Source: Branchiostoma floridae | Taxonomy: Eukaryota > Chordata > Leptocardii > Amphioxiformes > Branchiostomatidae | DNA length: 64,000 nucleotides | Reading direction: 5' to 3' | Assembly: GCF_000003815.2 (NCBI RefSeq) | Contig: NC_049991.1 | Span: 8,758,998 to 8,822,997 of the forward strand | In this document: positions 1-64,000 of the stretch, piece by piece | Layout of the letters: every line of letters starts with the position of its first letter | How positions within the stretch are numbered: position 1 is the first letter of the stretch | Translations under genes and position numbers: made by a program | Notes under the pieces: generated by a model | What the model saw: the letters and a program-made list of their open reading frames with translations, nothing else | What the model was told of the DNA's origin: nothing | The model's database searches: none

Positions 1-1001
1 TAGGGTTTTTCCCCTGTATGAGTTCTTGCATGTTGGACCAAGGAATACTTTTTAGCTGTCTTGTATCCACAGTCCTCACATTTGTAGGGTTTCTTGTTGG
101 TGTGTTTTGCTAGGTAATGTTGATTCAAAGTGGACCTCTGCACTGCAGAATATTCACATTGGTCACACTTGTAGGGTTTTTCTCCCGTATGAGTTCTCAT
201 ATGATTGGATAAGGTACACTTTTGAGCGGTTGTGTATCCACACTCCCCACACATGTAGCGTTTCTCTCTGGTATGTTTTGTTCTTGCATGGTAGCCCAAC
301 GCAGATTTACTTCTAGCAGAATAGTCACACTGGTCACACTTGTAGGGTTTTTCCCCTGTATGAGTTCTCATATGGTTGGAAAAGTTAGACCTATAAGCAG
401 TCTTGTATGCACACTTCTTACATACGAAGAGTTTCTCTCCAGTGTGTTTAGCTTGATGCTTGTCCAAGTTAGATTTCCTTGCTGCAGTATAGTCACACTT
501 GTCACAATGGTAGGGCTTTAGTCCTGTATGAATTCTCATGTGCAGGACTAACTTAGACTTTACAGCTGCCCTGTACCCACATTCCCCACAAATGAAACGT
601 TTTTCTCCAGTATGTATTGCTTTTAGATGGTAGTCCAATGTAGATTTCTGTGTGGTACAATAGTCACACTGGTCACACTTGTAGGGTTTTTCTCCGGTGT
701 GAGTTCTCATGTGTTTGGATAATCCAGACTTTGCAGCTGTCCTGTATCCACACTCCCCACACATGTAGGGTTTCTCTCCGGAATGTCTTGTCTGATGATA
801 GTTCAAAGTTGATTTTTCTGCTGCAGAATAGTCACACTGGTCACACTTGTAGGGTTTTTCTCCTGTATGAGTTCTCATATGTCTCAACAAATAACTCCTT
901 ACAGCCGTCCTGTACCCACAAACTGCACAAGTATACGGTTTGTTATCAGCATGTTTAGGTACATGCTGTTCATAGCTTGGATCTTCCATCTTTGGTTTAA
1001 T
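1..1001 (-). CDS. C2H2 zinc-finger protein, 5' part (3' end outside window)
   Basis: On the minus strand one frame is open from ATG at 989-987 to the window edge. It encodes 11 complete C2H2 fingers and the start of the next linker. Fingers are joined by TGEKPY-type linkers and alternate between two kinds: one with the core CGECGYRTA and HMRTH, and one with CDQCDYSA and a looser H-x3/4-H end. This suggests growth by duplication of two-finger units. The protein is probably a nuclear DNA-binding transcription factor; no KRAB, BTB or SCAN domain is visible. A pyrimidine tract ending in AG at 1003-1002 sits just upstream of the ATG and looks like a splice acceptor. The frame is also open from there to the ATG, so an upstream exon may add N-terminal residues and this ATG may not be the true start. 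Family membership is clear; orthology is not resolvable. Confidence 0.9.
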   Translation of the reverse strand, partial: MKPKMEDPSYEQHVPKHADNKPYTCAVCGYRTAVRSYLLRHMRTHTGEKPYKCDQCDYSAAEKSTLNYHQTRHSGEKPYMCGECGYRTAAKSGLSKHMRTHTGEKPYKCDQCDYCTTQKSTLDYHLKAIHTGEKRFICGECGYRAAVKSKLVLHMRIHTGLKPYHCDKCDYTAARKSNLDKHQAKHTGEKLFVCKKCAYKTAYRSNFSNHMRTHTGEKPYKCDQCDYSARSKSALGYHARTKHTREKRYMCGECGYTTAQKCTLSNHMRTHTGEKPYKCDQCEYSAVQRSTLNQHYLAKHTNKKPYKCEDCGYKTAKKYSLVQHARTHTGEKP

Positions 1002-1078
1002 CTATTGGGGAAAAAAGATATGTAAATTATGGAACAAATTGTTATTGAACGAATACTAGCACAATTCTGTGTACAATT

Positions 1079-1624
1079 CTTAAGGCCACAGCAAGTAAAT
1101 TTTATGGATAACATCAGCGCGAGCATTAGTTTTCGCCTGATTTCAGAAAAAAAAAACAAGAAATTTTTTTCTTCTACAGGGATGGTCAACATGACGATAA
1201 AGTACCAAAGTGAGCAAATACATTGTGTTGTAGCCTGATAATTGAACTTGTAGAAGTGACACTTGTGAGGTACCCAGGACTGCAGTTGTAGAAATGAAAC
1301 TTATTGGATAGTTGTAAATTTAAAGTGACATCAATATGGAAGCTATGAGTGTGGTTACCAACTTTGTTGGTGATACATGTACCAGTCTACCACACTAGTG
1401 TCACTTTTACCACACCAGTACATATTAATGCCTTGTTGACTCTGATACCATGTTTTGTCCCTTTAATTCTTGTTACAACATTCATCACAACTTTATGGTG
1501 CCTATTTTTTAAAATGTAGCCATCTTGTTTTTTTTCACCCATCTTGTTTTTTTTCCGCCCTTTCACACTATTTTTGCAGTCTGCAGAGGATGTCATCCAT
1601 AAAATTTACTTGCTGTGGCCTAAC
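1079..1624. repeat. Foldback-like sequence with about 26-bp inverted arms
   Basis: The words at 1084-1109 (ggccacagcaagtaaatttt followed by atggat) and 1595-1620 are reverse complements, separated by about 485 bp. No coding capacity is visible between them. I could not find a clear target-site duplication, so this may be an old MITE or a chance local inversion. Confidence 0.5.
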
Positions 1625-2453
1625 ACAAATTTCATGTTTCTGAAGATATTATTTTCTGTATGTTCTTTTCTTTAACTAGAACTGGGTTGGAACTAGTGGA
1701 AAGAGAGGATATACACTGAAAGCCTTGGGAAAAATCAATTTGGAAAAGGAGGGGGAATGGAAAATGCTTCGGTCCTCTTTCAGTCATTCAGTGATATACA
1801 CTATTAACAACACCTTGCATTGCCAACTTGTCCTCCTAGGAGGCGCTGTTGCACCATCATCACAGAATCAAAGCTGTGTGTGAAACTTTTTCACTAATAA
1901 AACTGGTACAACTTACACAAACATTAACAAGCACATGAATTAGTGGACCAGATTTTGGACTGATCAGAAAATGAAGTGATTATACTGGCTTGCTTCTTGG
2001 TTCCATGTTGTAACAATGAGACCTTCTTGTCTATGTATTTTCTTCAAATGCATGCATTCACATGTTTTGTGGCTTACCAGTCTCAGAAAATGTGGCTTCA
2101 CAAGAGTGAAGTAGAATAGATCTTATAGTTATTTCTACCAACTTTGTACAGTCAAACTTGGTCTAAGTTATCACAGGCTCTTGTTCTTCCCTTGGACAAT
2201 CAAAGTGTGGAATGAACTTGAGCCCTAAGTGTGGCGGAGGCAGAGTCCCTGTGAGTTCAATACTGGGATGGGCTTTGCTGCACTGAGCTGACTGTCCATT
2301 GTACATTATCTAAATATGTGTGTTGTAACATCACTAAACTACACTTGTCCTACATCTTTGCACATATCCACTTTTTTCTTCATTCCTACCATTTGTTTAC
2401 AAATGCACTAGTATTGGTCATTGCGCAGCTGCTTATTTATAATCCATTTTGTG
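1625..2453. other. Gene-free spacer
   Basis: AT-rich non-coding sequence between two repeat elements. No convincing exon, RNA gene or long ORF was seen on either strand. Confidence 0.5.
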
Positions 2454-2682
2454 GGCTAATCATACTCTCCAAGCAGAGGTTAGGCTCCGGCTGCTTTTTA
2501 ACGTTTTTTTTAGTCGTTTTTATCGGGCTTTCTATTTTGTCATTTTTCTTGAAGTACACCAGCCAAACAGGTTTTGACACAGCAAGATAAAATACAAAAT
2601 AGAAAGCCTGATAAAAACGACTAACAAAGAACGTTAAAAAAACAGCCGGAGCCTAACCTCTGCTTGGGGAGTAGGCTAATCA
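2454..2682. mobile_element. MITE with long TIRs and perfect 9-bp target-site duplication
   Basis: The element spans 2463-2673 and is flanked on both sides by ggctaatca (2454-2462 and 2674-2682), a perfect 9-bp direct repeat. Its ends are long inverted repeats of about 70 bp beginning tactctccaagcagaggtta. It has no transposase and so is non-autonomous. A 9-bp duplication with long terminal inverted repeats is typical of Mutator-like (MuDR) elements; that assignment is inferred. Relatives lie at 28200-28844 and 47853-48010. Confidence 0.85.
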
Positions 2683-3520
2683 GTACCGAGGATGAGGCAG
2701 TTAATGTTGTTTACATGAACAGAACAGTTTTTAAACGCAGGACATGGATACACCACCAAACAGATTCCATCATAGCCTAAATTATTTGTTTTGAGCACGC
2801 AATTTTTCACAGACAATCAGGTCCAGGTCTTTAAAGGTTCAGGTCAAGACCTGGACCAACTCCTCTGGACCTGAAATGTTCCTGGACCTAAAATTTCTGT
2901 ACACAACCGTAATTGTAACCATAAGCTTTAAGAAAAAAAATCAATTTGCAATTTCTGGGTACCATCCAGACAGTAGTTCACTCCTATATTCATTTCTGCT
3001 ACCAATTGGGAGACCTGTGCACCCAAATAAACCCGCAAGGGGCAACGTTTGGGGGGGGGGGGGGGGGTCCCGGGTTAAGGTGGGCAGGCCGCCTCCTGGC
3101 ACGGAAGCACTCAACGGTGGTAGCTCTTACTACCGTGCCAGGCAGGGAGCTTCACTCAGGGATTGTACGTGGAAAAAAAGAATATTTGTAGCTCAGTCTT
3201 TTCTTGCGTGGACGGGTTAATATCTGAGGTGGTGGCTTCCCTGGGTGCGCCTTTGGGAAGGTTTAAGTTAACTGTGGGTGTTGATATAAATACTGTTATT
3301 TACAGGTTTATAAAAAAAGGTGAGGCGGGCGTTCCTCCTCCTTTTGGAGAGAGGGGGCCACTGCAGGTCTGTGAGCATGGCAATAGCACACAATGTTCCA
3401 ATGAAGCTGGTAATGAACACACTTGATTCTAAACTTCATACCTCAAACCATTGAAGGACTCTTATATGCGTAGTTTAATGTTTACTCTCCAGTCGTGTAG
3501 TTGGCAGTTCTGTGGGAAAG
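2683..3520. other. Gene-free spacer with transposon debris and a poly-G run
   Basis: The spacer holds a fragment at about 2820-2905 related to the 400-bp ggtaccagta MITE family, a fragment near 2957-3010 related to the ggtaccatccg MITE family, and a G run of 18-19 bases near 3050-3067. A small hairpin lies near 3095-3142 (ctggcacgg with ccgtgccag). No gene is supported. Confidence 0.45.
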
Positions 3521-4161
3521 CTTTTTGGTGGGTTGGGGTTTTGTGCGCGTTAAAATTTGTGCGTTAAAACTTGCGCGTTAAAAATCTGCGCGTTAAAATA
3601 TGCAAATTAGCTGGTTCCCTGGGGATTTGAAAACTTTTTGCCGTTTTAAACTTAAAAGCTTGAAGAAGATAACACAAAATGAAATTAAGTATCATATTGT
3701 TGCATTCTAGAGTACAAATATCCCTTTCCAGGAGTTTTAATGTGATTTTTAAAGATTAAGTTTTAATGCGCAACAAAGGTTGATATTTGCATGTGAAACA
3801 ATCTGCTTGAGAAAAGATGAAATGAAGCTTGTAGAATGGAAAAAAACCTCAAGCAGTTATATCTTATGATATAAAGCCCCACACTAGTAATTTTTCCATG
3901 TATTTGTGTCTAATTCAAGTGATTTTGAAATCTTCTGGATATGCAAATTAGCCTATTCCCAAGGGACCTAAAAATTAGGGGCTTTTCAAACCAAAAATGT
4001 AGGTAACAGATGTAAAATCATATAATGGGGTCACATTTTTCTGCCTAAGAATTTCTCCATGCACAACTTAATCTTTTAACGCGCAGATTTTTAATGCGCG
4101 CACAGATTTTTAACGCGCGCGCAGATTTTTAACGTGCAGAAAACCCGTTCCCTTTTTGGTG
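3521..4161. mobile_element. Foldback/MITE-type element with reiterated cgcgttaaaa ends and 10-bp TSD
   Basis: The element at about 3531-4151 is flanked by identical ctttttggtg repeats (3521-3530 and 4152-4161). Each end carries several copies of the word tgcgcgttaaaa, on the left (3544-3600) in one orientation and on the right (4074-4140) in the opposite one. The inner 450 bp is AT-rich and non-coding. Reiterated subterminal words plus a 9-10 bp duplication suggest a Mutator-like or foldback transposon; the class is inferred. Confidence 0.8.
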
Positions 4162-4859
4162 ACGCTCACAGGAAGCATATAACGTGGGGTTACCAGTTTA
4201 CGATCGAATTATGAAAAATGATTATTGTTCCGAAATGCCTTGGCAGAATTAAATATTTAAGTTTTAACCCATTTGAAGAAACAGTAGTTTGTCTGTTAAA
4301 AAAGTGCATGGAAATTTATTTCTTCCCTCCATCTTTGGCTGTGCACCAGCATATAATAATGTACTAGTAGTAGTTGGCACTGAAGAATTGTTCTAGGGTG
4401 AGGAATTAACGGTCACTTGAGTCTTTCTCCTTGTAGTTCTCTACCTATAACTTACAAGCACACATATTCAAACACTTGTTGCAAAATATTACGAAAGTGG
4501 TAAACAAACAAACCATGGTAAAATTTTTGTGTCTACCCCAACATCTCAGGAGCAGTAGCGCTGTAGTGATGAATGAGGTTGGACCACCGAATTTGCCTCA
4601 GTAGAACATCACCCGGACACCATGGGCCTATGATCTTCCATGAAAATTGTGCAATATTCAATTGCAAGGGTTTTAAATGTGAATAAAACATGTATACACA
4701 TGCAGTTTTATTATTATTGACTAATTTTTGCATGGTGTACCTTGAAATGCAGTCATGTGGCTAACTGACTGTTAATTGGTCCTGCATGTAAACTGGTAAC
4801 CTTATGTAACAGCGGGGGGTTTAAGTAGCATCAAACTTCAGCCCGACTCGGCTGATCAG

Positions 4860-4930
4860 CCTTTTCTAGTGCAGTGGTTTCGCTGCTGGGTTGTAATCTG
4901 CCACCCCGGGTTCGATCCCGGGTGTCGGCA
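4860..4930 (+). tRNA. tRNA-like sequence (pseudo-tRNA or tRNA-derived SINE head)
   Basis: It has a good RNA polymerase III A box (tagtgcagtgg, 4867-4877) and B box (ggttcgatcc, near 4909-4918) at tRNA-like spacing. A perfect 5-bp T stem is present, and a 7-base anticodon loop gttgtaa would read as anticodon TGT (Thr). The 5' acceptor strand does not pair with the 3' strand tgtcggc, and the anticodon stem has mismatches, so a working tRNA is unlikely. Confidence 0.4.
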
Positions 4931-5441
4931 TGTTTGTTTCTTTCTGTTCTTACTCGCCCCTCTGAATTCTTACACTTACGTTAACGTCCTTGCTTCATAC
5001 AAAGAAGGTCACTCTTGTGTTGTCCCTAAAACAAATGAGACAATAATATGTTTAACTCAAAGAAAACAATGTCACATTCAAAGAAATATACAGATACAGA
5101 AAATAACGTTGCAATGAACCTGGTAAATTGAATTTCTACAAGGTCTTGTTCAGCTGTTTTGCAAGACATCGCTCCAAAGGCGTTGCCAAAAAATAATAGT
5201 ACGTGGCCCAAAATGCATATGCAGAAAACTGCGAACTTTCTGCCATATACCTACACAGATATGCATAACTTGAGCAAACATGGATCTCCAGGTGATGTAC
5301 AGAAACCTATTGATATCCGAACGAGGTTATTAATCGATATCGTGATATGATATAAAAGAACACAAGGGGCAAACTCTAACTCAGTGGAGAAGGTACACCC
5401 TGGCTCCTGGCTTGGCGAAGTTGGAGCATCCGGAAATCCAC
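4931..5441. other. Gene-free spacer
   Basis: Only short ORFs without recognisable domains are present. If the tRNA-like sequence upstream is a SINE head, part of this stretch could be its body; I see no clear 3' tail. Confidence 0.35.
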
Positions 5442-5930
5442 TTACACACTTCCCATAATTAAGTGCGAGAGGGTTCCGGATATGGATGTTACTTGGATGC
5501 TACCACAGTTGCTCAGGGTGCGAAACCATGGTGGAACCAGCTAAAACCTTCAGTACGAGGGCGGAAAAGCATATAAACTAATAAGTTGTCTAGTAAATAT
5601 AGTACAGTTATCATCTGGGCCGAGAATCTTACAAGTTTTGTGGTCAGAAGTAACTACCTAACACGTGCACCACTGTGGCTGTTAGTTGGTTTCTTCCGAT
5701 GACCTCAAGGGCCACAACTTGGCGTTTCGTCTGCAGCCTTTGTTTTTTTCCTGTCGGAAAGTGATTAAACCATTGTCCTGTGATCGGATCCACACCAAAC
5801 TATCATCTCCTTGATGTTTTCTGTGTTCGGAATTGGTTAGAACCAATTTTCTGTGCCCTTGGAGTCAGTTCCGGAGTTCGGAGCAGCCATATCCGGAACC
5901 CTCTCGCACTTAATTATGGGAAGTGTGTAA
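5442..5930. repeat. Perfect 44-bp inverted repeat pair, 401 bp apart
   Basis: Bases 5442-5485 (ttacacacttcccataatta and on to tatgg) are the exact reverse complement of 5887-5930. The intervening 401 bp has no long ORF. Perfect identity suggests recent origin or strong homogenisation. It may be a MITE; no flanking duplication was evident. It lies about 245 bp upstream of the TBL3 start codon, so it could overlap that gene's promoter. Confidence 0.8.
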
Positions 5931-6175
5931 AAGGAGAATACACGTGTCGTTCCCAGAGGTCTGTGCGTTGTCAGAATCTTCCAAACGCAGATGTGCTTTT
6001 TACAGTGAGCTAGTTTGTAAATTAGCGTGGTAGTAAAATAAACACTCGAAAAGCTGAGGAAGGCTATTGAAAAACCTGAAAATCCAGTCCTTCTTCAAAT
6101 TTGCTTGCATTTGCGTCATAAGTCGCAAGGTGGCAGCGTTGAACACGCTTTGGCGGGTCAGAGGTCAGAACAATC

Positions 6176-9100
6176 ATGGCCGTGCAAGTTCGCAAAAAGA
6201 AGTAAGCTGGTCTTTTTCAGTGATTTTTAGTCAACTGTTCAGTAGTTAAGGCGCTAATGTAGACTGTTATACTTTTATTATAATCTGTATGTATTGTTGA
6301 AGTGGTTGTAGACTGTAATTAGTCGAATCTGTTTATACGTCGGCTGTTTTAGTTGCGCATTCACATGCACGTGCATGAACGTGTAAAATGGGGGAGGGAG
6401 TGTAAAAAACACGCTGAAGTTTTTAAATTTTACGTACTTTCGTTCATTCTGGTGTAGTGTGATAACTGTCTTTATAAGGAAATCTACATTTTGTTCACAG
6501 TTTCGCCGTTCAAGCGAAGATCGAGCCTTTTTACACGGGAGGAAGAGTACAGGTATTTAAACTAGCCCTGGAGACCGAGTGTTGTGCTTCAGATCTTTTT
6601 ACCTGAATTTTGCATGTCCATCCACAGAGTCTGATGGAAAGCACCATGTCTGGACCTTAACCTGGACCTAATTAGTAAAAACTTGTGAATGGGCGATACT
6701 CAAAACAATGGTCCATTTTGCTACAAAGGACTCTTCTGTTTGTTGGAACTTTAATATCTGACTTCCACTGTAAATGATAAGTATACCACATGTAACTGCC
6801 TCTGTTACTTAGACCAGTTTTGACTGTAGAAACTTGGTAAAAATGACTATCAACTCTCCGCCACTTTGCTCTTGTTACCTGTGGACTGGTAAGCCCCATA
6901 ATGCGTGAATGTCTGTCAGTATATTAGTTACATCTGTTCTTTTTCTAATCAGTCCAAAATCTGGTCAACCATACCAGTACCAGTGACCCCATGTCGGAAG
7001 CGTTTTTCAGATCATGAGCAAAACTTATTCTGCTTTCTTTACCCCAGGTGACATAGTTGCTGCCATCTGGTTCAATTTTTTTTAGAATGTTAGGTCAAAG
7101 TTAAGTACCAACATAGATGAGCTTAAAATACAGTTGATGAAGTCACCATAATGATAGCTTGATTATGTTAATTTTCCAGCTGTCTGCAGATGGCCGGTAC
7201 CTGTTCTGCACCTGCGGCTCCAAGGTGCAGGTGCTGGAGGTTCAGACTGGCAAGGTGCAGACATCTATACAACAGGTCAGACATCTTATCCTCTTTTCAA
7301 GTCCGATTCAAGCTTTAAATCTATATTATCATATAGACAGGCAACGTGGACCAATCAGAATGCCCCATTTTATGTTGGTTATGACGTCGTAACACCAGTG
7401 TTGAAAAGTTTTAACACCTGACCAATCAGAAGGAGCGATACACAGGAAATTGACCAATCAGAATGGCACAGAGCACGGAGGAAAGATCAGACCCTGCAGG
7501 GAGGAATAATCATGAATACAGTACATTAAAAGTTTGGAAATGTTTGACATGCCAAGACTGCAATGTTTCAAATATTTTCTTTGAAAAGTTTGCTTTCAAA
7601 ATGCAATCTGTAATCTCCTTACCAATGTTCAAGGACACCACATTTTTGCCATTGATAACATTTTTTTCATGTTGACTCTCACAGGATGATGATGATTTAT
7701 CCTGCTTTGTTGTGAGTCCAGATGACAAGGTAAGAAGAAACCCTCCTTAGCTCTCCATGTTATTTTTCATCTTTCGTTTTCATCCATTTATGAAGAAAAC
7801 ATTAAAACTATGCATATAACTTCCTTGCACGTTTGACCAATTGCTGACGTCATATATTCGCAAGTGTTAATAAGATCATGCGTCCGTAACTCCTGCTATT
7901 TTACGTTCTGAAGTGATCGGTCATCAATAGTGATCCTGAAGAAGGCGACAGTGGTTCATTAAAAAATTTGATCTGTGTATACCTTTGTGTTGGAAAAAAG
8001 TTTAGCATTGTACCGTGATAGTAACTACTAACACAGATTAGCTTCCGTGATGATATACTCCAGCAGCAGTATAATCAAACCATGGATAGTGAAGTGTGAT
8101 ATGTATATACCTGTTTTCTGCCCCCCTCCCCCACAGCATTTGGTGACGGCCCATCGTAGTTTACTCCTACGCCAGTGGGACTGGACAGACACGCCCCCGA
8201 AGTGTGTCCGCACCTGGAAGGCCATCCACATCAGCCCTGTGTCCTATATGATCTTTGACACCACCTCCACCCTGCTTGCCACAGGTGTGTACATTCTGTC
8301 AGCCTGACTCATAAATCACTCATAAAGTAGCATAATTGTGTACAGTTGCAGGAGTAGCTTTTAACTTAGTGGTAATGTGTCAGCTGTAACCAAATAGTGC
8401 TTATCAAGCAATTATGAACATGTCACGTCTGGGTTTTCGTGCACATGAGAACCAAGACCACTAACCAACAGACCGGCCCACCTATTTCAATGCTTAGAAA
8501 TGTAGGATGAAAACACAAAATGCAAATATTTGACAACAGGCAGCCTGTCATTGGTTGAACTGCTTATTGCTATGCTCTCATTGGTTAAACTGCTAATTAC
8601 GATGGACAGTCAAGATTGGTCTATTGTGCCATGCACAAGATGAAAATATTACATTATGAATGTGGGAAAAAGACTGGTGTATTTGTTATGTACCCTGACC
8701 TTTGAGTTTGACCACTCTGACCCTTGACAATGCTTGACCTTTGACCTTGCAGGTGGAACAGACAGCACCATCAAAGTGTGGCATGTGATCCAGCAGTACT
8801 GTACTCACAACCTGAAGGGGTGTCAGGGTGTGGTCAGGTAAGAGCCATGTCACGTTTCTTGTACAACAGTTTTGCCTCAGCAATTTGATGGCATTTCTTT
8901 ATTTGTCAGCCATTGATGTATCTTCAGAAAAGATTGTTGGTCAAGTTGTCAACAGTTGGTTCTCTCATAGCCTTGCTGAAAATTTTGAATAGAAATTTAT
9001 GCAGGTTTCTATTATAACAAAGTTGGTGATAACATGTTCTTTTTTTATGTCAGTGTGGTAGCTTTCCATCCAGACATGACCAAGGCCCAAGTGTATGGAG

Positions 9101-12100
9101 CAGCTAGCGACTACAAGATTCATGTGTGGGACCTCAACACTAGCAAGTAAGTAGAACTCCAATATTTAGCAGTGAAGATGTTTTAGGCTATGTGATGTGT
9201 ACTCTTTGTCATATCTCTATTGAGGTGAAGCATGGTGTCTGTTTATTAGCTCCTCCTAGCACACTTAACACAAACTGCACTAGTTTGATAGACTATGATT
9301 ACATTTCTTGATTGATTGGAAATCCACATTTTTACAACATACCGGTATGTGCAATTCATGATTTACATGTAGCTGGCATGCAAAGTTGCATTACCTTGTG
9401 AAGAAGTCATTCTGTAGATTTGGTTCCAGTTCACAGGACTTAAGTTTTGTCCTAGGAGAGGAAAGAAGGTGTTTTAAGTTAGCAATTGAAACAATAGTAT
9501 ATGTACCTGTTTCCTATCCCATGTTTTACCAGGTGTATAGCCCTGCTAGACAAACACTACAGCACAGTGACGTCCCTACAGTTCACCCAGGACGGGAACA
9601 CTCTGCTCAGTTCAGGGAGGGACAACATCGTCTCCATGTGGGACATCACAAAGTTCCAAGTACTCAAGACCATTCCAGTGTTTGAGGTAAAGAAATCATT
9701 TGGAGCTCTTAAATGCTGTTTGGCCTCTAACACAATGTTATGTTATAATGTTGCTCTAATTTGTCAGCATTTTTGTATAAACATGTCAGTTGATTAACAG
9801 TTTAACTGCTCTGAAATACAGATGCAAGACATATTTTTAATTCACTTATTAATTGCTCAATTATTCTTTCTCCATGTCCCTGTTCTTTCCATTCCATTTT
9901 CTTTCTATTCTCTTTCCCTTCTTCCCATCTCTCCTTTTCTCCCTCCCTTGTTATCTTCTTTTCTTCTCTTCCCTTCTCCTTCCTTCCATCCTTGCATCCT
10001 CCATCCATCTTTCTATCCATGCCATTATTTTACAGGCTTCCCTGTAGTATGTATATTGACTGTTGCACTTCTCCACTGTTGTTCCAGAGTGTGGAGTCCC
10101 TTGTTCTCCTACCAGAGCACCAGAGCTTCCCTAACCTGTGTGCACAGAAGGAAGATGGTCTCCATTTTGTAACAGCAGGAAGTAAAGGTGAGGAAAAAGC
10201 TTTGTTTACTGATATGTCTCACTTGTAAAACTTTTTGTGTGTAGATAAATATATCTCTTTGGCTATCCAGTCTCAGGAGACCATTCTATATATGATATAA
10301 TTTGAAATGTTGCGCATCATGTATCAGAAATATGGATGAACAGTCTACAATCTGTCCTTCTGTGGTTGTCAATTAGTGCTGGCCAGCTGTCAGCCAATCA
10401 GATAATCTCCCAAGCACATGCATTAATTTCATTGTAATCAGCCAATCAGGTAGCCTGTAATGGTCAAGAGGCAGTCAGATTGGCCAGTGGATAATACAGA
10501 AACAATCACCCCCAGAAGGAAGCATTGGAGGCTGTTTTGCCAAGGCTGTTGCTGCTGTATTATGTATAAAAAAATTTATAATGCAATCTATGACCCTATT
10601 ATTAAGTGGAGTTGACCCTGATAAGAGAAAAGTTAATCCTATCATGATATTGGCATTATAGCATTCTATATTGTGATCATTTGAAAGTTTTTTTGTTGTA
10701 GACAAGGTACATGTATGCCATTTATATTTAATTCTTCTTGGAATGAAAGATAAGAATTGCAGTTCTTTTTACAATACATTTGCATTGTATGACTGATTGC
10801 TTGAATGTGGACTATTTCAGGGGTTTTGAAAGTATGGAATGCACAGAAATCCAGGTGCGTGTTCTCCCACAAAAGACCCTCTGCTGGGACCAGTGAGAAC
10901 CAGTCCAAACCGGACCAGTCATACCTCCTGACTCAGACGTTGCTGAACACACAGACAGACACCATCGCTACGGTCACATACGATCACAACATCCTGTTCT
11001 ACAGACTACAGGACTTCAGTCTGACAAAACAGGTATGTACTGGAATGGACAACATTTAAACTTGTTTAAGCCGGTTACATTTTGTTAATGTGAACAACCC
11101 AAATTGAATTCTGGTCAGATTTAGAAAGTAATCCATTCTGTCACATTAAAGTTCAAAAAAGAAGAACAGTACAAATAGTGGCAAGATTCAAGTCAAGTCA
11201 AATTATTAACATACAATTTCTTCTCAGCCAAATTAACAAGATAACAAGACACTTTAGACATTAGATTAAAGAAATACTTGTAGTCAGAAAACAATTGGTA
11301 GAGGTATAGACTCAGTTGCATTTTTGATTAATTTCTGATGTCACAGTAACTTTAGTGCCCATTCATTCAGTGATTGGTCAATTGACCCTGTTGAACATTA
11401 CAGCATGTTGAGCTAAAAGTTAAAAATCTACAAGACTTGTTTGTTGTGTTGAAACACAGTTTATCTGTTTTCTATATAACATTAACTTTGTGTTCCTTGT
11501 TGTGTGTATCTCCAGTTTGTGGGATATAATGATGAAGTGTTGGACATCAAGTTTCTGGGAGAGGATGACTCACACATCGCCGTGGCAACCAACAGCGAGC
11601 AGGTCCGAGTGTTTAACCTGGCCACTATGGACTGTCAGATACTGTACGGGCACACTGGTGAGATGACTACTTTAAAATTTCTAGTCTTTATCAAACCCAG
11701 GGTTTCACCAAAGTCAGTCTGTCATTTGATCAAATCTTGTTACAGACGAACAAAATCACTGCTATTCTGTCATGAGACTGGAAAGGTTAGTTTCCAAATA
11801 TAAGTTCAACCTTTTTTGTTGAGTCTTGTTAATCTCAAGTTAGTTATTTTAGTTGGCCGAAGGTAAAGCTAAGATATAAGAGAACTTTGAAAAAGAAAAT
11901 TGAGAATTTTACTGTTGGTGAAAAAAAAATGTACCATTATGATTTAAAAGTGCTTGGAACAGTTATTCCTTGAATTTGAAATATTTCAACTGGATCTGTA
12001 ACACATTGTCAATGCTATGTTTCTTCCCAGATATTGTGTTGAGTCTGAGTGTGTTCAAGAAAGGCCAGTTGTTTGCCAGTAGCTCTAAGGTAAGTCTGGA

Positions 12101-15100
12101 AATTACTTTCAGCTTTCTGTACTGTTTTTAACCTTTACCTCGCTGAGGGAACCCATTAGGCATCATGCTTGTATCACTAATATGGTTAAGGAAGCAGCTG
12201 TAGCTGCAGGAAGGTTAAACTTTTCTATCTGTGACCTACAGGATAACACAGTCAGGCTCTGGAGGTTTGATGCCACATCTGGGAAGGTCCGTTGTGTTGC
12301 CATGGGAACAGGCCACACCCACGCAGTCAGTGCAGTGACATGTGCAAGGTAAAGGAATTATAAATGTTTTGAATAAATGATACTTGGGCAAAATATGAAA
12401 TAATATTTTTCATAAGGAATTACAACACAGATATTGAATAGTGACAATCAGGTATAAGATGTAGATTCTTGCATTATGGCATATGTCTCTGTATATTTGC
12501 AGTATCTGATTATGAATGCACAATAAAGAAATACACCATACATTCATCCTAAAATCAACGGCCCTGCGCATGCATATGATCAATAAAAAATGGAATTTTA
12601 CAGTTGAATTCTATAGATTGTACATATTTTCTCTGGACCAAAGACAGGCATTGAGAACCTCCTTGCATCTTGTCTTTCTGTCTTTTTAGCCAATTTTGAC
12701 AGTGTTTTTGTTTGTTTTTTGTTGCCAGACTGAAGCCAGTGTTTGTGGCCAGTGTAAGTGTGGACACCACACTAAAGCTGTGGGCGGTCCCCTCTCAGGC
12801 AGAGCTTCTGGCAGTGGAAGACACACCCATTCAGCTACAGGCTACCGCTACAGAGAGGGCTCATGAAAAGGTGTGGTAACATCAAGAATATGTAGTTTCT
12901 GTTTAGTATTTGGTTCCATAAAGGTTGCAATACCTTCTTTACTCAGTGGGTGTCACTGTCTACTAAAGGAACTTGCACCATTGCAATTTTGTATGCTGAC
13001 AATCAAAGTTGAAAGTCTTACAAATATCTGTTATTTCATGGAGAGAAATATTCCACATTTGTTGCTAATGTTGTCTTTCTAGCTAAGTTTCTTGTTTGTT
13101 CTACCAGGAATGAGAGTTGAAAGAGTTGAAAGACAAATGTTTTTTAAATTTATTTGTGCTTTTGTGTTATCATGCAACAGGCCTTTCATATACTGTATAC
13201 TACATACATGTACTGACTGAGATTCATTCTGTTATAGGACATCAACTCTATTTCCATGTCACCGAATGACAAGCTGTTAGCTACAGGGTCGCAGGATCGC
13301 ACAATCAAGGTTAGGTTTTTCTTCTGTCTTTAACATAAACGGAATACATAATAAAGATAAAGTTTGTCATAGCTATTGATATGTGGTGTGCCTAGTGTAT
13401 GGTGTGATGATCCATGTAAGAAATAACATCCAGGATGTAGGTGCAGTGCATAGTACAGATGCTAGGTGGCACTGCACATCAAGGAATGATGTGTTTGTGT
13501 TTTCTAGCTATGGAGAGCACCTGACCTACATGTACTTGGGACTCTGCGAGGGCACAAGAGAGGCATCTGGTGTGTGGACTTCTCTCCTATGGACCAGGTA
13601 AGGCAATGTCACAGTCATTAGTCAGTAACAAACTACAAGGTACATCATGAAATGTTCACAATGGTTTTATTTTGGTAGTAGCTTCTCCACTGTTAAATCA
13701 TGGCACTCCGTTTACTTCTGTAGTACAGAATTGTTTCAATCACGAACTAGAAACACTGCAAAAACCTATTTTCTTTTCCTTCAGCAAACATTAAGACCTT
13801 GCAAAAGATAAAGAATTTACAGTATTTAGATTTTGATGTGTAAAAATTGATACATTGTAGATCTTAGTTGATATGTATAGCTGTCTTGGTTTGAAATTGG
13901 GCTTTGGAAGAGATCTGAAATTCATTGAATTATGTCAGACTTGATGTGATGATTTTTCCTGTATCATCATTGAAGTTTTGAGAAAGAATAATGCAACAAA
14001 AAATACAGGTTGCAAAGCAGTATGGGTAAGGGGTGAAGTCTGCCATCCCTGATTACCCGGTACCTTGTTATTTCCCAGGTGGTGGCCAGCAGCTCTGCCG
14101 ATGGAACCATGAAGATCTGGTCACTCACAGACTTCACCTGCTTAAAGGTCAGTCTGGAAAGATCTTAAGTCTACTTCTAAGAGAAAGATCTAATCATACT
14201 TGATAAAAATTAGTCACAAGATAATCCCTGAAATAGGTTTTCCAGCCTACATGTACATATTGGTTTTACTCTTTATCTGAGCATAACATCAACTCTTATA
14301 ATTCTACAGGATGCCATAATACTGGTATTGCCACACGAGAAAAAATACATGAATTTAAAGTGATTTAAATATATGTATCAATGCAGCATCAGTAATCCTG
14401 AGTTATACACACTTCAGATATTCAGATGTTAAAGGCAATCTAGAAAAGCCCCAGAGTCTGTAACAAGGTTTCTTGATATGGTGGTATTATGGTACCTGGT
14501 GGAATTATTAGAGTTCATGTAATATGGTGACGTACATGTAACACCCAGTTGGTTCCTATAGTCACCAAATAAGCCACCAAGTAAGCAGAAAAGGTGGTTA
14601 TCAAAAGCTATTATCATCATACATGGCATAGCTTTCCTAGTGTACTGGTTGTTGTTTGTGCTTGCGTGTTTAAGATTATGATAGTTGACCATACTACATT
14701 GTTTTGTAGACTTTTGAAGGTCACGACTGTTCCGTCATGAAGGTGATCTTCCTCAGCAGAGGAGCACAGCTGCTGTCAAGGTCGGTACACATTCGATGAT
14801 TCTGTATGACAACTACTTCTCAATCAGCTTATCGACTAGTAAATATCATGTGATAGTATTTCATGTCATTTACCACAAGACAAGGAAAATACTAACTTAC
14901 TAAGTCTGGTATTTGATAGCAAGAGCTGTTATAAAGTAGCATTGTAGGTTTATAAGCAGTAGATGTCTTAGACTGTCTTCTTTCTCTGACTTAGCATAAC
15001 TGTCCACACCTGAAAAGTATACAGTTTGTGAACCTGCAAATCTAGTCATTGAACAGTATTTTCAGTTGTTGTGTGAAAGATTATACCTACTGATTTATGG

Positions 15101-18100
15101 ACTGTAAGTTGTTGCATGATCATCATCATTTTGGGCATTTGTGGATGCAAATTCTTTCCTTTAGATTTATTGTGCCTAAGTTTGTTTGGACAAAGGTTTT
15201 CTATCTTAATAGTGTATCATAATTTGTATGTTTTGCCGTTTGATTCAAATCCTGAGGGACTGAGTATGGGAGCCCTGGTAGATAACAGGATGGCCCCCAT
15301 GCTATTTTAAACGGACATTAGACCTGTTGGTTTAATGGTTTAAGAGGTCAAAGCACCCCAAAACTGGATATGACTTTGATTTTTCCAAAATTACATTCTT
15401 TTTGGCGCATCTTATTGTCTGCTGGATGTTCAACCTTCATCGACATAAGAGGTCAAAGGGTAACAGCTTCTCTCTTCATGTTCCAGTGGGTCAGATGGAC
15501 TGATAAAACTTTGGACCATCAAGAACAATGAGTGTGACCAGACGTTTGACCAACACGAGGACAAGATCTGGGCGCTGGTGTCCAACAGTGCAGAAACACA
15601 TGTGGTCTCTGGGGCCGCGGACTCCAACATCATCATGTGGAAGGTAAAGTGTTTCTTTTGTTAGATTTTCTCATATTTATATGGCCACTGGAAAGACCCC
15701 AAGAGGATGTCCAAGAGGGAGATGGGAAGATCAGATCTTCAACACACTGAAAGAGCTGGGGGTCTCCAAAACCAGCTGGAGGGACTAGGACAGATCAACC
15801 TGGCGCAAACTGTCAAAGCCTGCAGCCGCTATGCATCAGACTATGATGCCTGCAAATGATTGATTGATTGATTGAATATGGCTGCTATGTGGCCAAGGCT
15901 AGACTGATTTCCATCCTATCCAAGCTCTGTTTGCTTTGTTGACTGTTTCCCTGTAGAAAGTCTGGCACCAATTTGAATATTTGCTTGAAGTATAGGCAAG
16001 AGCTCTGATTGGCTCCAATATAACAGCACTGTAGCAAAGGGCAAATACTAGACTAAGTGGACAACCTTATGCCAACCGTACACATTCATGCCACATTTTT
16101 AGAAAAGATGCTGTAGCCACATAGTTCCTATTTAGAACTACTTTATTCAAGCCCACCGCCAGCACTATAACAGAGATTAAACGGGCATTCGGAATTTTGA
16201 TGACCGTTTCACTGCTTGCAAGAAATATGTGATACCTGAAATAATGCAGGACATACGAAGCAATGGTTTAAAAGGGGACGGAGGCCAGATTATTCAGTCT
16301 GGAATCAAACTGGAGTTACAGTTGGATGGGTTCCAGTACATAGCCAACACTGCTCAACTAGCTATGGGTATTATCAATGGATAGCATATGCAGTAGTATT
16401 TTAAGTGGTTTGCCCTAAGCATTCTGACCACACAGGCNNNNNNNNNNNNNNNNNNNNNNNNNNNNNNNNNNNNNNNNNNNNNNNNNNNNNNNNNNNNNNN
16501 NNNNNNNNNNNNNNNNNNNNNNNNNNNNNNNNNNNNNTGTACCTGTACTCTGTGAAAAAAGTACTGAGGGTGCGGTGTTACTCAAGGTTTGTTTTCTTCA
16601 AAGACAACATCTTGGACTTGCCATCCCATCCAAAGAACTCTATTTGCACAAGATGTTCCTATTTTGTTGTTGTTGTTCTAGGATGTTACAGAGGAGGAGG
16701 AGCAAGAGGAAAAGACAAAAACTGAGGATCTCATCCTGAAGTATGTCAGATCAACATCACTAGATCTTAGACTTAGAGCTATAATTATATGTCAAATGTG
16801 TGTGTGGAAGGGGGGGGGGTACCAGACTTTACGGATGGATGCCTGTATACTCTTTTGAAGCAGTGTGCTGGTTTCTTTACATCTGGCTTTATATCCCACC
16901 AGAGCACCTAACTGAAGACAAGTGCTGATTTTTACCTGAATCAAGTGAGGTAATACTAATAGGTGTTAAGTGCCTTCTCCAATTGCACAAGTTCCAGGAC
17001 TGTCTCCAGGACCCATGAATAATTTTATCCCTTTCGTCCCCAAAATTACAGGAAACTATTGAAAAATGTACCTTCATAAACTCAAAATGACATATTTAAC
17101 TAGGAAAATCAACATAGGCTATTGAGTGCCATTAAGTGGGACGGACAAAAATTTAAAGCCGGAGACAGCATGGGGCACAACTATGGGGTCTGTCAGAGAT
17201 TCAGATCCAGACTGTAAGTTCCCAACCCTGACCACCATGTTTGTTTTCCAGGGAGCAGGAACTGTCCAACCTGATCCATGAGGGGAGGTTCCTGAAGGCC
17301 ATAGGTCTGGCTATCACACTGGAGCAGCCATACAGGGTACTCACTATTGTTACAGGTGGGCAACTAGATATACTAATATATACTGTGTATTAGCCAATAT
17401 GTTTTATATCGCTGATGTTATAGTAGTCGTCATGGACCCTTAAAAAAAGCACTGCAAAATATTACATAGATATATGTTGTAGAGTTTAAAAAATACATTG
17501 CACAAATGCTGTCTTCTTTGCAGACATCTTGAAAAAGCCTGAAGGCAAGTCCCAACTGGAGAAGACGCTGAAAAAACTTCGAGAGGATCAAATTGGTAAG
17601 TCACTTTTTGAGTAAAATGATTCATTGATTGGGTCAAGGAAGGTACAGACTATAGTGCTTTAGTATCCTACCAAAGGTTTTTCAGTAGCAAGATGTGTTT
17701 TTAGGCCACGCCAATCTGTATAGGTCTGATGTGCAGTATGTACCTTTAAAAATCTTAAATCCAAGACGATAAATTCATGTGGCCTTATACGTGTTCCTTT
17801 ACAGATGCTGTGTTAAAGTTCGTGGTCCAGTGGAACACCAACTCAAGGAACTGCCACCAGGCCCAGGCTGTTCTATCTATCATCCTGAAGAACTTCCCCC
17901 CAGACCAACTGGCCCAGTTCCCCAGTATCAAGACTGCCATTGAGGGGCTAGTGCCTTATACAGGTACGTAGGGAATGAGGGTTTGGACCTTGTGACATCA
18001 ATTACATTATGATGATGTCAGCTATACAGAGTCCTTGATTGGCTCTTACAATAACTTCATTACAGGCTAGTTATAATACCATTGGTGGACAGTCTGCAGA

Positions 18101-20249
18101 AAATATATGCAAGGCTACTATTAGTACTAAGTTAAACTCAGTTACTTTACTGACAGATGTATCTGTATAACTGATATAACTGCCCTTTGGTGTAACACAC
18201 CAGCTTCACAGGCAGTGTGGCAGCAGCTTTTGCATATATATTACACATGGCGACCTTTCACACCTAACCTTTGCACATCTAGCCTTAGTCGTTGTTTAAA
18301 GTGATGTGGTACCTATTGTACATGGCACAAGTTCCGCACAATAGGGTTTTGAGTAAGGTACATTTAATTAGAACAGAAAATAATCATTTTTTCGCCCTCA
18401 GCACTTCTTCACCATACAGGACACCATAGTTCTGTATGACATGTTGGGGGCACATAGAAAACACCTTGTGGATATCCAATGTGCCCTCCTGCATCAATAG
18501 AAGGGCACAATTTCACCCCACATACATGTACAGTCTCTCTACATGTGAGAGCTTTATGTTTCTGACTTATAATAATTAGAGAGAAGATATAATATTTCAT
18601 AATTGGGAGTTATAGAGAGAACTCCTAGAACATTTCTTGTCTACTCAAAGACGATGTTCAGAATACTAGTAGTTGTGACATTTGCCTTTTAGATATCATA
18701 TTGTGTCTTTTTCATAACCCGTAACCTACATGTAGCTATAGAGTAGTGTTCTGGCCTTGTTGCATATGGCATGTATATGTGGAGACCTTGACATTCATGA
18801 GTAATTCAGCTCAGACTGTAAATTGTTTTTTTTGTTCATCCAGACTTATATTTGCAGTAGGCAGTAGTATTTTGATTGAAGTTTGCAGTGGAAACGATTT
18901 TGTTGTTAGATAGCCCACATATTCTAGGTGTCATGATTTTTTCAGTGAAGAGATCACTGATAAAAATGTGGGAGTAAAATCAGGATTTAAAGAAAACAGA
19001 CAACAACAAAACTGTTTATTAACTTTCAAATTCAAGACTTACAGTGTAGTTTATGCCTTTTCATACCAAGCAGACTGAACACCATAGCATAAATGGTGAC
19101 TTAACGATAGCCTTTATACCATCCGGAAAGTAGTTCGCTCAGGTGTTGATTATAAGCTATATACAGTCGCTTGTTGCATTTATTATACACTATATACTAG
19201 TCGCTTCTCTGCTGCTACGCCTGGGAACCTTGACCACGTTAATGTCTGGAAGAGGGTAATGATTGGTCTCTACACATAAGTTAATTAAGGAATGGGTTGA
19301 AGCGATCATTGGAACACCCGAAAAGCTGTCTGTTGCCAGGTAGCTAGGCTAACTTTATGACAGATGTTGATGGAATGTTGTAGTGCTGTTATATGAAGCA
19401 ATATCCTCCATATCTGGGCTTGTTTCAGAGCGCCACTTCCAGCGGCTGAACAGACTCCTGCAGCAGGCCATGTTTGTGGAGTACACGTGGCAGCAGATGA
19501 GGACAGCCACAGAGCAGGGGTTAGTACAACCACTATCACTCACAGTTACGTACGGAATTGTGGATGTTATTTAATGCCACTGCAACACACAGTGATTTTT
19601 ATGTTATATTGCTTATATGGCATGTATGTTGCAAAACATTAACAGAATTGTTCAAAGTATGACATATTTTGATAACTCCAACTATGACTCTTATCTTGAT
19701 TATATTCTTTTCCACAGATCTACAGAACCAGAGGAATCTGTAAGCCGGCATGACACTGAAGATGCAAGCATGGAAGACTCCAGCAATGGAGATGTGTCTT
19801 TAACCTCAGACTCTACTGGACAGGAGCTCAACAAGTCATCCGAACAAATCCAACAGACAAGACCATCCCCAGAACTGAGACCAAAAAAACAAGTAGAAGA
19901 AGTCACAATCTCCGATTCCTCGTCCGAGAAAAGCTTCTCTGATTCGTCAGACGCGCCAGTCATGATTGTAGACGTACAATTGAAGCCAGCAACTGAAAAT
20001 GTAACCACACAAAGTGGCAGTCCTAAAGATATCGGACAATCGGTGGGAAAGAAGAACTCCAGCCAAGAGGACAGCTCAGATGAAGATTGGGATGCTGTTC
20101 TGGCAGCCATGAGGAAATCGGACGCCAACAAAACAAAGGGACCTGCGAAGGGGAAAACCCCTGCCAAACAGGGACAGAAAAACAAAATGTGTCCAGTCAA
20201 AACTTCTGAATATTCAAATAACAAGAGGAGAAAGTCCAGTTCTAGATAG
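6176..20249 (+). CDS. TBL3: Transducin beta-like protein 3 (UTP13), 25 coding exons
   Basis: This is the UTP-B subunit of the nucleolar small-subunit processome, needed for 18S rRNA processing. Exons: 6176-6201, 6501-6552, 7180-7275, 7685-7729, 8137-8284, 8753-8837, 9054-9146, 9533-9686, 10088-10187, 10821-11032, 11516-11657, 12031-12089, 12242-12348, 12729-12870, 13238-13309, 13508-13597, 14079-14147, 14710-14780, 15487-15643, 16682-16740, 17252-17355, 17524-17595, 17805-17963, 19429-19519 and 19718-20249. All junctions are GT-AG and the phases join to 2937 nt (978 aa plus stop). Residues about 30-640 form WD40 repeats (two propellers in this family) with landmarks such as ATGSQDRTIKLW and ASSSADGTMKIW. 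Residues about 660-801 match the Utp13 C-terminal domain (QWNTNSRNCHQAQAVL). A 170-residue Ser/Asp- then Lys-rich tail follows, which human TBL3 (about 808 aa) lacks. The start MAVQVRKKNFAVQAKIEPFY fits the family N-terminus. Confidence 0.95.
9865..10020 (+). repeat. Pyrimidine-rich low-complexity tract in TBL3 intron 8
   Basis: About 155 bp of almost pure C/T (ttcc, ttct and ctcc words) lies shortly before exon 9 (10088). It accounts for the long spurious frames on both strands here. It may act as an extended polypyrimidine tract, but a separate tract and AG sit directly at the exon. Confidence 0.7.
15690..15876 (+). mobile_element. 3' remnant of a non-LTR retrotransposon in TBL3 intron 19
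   Basis: A frame reads GRWEDQIFNTLKELGVSKTS, then WRD, a stop, and DRSTWRKLSKPAAA. This resembles the typical C-terminus of a LINE endonuclease/reverse transcriptase ORF. It ends in a (gatt)n tail at about 15857-15875. The internal stop and missing 5' part show a dead, 5'-truncated copy. The exact clade is not determinable by eye. Confidence 0.65.
16438..16537. other. Assembly gap (100 N)
   Basis: Exactly 100 Ns, a conventional placeholder for a gap of unknown size. It lies in the intron between TBL3 exons 19 and 20, so the coding sequence is unaffected. Confidence 0.95.
17964..19428 (+). other. Large TBL3 intron 23 without extra genes
   Basis: This 1.5-kb intron contains no supported exon. 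Around 19118-19220 the sequence ataccatccggaaagtagtt and following bases resembles one end of the ggtaccatccg MITE family at 29200 and 48360. Confidence 0.5.
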
Positions 20250-20547
20250 ACATAGAAAATATCTGTCTGGTGACTCAGTACCTGGTCTGTTTGGTTCAAA
20301 ATTGTGTACCTTTTTTTTTCATTGCTTCGTAGAGACCTTGTGTGGGATAAGGACATTACTAATCCAATGTATAAGTCTGTATCATTAGAAACATTGTTAA
20401 TATGCATAACTTTATTTTCTGAGGATTTCGTGTTAAAGTTGGACATATAAGGAAAATGACGAGTATTTTGATAGATGCAGCATAGTTTAATACATAATGA
20501 CTTTTGTTACAGTGCCAAATACCTTATAGCCCATGAAAACTACATTT

Positions 20548-20644
20548 AATAAATGTAACATTTTTGACTAAAATTTGAAAGATGATACTGATACATAGTA
20601 CATTGATATATACATGAGTTAGAGGTATATCAAAACACAATAAA
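20548..20644 (+). other. Candidate polyadenylation signals of TBL3
   Basis: AATAAA occurs at 20548-20553 and again at 20639-20644, about 300-400 bp after the stop codon. Either could end the TBL3 mRNA. The second is kept in the downstream duplicated copies of this region. Confidence 0.5.
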
Positions 20645-20895
20645 GCTAGACATTCTATGATCCTTTTTGCACTCCTTTTGAAATAGTAAATTATAAATAT
20701 ATTAATAATAGTATTACAGCTTTTACCGGTATGTACAACTTATGAAGGTCAGTACCAGACCAGATACCAAATATTATCAAATAATCAAAGCAATCCATCC
20801 AAATATTACTAGCTTCGTGCTGTTAAACCACCTAGTCACAAATAGCATATAAGCTACAAATACATGCTACTAAAACCATAACAGTCCTGAACATT

Positions 20896-21306
20896 AGGGG
20901 TGGGTACCAGTATGTTGTACCAGTACAAAACCTTTTTCTTATTGGACCGGTCCGGAAAAAACAGACCTGAAAAAAATCGGTGGACCAGATGTTGGACCTA
21001 TTGGACAATGAACAGATTATATGATCGGGCATTCAGACATTTGGGGGCTTACCGGTCGAAGAAAATAACAGCGAAGTAGAGTGGAGTCTTTAGTCATTTG
21101 TACAAAGATTTACAGTCAATCGTGCAGGGATAGTTAGCCTTGTAGGATTTCAAAACGCCATTGGGAGTCCAATACGCCACAAACCAGTTTTTGTGGCGAA
21201 ATGGACCATTGTTTTGAGTATTGTCCATTCATAAGTTTTCACATACTGAATCAGGTCCAGACCTGGACCTCTGGACCCGAATTTTCTGTACTGGTACCCG
21301 TCGCTA
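20896..21306. mobile_element. ggtaccagta MITE, copy 1
   Basis: About 410 bp, with ends aggggtgggtaccagta and, inverted, tactggtaccc. The interior is rich in ggacctg/ggaccgg words. There is no coding capacity. Copies of the same family lie at 27236-27653, 33556-33950 and 39900-40305. This copy lies directly 3' of the first LRR gene, between it and the TBL3 3' UTR. Confidence 0.75.
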
Positions 21307-21321
21307 CTATACATCAATAGG

Positions 21322-22449
21322 TTACACCTGATGAAGACTTATGTCATCAGCACCAACCCTATCTCCTTCATAAGGGCTGTCTGACCTGAACTTCCTGATT
21401 ATCAATGATATCAAGACAACGATTGATACCGATATCATTACTGCAATGTGGCGGACTCTGACCTGCGGTTCTGTGTTGTCCATTAGGTGGGTTGCAGTAG
21501 ACCTTGTGGTGTTACAATACCCTGTAAAAACTTTGGTTGCAGTAGATGAAGGGGATCGTCGGGGTTTACTTCGAGGCAAAGTCGTACTTCCATAGTATGC
21601 CTCTTCTAGTTTCCCAAGAACTTCAGCAGTAGCGCCTTTCCTTTGAGTCTGTCTTGGCTGAAGCTCGGACACCTTAGAAGTTGTGGAGACCAGTTTCTCA
21701 TCTCTGCACCCTGTGAGATACTGCGAGACGTTCCACAAGGGTAGACCTTTCAGGTGATTTGGTCTGGCGCAAACCATGCCATCGGTTTCAAAGGCACCGA
21801 ATATACAGGTGTCACACTGCACACAGGCTCTCAGAGGGCTCTTCTCTGTGTTCATGGTTTCATGCCAGCATTTGAGTCTGGTGATTAGCCACAACATTGC
21901 GCAGTCACAGCGAAACGGGTTGTTCGCAAACTTGGCAAAACCCAACTTGGGGAAACCGAGCTGGTGGTAGGAGAAGGAGGAAAGCCTGTTATCTGCCACG
22001 CCCACAAATCTCAGATGTGGGAGGTCCTTGATGACCGCACCCACGTTCACGTGCACAAGTCTGTTGTAATCCAACTTGAGGTACTGCAAAGCCGGCAAGT
22101 TTCGAAGTAAAAGCCACTCAACCGTTTCCATACGGTTCCATCGAATGTTCAGTGAAGTAAGGTTCTTTAGCACCGGGATTTCGCGAAGATTCTTGATGCG
22201 GTTGAAGGAAATGTCCAGCGTGATTGTATCTGACGGTAGCCCCTCAGGTATCGCAGTGTACCTGTTGTGAAGGTCCTTGTGGATACAAAAGATGTTTAGT
22301 TGTGAAGTTGGCGTCCCGTCTGGTGTGGTCGGAATGACACAGCCCAGTGGCAAGGCGCGGTCTTCCGTTGAAACAAGCCCAAAGTATGAGACGATAGTAA
22401 TAAGTGCGAAGCATTTCATTGTCAGAATTGTGGTACCGACACACTCCAT
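21322..22449 (-). CDS. Intronless LRR transmembrane receptor, copy 1
   Basis: The single-exon frame encodes up to 375 aa. Translation may start at 22449 or at the in-frame ATG at 22419, which directly precedes a good signal peptide (MKCFALITIVSYFGLVSTE). Next come a two-cysteine N-cap region, about four leucine-rich repeats (ITLDISFNRIKNLREIP, LTSLNIRWNRM, LQYLKLDYNRL, LRFVGVADNRL) and an LRRCT cap (NPFRCDCAMLWL plus later cysteines). A Ser/Thr/Pro-rich stalk, one membrane span (HIAVMISVSIVVLISLII) and a 24-residue cytoplasmic tail without a TIR or other known signalling domain complete it. NLTS, NVSQ and NTTR are potential N-glycosylation sites. The role is probably cell-surface recognition or adhesion; the layout recalls VLR/GPIb-like receptors, but orthology is not shown. 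Confidence 0.88.
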   Translation of the reverse strand: MECVGTTILTMKCFALITIVSYFGLVSTEDRALPLGCVIPTTPDGTPTSQLNIFCIHKDLHNRYTAIPEGLPSDTITLDISFNRIKNLREIPVLKNLTSLNIRWNRMETVEWLLLRNLPALQYLKLDYNRLVHVNVGAVIKDLPHLRFVGVADNRLSSFSYHQLGFPKLGFAKFANNPFRCDCAMLWLITRLKCWHETMNTEKSPLRACVQCDTCIFGAFETDGMVCARPNHLKGLPLWNVSQYLTGCRDEKLVSTTSKVSELQPRQTQRKGATAEVLGKLEEAYYGSTTLPRSKPRRSPSSTATKVFTGYCNTTRSTATHLMDNTEPQVRVRHIAVMISVSIVVLISLIIRKFRSDSPYEGDRVGADDISLHQV

Positions 22450-22800
22450 GTTACCACACTAGTATTTCTGTATACGTAATAACATGGAGGTTGGTAATAA
22501 CTGACCTGTTGGTTCTTTAGTCCTTGAAGTAAGTTTACCTTTTACACAATGCTTGGCACGGACATGTGGAGTACGATGTACATGTAAGTGGATAGCAGTC
22601 TTGAATCTAACTTGTCTACCTGCTGCACAGAATGTGACAGACACTCAGCTCGGGGCAGGCAGACGTATGGGGTCATTAGCCTTGGAATATTCAACAATGT
22701 TTTTTTTTAGTACTAGTATATTTCAACACATGGTGTGATGCTCCATTCATACATGTATACAGAACACATATGCAATACCAAGGACGTTGTATCAAGGAGG

Positions 22801-22807
22801 TTATATA
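22801..22807 (-). promoter_or_regulatory. TATA-like box upstream of LRR copy 1
   Basis: On the minus strand it reads cagTATATAAcc, about 350 bp before the ATG. The same word sits at nearly the same distance in the other three copies. Conservation may simply reflect recent duplication. Confidence 0.35.
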
Positions 22808-23149
22808 CTGAGCGTTGTAAAGGTAAAGAAAATAAGGGCCATCTATCTGCTTGGATGTATCAGAAGAAGACATAAGAAGAACACACCAACAAAAACACCA
22901 TCCTATCCTATAGGGGAAACATTTATTGAAAGACGCTACCTAGGAGACCAGACACTGCACGCCTAATTACATTACGTGTTGCACGAGCCTCCCCGCCTTA
23001 CTCATTCGACTGGACCTTCTCCAAAACCAAACAATAAAATAACTCACTAATATATCGACTTAGAAACTGTAGAACTGGTTGAAAGTACTACAATTTCGTT
23101 GTTGTGGTTACAGTATACTAGTAACAAACAGGTCGTTGAACTATCATTG

Positions 23150-23640
23150 TCATTATGCATATTCATGAGGTGTCCACACAAAGAAGTCATTAACATATTA
23201 CTCGACAATCCTTGACAGGTGCAAACAGGTGAGAGAAAGATAATGATACAATTTCAAGTTCACAAATAGCGCAATTTAAAACCAATTTGAACTGCAAGAA
23301 AGGTGCGAGGACGACAAAAATCGACCATGTCGTGTGTATACAACAGTAGTAAACAATTTGTCGATCTTTCTGTTGGTGACGTCAGGAGCGGAATTTCGGT
23401 CTTGTAATTTTGCCACGGCGAGAAATCGTTTTCTTTCAAAAGCGATGCAAGCGGTGACCAACTATCGGTACTCTGGTTTCCCTTCAGTACCTACGTACAA
23501 ATCTTTCGCCTTTTACTAAAGATTTCCGTGGAGGGGTGCAATCAATGAGTCTATAACTCAATTTTTCCCTGCCCTGTCCCGACCAGGGCTCCTAATAAAC
23601 CAAAGAAGTTCGCATACACTGATTGTCAGCACTGTGCATT
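23150..23640 (-). repeat. LRR upstream module with CRE, copy 1
   Basis: A 500-bp block 5' of the LRR gene occurs five times in the window. It holds a POU/octamer-like word tatgcatattcatgagg (near 23155) and a perfect palindromic CRE tgacgtca at 23377-23384, kept in all five copies. It may be a distal promoter or enhancer of the LRR genes. Function is inferred only from position and repetition. Confidence 0.5.
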
Positions 23641-23867
23641 CTAGCGACGTCAGCATGGCGTATTTCATAATCCTACTTTGCACCGCTACAGTGTAAAGAA
23701 AGAGGTCCCAAGTGATTTATTGGCAAAATCGTTAGGGAATACCGTGAATATACTTAACTTTAACTATTCAAAAGTATTGAAAAGCATTCTTGAAAACAAA
23801 AGTGCAAAAGTATTCTCGAAAACAAAACTGCAAAAGTATATTATTGTCAACAAAACTACAAAGGGAA

Positions 23868-24004
23868 AAAAAAACCGCCAAACGGACAGAAAAACAAAAT
23901 GTGTGCGGTCAAAACCCCAGAATATTCAAATAACAAGGGGAGAAGGTCCAGTTCTAGAAATGCGTAAAAATATCTGTCTGGTGACTCATGATCAGGTCTG
24001 TTTG
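23868..24004 (+). pseudogene. Fragment of TBL3 last exon, truncated
   Basis: The sequence matches the last roughly 30 codons of TBL3 (KMCxVKTxEYSNN and the basic tail) and then its 3' UTR, with similarity running on to about 24660. The original stop codon is changed and the upstream exons are absent. It is the leftover of a duplication that began inside the TBL3 last exon and carried an LRR gene with it. Confidence 0.75.
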
Positions 24005-24289
24005 GTTTAAATTTTTTATATATTTACTATCTTTTTTTTTCGCTGATTTGTAGAGACCTTGTGTGGGATAAGGACATTACTAATCCAATGTATAGGTCTA
24101 TATCACAACAGTTATTAAAAACATTGTTAATATGCTGATCCATTGATAACTTTGTCTGAGAATGTCTTCTTAAGTTGGACATATGCGGTAAGGAAAATTA
24201 CGAGAATTATGATACCCGGTAGATGCAGCATAATTTAATGTATAATGACTCTTGTTACAGTGCCAAATACGTTATAGCCCATGAAAACT

Positions 24290-24510
24290 AGCAGCATCTA
24301 TTGTTATGATTAGTATTATTGTTTACATTCAGTTTCATTACCATTGTTATTTAATCATTTCATTTATTGCTGTCTATTTATGTTTGCCTATGTTTGTGAT
24401 GAATATGTTTAATTTCTTTTTATGTAACACGCAGGGCTCCACTGAAAAGCAGTGCAAGAGCACTGAGCTTGGACCACTCTGGATAAAGATTACAGAAATA
24501 AAATAAAACT
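24290..24510 (+). mobile_element. LINE-like 3' end inserted in TBL3-derived 3' UTR, copy 1
   Basis: Compared with the TBL3 3' UTR at 20535-20550, 221 extra bases interrupt gaaaact/acattt, with aaact duplicated on both sides. The insert ends ggataaagattacagaaata followed by aaataaa, like the 3' end of a CR1/L2-type retroposon. The same insertion is at 36925-37144 but absent from 20540 and 33225. Confidence 0.7.
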
Positions 24511-24869
24511 ACATTTGATAAATGTAACATTTTTGTCACACTTTGGACTAGAATCTAAAATATGATGCTGATACAAACTATTGCTATTAGTACATATTGA
24601 TATATACATGTGTTAGGTAATATCAAGACACAATAAAGCTAGTCATTCTACGGTCCTTTTTACACAGCTTTTTTATGTATTTTTGAAATATAGCTTTTAT
24701 GTACAGGCTATGTAAGTCAACACCAAACCACATATGTAATATCAATCATTGCAATCCATCCAAATATCATTAGCTCTGTGCTAATCAATCTAGTCACAAA
24801 TAGATAGCATCTACAATGTAAGCTTCAAACACATGCTAATAAATCATAACTTTCATATACATCTATAGG

Positions 24870-25991
24870 TTACATCTGATGAAGACTAATGTCATCAGCA
24901 CCAACTCTATCATCTCCTTCGTAAGGGCTGCCAGACCTGAACTTCCTGATTATCAATGATATCAAGACAACGATTGATACCGATATCATTACTGCAATGT
25001 GGCGGACTCTGACCTGCGGTTCTTTGTTGTCCATTTGGCAGGTTGCAGTAGACCTTGTGGTGTTACAATACCCTGTAAAAACTTTGGTTGCAGTAGATGA
25101 AGGGGATCGTCGGGGTTTACTTCGAGGCAAAGTCGTACTTCCATAGTACGCCACTTCGAGTTTCCCAAGAACTTTAGCAGTAGCTTCTTTCCTTTGAGTC
25201 TGTCTTGGCTGAAGCTCGGACATCTTAGAAGTTGTGGAGACCAGTTTCTCATCTCTGCAAGCTGTGAGATACTGCGAGACGTTCCACAAGGGTAGACCTT
25301 TCAGGTGATTTGGTCTGGCGCAAACCATGCCATCGGTTTCAACGGCACCGAATATACAGGTGTCACACTGCACACAGGTTGTCAGAGGGCTCTTCTCTGT
25401 GTTCATGGTTTCGTGCCAGCATTTTAGTCTGGTGATTAGCCACAACATTGCGCAGTCACAGCGAAACGGGTTGTTCGCAAACTTGGCAATACTCAACATG
25501 GGGAAACCGAGCTCTTTATAGGAGAAGGAGGGAAGTTTATTGTTTGCCACGCCCACAAACCTCAGATGTGGGAGGTCCTTAATGACCGCACCCACGTTCA
25601 CGTGCACAAGTCTGTTGTAATCCAACTTGAGGTACTGCAAAGCCGGCAAGTTTCGAAGTAAAAGCCACTCAACCGTTTCCATACGGTTCCATCGCACGTT
25701 CAGTGAAGTAAGGTTCCTTAGCACCGGGATTTCGCGAAGATTCTTGATGCGGTTGAAGGAAATGTCCAGCGTGATTGTATCTGACGGTAGCCCCTCAGGT
25801 ATCGCAGCGTACTTGTTGTGAATGTCATTGTGGATACAAAAGATGTTTAGTTGTGAAGTTGGCGTTCCGTCTGGTGTGGTCGGAATGACACAGCCCTGTG
25901 GCAAGGTGCGGTCTTCCGTCGAAACAAGCCCAAAATATGAGATGATAATAATAAGTGTGAAGCATATCATTGTTGTCCCGACACTCTCCAA
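24870..25991 (-). CDS. Intronless LRR transmembrane receptor, copy 2
   Basis: An intact 373-aa frame with the same architecture as copy 1: signal peptide (MICFTLIIIISYFGLVSTE), two-Cys N-cap, about four LRRs, LRRCT (NPFRCDCAMLWL), stalk, one membrane span and a short tail. It differs from copy 1 in the last LRR (NNKLPSFSYKELGFPMLSI in place of DNRLSSFSYHQLGFPKLGF) and in the N-cap (HNDIHNKYAAIPEGL). These lie in the region that would form the ligand face and its borders. Probable cell-surface receptor; the ligand is unknown. Confidence 0.87.
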   Translation of the reverse strand: MESVGTTMICFTLIIIISYFGLVSTEDRTLPQGCVIPTTPDGTPTSQLNIFCIHNDIHNKYAAIPEGLPSDTITLDISFNRIKNLREIPVLRNLTSLNVRWNRMETVEWLLLRNLPALQYLKLDYNRLVHVNVGAVIKDLPHLRFVGVANNKLPSFSYKELGFPMLSIAKFANNPFRCDCAMLWLITRLKCWHETMNTEKSPLTTCVQCDTCIFGAVETDGMVCARPNHLKGLPLWNVSQYLTACRDEKLVSTTSKMSELQPRQTQRKEATAKVLGKLEVAYYGSTTLPRSKPRRSPSSTATKVFTGYCNTTRSTATCQMDNKEPQVRVRHIAVMISVSIVVLISLIIRKFRSGSPYEGDDRVGADDISLHQM

Positions 25992-26329
25992 GTATTACCA
26001 TACTTAGTATTTATGTATACGTAATAACAAGTGGGTTGGTAATAACTGACCTGTGGGCTCTTCAGTCATCGAAACGTTTCCTTTTTTGATAATACTTGGC
26101 GTATGGAGTACGATGTAAGTGGATAGCAGTCTTGAATCTAACTTGTCTACCTGCTGCACAGAATGTAACAGACACTCAGCTCGGGGCAGGCAAACGTATG
26201 GGGTCATTAGCCTTGGAATATTCAACAATGTTTTTTTTTTACTAGTATATTTCAACACATGGCGTGATTCTCCATTCATACATGTATCCAGAACACACAT
26301 GCAATACCAATGACGTTGTATCAAGGAGG

Positions 26330-26336
26330 TTATATA
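26330..26336 (-). promoter_or_regulatory. TATA-like box upstream of LRR copy 2
   Basis: On the minus strand it reads TATATAA, about 340 bp before the start codon, at the position equivalent to copy 1. Confidence 0.35.
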
Positions 26337-26674
26337 CTGAGCGTTGTAAAAGCAAAAGTAAAAAATAAGGGCCACCTATCTGCTTGGATGTACCAGAAGA
26401 AGACCACACCAACAAAAACACCATCCTATCCTATAGGGGAAACATTTATTGAAAGACGCTACCTAGGAGACCAGACACTGCACGCCTAATTACATTACGT
26501 GTTGCACGAGCCTCCCCGCCTTACTCATTCGACTGGACCTTCTCCAAAACCAAACAATAAAATAACTCAATAATATATCGACTTAGAAACTGTAGAACTG
26601 GTTGAAAGTACTACAATTTCGTTGTTGTGGTTACAGTATACTAGTAACAAACAGGTCGTTGAACTATCATTGTC

Positions 26675-27170
26675 ATTATACATATTCATGAGGTTTCCAC
26701 ACAATGAGGTCATTAACATATTACTCGACAATCCTTGACAGGTGCAAACAGGTGAGAGAAAGATAATGATACAATTTCAAGTTCACAAATATCGCAATTT
26801 AAAACCAATTTGAACTGCAAGAAAGGTGCGTGGACGACAAAAATCGACCATGTCGTGTGTATACAACAGTAGTAAACAATTTGTCGATCCTTTTGTTGGT
26901 GACGTCATGAGCGGAATTTCGGTCTTGTAATTTTGCCACGGCGAGAAATCGTTTACTTTCAAAGGCGGTGCAAGCGGTGACCAACTATCGGTACTCTGGT
27001 TTCCCTTCAGTACCTACGTACAAATCTTTCGCCTTTTACTAAAGATTTCCGTGGAGGGGAACAATCAATTAGTCTATAACTCAATTTTTCCCTGCCCTGT
27101 CCCGACCAGGGCTCCTGATAAACCAAAGAAGTTCGTATACACTGTTTCTCAGCACTGTGCATTCCAGAGA
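26675..27170 (-). repeat. LRR upstream module with CRE, copy 2
   Basis: Same module as at 23150, with tgacgtca at 26900-26907. The octamer-like word is altered here (tatacatattcat). Confidence 0.5.
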
Positions 27171-27235
27171 TGTTAGTATTACGTATTTCTTACACACAGC
27201 AACAGTGCCGATATGTTACCTTCCTCATGACAGTT

Positions 27236-27653
27236 GCTAAGGGGTGGGTATACGGTTTACCGGTACAAAACCGCGTTTTTTTGGACCGGTTCGGAAAAAC
27301 CGGACCTGAAAAAATTCGGTGGAACCGATGTTGGACCAATTGGAAAAGGAAAATATGATCAGGCATTCGCACGTTTTGGGGCTTACCGGTCGAAGAAAAA
27401 AGCAAGAGCGAAGTCTATGGTCATTTCTACAAAATTTTTCAGTAAATCGTCAAGAGCCAGTTAGCCTTGCAAGACTTCAAAACGCCAATGGGAGTCAAAT
27501 ACGCCACAAAATAGATTTGTTTGTAGCGAAATGGACCATTGTTTTGAGTATCGTCCTTTCACAACTTTTCACAGTTGGACCTGGGCCTGATCCTCTGGAC
27601 CTGAACCGGACCTGCGGACCTTAATTTTCTGTACTGGTACCCACCCTTAGCAA
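27236..27653. mobile_element. ggtaccagta MITE, copy 2
   Basis: About 418 bp with inverted ends gctaaggggtgggta and tacccacccttagc. No ORF of note. It is followed by a small hairpin, caaggagctt ... aagctccttg (27651-27679). Confidence 0.75.
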
Positions 27654-27878
27654 GGAGCTTGATAAAAGCTCCTTGCCCTTAGTAATTACTGATAATACTT
27701 TGCACCGCTACAGTGTAAAGAATGAGGTCTCAAACGCTTTATTAGCAAAATGATTTGGGAATACTGTGAGTACATGCCAACGCGCTTCTGTCAATGATTG
27801 TTCCATGTGCTTCAACTTTGTTGTTCTATGACGTCCATTTGTTATATGACGTATAGGGAACATGACGTAACACAAAGA

Positions 27879-28193
27879 ATGTCGAACATGACAACCAGTT
27901 TTGTTTGGAGCATTTCGAACGATGTCGCTCCGACGCAACATTCGATTCAACCTAGGAGCACAGCTATCTCCGGTCCTTCCTCTACAAATAGTAGGAGATT
28001 CACCTTCAGTTCTAGTCCAGGTGGTCAACTTTTGTACGAGAATATGACCATCTTAAAAAACGTGACATGTGGAGGAAGAGGAGAATTTCGATCTTCAGTA
28101 GAAACTGTGTTTCGTGTGGAGAAAGAGGGCCATGACCGTCCGCCATCCCTCGAACTCAGTCAAGTCTCCGACCAGGTAGGAACTGTAGTTTGA
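27879..28193 (+). CDS. Hypothetical 104-aa ORF (segment A copy)
   Basis: ATG at 27879, stop ending at 28193. The product is Ser/Thr-rich with no signal peptide and no recognisable domain. The same 104-aa frame is kept in segment B (47532-47846) with few changes. Near the C-terminus GGRGEFRSSVETVFRVEKEG matches the translated minisatellite unit WRRRGVFRSSIAGVFCVEKK, so this stretch is homologous to the array monomer. An in-frame ATG further upstream (27798) exists only in A. It may be a real small protein, an exon, or only remnant sequence; I do not assign a function. Confidence 0.35.
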   Translation: MSNMTTSFVWSISNDVAPTQHSIQPRSTAISGPSSTNSRRFTFSSSPGGQLLYENMTILKNVTCGGRGEFRSSVETVFRVEKEGHDRPPSLELSQVSDQVGTVV

Positions 28194-28199
28194 GTTGAT

Positions 28200-28740
28200 T
28201 ACTCTCCAAGCAGAGGTTAAGATCCGACTTTTTTTTTACGTTTTATACGTCTTTATCGGGCTTTTTCGCCGCGAGACATCAACTGCATGACAGACGAGTA
28301 GCCTTGTGTATTAAGTTCGCCAAAACGCTTGACCAGGAACTGCTCCCACCGAGAATGAGCAACGGCGATGGACACAGGATGAGTACTAGAAACTCACACA
28401 AATACAGACCTATTAAATGTAAAACAAACAGGTATAGAGATTCACCGGTTCCATACATGACAAGGCTACTGAACGAGGACATGTGAGGCAGAGGCTTATA
28501 TAATTGAGAATTCTTTTAGCGTTTATGATCTGTATTGACGGATCTGTTTTGACTGATCTGTATGTAACAGTTGTCATATAGTTGGTGATTTCCCGAATAT
28601 TTCAATTGTCTATATCCAAGTTTCTAGCAATTTGTGAAATTTTAATGTGTATTAAGATTTTAATGGAATTATGCCTGTAACAAAGTGTAAGTAATACGTA
28701 ATTCAGCCACCCCGGCTGCAATGTATTTACAAATAAACCA

Positions 28741-28774
<34 letters not shown>

Positions 28775-28844
28775 TGGTACAAAATAGAAAGCCCGATAAA
28801 AGCGTCTAAAAAACAGTCGGAGCCTAACCTCTGCTTAAAGAGTA
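28200..28844. mobile_element. 9-bp-TSD MITE, interrupted (segment A)
   Basis: The ends tactctccaagcagaggtta... and their inverse at 28844 match the MITE at 2463-2673. The flanks are tgagttgat (28191-28199) and tgagtcgat (28845-28853), a 9-bp duplication with one mismatch. The element is split by a 487-bp insert at 28284-28770. The intact counterpart in segment B is 158 bp (47853-48010). Confidence 0.8.
28284..28770 (+). mobile_element. 5'-truncated non-LTR retrotransposon insertion with (cat)n tail
   Basis: These 487 bp are absent from segment B. A frame from about 28285 to a stop at 28486 reads RRVALCIKFAKTL, LPPRMSNGDGHRMSTRNSHK and later NRYRDSPVPYMTRLLNED. It resembles the extreme C-terminus of CR1/Crack-type LINE polyproteins. 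A 3' UTR follows, ending in a (cat)n microsatellite (28743-28770). It is inserted within the MITE and therefore younger than the A/B duplication. Confidence 0.8.
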
Positions 28845-29197
28845 TGAGTCGATGGCCATCTCTGTTTTCTAGATCTGTGTGTATGCAGTGTACGTGTGTA
28901 CTGTTACAGTAGCTGTACACCGCTTGTGGCTTTTCATGGATTTATGAAGTCTTGCTCAGACGTTATCTACATTCAGTAAGGTTACCGCTTCTCTTGAAAG
29001 ATTGTTCCACCAGGAAAACATGCTGTTGGTAAAGACTGAAAATAGTACTGTTACTGAAGTTTCCTTTGTTTTGTGAGCTTGCTTCCCTTGGCTATATTTT
29101 CTATTTCCCACATGGCATCATACTTTCCGCGAAGGCATTTAGATTCTAAGTGTTTACTGTAACACGCAATATTTGATATTTTACTAGTCCAAGAGTA

Positions 29198-29356
29198 GCC
29201 TGGGTACCATCCGCGTAGTAGTTCGCTCATATGTTCGCTTCTGCTACCCACAGAGAATAGCAAAGAAGCGACTGTGTATAGTGTAGTACATAACTGGGAG
29301 CGAGAAGCGACTGTATAGAATAGCGTCGAAGCGAACCCTTATCCGGATGGTACTTG
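29198..29356. mobile_element. ggtaccatccg MITE (segment A)
   Basis: About 160 bp with inverted ends ggtaccatccgcgtagtagt and, reversed, ggatggtac. The internal words gaagcgactgt repeat. No coding capacity. An equivalent is at 48359-48515, and partial relatives occur near 2957 and 19118. Confidence 0.7.
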
Positions 29357-29985
29357 GCTAACATTATAGTGACTAAGTTGAGAATCCCAGATGTTCCGAC
29401 GCCGAAGCCGGTCAGACAAAACCGTCTTTCTACTATAATTCCAGCTTCAACAACATTGTGTAGAGCGAGAGACCATGTTGGTGCCCCGTACTCTAGATAT
29501 GATCGTACTGTTGACTTTTACCACAGTAAAAAAACGTTCACAACAGGCCTGCTATCTGTAATGCCTTGCTACTGACTATTCTTGAAATAATGTAACTGAT
29601 AAAATTGTACTCTTGTTGAGCAGATATAGACTTTCTAGCTTTTATTCATGTTGCATCAGTCTAAGGAATGCTTTTTATTCATTTGATATAAAATGTACAA
29701 GTGAAATCGGGGAGTCATATAGAGCAAGTCATTGAACTTGTCCCCGTGTTCTATAATGTCATCAAACAACGTTATAAAGAACATGTTGTTCTAAGAAGTC
29801 GAACATGACAACAAGTTTGTTTTGCGTCATTCGAACAATGTCGCTCCAACGCCGTGTTAACAGTTGAAGTAAACACGTGAGCTAAACAAAACAAGTCTTA
29901 TTTTCAGTTCTAGTGAAATCGCGTAATACAAGAAGCCATTTATCCCAATCTTCAGAAGCAGGTATGTTCTAAAAGGAAATAGAGG

Positions 29986-31045
29986 AGCTTTCCGATCTTC
30001 AATAGCATCTGTGTTATCTCTGCAGAAGAGGAGTATTCCGATCAACAATAGCAGCCGTGTTATGTGTGGAGAAGAAGAGGAGTATTCCGATCTTCAATAG
30101 CAGCTGTGTTTTTTTTGTGGAGAAGAAGAGGAGTATTCCGATCTTCAATAGCAGCTGTGTTATGTGTGGGGAAGAAGAGGATTATTCCGATCGTCAATAG
30201 CAGGTGTGTTATGTGTGGAGAAGAAGAGGAGTATTCCGATCTTCAATAGCAGGTGCGTTTTGTGTGGAGAAGAAGAGGAGTATTCCGATCTTCAGTAGCA
30301 GGTGTGTTATGTGTGGAGAAGAAGAGGAGTATTCCGACCTTCAATAGCAGTTGTGTTATGTGTGGAGAAGTAGATGAGTATTCCGATCTTCAATAGCAGC
30401 TGTGTTAAGTGGGGAGAAGAGGAGGAGTATTCCGATCTTCAATAGCAGCTGTGTTATGTGTGGAGAAGAAGAGGAGTATTCCGATCTTCATTAGCAGGTG
30501 TTTTGTATGGAGAAGAAGAGGAGTTTTCCGATCTTCAATAGCAGCTGTGTTTTTTTGTGGAGAAGAAGAGGAGTTTTCCGATCTTCAATAGCAGTTGTGT
30601 TTTTTTTTTGTGGAGAAGAAGAGGAGTATTCCGATCTTCAATAGCAGCTGTGTTTTTTTGTGGAGAAGAAGAGTAGTATTCCGATCTTCAATAGCAGGTG
30701 TGTTTTGTATGGAGAAGAAGAGGAGTATTCCGATCTGCAATAGCAGTTGTGTTATGTGTGGAGAAGAAGAGGAGTATTCCGATCTTCAATAGCAAGTGTG
30801 TTGTATGGGGAAGAAAAGGAGTATTCCGATCTCCAATAGCAGCTGTGTTATGTGTGAAGAAGAGGAGTATTCCGATCTCCAATGGCAGTTGTGTTATGTG
30901 TGGAGAAGAAGAGGAGTATTCCGATCTGCAATAGCAGTTGTGCTATGTATGGAGAAGAAGAGGAGTATTCTGGTCTTCAATTATGGCAGCTGAGTCTTGT
31001 TTGCAGAAGAAGAGTATTCAGATTTTCCATAGCAGCTGTGTTATT
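29986..31045 (+). repeat. 49-bp minisatellite array A (about 21 units)
   Basis: Units of 48-52 bp contain tgtggagaagaagaggagta, then ttccgatcttcaatagcag and a variable gtgttatg/gtgttttttt joint. Because 49 is not a multiple of three, successive units are read in rotating frames. Two frames are stop-free, and the third ends at the tag in caatag, which explains the many 60-80 aa spurious ORFs ending in SDLQ. Divergence is higher at both array edges. Confidence 0.93.
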
Positions 31046-31640
31046 CTTGTTTTGTACTTACTAAAATTTAATATTTAGCATCCATCTCTATGCCTAGTGT
31101 TCTCATGTACAATCGTTGGTTGGGCGTAATTTAACCGTTACTGTTTTTGTTTGTCGACGTCAGTTTAACATTTATCGATCTTTAGATTAGTAAAGTCAAC
31201 ATTACCACTGAATTGATTCGTTTATAAGAATGCATCGATATCCTTTTACTTTGGGGAAATTGGTGAAATAGCTTTGCTTTGTTTATGTATCGTTAGAAAC
31301 CCCAGAGAATTTGATTGGTTGTTTTGCACAAAGGCTCTGGTGCACGTCCCCTATTTTTTGCCTTCTTTATTGTGGAAAGGTTTTTTAGGGGTTGCGTGGC
31401 TGGCAAACAACAGTTTTCTCAAAATTCACTGGAACGCTGAGAACATATTTGAAAATATTTTCATTTTTGTTTCAAAGGAACCTGGAAATAAAACGAAACT
31501 GAATACGTCATGATCAATTCTACTTGGCGTGTTTAGTTTTGTTTTACTTAAAGGTTGTGCTTGTGCTTACTGTAAACATGCCATCATATGATACAATCAT
31601 TTTCATTTGTGGACTTTTTGTTTCGACTATTGTAAAATGT
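31046..31640. other. Segment A unique sequence with conserved short ORF
   Basis: It contains a 79-codon frame (31274-31513) ending near aaataaaacg. The B copy (54423-54617) keeps most of it in a shortened frame. The local similarity looks like repeated non-coding DNA rather than a protein under selection. Confidence 0.4.
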
Positions 31641-32115
31641 TAAGGACGTTTCTATTTCGGTTTAATTTCTCTTCACGTTTCGGCACTTCTTAAATCACTT
31701 ATGTATATTAGATACGTTTTCTGTTTCGGACAAGTTATCATCAGTTGGAATTTCTATTACATTTGGCTTTGATTACAAAAGAATGTGCGATTACTAATCT
31801 TTCTGTTTCGGTCTAGTTTTTGCCCATTATTTATGTGAGTTTTGACACTTCTCACTTTAAAAGTTACTGTAATATTTTACAGTTTTGGGTTTGTTTATGA
31901 AAAGTATCGTTCGATTACTGACGTTTCTCTTTCGGTCCAGTTTTGGCCCCACATCTCTGTACGTTTCGACACTTTTGTCATTTTAAAAAATTGCATCTTT
32001 GTCAGTTATATTTGACCGTTATTTTGGATTTCATCCGAAAAGGTTTGTGCGATTACTGACGTTTTTGTTTCGGTCCAGTTTTGGCCTCTCATTTCTGTTC
32101 TTTTCGACACTTCAG
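31640..32115. repeat. Imperfect tandem repeat, about 130-bp period, 4 units (segment A)
   Basis: The word gcgattactgacgtttctgtttcggtccagttttggcc recurs in diverged form near 31645, 31789, 31913 and 32049, each followed by a cacttttcgacactt-like stretch. The same array is present in B (about 54740-55220). Confidence 0.65.
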
Positions 32116-32535
32116 GATTAAAGTTGGCCACACGCGGTGTCCAAGCACTCGCGCCCATCCTACAAACGAGTGTGTGTATTCATTCAGTGTGGTGTACATG
32201 TATGTGTGGACTGCTGTGAGAGTCTGATGTACAGGTGTGATGCAGAAACTAGTGTAATGTGATTTCTTCTTGTGGAACGACATAGATGGGTCTACACATG
32301 CGTTTTCGGAGTCGACTCAGCAGAGTTAACATTTTGGGCATGTAATTTAGGTAACTGATGCGTCAATTGTAGGTGAGACCGTGACGGCGGAAGGCCATGA
32401 TAGGTTCTGGACTACTGTATCAAAAACTTGAAGACCACACATTTAAATCCATCTTGAGTCGGCGCGGTACAGGGAGTCAGAATCGCAGCTGAGGCAATGG
32501 GCGCGTGGCCCCGTACCTAAACCCAACACTCCCGA

Positions 32536-32919
32536 GTGTCGATTCCAGTCCGGAGTCGACTACAAAATGCGTGTGTAATCTCCGATTCCTCATCCGAGAA
32601 AAGCTTCTCTGATTCGTCAGACGCGCCAGTCATGATTGTAGACGTACAATTGAAGCCAGCAACTGGAAATGTAACCACACAAAGTGGCAGTCCTAAAGAT
32701 ATTGGACAATCGGTGGGGAAGAAGAACTCCAGCCAAGAGGACAGCTCGGATGAAGACTGGGATGCTGTTCTGGCAGCCATGAGGAAATCGGACGCCAACA
32801 AAACAAAGGGACCTGCGAAGGGGAAAACCCCTGCCAAACAGGGACAGAAAAAAAAAATGTGTCCGGTCAAAACCCCAGAATATTCAAATAACAAGAGGAG
32901 AAAGTCCAGTTCTAGATAG
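32536..32919 (+). pseudogene. TBL3 C-terminal tail copy fused to segment A
   Basis: From 32577 the sequence matches the TBL3 last exon from 19907 onward, nearly identical through the stop codon and 3' UTR. It encodes the acidic/basic tail from ISDSSSEKSFSDSSDAP to the basic end. The 14 codons before it (32536-32577) come from the right end of segment A, giving a chimeric 127-aa frame by chance. No WD40 or Utp13 domain and no upstream exon is present, so it is a breakpoint relic of the 12.7-kb tandem duplication. Confidence 0.8.
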
Positions 32920-33555
32920 GCGTAAAAATATCTGTCTGGTGACTCAGGACCTGGTCTGTTTGATTCAAAATTGTGTATCTTTTTTTTTTCATTGCTTTGT
33001 AGAGACCTTGTGTGGGATAAGAACATTCAATTAACTAATCCAATGTATAAGTCTGTATCATTAGAAACATTGTTAATATGCTGATCCATGCATAACTTTA
33101 TTTTCTGAGGATGACGTGTTAAAGTTGGACATATAAGGAAAATGACGAGTATTTTGATAGATGCAGCATAGTTTAATACATAATGATTTTTGTTACAGTG
33201 CCAAATACCTTATAGCCCATGAAAGCTACATTTGATCAATGTAACATAGTACATTGATATATACATGAGTTAGAGGTATATCAAAACACAATAAAGCTAG
33301 ACATTCTATGGTCCTTTTTGCACTGCTTTTGAAATAGTAAATAACAAATATATTGATAATAGTATTACAGCTTTTACCGGTATTTACAACTTATGTTGGT
33401 CAATACCAGACCAGATACCAAATATTATCAATTAATCATAGCAAACCATCGAAATATTATTAGCTTGGTGCTGTTTAATTACAAATACAAATGTAGCATG
33501 TAAGATACAAACACATACTACTAACTCAAATAAAACCATAACTTTCCTGTACATT

Positions 33556-33950
33556 AGGGGTGGGTATCAGTAAGGTGTACCAGTACAAAACCGTTTTTCT
33601 TACTGGACCGGTCCAAAAAAAACGGACCTGAAAAAAATCGGTGGACCGGATGTTGGACCTTTTGGAAAATGAACAGAATATATGATCGGGCATTCACACA
33701 ATTGGGGGCTTACCGGTCAAAGAAAATAACTGATAAGTAGAGTGGAGTCTATAGTCATTGTGTTACAGTCAATCGTACAGAGGTAGTTAGCCTTGTAGGA
33801 TTTGGGTGTCTAATACGCCACAAACCAGTTTTTGTAGCGAAATGGACCATTTTTTTTAGTATCGTCCATTCATGAGTTTTCACATACTGAATCAGGTTCG
33901 GACCTGGACCTCTGGACCCGAATTTTCTGTACTGGTACCCGTCGCTACTA
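33556..33950. mobile_element. ggtaccagta MITE, copy 3
   Basis: It corresponds to copy 1 (20896-21306) in both position and sequence, just 3' of an LRR gene. It was therefore carried along by the large duplication rather than inserted independently. Small internal deletions distinguish it. Confidence 0.75.
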
Positions 33951-33962
33951 TACATCTATGGG

Positions 33963-35058
33963 TTACACCTGATGAAGACTTATGTCATCAGCTCCAACTC
34001 TATCATCTCCTTCATAAGGGCTGCCAGACCTGAACTTCCTGATTATCAATGATATCAAGACAACGATTGATACCGATATCATTACTGCAATGTGGCGGAC
34101 TCTGACCTGCGGTTCTTTGTTGTCCATTTGGCAGGTTGCAGTAGATCTTCTGGTGTTACAATACCCTGTAAAAACTTTGGTTGCAGTAGACGAAGGGGAT
34201 CGTTGGGGTTTACTTCGAGGCAAAGTCTTACTTCTATAGTACGCCTCTTCTAGTTTCCCAAGAACTTTAGCAGTAGCCCCTGTCCTTTGAGTCTGTCTTG
34301 GCTGAAGCTCGGACACCTTAGAAGTTGTGGAGACCAGTTTCTCATCTCTGCAAGCTGTGAGATACTGCGAGACATTCCACAAGGGTAGTCCTTCCAGGTG
34401 GTTTGGTCTGGCGCAAACCATGCCATCGGTTTCAACGGCACCGAATATACAGGTGTCACACTGCACACAGGCTCTCAGAGGGCTCTTCTTTGTGTTCATG
34501 GTTTCGTGCCAGCATTTGAGTCTGGTGATTAGCCACAACATTGCGCAGTCACAGCGAAACGGGTTGTTCGCAAACTTGGCAATACTCAACATGGGGAAAC
34601 CGAGCTCTTTATAGGAGAAGGAGGGAAGTTTGTTGTTTGACACACCCACAAACCTCAGATCTGGGAGGTCCTTAATGACCGCACCCACATTCACATGCAC
34701 AAGTCTGTTGTAATCCAACTTAAGGTACTGCAAAGCCGGCAAGTTTCGAAGTAAAAGCCACTCAACCGTTTTCATGCGGTTCCATCGCATGTTCAGTGAA
34801 GTAAGGTTCTTTAGCACCGGGATTTCGCGAAGATTCTTGATGCGGTTGAAGGAAATGTCCAGCGTGATTGTATCTGACGGTAGCCCCTCAGGTATCGCAG
34901 TGTACTTGTTGTGAATGTCATTGTGGATACAAAAGATGTTTAGTTGTGAAGTTGGCGTCCCGTCTGGTGTGGTCGGAATGACACAGCCCTGTGGCAAGGT
35001 GCGGTCTTCCGTTGAAACAAGCCCAATATATGAGACGATAGTAATAAGAGCGTTTCAT
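33963..35058 (-). pseudogene. LRR transmembrane receptor, copy 3, start and signal peptide broken
   Basis: The body (LRRs, LRRCT NPFRCDCAMLWL, stalk, membrane span, tail) is intact over 344 codons. The ATG equivalent to the other copies (35058) is out of frame: where copies 1 and 4 have nine bases between aataag and tttcat, this copy has four, a net loss of 5 nt. In the receptor frame an in-frame TGA lies directly upstream and there is no ATG before the LRR region. Unless an alternative first exon supplies a start, the product would lack its signal peptide. It is probably a recent pseudogene or a donor for gene conversion. Confidence 0.8.
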
Positions 35059-35441
35059 TGTCAGGATTGTGGTACCGACACACTCCAAGTATGTTACCAC
35101 ACTAGTATTTCTGTATACGTAATAACAAGGAGGTTGGTAATAACTGACCTGTTGGTTCTTTAGTCCTTGAAATAAGTTTACCTTTTACACAATGCTTGGC
35201 ACGGACATGTGGAGTACGATGTACATGTAAGTGGATAGCAGTCTTGAATCTAACTTGTCTACCTGCTGCACAGAATGTAACAGACACTCAGCTCGGGGCA
35301 GGCAGACGTATGGGGTCATTAGCCTTGGAATATTCAACAATGTTTTTTTAGCACTAGTATATTTCACCACATGGTGTGATTCTCCATTCATACATGTATC
35401 CAGAACACACATGCAATACCAATGACGTTGTATCAAGGAGG

Positions 35442-35448
35442 TTATATA
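35442..35448 (-). promoter_or_regulatory. TATA-like box upstream of LRR copy 3
   Basis: Same TATATAA word and spacing as in copies 1, 2 and 4, although the downstream gene is broken. Confidence 0.3.
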
Positions 35449-35779
35449 CTGAGCGTTGTAAAAGCAAAAGTAAAAAATAAGGGCCACCTATCTGCTTGGA
35501 TGTACCAGAAGAAGACCACACCAACAAAAACACCATCCTATCCTATAGGGGAAACATTTATTGAAAGACGCTACCTAGGAGACCAGACACTGCACGCCTA
35601 ATTACATTACGTGTTGCACGAGCCTCCCCGCCTTACTCATTCGACTGGACCTTCTCCAAAACCAAACAATAAAATAACTCACTAATATATCGACTTAGAA
35701 ACTGTAGAACTGGTTGAAAGTACTACAATTTCGTTGTTGTGGTTACAGTATACTAGTAACAAACAGGTAGTTGAACTAT

Positions 35780-36275
35780 GATTGTCATTATGCATATTCA
35801 TGAGGTGTCCACACAAAGAAGTCATTAACATATTACTCGACAATCCTTGACAGGTGCAAACAGGTGAGAGAAAGATAATGATACAATTTCAAGTTCACAA
35901 ATAGCGCAATTTAAAACCAACTTGAACTGCAAGAAAGGTGCGAGGACGACAAAAATCGACCATGTCGTGTGTATATAACAGTAGTAAACAATTTGTCGAT
36001 CTTTCTGTTGGTGACGTCATGAGCGGAATTTCGGTCTTGTAATTTTGCCACGGCGAGAAATCGTTTTCTTTCAAAAGCGATGCAAGCGGTGACCAACTAT
36101 CGGTACTCTGGTTTCCCTTCAGTACCTACGTACAAATCTTTCGCCTTTTACTAAAGATTTCCGTGGAGGGGAACAATCAATGAGTCTATAACTCAATTTT
36201 TCCCTGCCCTGTCCCGACCAGGGCTCCTAATAAACCAAAGAAGTTTGCATACACTGATTGTCAGCACTGTGCATT
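35780..36275 (-). repeat. LRR upstream module with CRE, copy 3
   Basis: Same module as at 23150, with tgacgtca at 36012-36019 and the octamer-like tatgcatattcat word near 35790. Confidence 0.5.
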
Positions 36276-36496
36276 CTAGCGACGTCAGCATGGCCTATTT
36301 CATAATCCTACTTTGCACCGCTACAGTGTAAAGAAAGAGGTCCCAAGTGATTTATTGGCAAAATCGTTAGGGAATACCGTGAATATACTTAACTTTAACT
36401 ATTCAAAAGTATTGAAAAGCATTCTTGAAAACAAAAGTGCAAAAGTATTCTCGAAAACAAAACTGCAAAAGTATATTATTGTCAACAAAACTACAA

Positions 36497-36600
36497 AGGG
36501 GAAAAAAACCGCCAAACGGACAGAAAAACAAAATGTGTGCGGTCAAAACCCCAGAATATTCAAATAACAAGGGAAGAAGGTCCAGTTCTAGAAATGCGTA
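36497..36600 (+). pseudogene. Fragment of TBL3 last exon (second-round copy)
   Basis: Almost identical to the fragment at 23868. It matches the last codons of the TBL3 tail and then the 3' UTR, with the stop lost. It was carried by the 12.7-kb duplication. Confidence 0.75.
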
Positions 36601-36924
36601 AAAATATCTGTCTGGTGACTCATGATCAGGTCTGTTTGGTTTAAATTTTGTATACATTTACTATCTTTTTTTTCACTGATTTGTAGAGACCCTGTGTGGG
36701 ATAAGGACATTACTAATCCAATGTATAGGTCTATATCACAACAGTTATTAAAAACATTGTTAATATGCTGATCCATTGATAACTTTATTGTCTGAGAATG
36801 TCTTCTTAAGTTGGACATATACGGTAAGGAAATGACGAGAATTATGATACCCGGTAGATGCAGCATAATTTAATGTATAATGACTTTTGTTACAGTGCCA
36901 AATACGTTATAGCCCATGAAAACT

Positions 36925-37144
36925 AGCAGCATCTATTGTTATGATTAGTATTATTGTTTACATCAGTTTCATTACCATTGTTATTTAATCATTTCATTTA
37001 TTGCTGTCTATTTATGTTTGCCTATGTTTGTGATGAATATGTTTAATTTCTTTTTATGTAACACGCAGGGCTCCACTGAAAAGCAGTGCAAGAGCACTGA
37101 GCTTGGACCACCCTGGATAAAGATTACAGAAATAAAATAAAACT
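36925..37144 (+). mobile_element. LINE-like 3' end insertion, copy 2
   Basis: Same 220-bp insertion at the same site as 24290-24510, with the aaact duplication. It was inherited by duplication, not inserted independently. Confidence 0.7.
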
Positions 37145-37505
37145 ACATTTGATAAATGTAACATTTTTGTCACACTTTGGACTAGAATCTAAAATATGAT
37201 GCTGATACAAACTATTGCTATTATAGTACATATTGATATATACATGTGTTAGGTAATATCAAGACACAATAAAGCTAGACATTCTACGGTCCTTTTTACA
37301 CAGCTTTTTTATGTATTTTTGAAATATAGCTTTTATGTACAGGCTATGTAAGTCAACACCAAACCACATATGTAATATCAATCATTGCAATCCATCCAAA
37401 TATCATTAGCTCTGTGCTAATCAATCTAGTCACAAATACATAGCATCTACAATGTAAGCTTCAAACACATGCTACTAAATCATAACTTTCATATACATCT
37501 ATAGG

Positions 37506-38654
37506 TTACATCTGATGAAGACTAATGTCATCAGCACCAACTCTATCATCTCCTTCGTAAGGGCTGCCAGACCTGAACTTCCTGATTATCAATGATATCA
37601 AGACAACGATTGATACCGATATCATTACTGCAATGTGACGGACTCTGACCTGCGGTTCTTTGTTGTCTATTTGGTGGGTTGCAGTAGACCTTGTGGTGTT
37701 ACAATACCCTGTAAAAACTTTGGTTGCAGTAGATGAAGGGGATCGTTGGGGTTTACTTCGAGGCAAAGTCGTACTTCCATAGTACGCCACTTCGAGTTTC
37801 CCAAGAACTTTAGCAGTAGCTTCTTTCCTTTGAGTCTGTCTTGGCTGAAGCTCGGACATCTTAGAAGTTGTGGAGACCAGTTTCTCATCTCTGCAAGCTC
37901 TGAGATACTGCGAGACGTTCCACAAGGGTAGACCTTTCAGGTGATTTGGTCTGGCGCAAACCATGCCATCGGTTTCAACGGCACCGAATATACAGGTGTC
38001 ACACTGCACACAGGTTGTCAGAGGGCTCTTCTTTGTGTTCATGGTTTCATGCCAGCATTTGAGTCTGGTGATTAGCCACAACATTGCGCAGTCACAGCGA
38101 AACGGGTTGTTCGCAAACTTGGCAATACTCAACATGGGGAAACCGAGCTCTTTATAGGAGAAGGAGGGAAGTTTATTGTTTGCCACGCCCACAAACCTCA
38201 GATGTGGGAGGTCCTTGATGACCGCACCCACATTCACGTGCACAAGTCTGTTGTAATCCAACTTAAGGTACAGCAAAGCCGGCAAGTTTCGAAGTAAAAG
38301 CCACTCAACCGTTTCCATACGGTTCCATCGCACGTTCAGTGAAGTAAGGTTCTTTAGCACCGGGATTTCGCGAAGATTCTTGATGCAGTTGAAGGAAATG
38401 TCCAGCGTGATCGTATCTGACGGTAGCCCCTCAGGTATCGCAGTGTACCTGTTGTGAAGGTCCTTGTGGATACAAATGATGTATACCTGTGAGGTTGACG
38501 TGGTGGCCTCGTCTGGTATGTTTGAAACAAAACAGCCCAGTGGCAAGGCGCGGTCTTCCGTTGAAACAAGTCCCAAATATGAGACGATAGTAATAAGTGC
38601 GAAGTATTTCATTGTCAGGATTGTGGTACCGACACACTCCAAGTATGTTACCAC
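37506..38654 (-). CDS. Intronless LRR transmembrane receptor, copy 4
   Basis: An intact frame of up to 382 aa. The best start is the ATG at 38612, which opens the signal peptide MKYFALITIVSYLGLVSTE. Architecture is as in copy 1. The N-cap is the most divergent of the four (GCFVSNIPDEATTSTSQVY, with an insertion relative to GCVIPTTPDGTPTSQLN). The C-terminal half is close to copy 2 and the 5' coding part is closer to copy 1, so it looks recombinant. Probable cell-surface recognition protein; the ligand is unknown. Confidence 0.87.
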   Translation of the reverse strand: MVTYLECVGTTILTMKYFALITIVSYLGLVSTEDRALPLGCFVSNIPDEATTSTSQVYIICIHKDLHNRYTAIPEGLPSDTITLDISFNCIKNLREIPVLKNLTSLNVRWNRMETVEWLLLRNLPALLYLKLDYNRLVHVNVGAVIKDLPHLRFVGVANNKLPSFSYKELGFPMLSIAKFANNPFRCDCAMLWLITRLKCWHETMNTKKSPLTTCVQCDTCIFGAVETDGMVCARPNHLKGLPLWNVSQYLRACRDEKLVSTTSKMSELQPRQTQRKEATAKVLGKLEVAYYGSTTLPRSKPQRSPSSTATKVFTGYCNTTRSTATHQIDNKEPQVRVRHIAVMISVSIVVLISLIIRKFRSGSPYEGDDRVGADDISLHQM

Positions 38655-38990
38655 ACTAGTATTTCTGTATACGTAATAACAAGGAGGTTGGTAATAACTG
38701 ACCTGTTGGTTCTTTAGTCCTCGAAATAAGTTTACCTTTTACACAATGCTTGGCACGGACATATGGAGTACGCTGTAAGTGGATAGCAGTCTTGAATCTA
38801 ACATGTCTACCTGCTGCACAGAATGTGACAGACACTCAGCTCGGGGCAGGCAGACGTATGGGGTCATTAGCCTTGGAATATTCAACAATGTTTTTTTTAG
38901 TACTAGTATATTTCACCACATGGCGTGATTCTCCATTCATACATGTATCCAGAACACACATGCAATACCAATGACGTTGTATCAAGGAGG

Positions 38991-38997
38991 TTATATA
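38991..38997 (-). promoter_or_regulatory. TATA-like box upstream of LRR copy 4
   Basis: On the minus strand it reads TATATAA, about 380 bp before the preferred ATG at 38612. Confidence 0.35.
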
Positions 38998-39329
38998 CTG
39001 AGCGTTGTAAAAGCAAAAGTAAAAAATAAGGGCCACCTATCTGCTTGGATGTACCAGAAGAAGACCACACCAACAAAAACACCATCCTATCCTATAGGGG
39101 AAACATTTATTGAAAGACGCTACCTAGGAGACCAGACACTGCACGCCTAATTACATTACGTGTTGCACGAGCCTCCCCGCCTTACTCATTCGACTGGACC
39201 TTCTCCAAAACCAAACAATAAAATAACTCACTAATATATCGACTTAGAAACTGTAGAACTGGTTGAAAGTACTACAATTTCGTTGTTGTTGTTATAGTAT
39301 ACTAGTAACAAACAGGTAGTTGAACTATG

Positions 39330-39840
39330 ATTGTCATTATGCATATTCATGAGGTTTCCACACAATGAGGTCATTAACATATTACTCGACAATCGTTGAC
39401 AGGTGCAAACAGGTGAGAGAAAAATAATGATACAATTTCAAGTTCACAAATACCGCAATTTAAAACCAATTTGAACTACAAGAAAGGTGCGTGGACGACA
39501 AAAATCGACCATGTCGTGTGTCATACAACAGTAGTAAACAATTTGTCGATCCTTTTGTTGGTGACGTCATGAGCGGAATTTCGGTCTTGTTAAATTTTGC
39601 CACGGCGAGAAATCGTTTTCTTTCAAAAGCGGTGCAAGCGGTGACCAACTATTGGTACTCTGGTTTCCCTTCAGTACCCACGTACAAATCTTTCGCCTTT
39701 TACTAAAGATTTCCGTGGAGGGGAACAATCAATGAGTCTATAACTCAATTTTTCCCTGCCCTGTCCCGACCAGGGCTCCTAATAAACCAAAGAAGTTCGC
39801 ATACACTGATTCTCAGCACTGTGCATTCCAGCGATGTTAG
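39330..39840 (-). repeat. LRR upstream module with CRE, copy 4
   Basis: Same module, with tgacgtca at 39562-39569. A one-base insertion disrupts the small 61-aa minus-strand frame that stays open in three of the other copies, which argues against that frame being a gene. Confidence 0.5.
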
Positions 39841-39899
39841 TATTACGTATTTCTTACACACAGCAACAGTGCCGATATGTTACCTTCCTCATGACAGTT

Positions 39900-40305
39900 G
39901 CTAAGGGGTTGGTACCGGTACGGTGTACCAGTACAAAACCGTTTTTTTCTTATTGGACCGTTCCGGAAAAAACGGACCTGAAATGATTCGGTGGAACCGG
40001 ATGGTGGACCTATTGGAAAATGAACAAATTATTTGACCAGGCATTCGCATGTTTGGGGGCTTAGTTATTTTTACTAAGTTCTACAGTCAATTGTACAGAG
40101 CCAGTTTAGCCTTGTAGGATTTCAAAACGCCAGTGGGAGTTGAATACGCCACAAAACAGATTTCTTTGCAGCGAAATGTACCATTGTTTTTAGTATCGTC
40201 CATTCACAAGTTTTACACACTAAATCGGATGCATTTTCAGGTCCGGACCTGGACCTGATCCTCCGGACCTGGTGCTGCATTTTCTATATCGGTACCCTAC
40301 CCTAG
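39900..40305. mobile_element. ggtaccagta MITE, copy 4
   Basis: It corresponds to copy 2 (27236-27653), beginning gttgctaaggggttggtacc and ending ggtaccctaccctag. More diverged than the other copies. Confidence 0.7.
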
Positions 40306-40307
40306 TC

Positions 40308-40830
40308 ATTATGCATATTCATGAGGTGCCCATACAATGAAAAGGTCATTAACATATTTCCCGACAATCCCACACAGGTGCAAAATAGGTGAAAGAAAAA
40401 CAATGATACAATTTCAAGTTTACAAATACCGCAATGTAACGTTAAAACCAGATTGGAATGTAAGAAAGGTGTGTGGGCGAAAAAAAAATTGACCATGTCG
40501 TGTGTATACAACAGTAGTAAACAATTTGTCGATCCTTTTGGTGGTGACGTCATGAGCGGAATTTCGGTCTTGTAATTTTGCCACAGTGAGAAATCGTTTT
40601 CTTTCAAAAGCGATGCAAGCGGTGACCAACTATCGGTACTCTGGTTTCCCTTCAGTACCCACGTACAAATCTTTCGCCTTTTACTAAAGATTTCCGTGGA
40701 GGGGAACAGTCAATGAGTCTATAACTCAATTTTTCCCTGCCCTGTCCCGACCAGGGCTCCTAATAAACCAAAGAAGTTCGCGCATACACTGATTGTCAGC
40801 ACTGTGCATTCCTGACGTTAGCATTACATA
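40308..40830 (-). repeat. Fifth LRR upstream module without its own gene
   Basis: It repeats the upstream module, including the octamer-like word and tgacgtca (40545-40552), but is followed on its minus-strand downstream side by MITE copy 4 and then another complete module. Unit 1 has no equivalent, so this is an extra local copy or the remnant of a lost LRR unit. Confidence 0.55.
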
Positions 40831-41019
40831 ACGTTATACCTTACACATGGAGTCCTCGGCGGCGGGAATGTACTGACCAATCCTACTTTGCACCGCTACA
40901 GTGTAAAGAATGAGGTCCCAAGCGCTTTATCAGCAAAATCATACCGTGAATACCGTGAATACACTTACCTATTCAAAAGTATTGAAAAGTATCCTAGAAA
41001 AAGTTTATTTACAACTCGT

Positions 41020-41340
41020 GTGTTTTTCGCTCTTCGAAAGATGTCGCTTCAACGCAACATTCGATTCCGTTGAACGTGGCACTGTGGGAAAAACAGCCTA
41101 CATGAGCACGTCTGACTGGCATGAGGTCCATGACAATTTCCTTCAGTGTGGTGTATGTGTGACGTATGTGTGCGCATCTGGAAGAGAGATGTACTGGTGT
41201 AATACAGAAACTAGTGTAAAAGCTTGGCGTGGAACGATGCAACGTTTCATATCATGACCGGGTCGACGTCAATACGCGCGTTTTGGGAGTCAACTCAGTG
41301 GAGTCCATTCGGAACTGTAGGTAACTTCTAGGCACTCAAG
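41020..41340 (+). repeat. Short relative of segments A/B without the minisatellite
   Basis: Its start (gatgtcgcttcaacgcaaca and following) matches the left part of segment A near 27920. Its remainder (cagtgtggtgta ... cagaaactagtgtaa ... cgttttgggagtc) matches the right end near 32190-32310. The 4-kb middle, including the minisatellite and MITEs, is absent. It occupies the place in duplication unit 2 that segment A occupies in unit 1. Confidence 0.65.
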
Positions 41341-42669
41341 TGATCTTTTCCCGGGGCTGACTTAAGTAAGCTCGAGAGATGAATCTAGTCGCTCAGCGGG
41401 AAGTCCACATCACATTTTGTGTGTGTCAATCAACGGTCAACCCCCGGAGAGTTGTGCGCTTTTGGAAGACGACAAATTCAACAAGGAAGTCAAAATCGCA
41501 ACGGGCATTCCAATTTACTACAATATTCATTTATCTATTTATAACAAGATGTCTTGTTATGACACCATGCATAGACGTACATCACAGTTTTACCATTACC
41601 AACGTATGCATGGAGTTCCTCACAAGAACCACGTGACTACAAACGTAGACTACTGTCATCTGTGCCCGGTAATTAACACGTGGTGGCGATGTAAGCGTAC
41701 TAAACTAAATACTATGAAATGATAGTTTTTGTCAGTTAATGCTATCCAGTAGACGATAACAACATCAGAAGCAGATTAAGTACATCTGAATAGATACTCA
41801 AGTTATCAACAAGTGAACAAGATTTATTTGTAAACAGTCAAACAAACTAACAAAACTGCAGGCACAACATCGTCTTTCAAACAAACCGTTTTTGAACCCT
41901 CATTTAACTGTACATGTTGCAAAGGGGCTTGCACAGGAATGTTGTCATCTTTTCTTAGGTAATTAAGGAAACCCTTTGTCGAGAAAAATATCTCATATCA
42001 ATTCTAGATACATTTTCCTACAAAAAGCACTAAATAAGCACCAGCACATTGTCTAGAAATCTAGAAAGCGGGTCACTTCAACGAGTTTCCCACAAACGGC
42101 AATACTGTTAAAAATGAATGTAACTTCTTACCATAGTTATCGCGAAGAAAGTCAGTATTTATACAGTCAATCACAAGTAAGATCATTTTCAGATTTCCCT
42201 GTACACAGACCTATATTTTCCACATGCCATATGTCCAACTCCTATGAAGGTCATTTACACAATGCACCCCAAACGTTAGATCAAACCATTCATACTACAT
42301 GTAATATATGAGTCCATATAACTGAAGTCAAGGTCCTCATCGACTCCCGATGGACGAACATCATACCTTTATTAAAATGTTGGAAGTTGCTAGTCGATTA
42401 TGATTATTTGATAATGTAAAATTCTGGTATGTGGCAGAACTTGTTGATATGTGTAGACTGATGACATGTCTACTAGAACTGTTGCAAAATATTTCCCATG
42501 CATACTAGTACTATGTACTTTTTGCAACTGTTGCACAGAAAGTACAGTGGTACCATTGCCATGGAGAGCACTTTTAAAACAAACTCTAAGCTATACGAAC
42601 CCAGTTACCACTCAGTTTGCTGAGCAAACCCCGTGAAAAAAATAACGAAATGCCAGTAGACGTGTGGTT
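41341..42669. other. Gene-free spacer
   Basis: No supported gene. Short ORFs here have no recognisable domain. Confidence 0.4.
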
Positions 42670-45547
42670 TCAAGGTGCACATGCCACTAGGTCGGTATGG
42701 TAAGACCCACCAACTGTCGCATTATAGCTGACCAAAGCTCCCGATTCGATTGCGTAAAGTTTATTCTCGCGAGAATTGAACGAGAAGTAGCGTCGGCTTT
42801 TCACAGGCAAACAGTACCAAGCTTGTGTTGTGTCTTTCTGCTTAGTGGTTAGATCCAGAATAAGAGTCGCTCGCGCACCCATTATGGAAGTTCCATACAT
42901 TCGGCTGCCTGTGCTATCTGGGACAATACTATAAAATTTCCCACATGCAATGAACGGGGGAATGTTTGAACCCAGGTGTGAACCGGGAATTGTGTATTCT
43001 GTATCTATGATATCTTCTACCCCAAGATGGTTTGCGTTTAGCTTAGTAAGATGAATTAAACCGTTATTACTACCAATGGCCCACACACTACGGTCATCGA
43101 CAGCAAGGTAGACGTAAGTCGGGCCGTCGACCCAATGGGAGAGCTGAATAGTTGGGAGAGACTGGAGTGCAGTAAAAGCCCTGAGGCCCAAATCGTACCT
43201 GACTATCTGTGCTTTTTCATTGCTACAGTCATAACTATACGACATGCAATCAGGGAACCGCTGATAGTAAAGGCAGTTGTTGTAGATAACGTGACCGTGC
43301 CCCCACCACGCCATCCCACCGCTGCCTGCCGACCCAGGTAGGCGGTATGTGGTCACGACGTTTCCCACAGCGAAGTCGTCCATCGTCCGGTACTCCTCGA
43401 TCGTGTTGCCACTGTATTTCGGCAGGTACCAGGCTTTCTCGGTGTTGTCAGATGAGGAAGAATGGTCCCGCAGGAGAACTCCGTTGTCTCCGATGGCTCG
43501 GATCGTCTGTCTTCCTGAGAAAGATGTTACCGGCCCCTGACAGGCCAGGGCTGGGTCTACAAAAGATTGAACGTAGATTTATTATTTCTATGCACCAATC
43601 ATGTTGACATGTAAGTTAGTTTCCTTACAATATTTGGCATTGATTATTAAAGTCGCAATGCCACTTGGTTTAACAGGAAAAGGGCGTGCAATCAGACTAT
43701 GAACATTCTCTGTTGAGCTAAGACGGCCCAGGCACGCTCGATTTGTGTCCGAGTTCGGGCGCGTGTTCCCTTGTCCAGCCGAATTCGAACGCGTGTTCTA
43801 TGATGTTCCAATACGTAATTCGAACCGAACGCGCGTTCGAACCTGTAGTTATTTGCAACTTTTCAACGTAAACAGGCGCCGTAAGGACCCTTTATCCTTG
43901 GTCGGTGTCTGTGCGGTCAAGTTATGACATTTACGGCTTAAGTCCCAGCTCAAAATAAGAGCACTGATCTTTTTTGTACTCAAGATTTACCTATTATCCC
44001 TTTCTTATCAAAATTGTCCGCGGCTATTTTGTTTAATCATTTTATGTTTTTGACTATGGTGCATTTTCAACGAAAAATTGAAAAAAAAAAGGTCATTTCT
44101 GATGTTTTCGGCCCCAAAAAAACAATATAATCCTAATTTAAAACAAAATAGCCGCGGATAAAAATGATAAGTTTAAGGTTGGCTTTCATCCTTTAGAATA
44201 TCATAATTTAAAGTCTTGTTTCCAGCTGGGACTAGACTCATGAAATAAACAACACTTTTTTTAACCAAAATGTTTATTTCTAACCCAAAATCCGGCATGT
44301 ACAAAAAAAATCACAAGTATTCAATGTGTTTAAAGTAGTACTAAAACTGTGTGAAGTTTCATCGTAGTGCGACCGAGCAATCAAAAGTTACGATCGATGT
44401 ATAGAATACTACTTTATTCCAGGCCATGGGCCGTCTTAAGCCAACAGAGTTTGCCTATAATTGAACAAAAAATGGACTTTCCAGTAATTGTCAACTAGTT
44501 TTTTTGTAAGGTTATGTTTTGGTTTGTGGGTGGATTCTTTCATACGAAGGGTGAATAGATTTTTATACTCGTTGGTATATAAGGCATGATAACTAAGTAA
44601 CTCACGCCAAGATTCACATATGAAAATGCCTATATATGCTTCATTACAAAATTGTACCTTCTGTCGGCGTGGTTGTTGTCGTCATGCAAAGCGTAGTAGA
44701 CTGTTGAAGCCCAGTTGTAAAATTTTGGATACTCTGTTTTGTTTGATGCAGCAGCTCCTGTGTGGGTTCTGTCATAGAAATAACCGTGTAATTAAAACAA
44801 TTCACTGCCTGACATTACTTCATTAGCAGTTATTCTTACCTATAGCTAATGGAACATTAACATCAATAACCGCAATATACTGCATAGGACTCAAAACAAT
44901 ACATAAACCACCCTTCCACCCTGAGAGACAATTTCCCTAGTGTATCTCACGTCCAGCACGGGTACCACAAATAATGACAAATAATGATTTACTTGAAACT
45001 CTATAACATAAAGCCAGTGTTGTTCAAAGTCGAGAAGGTTTACAATTGACTTGAATTACATATACCACACCACAGAAGTTCTAGATAGATACTAGTGGAT
45101 ACCACTGTTTAAGACTACAGATATCAAATAACGTTTCAAAGACGACAATTTCGACAACCGTGTAGAAATTCAATTAAGAAAAGTTGTAGATAGATTTGTT
45201 TTGAGACTCAAAGACGTAAATCTTCATACAAAGATGACAATATTTCTCTAATAAAAGACAGTTTTCTACATATCTACGTTTTAAACATTACGGAAAACTG
45301 ACCAAATTTCTTAAGGTCCGGATCTACATTGCATGAGTTCACCCGTACCTATTTTCTCTGAAAGTTGGTTCACGGCAATTTTCAGCTGCTCCACCTCTGA
45401 TTGGAGAGCACTGTCGTCCTCACGGCTGACCTTACACACGCATTTGTCGTCTGGCGGTGGTTTAAAGATCGGCTGGGCAGAGGACAGGCACACTAACGTC
45501 ACAACCAACGTTAAGGCACAAGGAAAACGGTGCTGCGGGTGCGCCAT
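42670..45547 (-). CDS. Secreted olfactomedin-domain protein, three exons
   Basis: Minus-strand exons 45547-45349, 44768-44658 and 43556-42670 join in phase (1197 nt, 398 aa plus stop) with GT-AG introns. Residues 1-26 are a signal peptide (MAHPQHRFPCALTLVVTLVC start). A short heptad-like coiled coil follows (ALQSEVEQLKIAVNQLSEKI), then a Thr-rich linker and a full-length olfactomedin domain from about residue 105 (CQGPVTSFSGRQTIRAIGDN; WYLPKYSG; HGHVIYNNCLYYQR; AVDDRSVWAIGS). Such proteins are extracellular and often oligomerise through the coiled coil to act in adhesion or matrix. I cannot assign it to noelin, OLFML or gliomedin subfamilies. An upstream in-frame ATG (45616) would bury the signal peptide, so 45547 is preferred. 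Confidence 0.9.
43710..44452. mobile_element. MITE-like element in the olfactomedin gene's second intron
   Basis: The ends are inverted repeats of about 24 bp (ctctgttgagctaagacggc at 43708 and its diverged inverse at 44429-44452). Nested internal inverted pairs occur: agtcccagct with agctgggact, and aaaatagccgcgg with ccgcggctatttt. A ttcgaacgcg-rich stretch lies at 43770-43840. No coding capacity; no clear flanking duplication. Confidence 0.65.
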
Positions 45548-45778
45548 TGCGTCAATATGTTTTCTTGGCGATGAAGAAAATGCGGTGCAAGCTTTGCATA
45601 CAGTTAGTACGTCCACAAGGAAGTATTCCGCTCACAACTTGCAGCGTCATTCTTCCCTATTTATTTTAGGCTGTCTAGACGGGCTGAATTTCAGTGACTA
45701 TTGTGTCGCCCATATTGAACCCTTCACTATTGCTAGAGGTCATTGTCCTCCAGAGGAAATCTTATACTGCAGATTGTA

Positions 45779-45876
45779 CGACAGAGAGAGAGAGGGAGAG
45801 GGAGCGAGAGTGAGAGAGAGAGGGAGGGAGAAGGGAAGAGAGAGGGAGGGAGAGAGGAAGAGAGGGAGAGAGATTT
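45779..45876 (+). repeat. (GA)n-rich purine microsatellite
   Basis: About 95 bp of gagagaggga-type purine sequence, about 230 bp upstream of the olfactomedin start codon (on its coding strand a C/T tract). It explains the low-complexity ORFs on both strands. Confidence 0.9.
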
Positions 45877-47458
45877 AATGGGGGTTATATGGAGCAATAC
45901 CGGACCGACGCCGTTAACGTTGGGCACGTCTGCTTTCTCTCCTGAACAGACACCACGTGCGACAGCAGTCTGATTGCACCTGCATTGTCCCGGAGAACTC
46001 AGCCGAGGCAGCCGCGGGCGCGGACAAACAGCTCCGTTTGCCTCTCTGACAGCCCCTTGTGCTGTACACACATGGCTGCTGTCACCTGTCTTTGTATTTC
46101 CCGCGCTGTGATTGAACTGTGATGTTGACTTTATGTTTCGTCCTTTCGGTAAATATGACCAACAATGTCACTGCGAATTCAGAAAAAAAAAAAATACAAC
46201 ACCGTATGTGTACTAGGGGCTGAAAGTATGGATCATGATGCTCAGAGCTTAGCATGTATTTGTGATCAAGAGAAGTCATTTATCACTGCAGTGCCGCTGC
46301 GGGCACAGACTTTGAGGTTTAGGCTTCGAGCTTTAGGGATTCATTTCCGACAGATCTGTAGACGTCTTCAAACTTGTACACTGGCTTGTTTTTTTAATTT
46401 TTATTTACAGGCTGTTTGGTCCGTGACACTGTAGTGATTCAAGACCTGCAAACATTGTTGTTGAATACCGTGTTGGCGAGATTTGGTCCACCCACCTGTT
46501 GATTTGATGCAGTACCGATAGAATCCGCTAAGCACGCTGCTGCACCGCAGGTTATGGTTGGGATATGTTTGGGGTGAACCGTACCGCAGTACGGACAATT
46601 GGTTACTGTTCAAATGGAGTCTGATTTCCTTGAAGAGGACATGCACGTATAATGGATGTTAGACAGTGGCAAACACTTGCTGATTCCATAGGACTATTTC
46701 ATACCGTGACGGAAAGTTTAGGAAAGCACTTTTCGGTGTATCTCTCTTACCTTAAACAAAGTTGCCATACCCAAGCAGTAGTGTGTTCCCTAAATAAGCC
46801 ATTAATACATTAGAAGACACATAAAAATATGGATAATGAAATATCAATATAAAGAGGATGTCATAACAAATTTCCAATTAGGTTGAAAGAGAGATCAGAG
46901 AACAGTGATTAACGAGATAATTAAAATTTCATGCACGGACATACATCATGGAGGTAATTATCTTTATTTGTGCCATATTGTATACCTGGTCTAAATGCAA
47001 TAAGGTACAGTATACGTAAATGCAGTATACTGTTATATGCAAGACTACAGGTAAGATATACCAGCAGTTAGTATCATCATGATCCATTATCTTTCCAAAT
47101 ATTAAATATCGACAATTCGACATGCTTGAAAAACAGGAAAAGAAGGCGAGTTCTATACAGAGCAAATTATGTGTTATCTCCAACAGACAACCGTCTCTGA
47201 CACCATTGAAAATGTTAAATACGTAAAATACTTCGCTAAGGGCCATAAAAGGTAAGCAAAGTGAACGGATACTCACAAGCCCTTCTGGAGCCTAACCAAG
47301 CTGACCTACGTTTTGCTAACCTATTAACCTAATCCACATCCAGGCACAACTTCTGGCGTTATTCTGTCTAATCACAAGTACAAAAACAAACGGCATCGAA
47401 AACATAAACTCAATACATAATGACGGCGGTAAAGACCGTTCAGAAACGCTTTGGCCAT
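45877..47458. other. Gene-free spacer
   Basis: No supported gene, RNA or clear element. Small ORFs here show no domain. Confidence 0.4.
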
Positions 47459-47531
47459 ATGCTTCAACTTCGTTGTTCTATGACGTCCATTTGTTATATG
47501 ACGTAACAAGGAACATGACGTAACACAAAGA

Positions 47532-47846
47532 ATGTCGAACATGACAACCAGTTTTGCTTGGCGCATTTCGAACGATGTCGCTCCGACGCAACATTCGATT
47601 CAACCTAGGAGCACAGCTATTTCCGGTCCTTCCTCTACAAATAGTAGGAGATTCACCTTCAGTTCTAGTCCAGGTGGTCAACTTTTGTACGAGAATATGA
47701 CCATCTTAAAAAACGTGACATGTGGAGGAAGAGGAGAATTTCGATCTTCAGTAGAAACTGTGTTTCGTGTGGAGAAAGAGGGCCATGACCGTCCGCCATC
47801 CCTCGAACTCAGTCAAGTCTCCGACCAGGTAGGAACTGTAGTTTGA
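47532..47846 (+). CDS. Hypothetical 104-aa ORF (segment B copy)
   Basis: Same frame and length as 27879-28193, with only a few residue changes near the N-terminus. It contains the same minisatellite-like GGRGEFRSSVETVFRVEKEG stretch (DNA about 47719-47780). No known domain, signal peptide or membrane segment. Conservation between two recent copies is weak evidence for function. Confidence 0.35.
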   Translation: MSNMTTSFAWRISNDVAPTQHSIQPRSTAISGPSSTNSRRFTFSSSPGGQLLYENMTILKNVTCGGRGEFRSSVETVFRVEKEGHDRPPSLELSQVSDQVGTVV

Positions 47847-47852
47847 GTTGAT

Positions 47853-48010
47853 TACTCTCCAAGCAGAGGTTAAGATCCGACTTTTTTTTAACGTTTTATA
47901 CGTCTTTATCGGGCTTTTTCGCCGCGAGACATCAACAAAATGGTACAAAATAGAAAGCCCGATAAAAGCGTCTAAAAAACAGTCGGAGCCTAACCTCTGC
48001 TTAAAGAGTA
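47853..48010. mobile_element. 9-bp-TSD MITE, intact (segment B)
   Basis: 158 bp with long inverted arms, flanked by tgagttgat (47844-47852) and tgagtcgat (48011-48019). It has the uninterrupted form of the element split by a LINE in segment A. Confidence 0.8.
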
Positions 48011-48358
48011 TGAGTCGATGGCCATCTCTGTTTTCTAGATCTGTGTGTATGCAGTGTACGTGTGTACTGTTACAGTAGCTGTACACCGCTTGTGACTTTT
48101 CATGGATTTATGAAGTCTTGCTCAGACGTTATCTACATTCAGTAAGGTTACCGCTTCTCTTGAAAGATTGTTCCACCAGGAAAACATGCTGTTGGTAAAG
48201 ACTGAAAATAGTACTGTTACTGAAGTTTCCTTTGTTTTGTTAGCTTGCTTCCCTCAATTGGCTATATTTTCTATTTCCCACATGGCATCATACTTTCCGC
48301 GAAGGCATTTAGATTCTAAGTGTTTACTGTAACACGCAATATTTGATATTTTACTTGC

Positions 48359-48515
48359 CTGGGTACCATCCTCGTAGTAGTTCGCTCATATGTTCGCTTC
48401 TGCTACCCACAGAGAATAGCAAAGAAGCGACTGTGTATAGTGTAGTACAAAAGTGGGAGCGAGAAGTGACTGTATAGAATAGCGTCGAAGCAAACCCCTA
48501 TCCGGATGGTACTTG
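48359..48515. mobile_element. ggtaccatccg MITE (segment B)
   Basis: Counterpart of 29198-29356, with inverted ends ggtaccatcctcgtagtagt and ggatggtac. Confidence 0.7.
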
Positions 48516-49094
48516 GAACCGTCTTTCTACTATAATTCCAGCTTCAACAACATTGTGTAGAGCGAGAGACCACGTTGGTGCCCCGTACTCTAGATATGAT
48601 CGTTCTGTTGACTTATACCACAGTAAAAAAACGTCGTTCACAACAGGCCTGCTATCTGTAATGCCTTGCTTCTGACTATTCTTGAAATGTAACTTATAAA
48701 ATTGTACTCTTGTTGAGCAGATATAGACTTTCTAGCTTTTATTCATATTGCATCAGTCTAAGGAATGTTTTTTATTCATTTGATTTAAGATGTACAAGTG
48801 AAATCGGGGAGTCATAGAGCAAGTCATTGAACTTGTCCCCGTGTTCTATTATGTCATCAAACAACGTTATAAAGAACATGTTGTTCTAATTAAATAAGAA
48901 GTCGAACATGACAACAAGTTTGTTTTGCGTCCTTCGAACAATGTCGCTCCAACGCCGTGTTAGCAGTTGAAGTAAACACGTGAGCTAAACAAAACAAGTT
49001 TTATTTTCAGTTCTAGTCAAATCGCGTACTACAAGAAGCCATATATCCCAATCTTCAATAGCAGGTATGTTCTAAAAGGTAATAGGTAATAGAG

Positions 49095-52000
49095 GAACAC
49101 CTGTGTTATCTCTGCAGAAGAGGAGTATTCCGATGAACAATAGCAGCTGTGTTATGTGTCGAGAAGAAGAGGAGTATTCCGATCTTCAATAGCAGGTGTG
49201 TTTTTTTGGAGAGGAAGAGGAGTGTTTCGATCTTCAATAGCAGGTGTGTTTTGTGTGGAGAAGAAGAGGAGTATTCCGATCTTCAATAGCAGGTGTGATT
49301 TGTATGGAGAAGAAGAGGAGTATCCGATCTTCAATAGCAGGTGTTTTTTGTGTGGAGAAGATGAGGAGTATTCCGATCTTCAATAGCAAGTGTGTTTTGT
49401 GTGGAGAAGAAGAGGAGTATTCCGATCTTCAATACAAGCTGTGTTTTGTATGGAGAAGAAGAGGAATATTCCGATCTTCAATAGCAGGTGTGTTTTGTAT
49501 GGAGAAGAGGAGGAGTATTCCGATCTTCAATAGCAGGTGTTTTTTGTGTGGAGAAGAAGAGGAGTATTCCGATCTTCAATAGCAGCTGTGTTTTTTTGTG
49601 GAGAAGAAGAAGAGGAGTATTCCGATCTTCAACAGCAAGTGTGTTATGTGTGGAGAAGAAGAGGAGTATTCTGATCTTCAATAGCAGCAGGTGCGTTATG
49701 TGTGGAGAAGAAGAGGAGTATTCCTATCTTCAGTAGCAGGTGTGTTATGTGTGGAGAAGAAGAGGAGTATTCCGATCATCAATAGCAGTTGTGTTTTGTA
49801 TGGAGAAGAAGAGGAGTATTCCGATCTCCAACAGCAAGTGTGTTATGTGTGGAAGAAGAGGAGTATTCCGATCTTCAATAGCAGGTGTTTTTTTTTGTGG
49901 AGAAGAAGAGGAGTATTCCGATCTTCAATAGCAGGTGTGTTTTGTGTGGAGAAGAAGAGGAGTATTCCGATCTTCAATAGCAGCTGTGTTATGTGTGGAG
50001 AAGAAGAGGAGTATTTCGATCTTCAATAGCAGCTGTGTTATGTATTGAAAAGAAGAGGAGTATTCCGATCTTAAATAGCAGATGCGTTATGTGTGGAGAA
50101 GAGGAGTATTCCGATCGTCAATAGCAGGTGTTTTTTTGTGAAGAAGAAGAGGAGTATTCCGATCTTCAATAGCAGTTGTGTTTTGTATTGAGAAGAAGAG
50201 GAGTATTCCGATCTCCAATTGCAGGTGTGTTATATATGGAGAAGAACAAGAGTATTCCGATCTTTCAATAGCAGGTGTTTTTTTGTGGAGAAGAAGAGGA
50301 GTATTCCGATCTTCAATAGCAGCTGTGTTTTTTTGTGGAGAAGAAGAAGAGGAGTATTCTGATCTTCAACAGCAGGTGCGTTATGTGTGGAGAAGAAGAG
50401 GAGTATTCCTATCTTCAGTAGCAGGTGTGTTATGTGTGGAGAAGAAGAGGAGTATTCCGATCTTCAATAGCAGTTGTGTTTTGTATGGAGAAGAAGAGGA
50501 GTATTCCGATCTCCAACAGCAAGTGTGTTATGTGTGGAGAAAAAGAAGAGTATTCCGATCTTCAATAGCAGGTGTTTTTTTTGTGGAGAAGAAGAGGAGT
50601 ATTCCGATCTTCAATAGCAGGTGTGTTTTGTGTGGAGAAGAAGAGGAGTATTCCGATCTTCAATACAAGCTGTGTTTTGTATGGAGAAGAAGAGGAGTAT
50701 TCCGATCTTCAATAGCAGGTGTGTTTTGTATGGAGAAGAAGAGGAGTATTCCGAACTTCAATAGCAGGTGTGTTTTGTATGGAGAAGAAGAGGAGTATTC
50801 CGATCTCCAATACCAGGTGTGTTATATATGGAGAAGAAGAGGAGTATTCCGATCTTCAATAGCAGGTGTTTTTTTTGTGGAGAAGCAGAGGAGTATTCCG
50901 ATCTTCAATAGCAGGCGTGTTATATATGGAGAAGAAGAGGAGTATTCCGATCTTCAATAGCAGGTGTGTTTTGTATGGAGAAGAAGAGGAGTATTCCGAT
51001 CTTCAATAGCAGGTGTTTTTTGTGGAGAAGAAGAGGAGTATTCCGATCTTCAATAGCAGCTGTGTTTTTTTGTGGAGAAGAAGAGGAGTATTCCGATCTT
51101 CAATAGCAGCTGTGTTATGTGTGGAGAAGAAGAGGAGTATTTCGATATTCAATAGCAGGTGTGTTATGTGTGGAGAAGAAGACGAGCATTCCGATCTTCA
51201 ATAGCAGCTGTGTTATGTGTGGAGAAGAAGAGGAGTATTTCGATCTTCAATAGCAGCTGTGTTATGTATTGAAAAGAAGAGGAGTATTCCGATCTTCAAT
51301 AGCAGATGCGTTATGTGTGGAGAAGAGGAGTATTCCGATCTTCAATAGCAGGTGTTTTTTTGTGGAGAAGAAGAGGAGTATTCCGATCTTCAATAGCAGT
51401 TGTGTTTTGTATGAAGAAGAAGAGGAGTATTCCGATCTTCAATAGCAGTTGTGTTTTGTATGGAGAAGAAGAGGAGTATTCCGATCTCCAATAGCAGGTG
51501 TGTTATATATGGAGAAGAAGAAGAGTATTCCGATCTTCAATAGCAGGTGTTTTTTTGTGGAGAAGAAGAGGAGTATTCCGATCTTCAATAGCAGCTGTGT
51601 TTTTTTGTGGAGAAGAAGAAGAGGAGTATTCCGATCTTCAACAGCAAGTGTCTTATGTGTGGAGAAGAAGAGGAGTATTCTGATCTTCAACAGCAGGTGC
51701 GTTATGTGTGGAGAAGAAGAGGAGTATTCCTATCTTCAGTAGCAGGTGTGTTATGTGTGGAGAAGAAGAGGAGTATTCCGATCTTCAATAGCAGTTGTGT
51801 TTTGTATGGAGAAGAAGAGGAGTATTCCGATCTCCAACAGCAAGTGTGTTATGTGTGGAGAAGAATGAGGAGTATTCCGATATTCAATAGCAGGTGTTTT
51901 TTTTTGTGGAGAAGAAGAGGAGTATTCCGATCTTCAATAGCAGGTGTGTTTTGTGTGGAGAAGAAGAGGAGTATTCCGATCTTCAATAGCAGTTGTGTTA

Positions 52001-54190
52001 TGTGTGGAGAAGAAGAGGAGTATTTCTATCTTCAATAGCAGCTGTGTTATGTATTGAAAAGAAGAGGAGTATTCCGATCTTAAATAGCAGATGTGTTATG
52101 TGTGGAGAAGAGGAGTATTCCGATCGTCAATAGCAGGTGTTTTTTTGTGAAGAAGAAGAGGAGTATTCCGATCTTCAATAGCAGTTGTGTTTTGTATTGA
52201 GAAGAAGAGGAGTATTCCGATCTCCAATTGCAGGTGTGTTATATATGGAGAAGAACAAGAGTATTCCGATCTTTCAATAGCAGGTGTTTTTTTGTGGAGA
52301 AGAAGAGGAGTATTCCGATCTTCAATAGCAGCTGTGTTTTTTTGTGGAGAAGAAGAAGAGGAGTATTCTGATCTTCAACAGCAGGTGCGTTATGTGTGGA
52401 GAAGAAGAGGAGTATTCCTATCTTCAGTAGCAGGTGTGTTATGTGTGGAGAAGAAGAGGAGTATTCCGATCTTCAATAGCAGTTGTGTTTTGTATGGAGA
52501 AGAAGAGGAGTATTCCGATCTCCAACAGCAAGTGTGTTATGTGTGGAGAAGAAGAGGAGTATTCCGATCTTCAATAGCAGGTGTTTTTTTTTTTGTGGAG
52601 AAGAAGAGGAGTATTCCGATCTTCAATAGCAGGTGTTTTTGTGTGGAGAAGAAGAGGAGTATTTCGATCTTCAATAGCATCTGTGTTATGTGTGGAGAAG
52701 AAGAGGAGTATTCCGATCTTCAATAGCAGGTGCGTCATGTGTGGAGAAGAAGAGGAGTATTTCGATCTTCAATAGCAGGTGTGTTTTTTTGTGGAGAAGA
52801 AGAGGAGCATTCCGATCTTCATCAGCAGGTGTGTTTTGTGTGGAGAAGAAGAGGAGTATTCCAATCTTCAATAGCAGCTGTGTTTTGTGTGGAGAAGAAG
52901 AGGAGTATTCCGATCTTCGATAGCAGTTGTGTTTTGTGTGGAGAAGAAGAGGAGTATTCCGATCTCATAGCAGGTGTGTATATATATGGAGAAGAAGAGG
53001 AGTATTCCGATCTTCCCAGCAGGTGTTTTTTTTTGTGGAGAAGAAGAGGTGTATTCCGATCTTCAATAGCAGCTGTTGTTTTTGTGGACAAGAAGAGGAG
53101 TATTCCGATCTTCAATAGCAGGTGCGTTATGTGTGGAGAAGAAGGGAGTATTCCGATCTTCAATAGCAGGTGTGTTATGTGTGGAGAAGAAGAGGAGCAT
53201 TCCGATCTTCAATAGCAGGTGTGTTTTGTGTGGAGAAGAAGAGGAGTATTCCGATCTTCAATAGCAGGTATGTTTTTTTGTCTGGAGAAGAAGAGGAGTA
53301 TTCCGATCTTCAATAGCAGCTGTGTTATGTGTTGAGAAGAAGAGGAGTATTCCGATCTTCAATAGCAGGTGCGTTATGTGTGGAGAAGAAGAGGAGTATT
53401 CCGATCTTCAATAGCAGGTGCGTTATGTGTGGAGAAGAGGAGTATTCCGATCTTCAATAGCAGGTGCGTTATGTGTGGAGAAGAAGAGGAGTATTCCGAT
53501 CTTCAATAGCAGGTGCGTTATGTGTGGAGAAGAAGAGGAGTATTCCGATCTTCAATAGCAGCTGTGTTATGTACGGAGAAGAAGAGGAGTATTCCGATCT
53601 TCAATAGCAGCTGTGTTATATATGGAGAAGAAGAGGAGTATTTCGATCTTCAATAGCAGGTGTGTTATGTGTGGAGAAGAAGAGGAGTATTCCGATCTTC
53701 AATAGCAGCTGTGTTATGTGTGGAGAAGAAGAGGAGTATTCCGATCTTCAACAGCAGGTGCGTTATGTGTGGAGAAGAAGAGGAGTATTTCGATCTGCAA
53801 TAGCAGCTGTGTTATATATGGAGAAGAAGAGGAGTATTCCGATCTGCAATAGCAGCTGTGTTATGTGTGGAGAAGAAGAGGAGGATTCCAATCTTCAATA
53901 CTCAGTAGCAGCTGTGTTATGTGTGGAGAAGAAGAGGAGTATTCCGATCTTCAATAGTAGCTGTGTTATGTGTGGAGAAGAAGATGAGTTTTCCGATCTT
54001 CAATAGCAGATGTGTTTTGTGGAGAAGGAAAGGAGTATTCCGATCTTCAATAATATAGCAGTTGTGTTTTGTGTGGAGAAGAAGAGGAGTATTCCGATTC
54101 TCAATGGCAGATGTGTTATGTGGAGATGAAGAGGAGTATTCCTATCTTTAATGTATTCCGATCTTTCAATAGTAGCTGTGTTATTAGTAG
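49095..54190 (+). repeat. 49-bp minisatellite array B (about 100 units) with 2-kb higher-order period
   Basis: The monomer is the same as in array A. Blocks of distinctive variants recur with a shift of about 2006-2009 bp (for example 49694 with 51700, 50379 with 52388, and the frame opening at 50178 with that at 52187), which shows higher-order amplification. Subtypes differ in the joint (gttatgtg, gttttgtg, gttttttttg, gttatatatg) and in caatag versus caacag. The last change removes the stop of the third frame and allows frames up to 260 aa (50178-50960). Homogeneity is highest at 53330-53700 and decays at the edges. Confidence 0.95.
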
Positions 54191-54739
54191 TCAGCATCCA
54201 TCTCTATGCCTAGTATTCTCACGTAATCGTTGGTTGGGCGTATTTTTTACAATGATTGCTGTTTCTTGCGCCAGTTTAATATTAATCGATCTTTAGACTA
54301 GTAAAGTCAACATTACCACTGAATTGATTCGTTGATAAGACTGCATTCTTTTGATATGGGGAAATTGGTGAAATAGCTTTTTTTGTTAATATTTTGTTAG
54401 AAACCCCAGAGAATTTGATTGGTTGTTTTGCACAAAGGCTCTGGTGCACGTCCCCTATTTTTTGCCTTCTTTATTTTGGGAAGGTTTTTCAGGGGTTGCG
54501 TGGCTGGCAAACAACAGTTTTCTCAACATTCAATGGAACGCTGAGAACATATTTGAAAATATTTTCATTTTTGTTTCAAAGGAACCTGGAAATAAAACGA
54601 AACTGAATACGTCATGATCAATTCTACTTGGCGTGTTTAGTTTCGTTTCACTTAAAGGTTGTGCTTGTGCTTGCTGTAAACATGCCATCATATGATACAA
54701 TCATTTTCATTTGTGGACTTTTTGTTTCGACTATTGTAA
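54191..54739. other. Segment B unique sequence
   Basis: Counterpart of 31046-31640, with the same short frame and aaataaaacg word. No supported gene. Confidence 0.4.
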
Positions 54740-55220
54740 AATGTTAAGGACGTTTCTATTTCGGTTTAATTTCTCTTCACGTTTCGGCACTTCTTAAATC
54801 ACTTATGTATATTAGATACGTTTTCTGTTTCGGACAAGTTATCATCAGTTGGAATTTCTATTACATTTGGCTTTGATTACAAAAGAATGTGCGATTACTA
54901 ATCTTTCTGTTTCGGTCTAGTTTTTGCCCATTATTTATGTGAGTTTTGACACTTCTCACACGTTGAAAGTTACTGTAATAATTTACAGTTTTGGGTTTGT
55001 TTCTCAAAAGTATCGTTCGATTACTGACGTTTCTCTTACAGTCCAGTTTTGGCCCCACATTTCTGTACGTTTCGACACTTTTGTCATTTTAAAAATTGCA
55101 TCTTTGTCAGTTATATTTGACCGTTATTTTGGATTTCATCCGAAAAGGTTTGTGCGATTACTGATGTTTTTGTTTCGGTCCATTTTTGGCCTCTCGTGTC
55201 TGTACTTTTCGACACTTCAG
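54740..55220. repeat. Imperfect tandem repeat, about 130-bp period (segment B)
   Basis: Counterpart of 31640-32115, with the same four gattactgacgttt ... tttcggtc units. Confidence 0.65.
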
Positions 55221-55685
55221 GATTAAAGTTGGCCACACGCTGTGTCCAAGCACTCGCGCCCATCCTACAAACGAGTGTGTGTTTGCTTCATTCAGTGTGG
55301 TGTACATGTATGTGTGGACTGCTGTGAGAGTCTGATGTACATGTGTGATGCAGAAACTAGTGTAATGCGATTTCTTCTTGTGGAACGACGTAGATGGGTC
55401 TACACATGCGTTTTCGGAGTCGACTCAGCAGAGTTAACATTTTGGGCATGTAATTAGGGTAACTGATGCGTCCATTGTAAGTGAGACCGTGACGGCGGAA
55501 GGCCATGATAGATTCTGGACTACTGTATCAAAAACTTGAAGACCACACATCTAAATCCATCTTGAGTCGGCGCGGTACAGGGAGTCAGAATCGCAGCTGA
55601 GGCAATGGGCGCGTGGCCCCGTACCTAAACCCAACACTCCCGAGTGTCGATTCCAGTCCGAAGTCGACTCCAAAATGCGTGTGTA

Positions 55686-56435
55686 AACCCAGCTGCAAGG
55701 ACATCAACATGGAGGCAGCTTCAGCTATTTACATTTCAGTCAATCGAAGCTCTTGTGCAAAAGAACCTGGCAAAAGTAACTAAAATACTCGACCACTTCT
55801 ACTTTCCACTTGGTGCCAAAGAAGTACAAAGAACACAACAAAGACACAATAATCCTATTGACATTGTTCAGCTGACCAGAAGATGACTAAGTTATTATCA
55901 CACAAGGGCTTTTCTTCAAACACAAGTATGCAGAGTGTATGCTTTAAGCTTAACTGTAAATTAGCAGTATTTTGTTTTTCCCTCACTTTCAGTCACCGTA
56001 TTTGCACTTGTCTTGAATTTGCTGTTATTTGTATTTTTATTCGTGCAATAGCAGGAACACTCATCTGGGCCAACTCATACCAATAACTAAACAAGTTCCA
56101 TATAAAGGTGTTTGACATTAACATAACATTTTAACTATTTTTATCTCCACAAAAGGTAATAATGTAAGGTTTTCACAGAAAATGTGAAACAAACTTGCCA
56201 CTCTTTCTAAAGATAATTTGCAGTAGCTAGTCAAAACTCCATTACTAAAGTAAAGGCATTAAATATCTTTAACATTTCTATTATGCAGAACAGCTGGGTT
56301 GATATACTAGTAAAGTATACATTGAATGTACAATACAGCCTCATATTGCTCTTTTTCTAGCAGTCTAACTTCATTATTTTCAGTTGACAAATAGCCCAAT
56401 TATTTCATTATTATGGTTTACAGAGGGAAAGACAG
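55686..56435. other. Spacer and probable ZNF598 3' UTR
   Basis: There is no ORF with a known domain. On the minus strand AATAAA at 56041-56036 lies about 400 bp after the ZNF598 stop codon and is a reasonable polyadenylation signal. Confidence 0.5.
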
Positions 56436-59400
56436 TTACATCTTCTTCCATGCTGACGTTTTCTTTGCGCCAAACGGTTCTCCCAATGATGGGAAGTCCT
56501 GAATCAGCCCTGGAGGAGGTAGAACAGATGACAGGGCAGGGAAGTCATTGTCCAGGCTATGTTTCTGAGTGTGTGTACTGAAGTCACTGTTCTTGACTAT
56601 CTGAAGACAAGTGGGACATGACAAGCACTGCGAACTGATGTCGCAACCACCCTGCCTGCCGCTCGCCGTGACCGCCTGCCACAGTTCTTGCTGTTTGTGC
56701 GCGTCTGGAAGCAAGACGAGAAGTTCGACGAAGATCGTGGAGAAACTCTTTTGGAACAGTTTGCAGCAGGTCGTGTAGTATTCGGATGCCGGCAGCGTCC
56801 CTTGGCGAAACTTTCTGGAAAAGTCCTTGAACTGCCCGATTTGATTGTTGTCTCTCAGACACTCCATGATCGAGGACATAAGCTGTTGGTTGCGTTGTTG
56901 GAAGTTGTCAGGCTGGATATACGGTCCAGGATCCACAGGTGGGATGGGGAGGGAAGAAGGGGCAAGGGGCTCCGGACTAGTGTACGGCTGGAACCCAGGG
57001 GGAACTTTTGTGATGGACGAAGCTGGAACTTGCACCTGTACAAGCGAGTCGGCAAGCTGAGACAGACCCGGAGGAGGCCCCGCACCTTGGGAAGGTGTTT
57101 TCCCTAAACCACGGTAGACTGGCGTGGTTTGTTCAGGTAGCTTTGTGGAGAAGTAGGCACTTGAGATGTCAGAGCCAAGACTGGGAAAGTCCACATCACT
57201 GAAGGATGGCGCATCACTAAAAGATGGTGCATCAAATTCCTTACCATTCCCTCCTTGAATGTTGTTAATGTCTCCTTTTTGGGCATTGTCTTCAGATGGT
57301 TGAGAGGTTGGCTCTGTGCAGTTAATTTTAGCTGGCTCTGTGGAGTGGTTCTTCTGGCTATCCCCATCTTCTGCCACCAAAGTAGCAGCAGGGTCTTGTT
57401 TCAAACCCTTTGAATCTTCATTCATGCTTTCTATCTTTCCCTTCTCATCTTCCTCTCCACTTCCTCCACCTTTATTTTTCTTTCTCTTCTTCTTCTTTTT
57501 CTTAGCAGTCCCTTCTGATACCTTCTTTTCAGCTTTTTGTCCTTCTTGTGGTACTGAACCTTTACTTTTATTTACTGATTCTTCCGTAGCTAAAGAAGAC
57601 CACTTTGAGCCACCTCGTGTTTTAGGTTGTGCCTGCTTCTTTGTCCACTGTGAAGTGGTTTTTGAGGGAGCTAGTGCGGGAAAGTCGTCTTGCGTTGGTG
57701 GTGCCTGAGAAACAGTGCGCCTATTCTCCTTGTCTTGCGTTGGCACTACCTGTACTTTGCTCCACGGAACGTAGTTTGCTGCTAAGGCTGGGTACTCCTC
57801 TTCTTGAGGGAACTGTTTCGGGGCCGGTTTACTTTTAATCTGGTTCACGTTTCCTGAGGGTGGTCGTTTTTCAGGCAAAGGTGCCCGGACAGGTTTGCTT
57901 TGTTTTTTGAGGGTCTGCAGAGGTGGGAAGTCCTGGGAGAGTCTTTGGCTGGCCGACACCCCCGGGGTTGGCTCCGACCCCATCCACCTCCCTGCTAGTG
58001 GAGCGACAGGATTTGCCTTCTTCTGGTTAGCACCAAGCTGAGGGAAATCCTCCTCATTCAAAGTCCCATTTTTCACAGACCTGACAGGGTAAAGACGAAA
58101 AAATTCAAGTCATCCAAATTCCAATGTAAAAAAACAAAGTAAACGACTTGTCATTTTTCTCCAAGTGAACTCGTAAGACTTACAATTGTGTAGTCATCAC
58201 AATAATTTCTCATCTACAAGGCAGTAAGGAAACAAATCATTGGACTTTGCAATAATAGCAATATGGATGCTTAATTGACACAAAAATTGAACAATGACTT
58301 CAGTTAGGTCTTCTACAGCTACAAACATATGGGAGTCAAAACCAAACAGGCTCCCACTAAATAATGACACTCTACTGTAAACAATCTTTAGTACAGACAT
58401 GTAAGGCTTAGACAACGGGGAGATGACAGAAACAAAAATTGTGGTTTGGGGTTTGCAGTCAGACAAAAAGTCGCAAACATAAAAATACCAAAACACTTCT
58501 GCATTCAGAGTACATCATTGTAAGTTGTACAGTTAACTGAATGCATATTTAGCTACAACAGTTCAAGAAGCTACCTTTTAAAGTTGTGGCCCACCCTCAT
58601 GGCCATGCTCTGCTGTGTAGATGCTGCAGCACTTTGGTTGGCCTGCTGTGAAGTTAGACTGCTAGCCACTGCCTTGAGCGACGGAAAATCTTCCGGTTTG
58701 TCAAAGAGTAAACCCTGATTGGTTGCCGCTTCTCCAAGAGACGGAAAGTCATCTGGTTTAGCGGCTGGGGCGGCAGAGCGTTCCTCCTCCTGTTCTTCCT
58801 TGCGGTTTGCGGACTCGTATTGCAGAGAGGCCTTCATGGCTGCGGCAAGCATTGCCTTTTCCCTTTGGTCTGCCTGCTCCCTAAGGAGATGCATCAAGTT
58901 TTAAAACTTCAGCTTCCAAGATAACCCTTGTATATGTGGTAGCACTGGTGCTATACAGCACATATTGTATACAATGCAATAAGTACGAGGGCAATGCTTT
59001 CCTCTCATGCTGATCTCATGCTAATATTTTTGTTAAATCATGAGGTATTAACCTTTAAGTTTACTTTAGGTTTAACTTTCAAGAGTGTCAACATAAATAT
59101 GGTGTCTCCATACAACACAAAAGTATGGTGTCATCTATATAGCCCTACATGTTATGTAAAATGAAGATAAGTAAAGCTCCTTTCTTTACTGTAACTATCA
59201 CACTTTCTGCCCGTAGTTAAATCTTCATGTCATGAGTGATGTCGGTTTCAATCAAAATGAGCCCACTCACTGTGTGTATCAATATGTTAAACAATTAATA
59301 TAACATTTCTGCATGGAGGAAATTGCATCGCACTTTTCAAAGTTGCCATTTTGTGTAGTACCTTTCTTGTGCTGCTCCCTGTCCTCTCCTGTTTCTCCTG

Positions 59401-62400
59401 CCAGGATGCTGGTTAGAACTCACATCATCGTAGTCTTCTCTACTCACACTTCCTACAGACACAGAAGGACATTGATGTTAGATACACTCAGATGGGGCAG
59501 GGGGCACTAACAAGCATCATACATTAAAACTATCATCAACATTTTCTCTTGATATTTCTGTACTGCGCATGCCTGTTTGAAACCACCAAATGTAAAACCA
59601 CTCCATGGAGGTGACCAGGAAGAGGTTTTTGAATTTTGGTCATTGTGCTATTTAGAGGCATCACCCATGAGGTACTGCCAAAAAATCTGAAAAGGAAATG
59701 TCTTTTTCAAGTGAAGTCACTCTGCTGTGGCAGAAAGTTTTAGAACTACTTTTAACTTAATTACAATGTTGCATGAACAGCTTCATCCGAGGTAGTGCCA
59801 AAAAAAAAAAAGAGAAAAGAAACACATCTCTCCCCTCCCAGTGAGGTCACTCTGCTGTGTCTTCAGCAGAGTTTTAGCACTACTTTTAAGTTGATCACAG
59901 CGATTGTTGCATCAACGGCTCCACCCCGAGGTACGGCCAAAACATTTGGTGAAAAGTACCCACCTCGTCCCCTTCCTGTATAGCCACTCTGGCGAGGGAC
60001 CAGCTGGAAGTTCATGTCCAGCTGTCTGGCCTGGCGAGCCTGCGCCTTACTCAGCTTCTTCAGGTGCACGGCCGCCTGGTGAGCCTTCAGGTCGATGTCC
60101 GTGGGGAACACTGACGTGAACTTCTCCTCACGACAGTCGTCCTCCTCACACAGGAAGTGGGCATCACGGAAGTGGTTACGAAGCACGTCATAGTCACTGA
60201 AGAAAAATAAACAAAACTTAACGCTGCTACCTTATCTTGTAACCAATACAAGTTTCCCTGCAGACCACATGTCAATTTAGAATACATGTGTATACTATGT
60301 CTGCACAAGACATTACTACTTACAATATTATAACATATGATATAAAATGTATTTGAACAACAACAGCAAAGGAGATGTTACTTGTCAATATTACAAGTAA
60401 CTACTGGAAATCTATCTATTTTTTTAGTACATAATTCGTCAGTAGGGTGAAAGAACACAGTCGTACAACTTGGAAATGCATACTACTAGTATTTGTGGAA
60501 TGGCGTATTTGGGATGGAGAGGTCACTGCAATAAAAAATGAGTACGTTTCAGGCATAACAGTACTGAATATTTAGAATTAGAGGATGAGAAATTGTACCT
60601 GTAATACTGGTTACTCCCGGCAGTATCACACACGTGACAGTAGTAGTGGTCCGTACGCAGATGTCTTAGAAGGCTGTCGTTGTCCACGTAACGCTCATCA
60701 CAAAACTCGCACAGAGGGTGGCCGCGGTACGACTTGTCGTTCTTATCTCCGATCCGGCGATGCTCAGCCAGCTCCTTCCTGTTGTAGGTCTTACGCTCCC
60801 AGGAAAAGATCTGGAACAAAGACAAGCACCAAAAAGTCAGCACATATTTGAGGCGTTCAAAATTGCTTTTCTTGCTAGGGGTGACAAAACTATTTTTCCT
60901 TGTTAACTTAAAGGCCCACTATTACTTAGTCTAGTACTAGCATCATTGTATCTATATGTACAATTTGGACAGAAAGTAGATTTTCCCACTATTTCTTTAC
61001 ATAATAAGTTAAATCAACCCTATAGCATTTCATACGAATATTCAGGAAGAGAAGCTGCAACATTATCACACCATACACTGTTTTTGTTCGCTAACAGGAG
61101 GGTCTAGATTGAGATGGTTCTTTTACTTCAGCAGCACAAAGTTAGCCCTCTAACTTGTACATGTATGTGTGTGGAAAAAATGCTGTCGTATACTCCAAGA
61201 CTATCATGGTTCTCCAGTCTCTTGTCTGTCGCTAACCATTTAACAATGTTTTACCTGCAGGTGTTCAGTGCAGAGATCGCAGTAGAACAGCTCATGCTCC
61301 TTCCGCATGTGTTTGGACAGCTGAGGGAACGTGCGGAAAGTCGGCTTCTCCGGACAATCAGTACACTTGTGCTCCAACAGTTCTCTAGAGAGATTCAACA
61401 GAAAGACTTGATGTAAAAGATCAACTTTGATCGATATTGAATGTATATAACACTACTGCTACTGGGAATTGTTAATCTTAAATTATCTGTACTATCAGCA
61501 TTTTCAAGTTCACAGTTTGATGAAAAAAGATAAAGATGATGCACCTTGAGGCAGATCGCGTGCCTTTTTATCAAAATGGCATAATTAGGACAAATACATG
61601 AATAGCTCTAAAGAAAAAGTCTAATTCAACAGAAAGCATTCTTGCAGGGTGGTTGAGTTTAACATTTTGTATCTTTTATATCTTTTATATCAAGCAATAA
61701 ACTTGAGTTTTCTCAGGTTGGCATGATATAGATAAAAATACAACACAGGCAGGGTACACCATACTGCCCGAGGTACGGCCCTTCCACGGGTCAGATCCCC
61801 ATCTGGCCTTCGGGTGATCCAACCCACGGTTGGGCCGTACCTCGGGCAATACAGAATACCCCGTGTTGTATTATATATACCCAGTAACCCACCACACAGA
61901 CCCCCCTTAAGGCTTAACATATGGTCAATTAAGTTGGACACTAGTATTGCCTAGTGTTGGCGACAGTCGCTTAGAAAATATTCTGTGGCTTAGAAAACCT
62001 ACACAACTAATGTTGTATGGTGCAGATGTGGTTTATGCCTCAATAAAAACAACAAGAAGCACAGGTGCATAGACATCAATACGGTATGGAACAGGGAATT
62101 GTGGGATTTTTTTTTGTTGAGAGGGGGAGGGGGGCAACTATTTTCAAGTCTATCTCTGGTTTAAATCATTCATATCCAACACAACACAACAAGTTTGTTT
62201 ACACACCTGTATCGTTTCTGTGTGACATTTTCAGCAAAGTAAATTCCGTGTTTCCTTTCCAAACGCAGGTGTTCCGTTGAAATAGAAGAGAATGTCTGTC
62301 TCCTACTGGTGAATACCACCTGAAAAAGTTACATAATTTGGTTACATCACTTTCAATTTAAAAGTCAACAGCGAGAATTTGACGATTCGAGCCTCTACAA

Positions 62401-62628
62401 AGCGTTGTGTAGAAGAGGTTGTACCTTGTCTAGGTCTTTTCTACATACGGCGCAGTAGTTTTGCTGACAGAGCACCCTCATACGGGTGGAACACTTCCAG
62501 CAGACGGGATGGTCGCACTCTCCAACCGCCAAGATCTCGGGTTCCCCGCAACACAACACGCAGGCCCGCTCGCTTTCCTTCCTGGAGCGCTCGGTCGGCT
62601 TCTTTCCGCTTTCACGTTCACCTTCCAT
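56436..62628 (-). CDS. ZNF598: ZNF598 RING/C2H2 E3 ubiquitin ligase, eight exons
   Basis: This family senses collided ribosomes, ubiquitinates eS10/uS10 and recruits GIGYF-4EHP. Minus-strand exons: 62628-62425, 62319-62207, 61384-61255, 60810-60599, 60196-59964, 59452-59362, 58880-58575 and 58080-56436. They join in phase to 2934 nt (977 aa plus stop; human about 904). The RING lies at residues 23-62 (C23, C26, C38, H40, C43, C46, C59, C62). Next comes the conserved IYFAENVTQKRYRELLEHKC region, then C2H2-type fingers at about 110-250 (HKCTDCPEKPTFRTF; HPLCEFCDERYVDND; HYYCHVCD; HFLCEEDDCREEKF). The disordered C-terminal half has repeated DFPSL/DFPAL motifs, a poly-Lys tract near 57475-57510 and PPPGL/PPGF motifs (GYF-binding type). 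The end carries the conserved FRQGTLPASEYYTTC and FVELLVLLPDAHKQQELW block. Confidence 0.96.
59671..59950. repeat. Intronic tandem duplication, about 125-140 bp units
   Basis: Two diverged units begin ggtactgccaaaaaa and ggtagtgccaaaaaa. Both contain gaagtcactctgctgtg/gaggtcactctgctgtg and acttttaa words. A third start, ggtacggccaaaac, runs up to the ZNF598 exon 5 donor near 59964. Confidence 0.65.
61738..61871. mobile_element. Palindromic MITE in ZNF598 intron 2
   Basis: About 134 bp with near-perfect arms: acaacacaggcagggtacac ... gcccgaggtacggcc on the left, and ggccgtacctcgggc ... ccccgtgttgt on the right. Only about 50 bp lie between the inner arms, so the RNA would form a strong hairpin. 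The flanks are tata-rich, which hides any target duplication. Confidence 0.75.
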
Positions 62629-62771
62629 CCTTTCTTCAAGTCTAATTGTCCCGAATAAAAGCTAAGAATGATTATAAAGGCTATAAAAGTTACGCAAGAC
62701 GGAGAAACACGGTACGTTAAAAATTTTCTTCGGCTGATGACTCACATGAACTTTGCCCTCTTACCATTACA

Positions 62772-62885
62772 CGCATGCGCTTTGCTGTTTTACGGTATTA
62801 TCGTAAAACCTGACCCACACGTTTTCTGACAGTATCGTAAAATCGGAATTTGTACGACGGAGCGCATGCGCGACAGCCCGGAAGT
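62772..62885. promoter_or_regulatory. Head-to-head promoter region with NRF1 and ETS sites
   Basis: Between the ZNF598 start (62628, minus) and the NPHP3 start (63699, plus) lie cgcatgcgc (62772-62780), a perfect NRF1-type palindrome gcgcatgcgc (62862-62871) and ccggaagt (62878-62885), an ETS core. This combination is typical of TATA-less housekeeping promoters. Sharing by the two genes is inferred from position. Confidence 0.6.
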
Positions 62886-63009
62886 AGTAGCAGTGATTGA
62901 AGTTTGTGGAATGTCTCAAGAGTTTACACGGTGAGATCTTAAAGATGTAAGGAGAAGACATGATAAAGTTTTCAGACATCAGTGAGAATGAAAAGAGAAG
63001 AAGAAGAAG
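62886..63009 (+). other. Probable 5' untranslated exon of NPHP3
   Basis: Downstream of the ETS site a purine-rich stretch ends in a strong donor, agaagaag/gtgagtaagg (gt at 63010). A good acceptor, ttttactttctag, ends at 63557. Splicing these would join a leader exon to the exon carrying the NPHP3 ATG. A short upstream ORF starts at 63563 and closes within about 60 bases, which could damp translation. Confidence 0.45.
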
Positions 63010-63698
63010 GTGAGTAAGGCCCTACGTCGTTGTGTTGACAATTTGCTGTTTACGTTGTCAACATGTCAAACTCTTGCTATTAAACTTGTTCACGTTAACT
63101 GATTAACCATGGCTTGTTAATTGATTCAACGAAGAGATAACTACATGTAGACGTAGTTACGAGTGGATATCATCAGAAGTAGCAGCTCAGAAGTATGGTT
63201 AATTTAGTAATCAATGTTTCATTATGCAAAATGTGATCAATCAAAAAAGTCTTGACAGCTCTGCAACAGACCTGAGTCAGCTTACACTCACAGATGTGCC
63301 CTATGTGTCAGGGACTGTCATTCTCGTATAGGACTGTTTAGCCACAGTCGACGCTGTAGGGCTGACATCAATTAGGATTTTACCATTGTCAATATTGACC
63401 GAAGGAGGCAAGTTTGTTAGTCATCATTGTTTATAATTACTAGTACATGTATACTGTAACGATATGGTATGACTTAGAATTTTTCATATGATGACTTTCA
63501 CTTTTTTTAAGTAGCCTATGTTTGATGATGAATAAAAATCTCTTTTACTTTCTAGGTGAGATGGCTGATCCACCAATATTAATACTACACACAAACTATA
63601 AAGTGACATTTCACATATGATTTAACAAGTACAACTGAGCAGAATGCTGCTGGTAACCGCTTGAAGAGTAACCGCGAAAGTTTACGGTAAGAGTCACG

Positions 63699-64000
63699 AT
63701 GGGGACGAGCAGTTCCCTTCTCCGCAGCCGCGAATCGCTGGAGGAGCTGACGGATGGCGTATACCTGGACGGGAACCTGGATATTCCCAATGAGGTCAAG
63801 CCTCGCCACGCCCTACTCCGCTCTGTCGGTTCCTTCGGACGGAGAATGAAGGGCGCCAGCTTCCGGTCCAACGCGTCGGTGGATCTGATGGAGAACCCGG
63901 AGGCTGAGCGAATCAGGAAGGAGTACGAGATGTTCCGCTACAGCAAGCAGAGCGAGATCCAGGACATGCAGAAGAAAATGGAGAAGCTGGAAAACGAGAA
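63699..64000 (+). CDS. NPHP3: Nephrocystin-3, first coding exon (continues beyond window)
   Basis: The frame from ATG 63699 is open to the window end (100 codons). It begins MGTSSSLL, a Gly2 N-myristoylation motif that in the family directs nephrocystin-3 to cilia via UNC119. IPNEVKPRHALLRS, GRRMKGASFRSN and ERIRKEYEMFRYSKQSEIQD follow, matching the vertebrate NPHP3 N-terminus in order. The last part starts the family's coiled coil; the NTPase and TPR regions would lie downstream. The role is in the inversin compartment of the ciliary base, with links to planar polarity. The call rests on about 100 residues, but the pattern is distinctive. Confidence 0.88.
   Translation, partial: MGTSSSLLRSRESLEELTDGVYLDGNLDIPNEVKPRHALLRSVGSFGRRMKGASFRSNASVDLMENPEAERIRKEYEMFRYSKQSEIQDMQKKMEKLENE

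What the first reader, a model, noticed from the sequence alone, without database searches (positions are those of the whole stretch)
21322..38654. Four-gene LRR receptor cluster with mosaic copies (gene conversion)
Diagnostic differences change partner along the genes. Copy 3 follows copy 1 at its extreme 3' end and at gcctcttctag, caccttag and aggctctcag, but follows copies 2/4 at ctgccagac, caacggcacc and aactcaacatgggg. Copy 4 has a copy-1-like 5' part (HKDLHNRYTAIPEGL) and a copy-2-like 3' part. Alternating tracts suggest repeated conversion that reshuffles the N-cap, last LRR and stalk. This could diversify surface receptors, in a way loosely reminiscent of agnathan VLR assembly.
Basis: partly seen in the sequence, partly recalled or inferred. 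Interest (0 to 1): 0.7.

Follow-up and report, generated by a model that had tools for sequence, protein, structure and literature searches.

The report
LRR receptor genes within U5-snRNA repeats
Four near-identical surface-receptor-like genes each sit back to back with a splicing-RNA (U5) gene in a duplicated repeat unit, and the copies appear to have overwritten parts of each other, which mainly keeps them alike rather than building a lamprey-style receptor repertoire.

Summary
Each gene (minus strand) lies head-to-head with a U5 snRNA gene (plus strand); a fifth U5 gene at 40636-40758 has no LRR partner. Two rounds of duplication explain most of the pattern: an older ~3.7-kb tandem duplication (types alpha, beta), then a block duplication, 19907-27573 to 32577-40219, with a clean junction at 32577. 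Flanks group copies 1+3 and 2+4. From just past the LRR stop to the U5 gene, alpha and beta differ by 4-5%, against 12-23% in 3' flanks. There, 17 of 46 informative sites contradict the block tree; 0 of 6600 single-tree simulations reached 17. So gene conversion is supported, clearest at the leader/N-cap of copy 4. Copy 3 lacks an in-frame start codon. Whole-gene dN/dS is below 1 in all six pairs and concave LRR positions are conserved. Best read as concerted evolution of a composite repeat, not VLR-like assembly. Assembly or haplotype artefact is not excluded.

The parts
21322..22419 (-). LRR gene copy 1 (alpha position), 365 aa: signal-peptide-like start, N-cap with two Cys, LRRs, Cys-rich C-cap, stalk, C-terminal hydrophobic segment, short tail
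   Evidence: ORF; Pfam LRR_8 4.9e-13; alignment. Domain limits other than the LRRs read from sequence.
24870..25970 (-). LRR gene copy 2 (beta position), 366 aa
33963..35054 (-). LRR gene copy 3 (alpha position); net 5-nt deletion puts the ATG out of frame, first in-frame Met lies inside the LRRs: probable pseudogene or assembly error
37506..38612 (-). LRR gene copy 4 (beta position), 368 aa; leader and N-cap partly alpha-like, plus a private N-cap stretch
23468..23590 (+). U5 snRNA gene of unit 1, head-to-head with copy 1
   Evidence: Rfam RF00020, 92.0 bits, model 1-117
26991..27113 (+). U5 snRNA gene of unit 2
   Evidence: Rfam RF00020, 91.4 bits
36103..36225 (+). U5 snRNA gene of unit 3
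   Evidence: Rfam RF00020, 96.9 bits
39655..39777 (+). U5 snRNA gene of unit 4
   Evidence: Rfam RF00020, 95.7 bits
40636..40758 (+). fifth U5 snRNA gene, no LRR partner; its 5' flank is not homogenised with the other four
   Evidence: Rfam RF00020, 94.2 bits; 200 bp upstream 8.7-10.6% from units 1-4
21308..23669 (.). homogenised segment of unit 1 (copies: 24856-27192, 33949-36304, 37492-39856)
   Evidence: self-BLAST; six pairs differ by 3.6-5.2%; alpha/beta similarity falls off in the last 80 bp beyond U5 (11-19% different)
22255..22570 (-). leader + N-cap tract (copy-1 coordinates) where the grouping changes: copies 2 and 4 differ by 16.3% here and 2.0% in the rest of the core
   Evidence: five consecutive 14|23 sites 22356-22262; AU for 13|24 0.014 in 22419-22255
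19907..27573 (+). block A (3' coding stretch of an unidentified plus-strand ORF, units 1 and 2)
   Evidence: 93.4% to 32577-40219
32577..40219 (+). block B (units 3 and 4)
32577..32578 (.). duplication junction: sequence to the left matches up to 55686, sequence to the right matches from 19907; about 2 bp shared

Best explanation
A composite repeat unit, made of a minus-strand LRR membrane-protein gene and a plus-strand U5 snRNA gene about 1 kb apart, was duplicated in tandem (alpha, beta). The pair was then duplicated again as a block, giving units 1-4; a fifth U5 gene lies beside them. Afterwards, short interlocus gene-conversion tracts (tens to hundreds of bp, inferred) moved between units across the ~2.3 kb from just past the LRR stop codon to the U5 gene. 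They erased most alpha/beta divergence there and left genes whose leader, N-cap and body have different histories. The net effect is mainly homogenisation (concerted evolution), with local new combinations in the leader/N-cap. Shown: the units, the repeat structure, conflicting site histories, the flank/core contrast. Inferred: the order of duplications, gene conversion (rather than crossing over) as the agent, its direction, and that the protein is a surface receptor.
For: Same repeat unit, different parts: alpha/beta 3' flanks differ by 12-23% (JC 0.13-0.28), the 2.36-kb core by 4.2-5.2%. Non-coding upstream sequence in the core is as similar as coding sequence (2.7-5.3% and 3.9-5.8% in the four alpha/beta pairs), so protein constraint alone is not the cause. 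17 of 46 informative sites conflict with the block tree; maxima in single-tree simulations 5, 6, 11, 11 (4 x 400 runs; those trees were a little too short) and 5, 9, 12, 14, 14 with divergence matched (5 x 1000 runs). Informative sites are clustered (17 runs, P=0.0017; longest 14|23 run 5, P=0.0066; within the CDS alone 0.022 and 0.048). 3SEQ-like scan: 11 of 24 ordered triplets pass P<0.05 after Bonferroni, 6 of 24 are above 0.05 uncorrected (rows not independent). Copies 2 and 4: 16.3% in leader/N-cap, 2.0% in the rest of the core (region chosen after seeing the profile). In the 100-column window from 22565, copies 1, 3 and 4 differ by 1-3% and copy 2 differs from each by 16-20%, as if copy 4 took an alpha leader. 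Rfam U5, model 1-117, in all five places.
Against: No reads, second haplotype or second individual were available, so an assembler switching between near-identical copies could make the same mosaic. Only four sequences. The whole 2.36 kb taken together still prefers the block tree (AU 0.999), and of eight core segments only signal+N-cap rejects it; that P=0.014 would not survive correction for eight. Several GENECONV-like runs mirror one copy's private cluster (copy 1 at 21939-22017, copy 4 at 22290-22338) rather than a shared tract, so an unsampled donor or local fast change is needed there.
Confidence: 0.7

Rival explanations
1. Assembly artefact: the two blocks are the two haplotypes of a highly heterozygous animal placed in tandem, or the mosaic comes from consensus switching among near-identical copies and alleles.
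For: Blocks are 93.4% identical with divergence from 0 to 16.5% per 200 bp, a range that alleles of a very diverse species might show (recalled, not tested). A 100-N gap at 16438-16537 shows a scaffolded assembly.
Against: No N within 19.9-55.7 kb. The block junction is a clean breakpoint between two distant source points with about 2 bp shared. The blocks differ in content: OLF gene and fifth U5 only in B, 49-bp repeat array of different length. Conversion between alpha and beta (1 vs 2, 3 vs 4) would remain even if the blocks were alleles.
Confidence: 0.17
2. Conversion is an adaptive diversifying mechanism that reshuffles ligand-binding parts, VLR-like in effect.
For: Variation concentrated in signal+N-cap (22 of 56 residues); positional partners 2 and 4 made 16% different there; N-cap grouping {1,4} against {2,3}.
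Against: dN/dS 0.36-0.69 over the gene. Of 30 regional comparisons two are above 1 (N-cap 1-3, 1.31; stalk 2-4, 1.29; both Fisher P=1.0) and one has five non-synonymous and no synonymous changes (LRRCT 1-4, P=0.59). Concave positions 3 of 20 variable. No further copy or cassette similar to these proteins in the window. Copy 3 has no usable start.
Confidence: 0.08
3. The U5 snRNA array drives homogenisation and the LRR gene is a passenger.
For: snRNA multigene families are described as evolving in concert (passages of PMC4291461; of PMC3795722); the homogenised core ends at U5. U5 RNA differs by only 0.8-2.4% among units 1-4, though function alone could explain that.
Against: The U5 copy without an LRR gene is not homogenised (200 bp upstream 8.7-10.6% different, against 1.5-4.5% among units 1-4). 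Similarity has no peak centred on U5: the spacer between the genes (0.6-2.0%) is as uniform as the U5 RNA and more uniform than the U5 promoter.
Confidence: 0.12
4. Duplication alone, with purifying selection and parallel substitutions, no conversion.
For: 13|24 is the commonest informative class (29 of 46) and the best tree for the whole core (AU 0.999).
Against: Non-coding upstream DNA is about as alike as coding DNA, and the conflicts exceed all 6600 simulations.
Confidence: 0.04

Closest known systems
Tandem snRNA arrays in concerted evolution (human RNU2 U2 array; U2-U5 clusters of fishes)
   Same: Repeat unit with an snRNA gene, copies homogenised in place (passages, and titles in reference lists, of PMC3795722, PMC3464664 and PMC4291461)
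   Different: Here only five U5 copies are seen, and four units also carry a protein-coding LRR gene that is homogenised along with the spacer
Zebrafish NLR-B30.2 immune receptor family
   Same: Receptor-type genes with gene conversion acting on parts of the gene; the chromosome that holds most of them also carries 53% of all snRNAs (passages of PMC4852459)
   Different: Different protein family, nearly 400 genes, positive selection in B30.2; the passages seen do not say that a gene and an snRNA share one repeat unit
Amphioxus VLR-like protein Bf66946
   Same: Short LRR protein with a Cys-rich C-cap; sequence match of copy 2 at 1.5e-7 (PDB 4xsq)
   Different: Many vertebrate LRR proteins match better (best 7e-13, PDB 2id5/4oqt); our N-cap has 2 invariant Cys, Bf66946 has two LRRNT disulfides (Results text, part 1 of 2, of PMC4731796)
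Lamprey/hagfish VLR
   Same: LRR ectodomain with stalk; gene conversion invoked
   Different: No incomplete germline gene, no cassettes seen in the window, conserved concave positions, C-terminal hydrophobic segment; no somatic process shown

Membership tests
Agnathan VLR | LRRNT cap of VLR type (two disulfides, four Cys) | tested here: not met
   Only C27 and C45 invariant in the N-cap; no LRRNT Pfam match at E<=0.001 in any of the 4 copies
Agnathan VLR | Incomplete germline gene with many flanking LRR cassettes | tested here: not met
   Near-complete ORFs; nothing similar to the copy-2 or copy-4 protein outside the four genes in 64 kb, best outside E 0.36. Unrelated LRR cassettes and the rest of the genome were not searched.
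Agnathan VLR | Hypervariable concave residues | tested here: not met
   3 of 20 motif-assigned concave positions vary, 13 of 92 other LRR positions; germline copies only
Agnathan VLR | Somatic assembly in lymphocytes | not testable with these tools
   no RNA or cell data
LRR proteins (Pfam LRR_8) | Match above gathering score | tested here: met
   4 of 4 copies, 33.4-49.1 bits, cut-off 27
U5 snRNA (RF00020) | Full-length match above gathering score, loop GCCUUUUAC, Sm-type AAUUUUU | tested here: met
   5 of 5, 91.4-96.9 bits, cut-off 40, model 1-117; both motifs (recalled) in 5 of 5; expression not tested
Concerted evolution by gene conversion | Paralogue similarity far above that of flanks of the same duplication | tested here: met
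   4.2-5.2% against 12-23% in the four alpha/beta pairs
Concerted evolution by gene conversion | Tracts with conflicting histories beyond homoplasy | tested here: met
   17 conflicting sites, 0 of 6600 simulations reached 17
Concerted evolution by gene conversion | Copies more alike within than between species | not testable with these tools
   no related animal genome at hand; the genome search did not complete

The most novel reading that the evidence does not exclude
A surface-receptor gene and a spliceosomal snRNA gene form one divergently transcribed repeat unit. The tendency of such arrays to recombine is what shuffles leader and N-cap tracts among receptor copies, so an snRNA array acts as a conversion platform for a possible immune receptor. 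The co-location of most zebrafish NLR-B30.2 genes with about half of that species' snRNAs (PMC4852459 passages) would be a second case.
Probability: 0.12. Interest if true: 0.65.

Novelty: new variant of a known kind. Interest (0 to 1): 0.4.

Why it matters
Concerted evolution of snRNA arrays and gene conversion in receptor families are both known. A receptor gene carried inside a U5 unit links the two and gives a small, readable array (four LRR and five U5 genes, two layers of duplication) in which tract length, direction and the effect on protein sequence could be measured. It also warns against reading private substitutions as partner switches, and paralogue mosaics as VLR-like systems.

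Tried and rejected
AlphaFold2 on copy 2 with the four-row alignment gave mean pLDDT 34.8, so no fold search was run and no structural claim is made. ARAGORN found no tRNA. A lenient Rfam scan of 22400-23900 (E up to 1) found only U5, so the uniform stretch between the genes (about 22830-23140) matched no known RNA family. Whole-unit site counts (451/10/7) were dropped because flanks with insertions are misaligned there; the 2.36-kb alignment was used instead. In one search only the top three runs per pair with global P below 0.2 were printed. A link to VLR assembly was considered and rejected.

Papers. Seen as passages: PMC4291461, PMC3795722, PMC3464664, PMC4852459; abstract and Results part 1 of 2: PMC4731796; outline and abstract only, not used: PMC10199209, PMC8211107. 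Searches for a described unit of this kind: 0 papers hold snRNA + tandem repeat unit + concerted evolution + protein-coding gene; 2 hold snRNA + leucine-rich repeat + tandem + amphioxus; 1 holds Branchiostoma + U5 snRNA; 12 hold Branchiostoma + leucine-rich repeat + gene conversion; 6 hold amphioxus + concerted evolution + gene conversion + tandem; 5 and 4 hold snRNA terms with concerted evolution. No title or abstract start in these listings describes an LRR-U5 unit; bodies were not read beyond the passages named. The library is open-access only.
Full report
What is there. The window holds four minus-strand LRR ORFs at the stated place. Pfam LRR_8 matches all four above its gathering score. 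The ORFs encode 363-368 residues and are 88.6-93.9% identical in the five pairs compared by tblastn. They have a signal-peptide-like start, an N-cap with two invariant Cys, LRRs, a Cys-rich C-cap, a stalk, a hydrophobic C-terminal segment and a short tail (read from sequence). Copy 3 is different: a net 5-nt deletion puts its ATG out of frame. The ATG product is 46 aa, and the first in-frame Met of the long ORF is residue 89, inside the LRRs. It is a probable pseudogene unless an upstream exon or an assembly error is involved.

A missed partner. Rfam finds five full-length U5 snRNA genes on the plus strand, starting at 23468, 26991, 36103, 39655 and 40636. Four stand head-to-head with the LRR genes, about 1 kb away. 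The fifth has lost, or never had, the LRR part. All five keep the loop and the AATTTTT motif. The repeat unit is therefore LRR gene + spacer + U5 gene.

Duplication history. Self-comparison shows 19907-27573 repeated at 32577-40219 at 93.4%. At 32577 the sequence passes from a stretch that matches up to 55686 to one that matches from 19907, with about two shared bases. This is what a tandem duplication of a segment like 19907..55686 would leave, with later loss from the first copy of the part that holds the OLF gene and the fifth U5 (inference). Within each block, unit 2/4 repeats unit 1/3; in the 3' flank 20154-20542 matches 23871-24290. The alpha/beta 3' flanks differ by 12-23%.

Conversion. 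In the core (21308-23669 and its copies) the six pairs differ by 3.6-5.2%; coding and non-coding upstream parts are similar, so protein constraint alone does not explain it. Of 184 polymorphic ungapped columns, 136 are private to one copy, 46 are informative (29/10/7 for 13|24, 14|23, 12|34) and 2 have three states. Simulating one tree gave at most 11 conflicting sites in 1600 runs. Those trees were slightly too short, so I repeated it with divergence matched to the data: at most 14 in 5000 runs, against 17 observed. Conflicts cluster (P=0.0017 over the core, 0.022 within the CDS). By segment, flanks and far upstream strongly favour 13|24, leader and TM/tail favour it more weakly, signal+N-cap favours 14|23 (others P=0.014), and the mid-upstream, LRR, LRRCT and stalk parts reject no tree at 0.05. 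The GENECONV-like scan of the whole core gave 3 runs with global P<0.05 (c2-c4 0.002, c3-c4 0.0036, c1-c3 0.028). Several of these mirror one copy's private cluster and point to an unsampled donor or local change instead.

Three copy-1-like places of copy 3 are plain block-tree sites. Two of the three places where copy 3 'follows 2/4' are private copy-1 changes, and so is the third when read at its place. The copy-4 N-cap is a true switch: copies 2 and 4 differ by 49 of 301 in leader+N-cap and by 41 of 2035 elsewhere in the core (P=4e-22; region picked after seeing the profile).

Function. Whole-gene dN/dS is 0.36-0.69 for all six pairs; the synonymous excess has P<0.05 in 4 of 6 (a fifth pair is at 0.050). 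The concave LRR positions (assigned by motif) are conserved (3 of 20 vary), and the TM+tail is nearly fixed (2 of 43 vary). Variation sits in signal+N-cap (22 of 56 residues). PDB sequence matches of copy 2 are to many LRR surface proteins (143 distinct sequences, best 60 shown), best 7e-13 to an LRR-Ig neuronal protein (2id5, 4oqt; LINGO-1 by recall), with the amphioxus VLR-like Bf66946 at 1.5e-7. A single-pass surface receptor or adhesion-type protein is the likely role; Pfam shows no signalling domain at E<=0.001. An immune role is a guess.

Who drives. The fifth U5, without an LRR, is 8.7-10.6% different in the 200 bp upstream, while units 1-4 differ by 1.5-4.5% there. Among units 1-4 the spacer (0.6-2.0%) is as uniform as the U5 RNA (0.8-2.4%), so there is no peak centred on U5. 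Homogenisation therefore seems to follow the length of shared homology in the LRR-bearing units rather than U5 itself; this is inference from one odd copy.

Limits. The genome search did not complete, so paralogues elsewhere, reads and haplotypes were not seen. The artefact reading keeps about one chance in six.

Noticed in passing
window 40636-40758: Fifth U5 snRNA gene without LRR partner; its 5' flank is 9-12% from units 1-4 while its RNA is 1-3% different.
   Followed up: partly
window 30000-31050 and 49200-54100: 49-bp minisatellite arrays of about 1 kb and 5 kb, homologous parts of the two duplicated blocks.
   Followed up: partly
window 20896-21299, 27240-27642, 33556-33940, 39904-40256: A ~400-bp dispersed element lies at the edge of the homogenised segment: beside the LRR stop in units 1 and 3, beyond U5 in units 2 and 4.
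   Followed up: no
window 42670-43578: Olfactomedin-domain ORF (OLF 6.1e-26) between block B and the minisatellite; no match in block A in the self-comparison.
   Followed up: no
window 56436-58109: ZNF598-type protein exon (PAH_ZNF598 3.9e-22), minus strand.
   Followed up: no
window 47898-47971: Sub-threshold mir-4875-like hairpin (35 bits, cut-off 90), perhaps a small inverted-repeat element.
   Followed up: no
window 22830-23140: Spacer stretch between LRR and U5 nearly identical in all four units (0.6-2.0%); no known RNA family; purpose unknown.
   Followed up: partly
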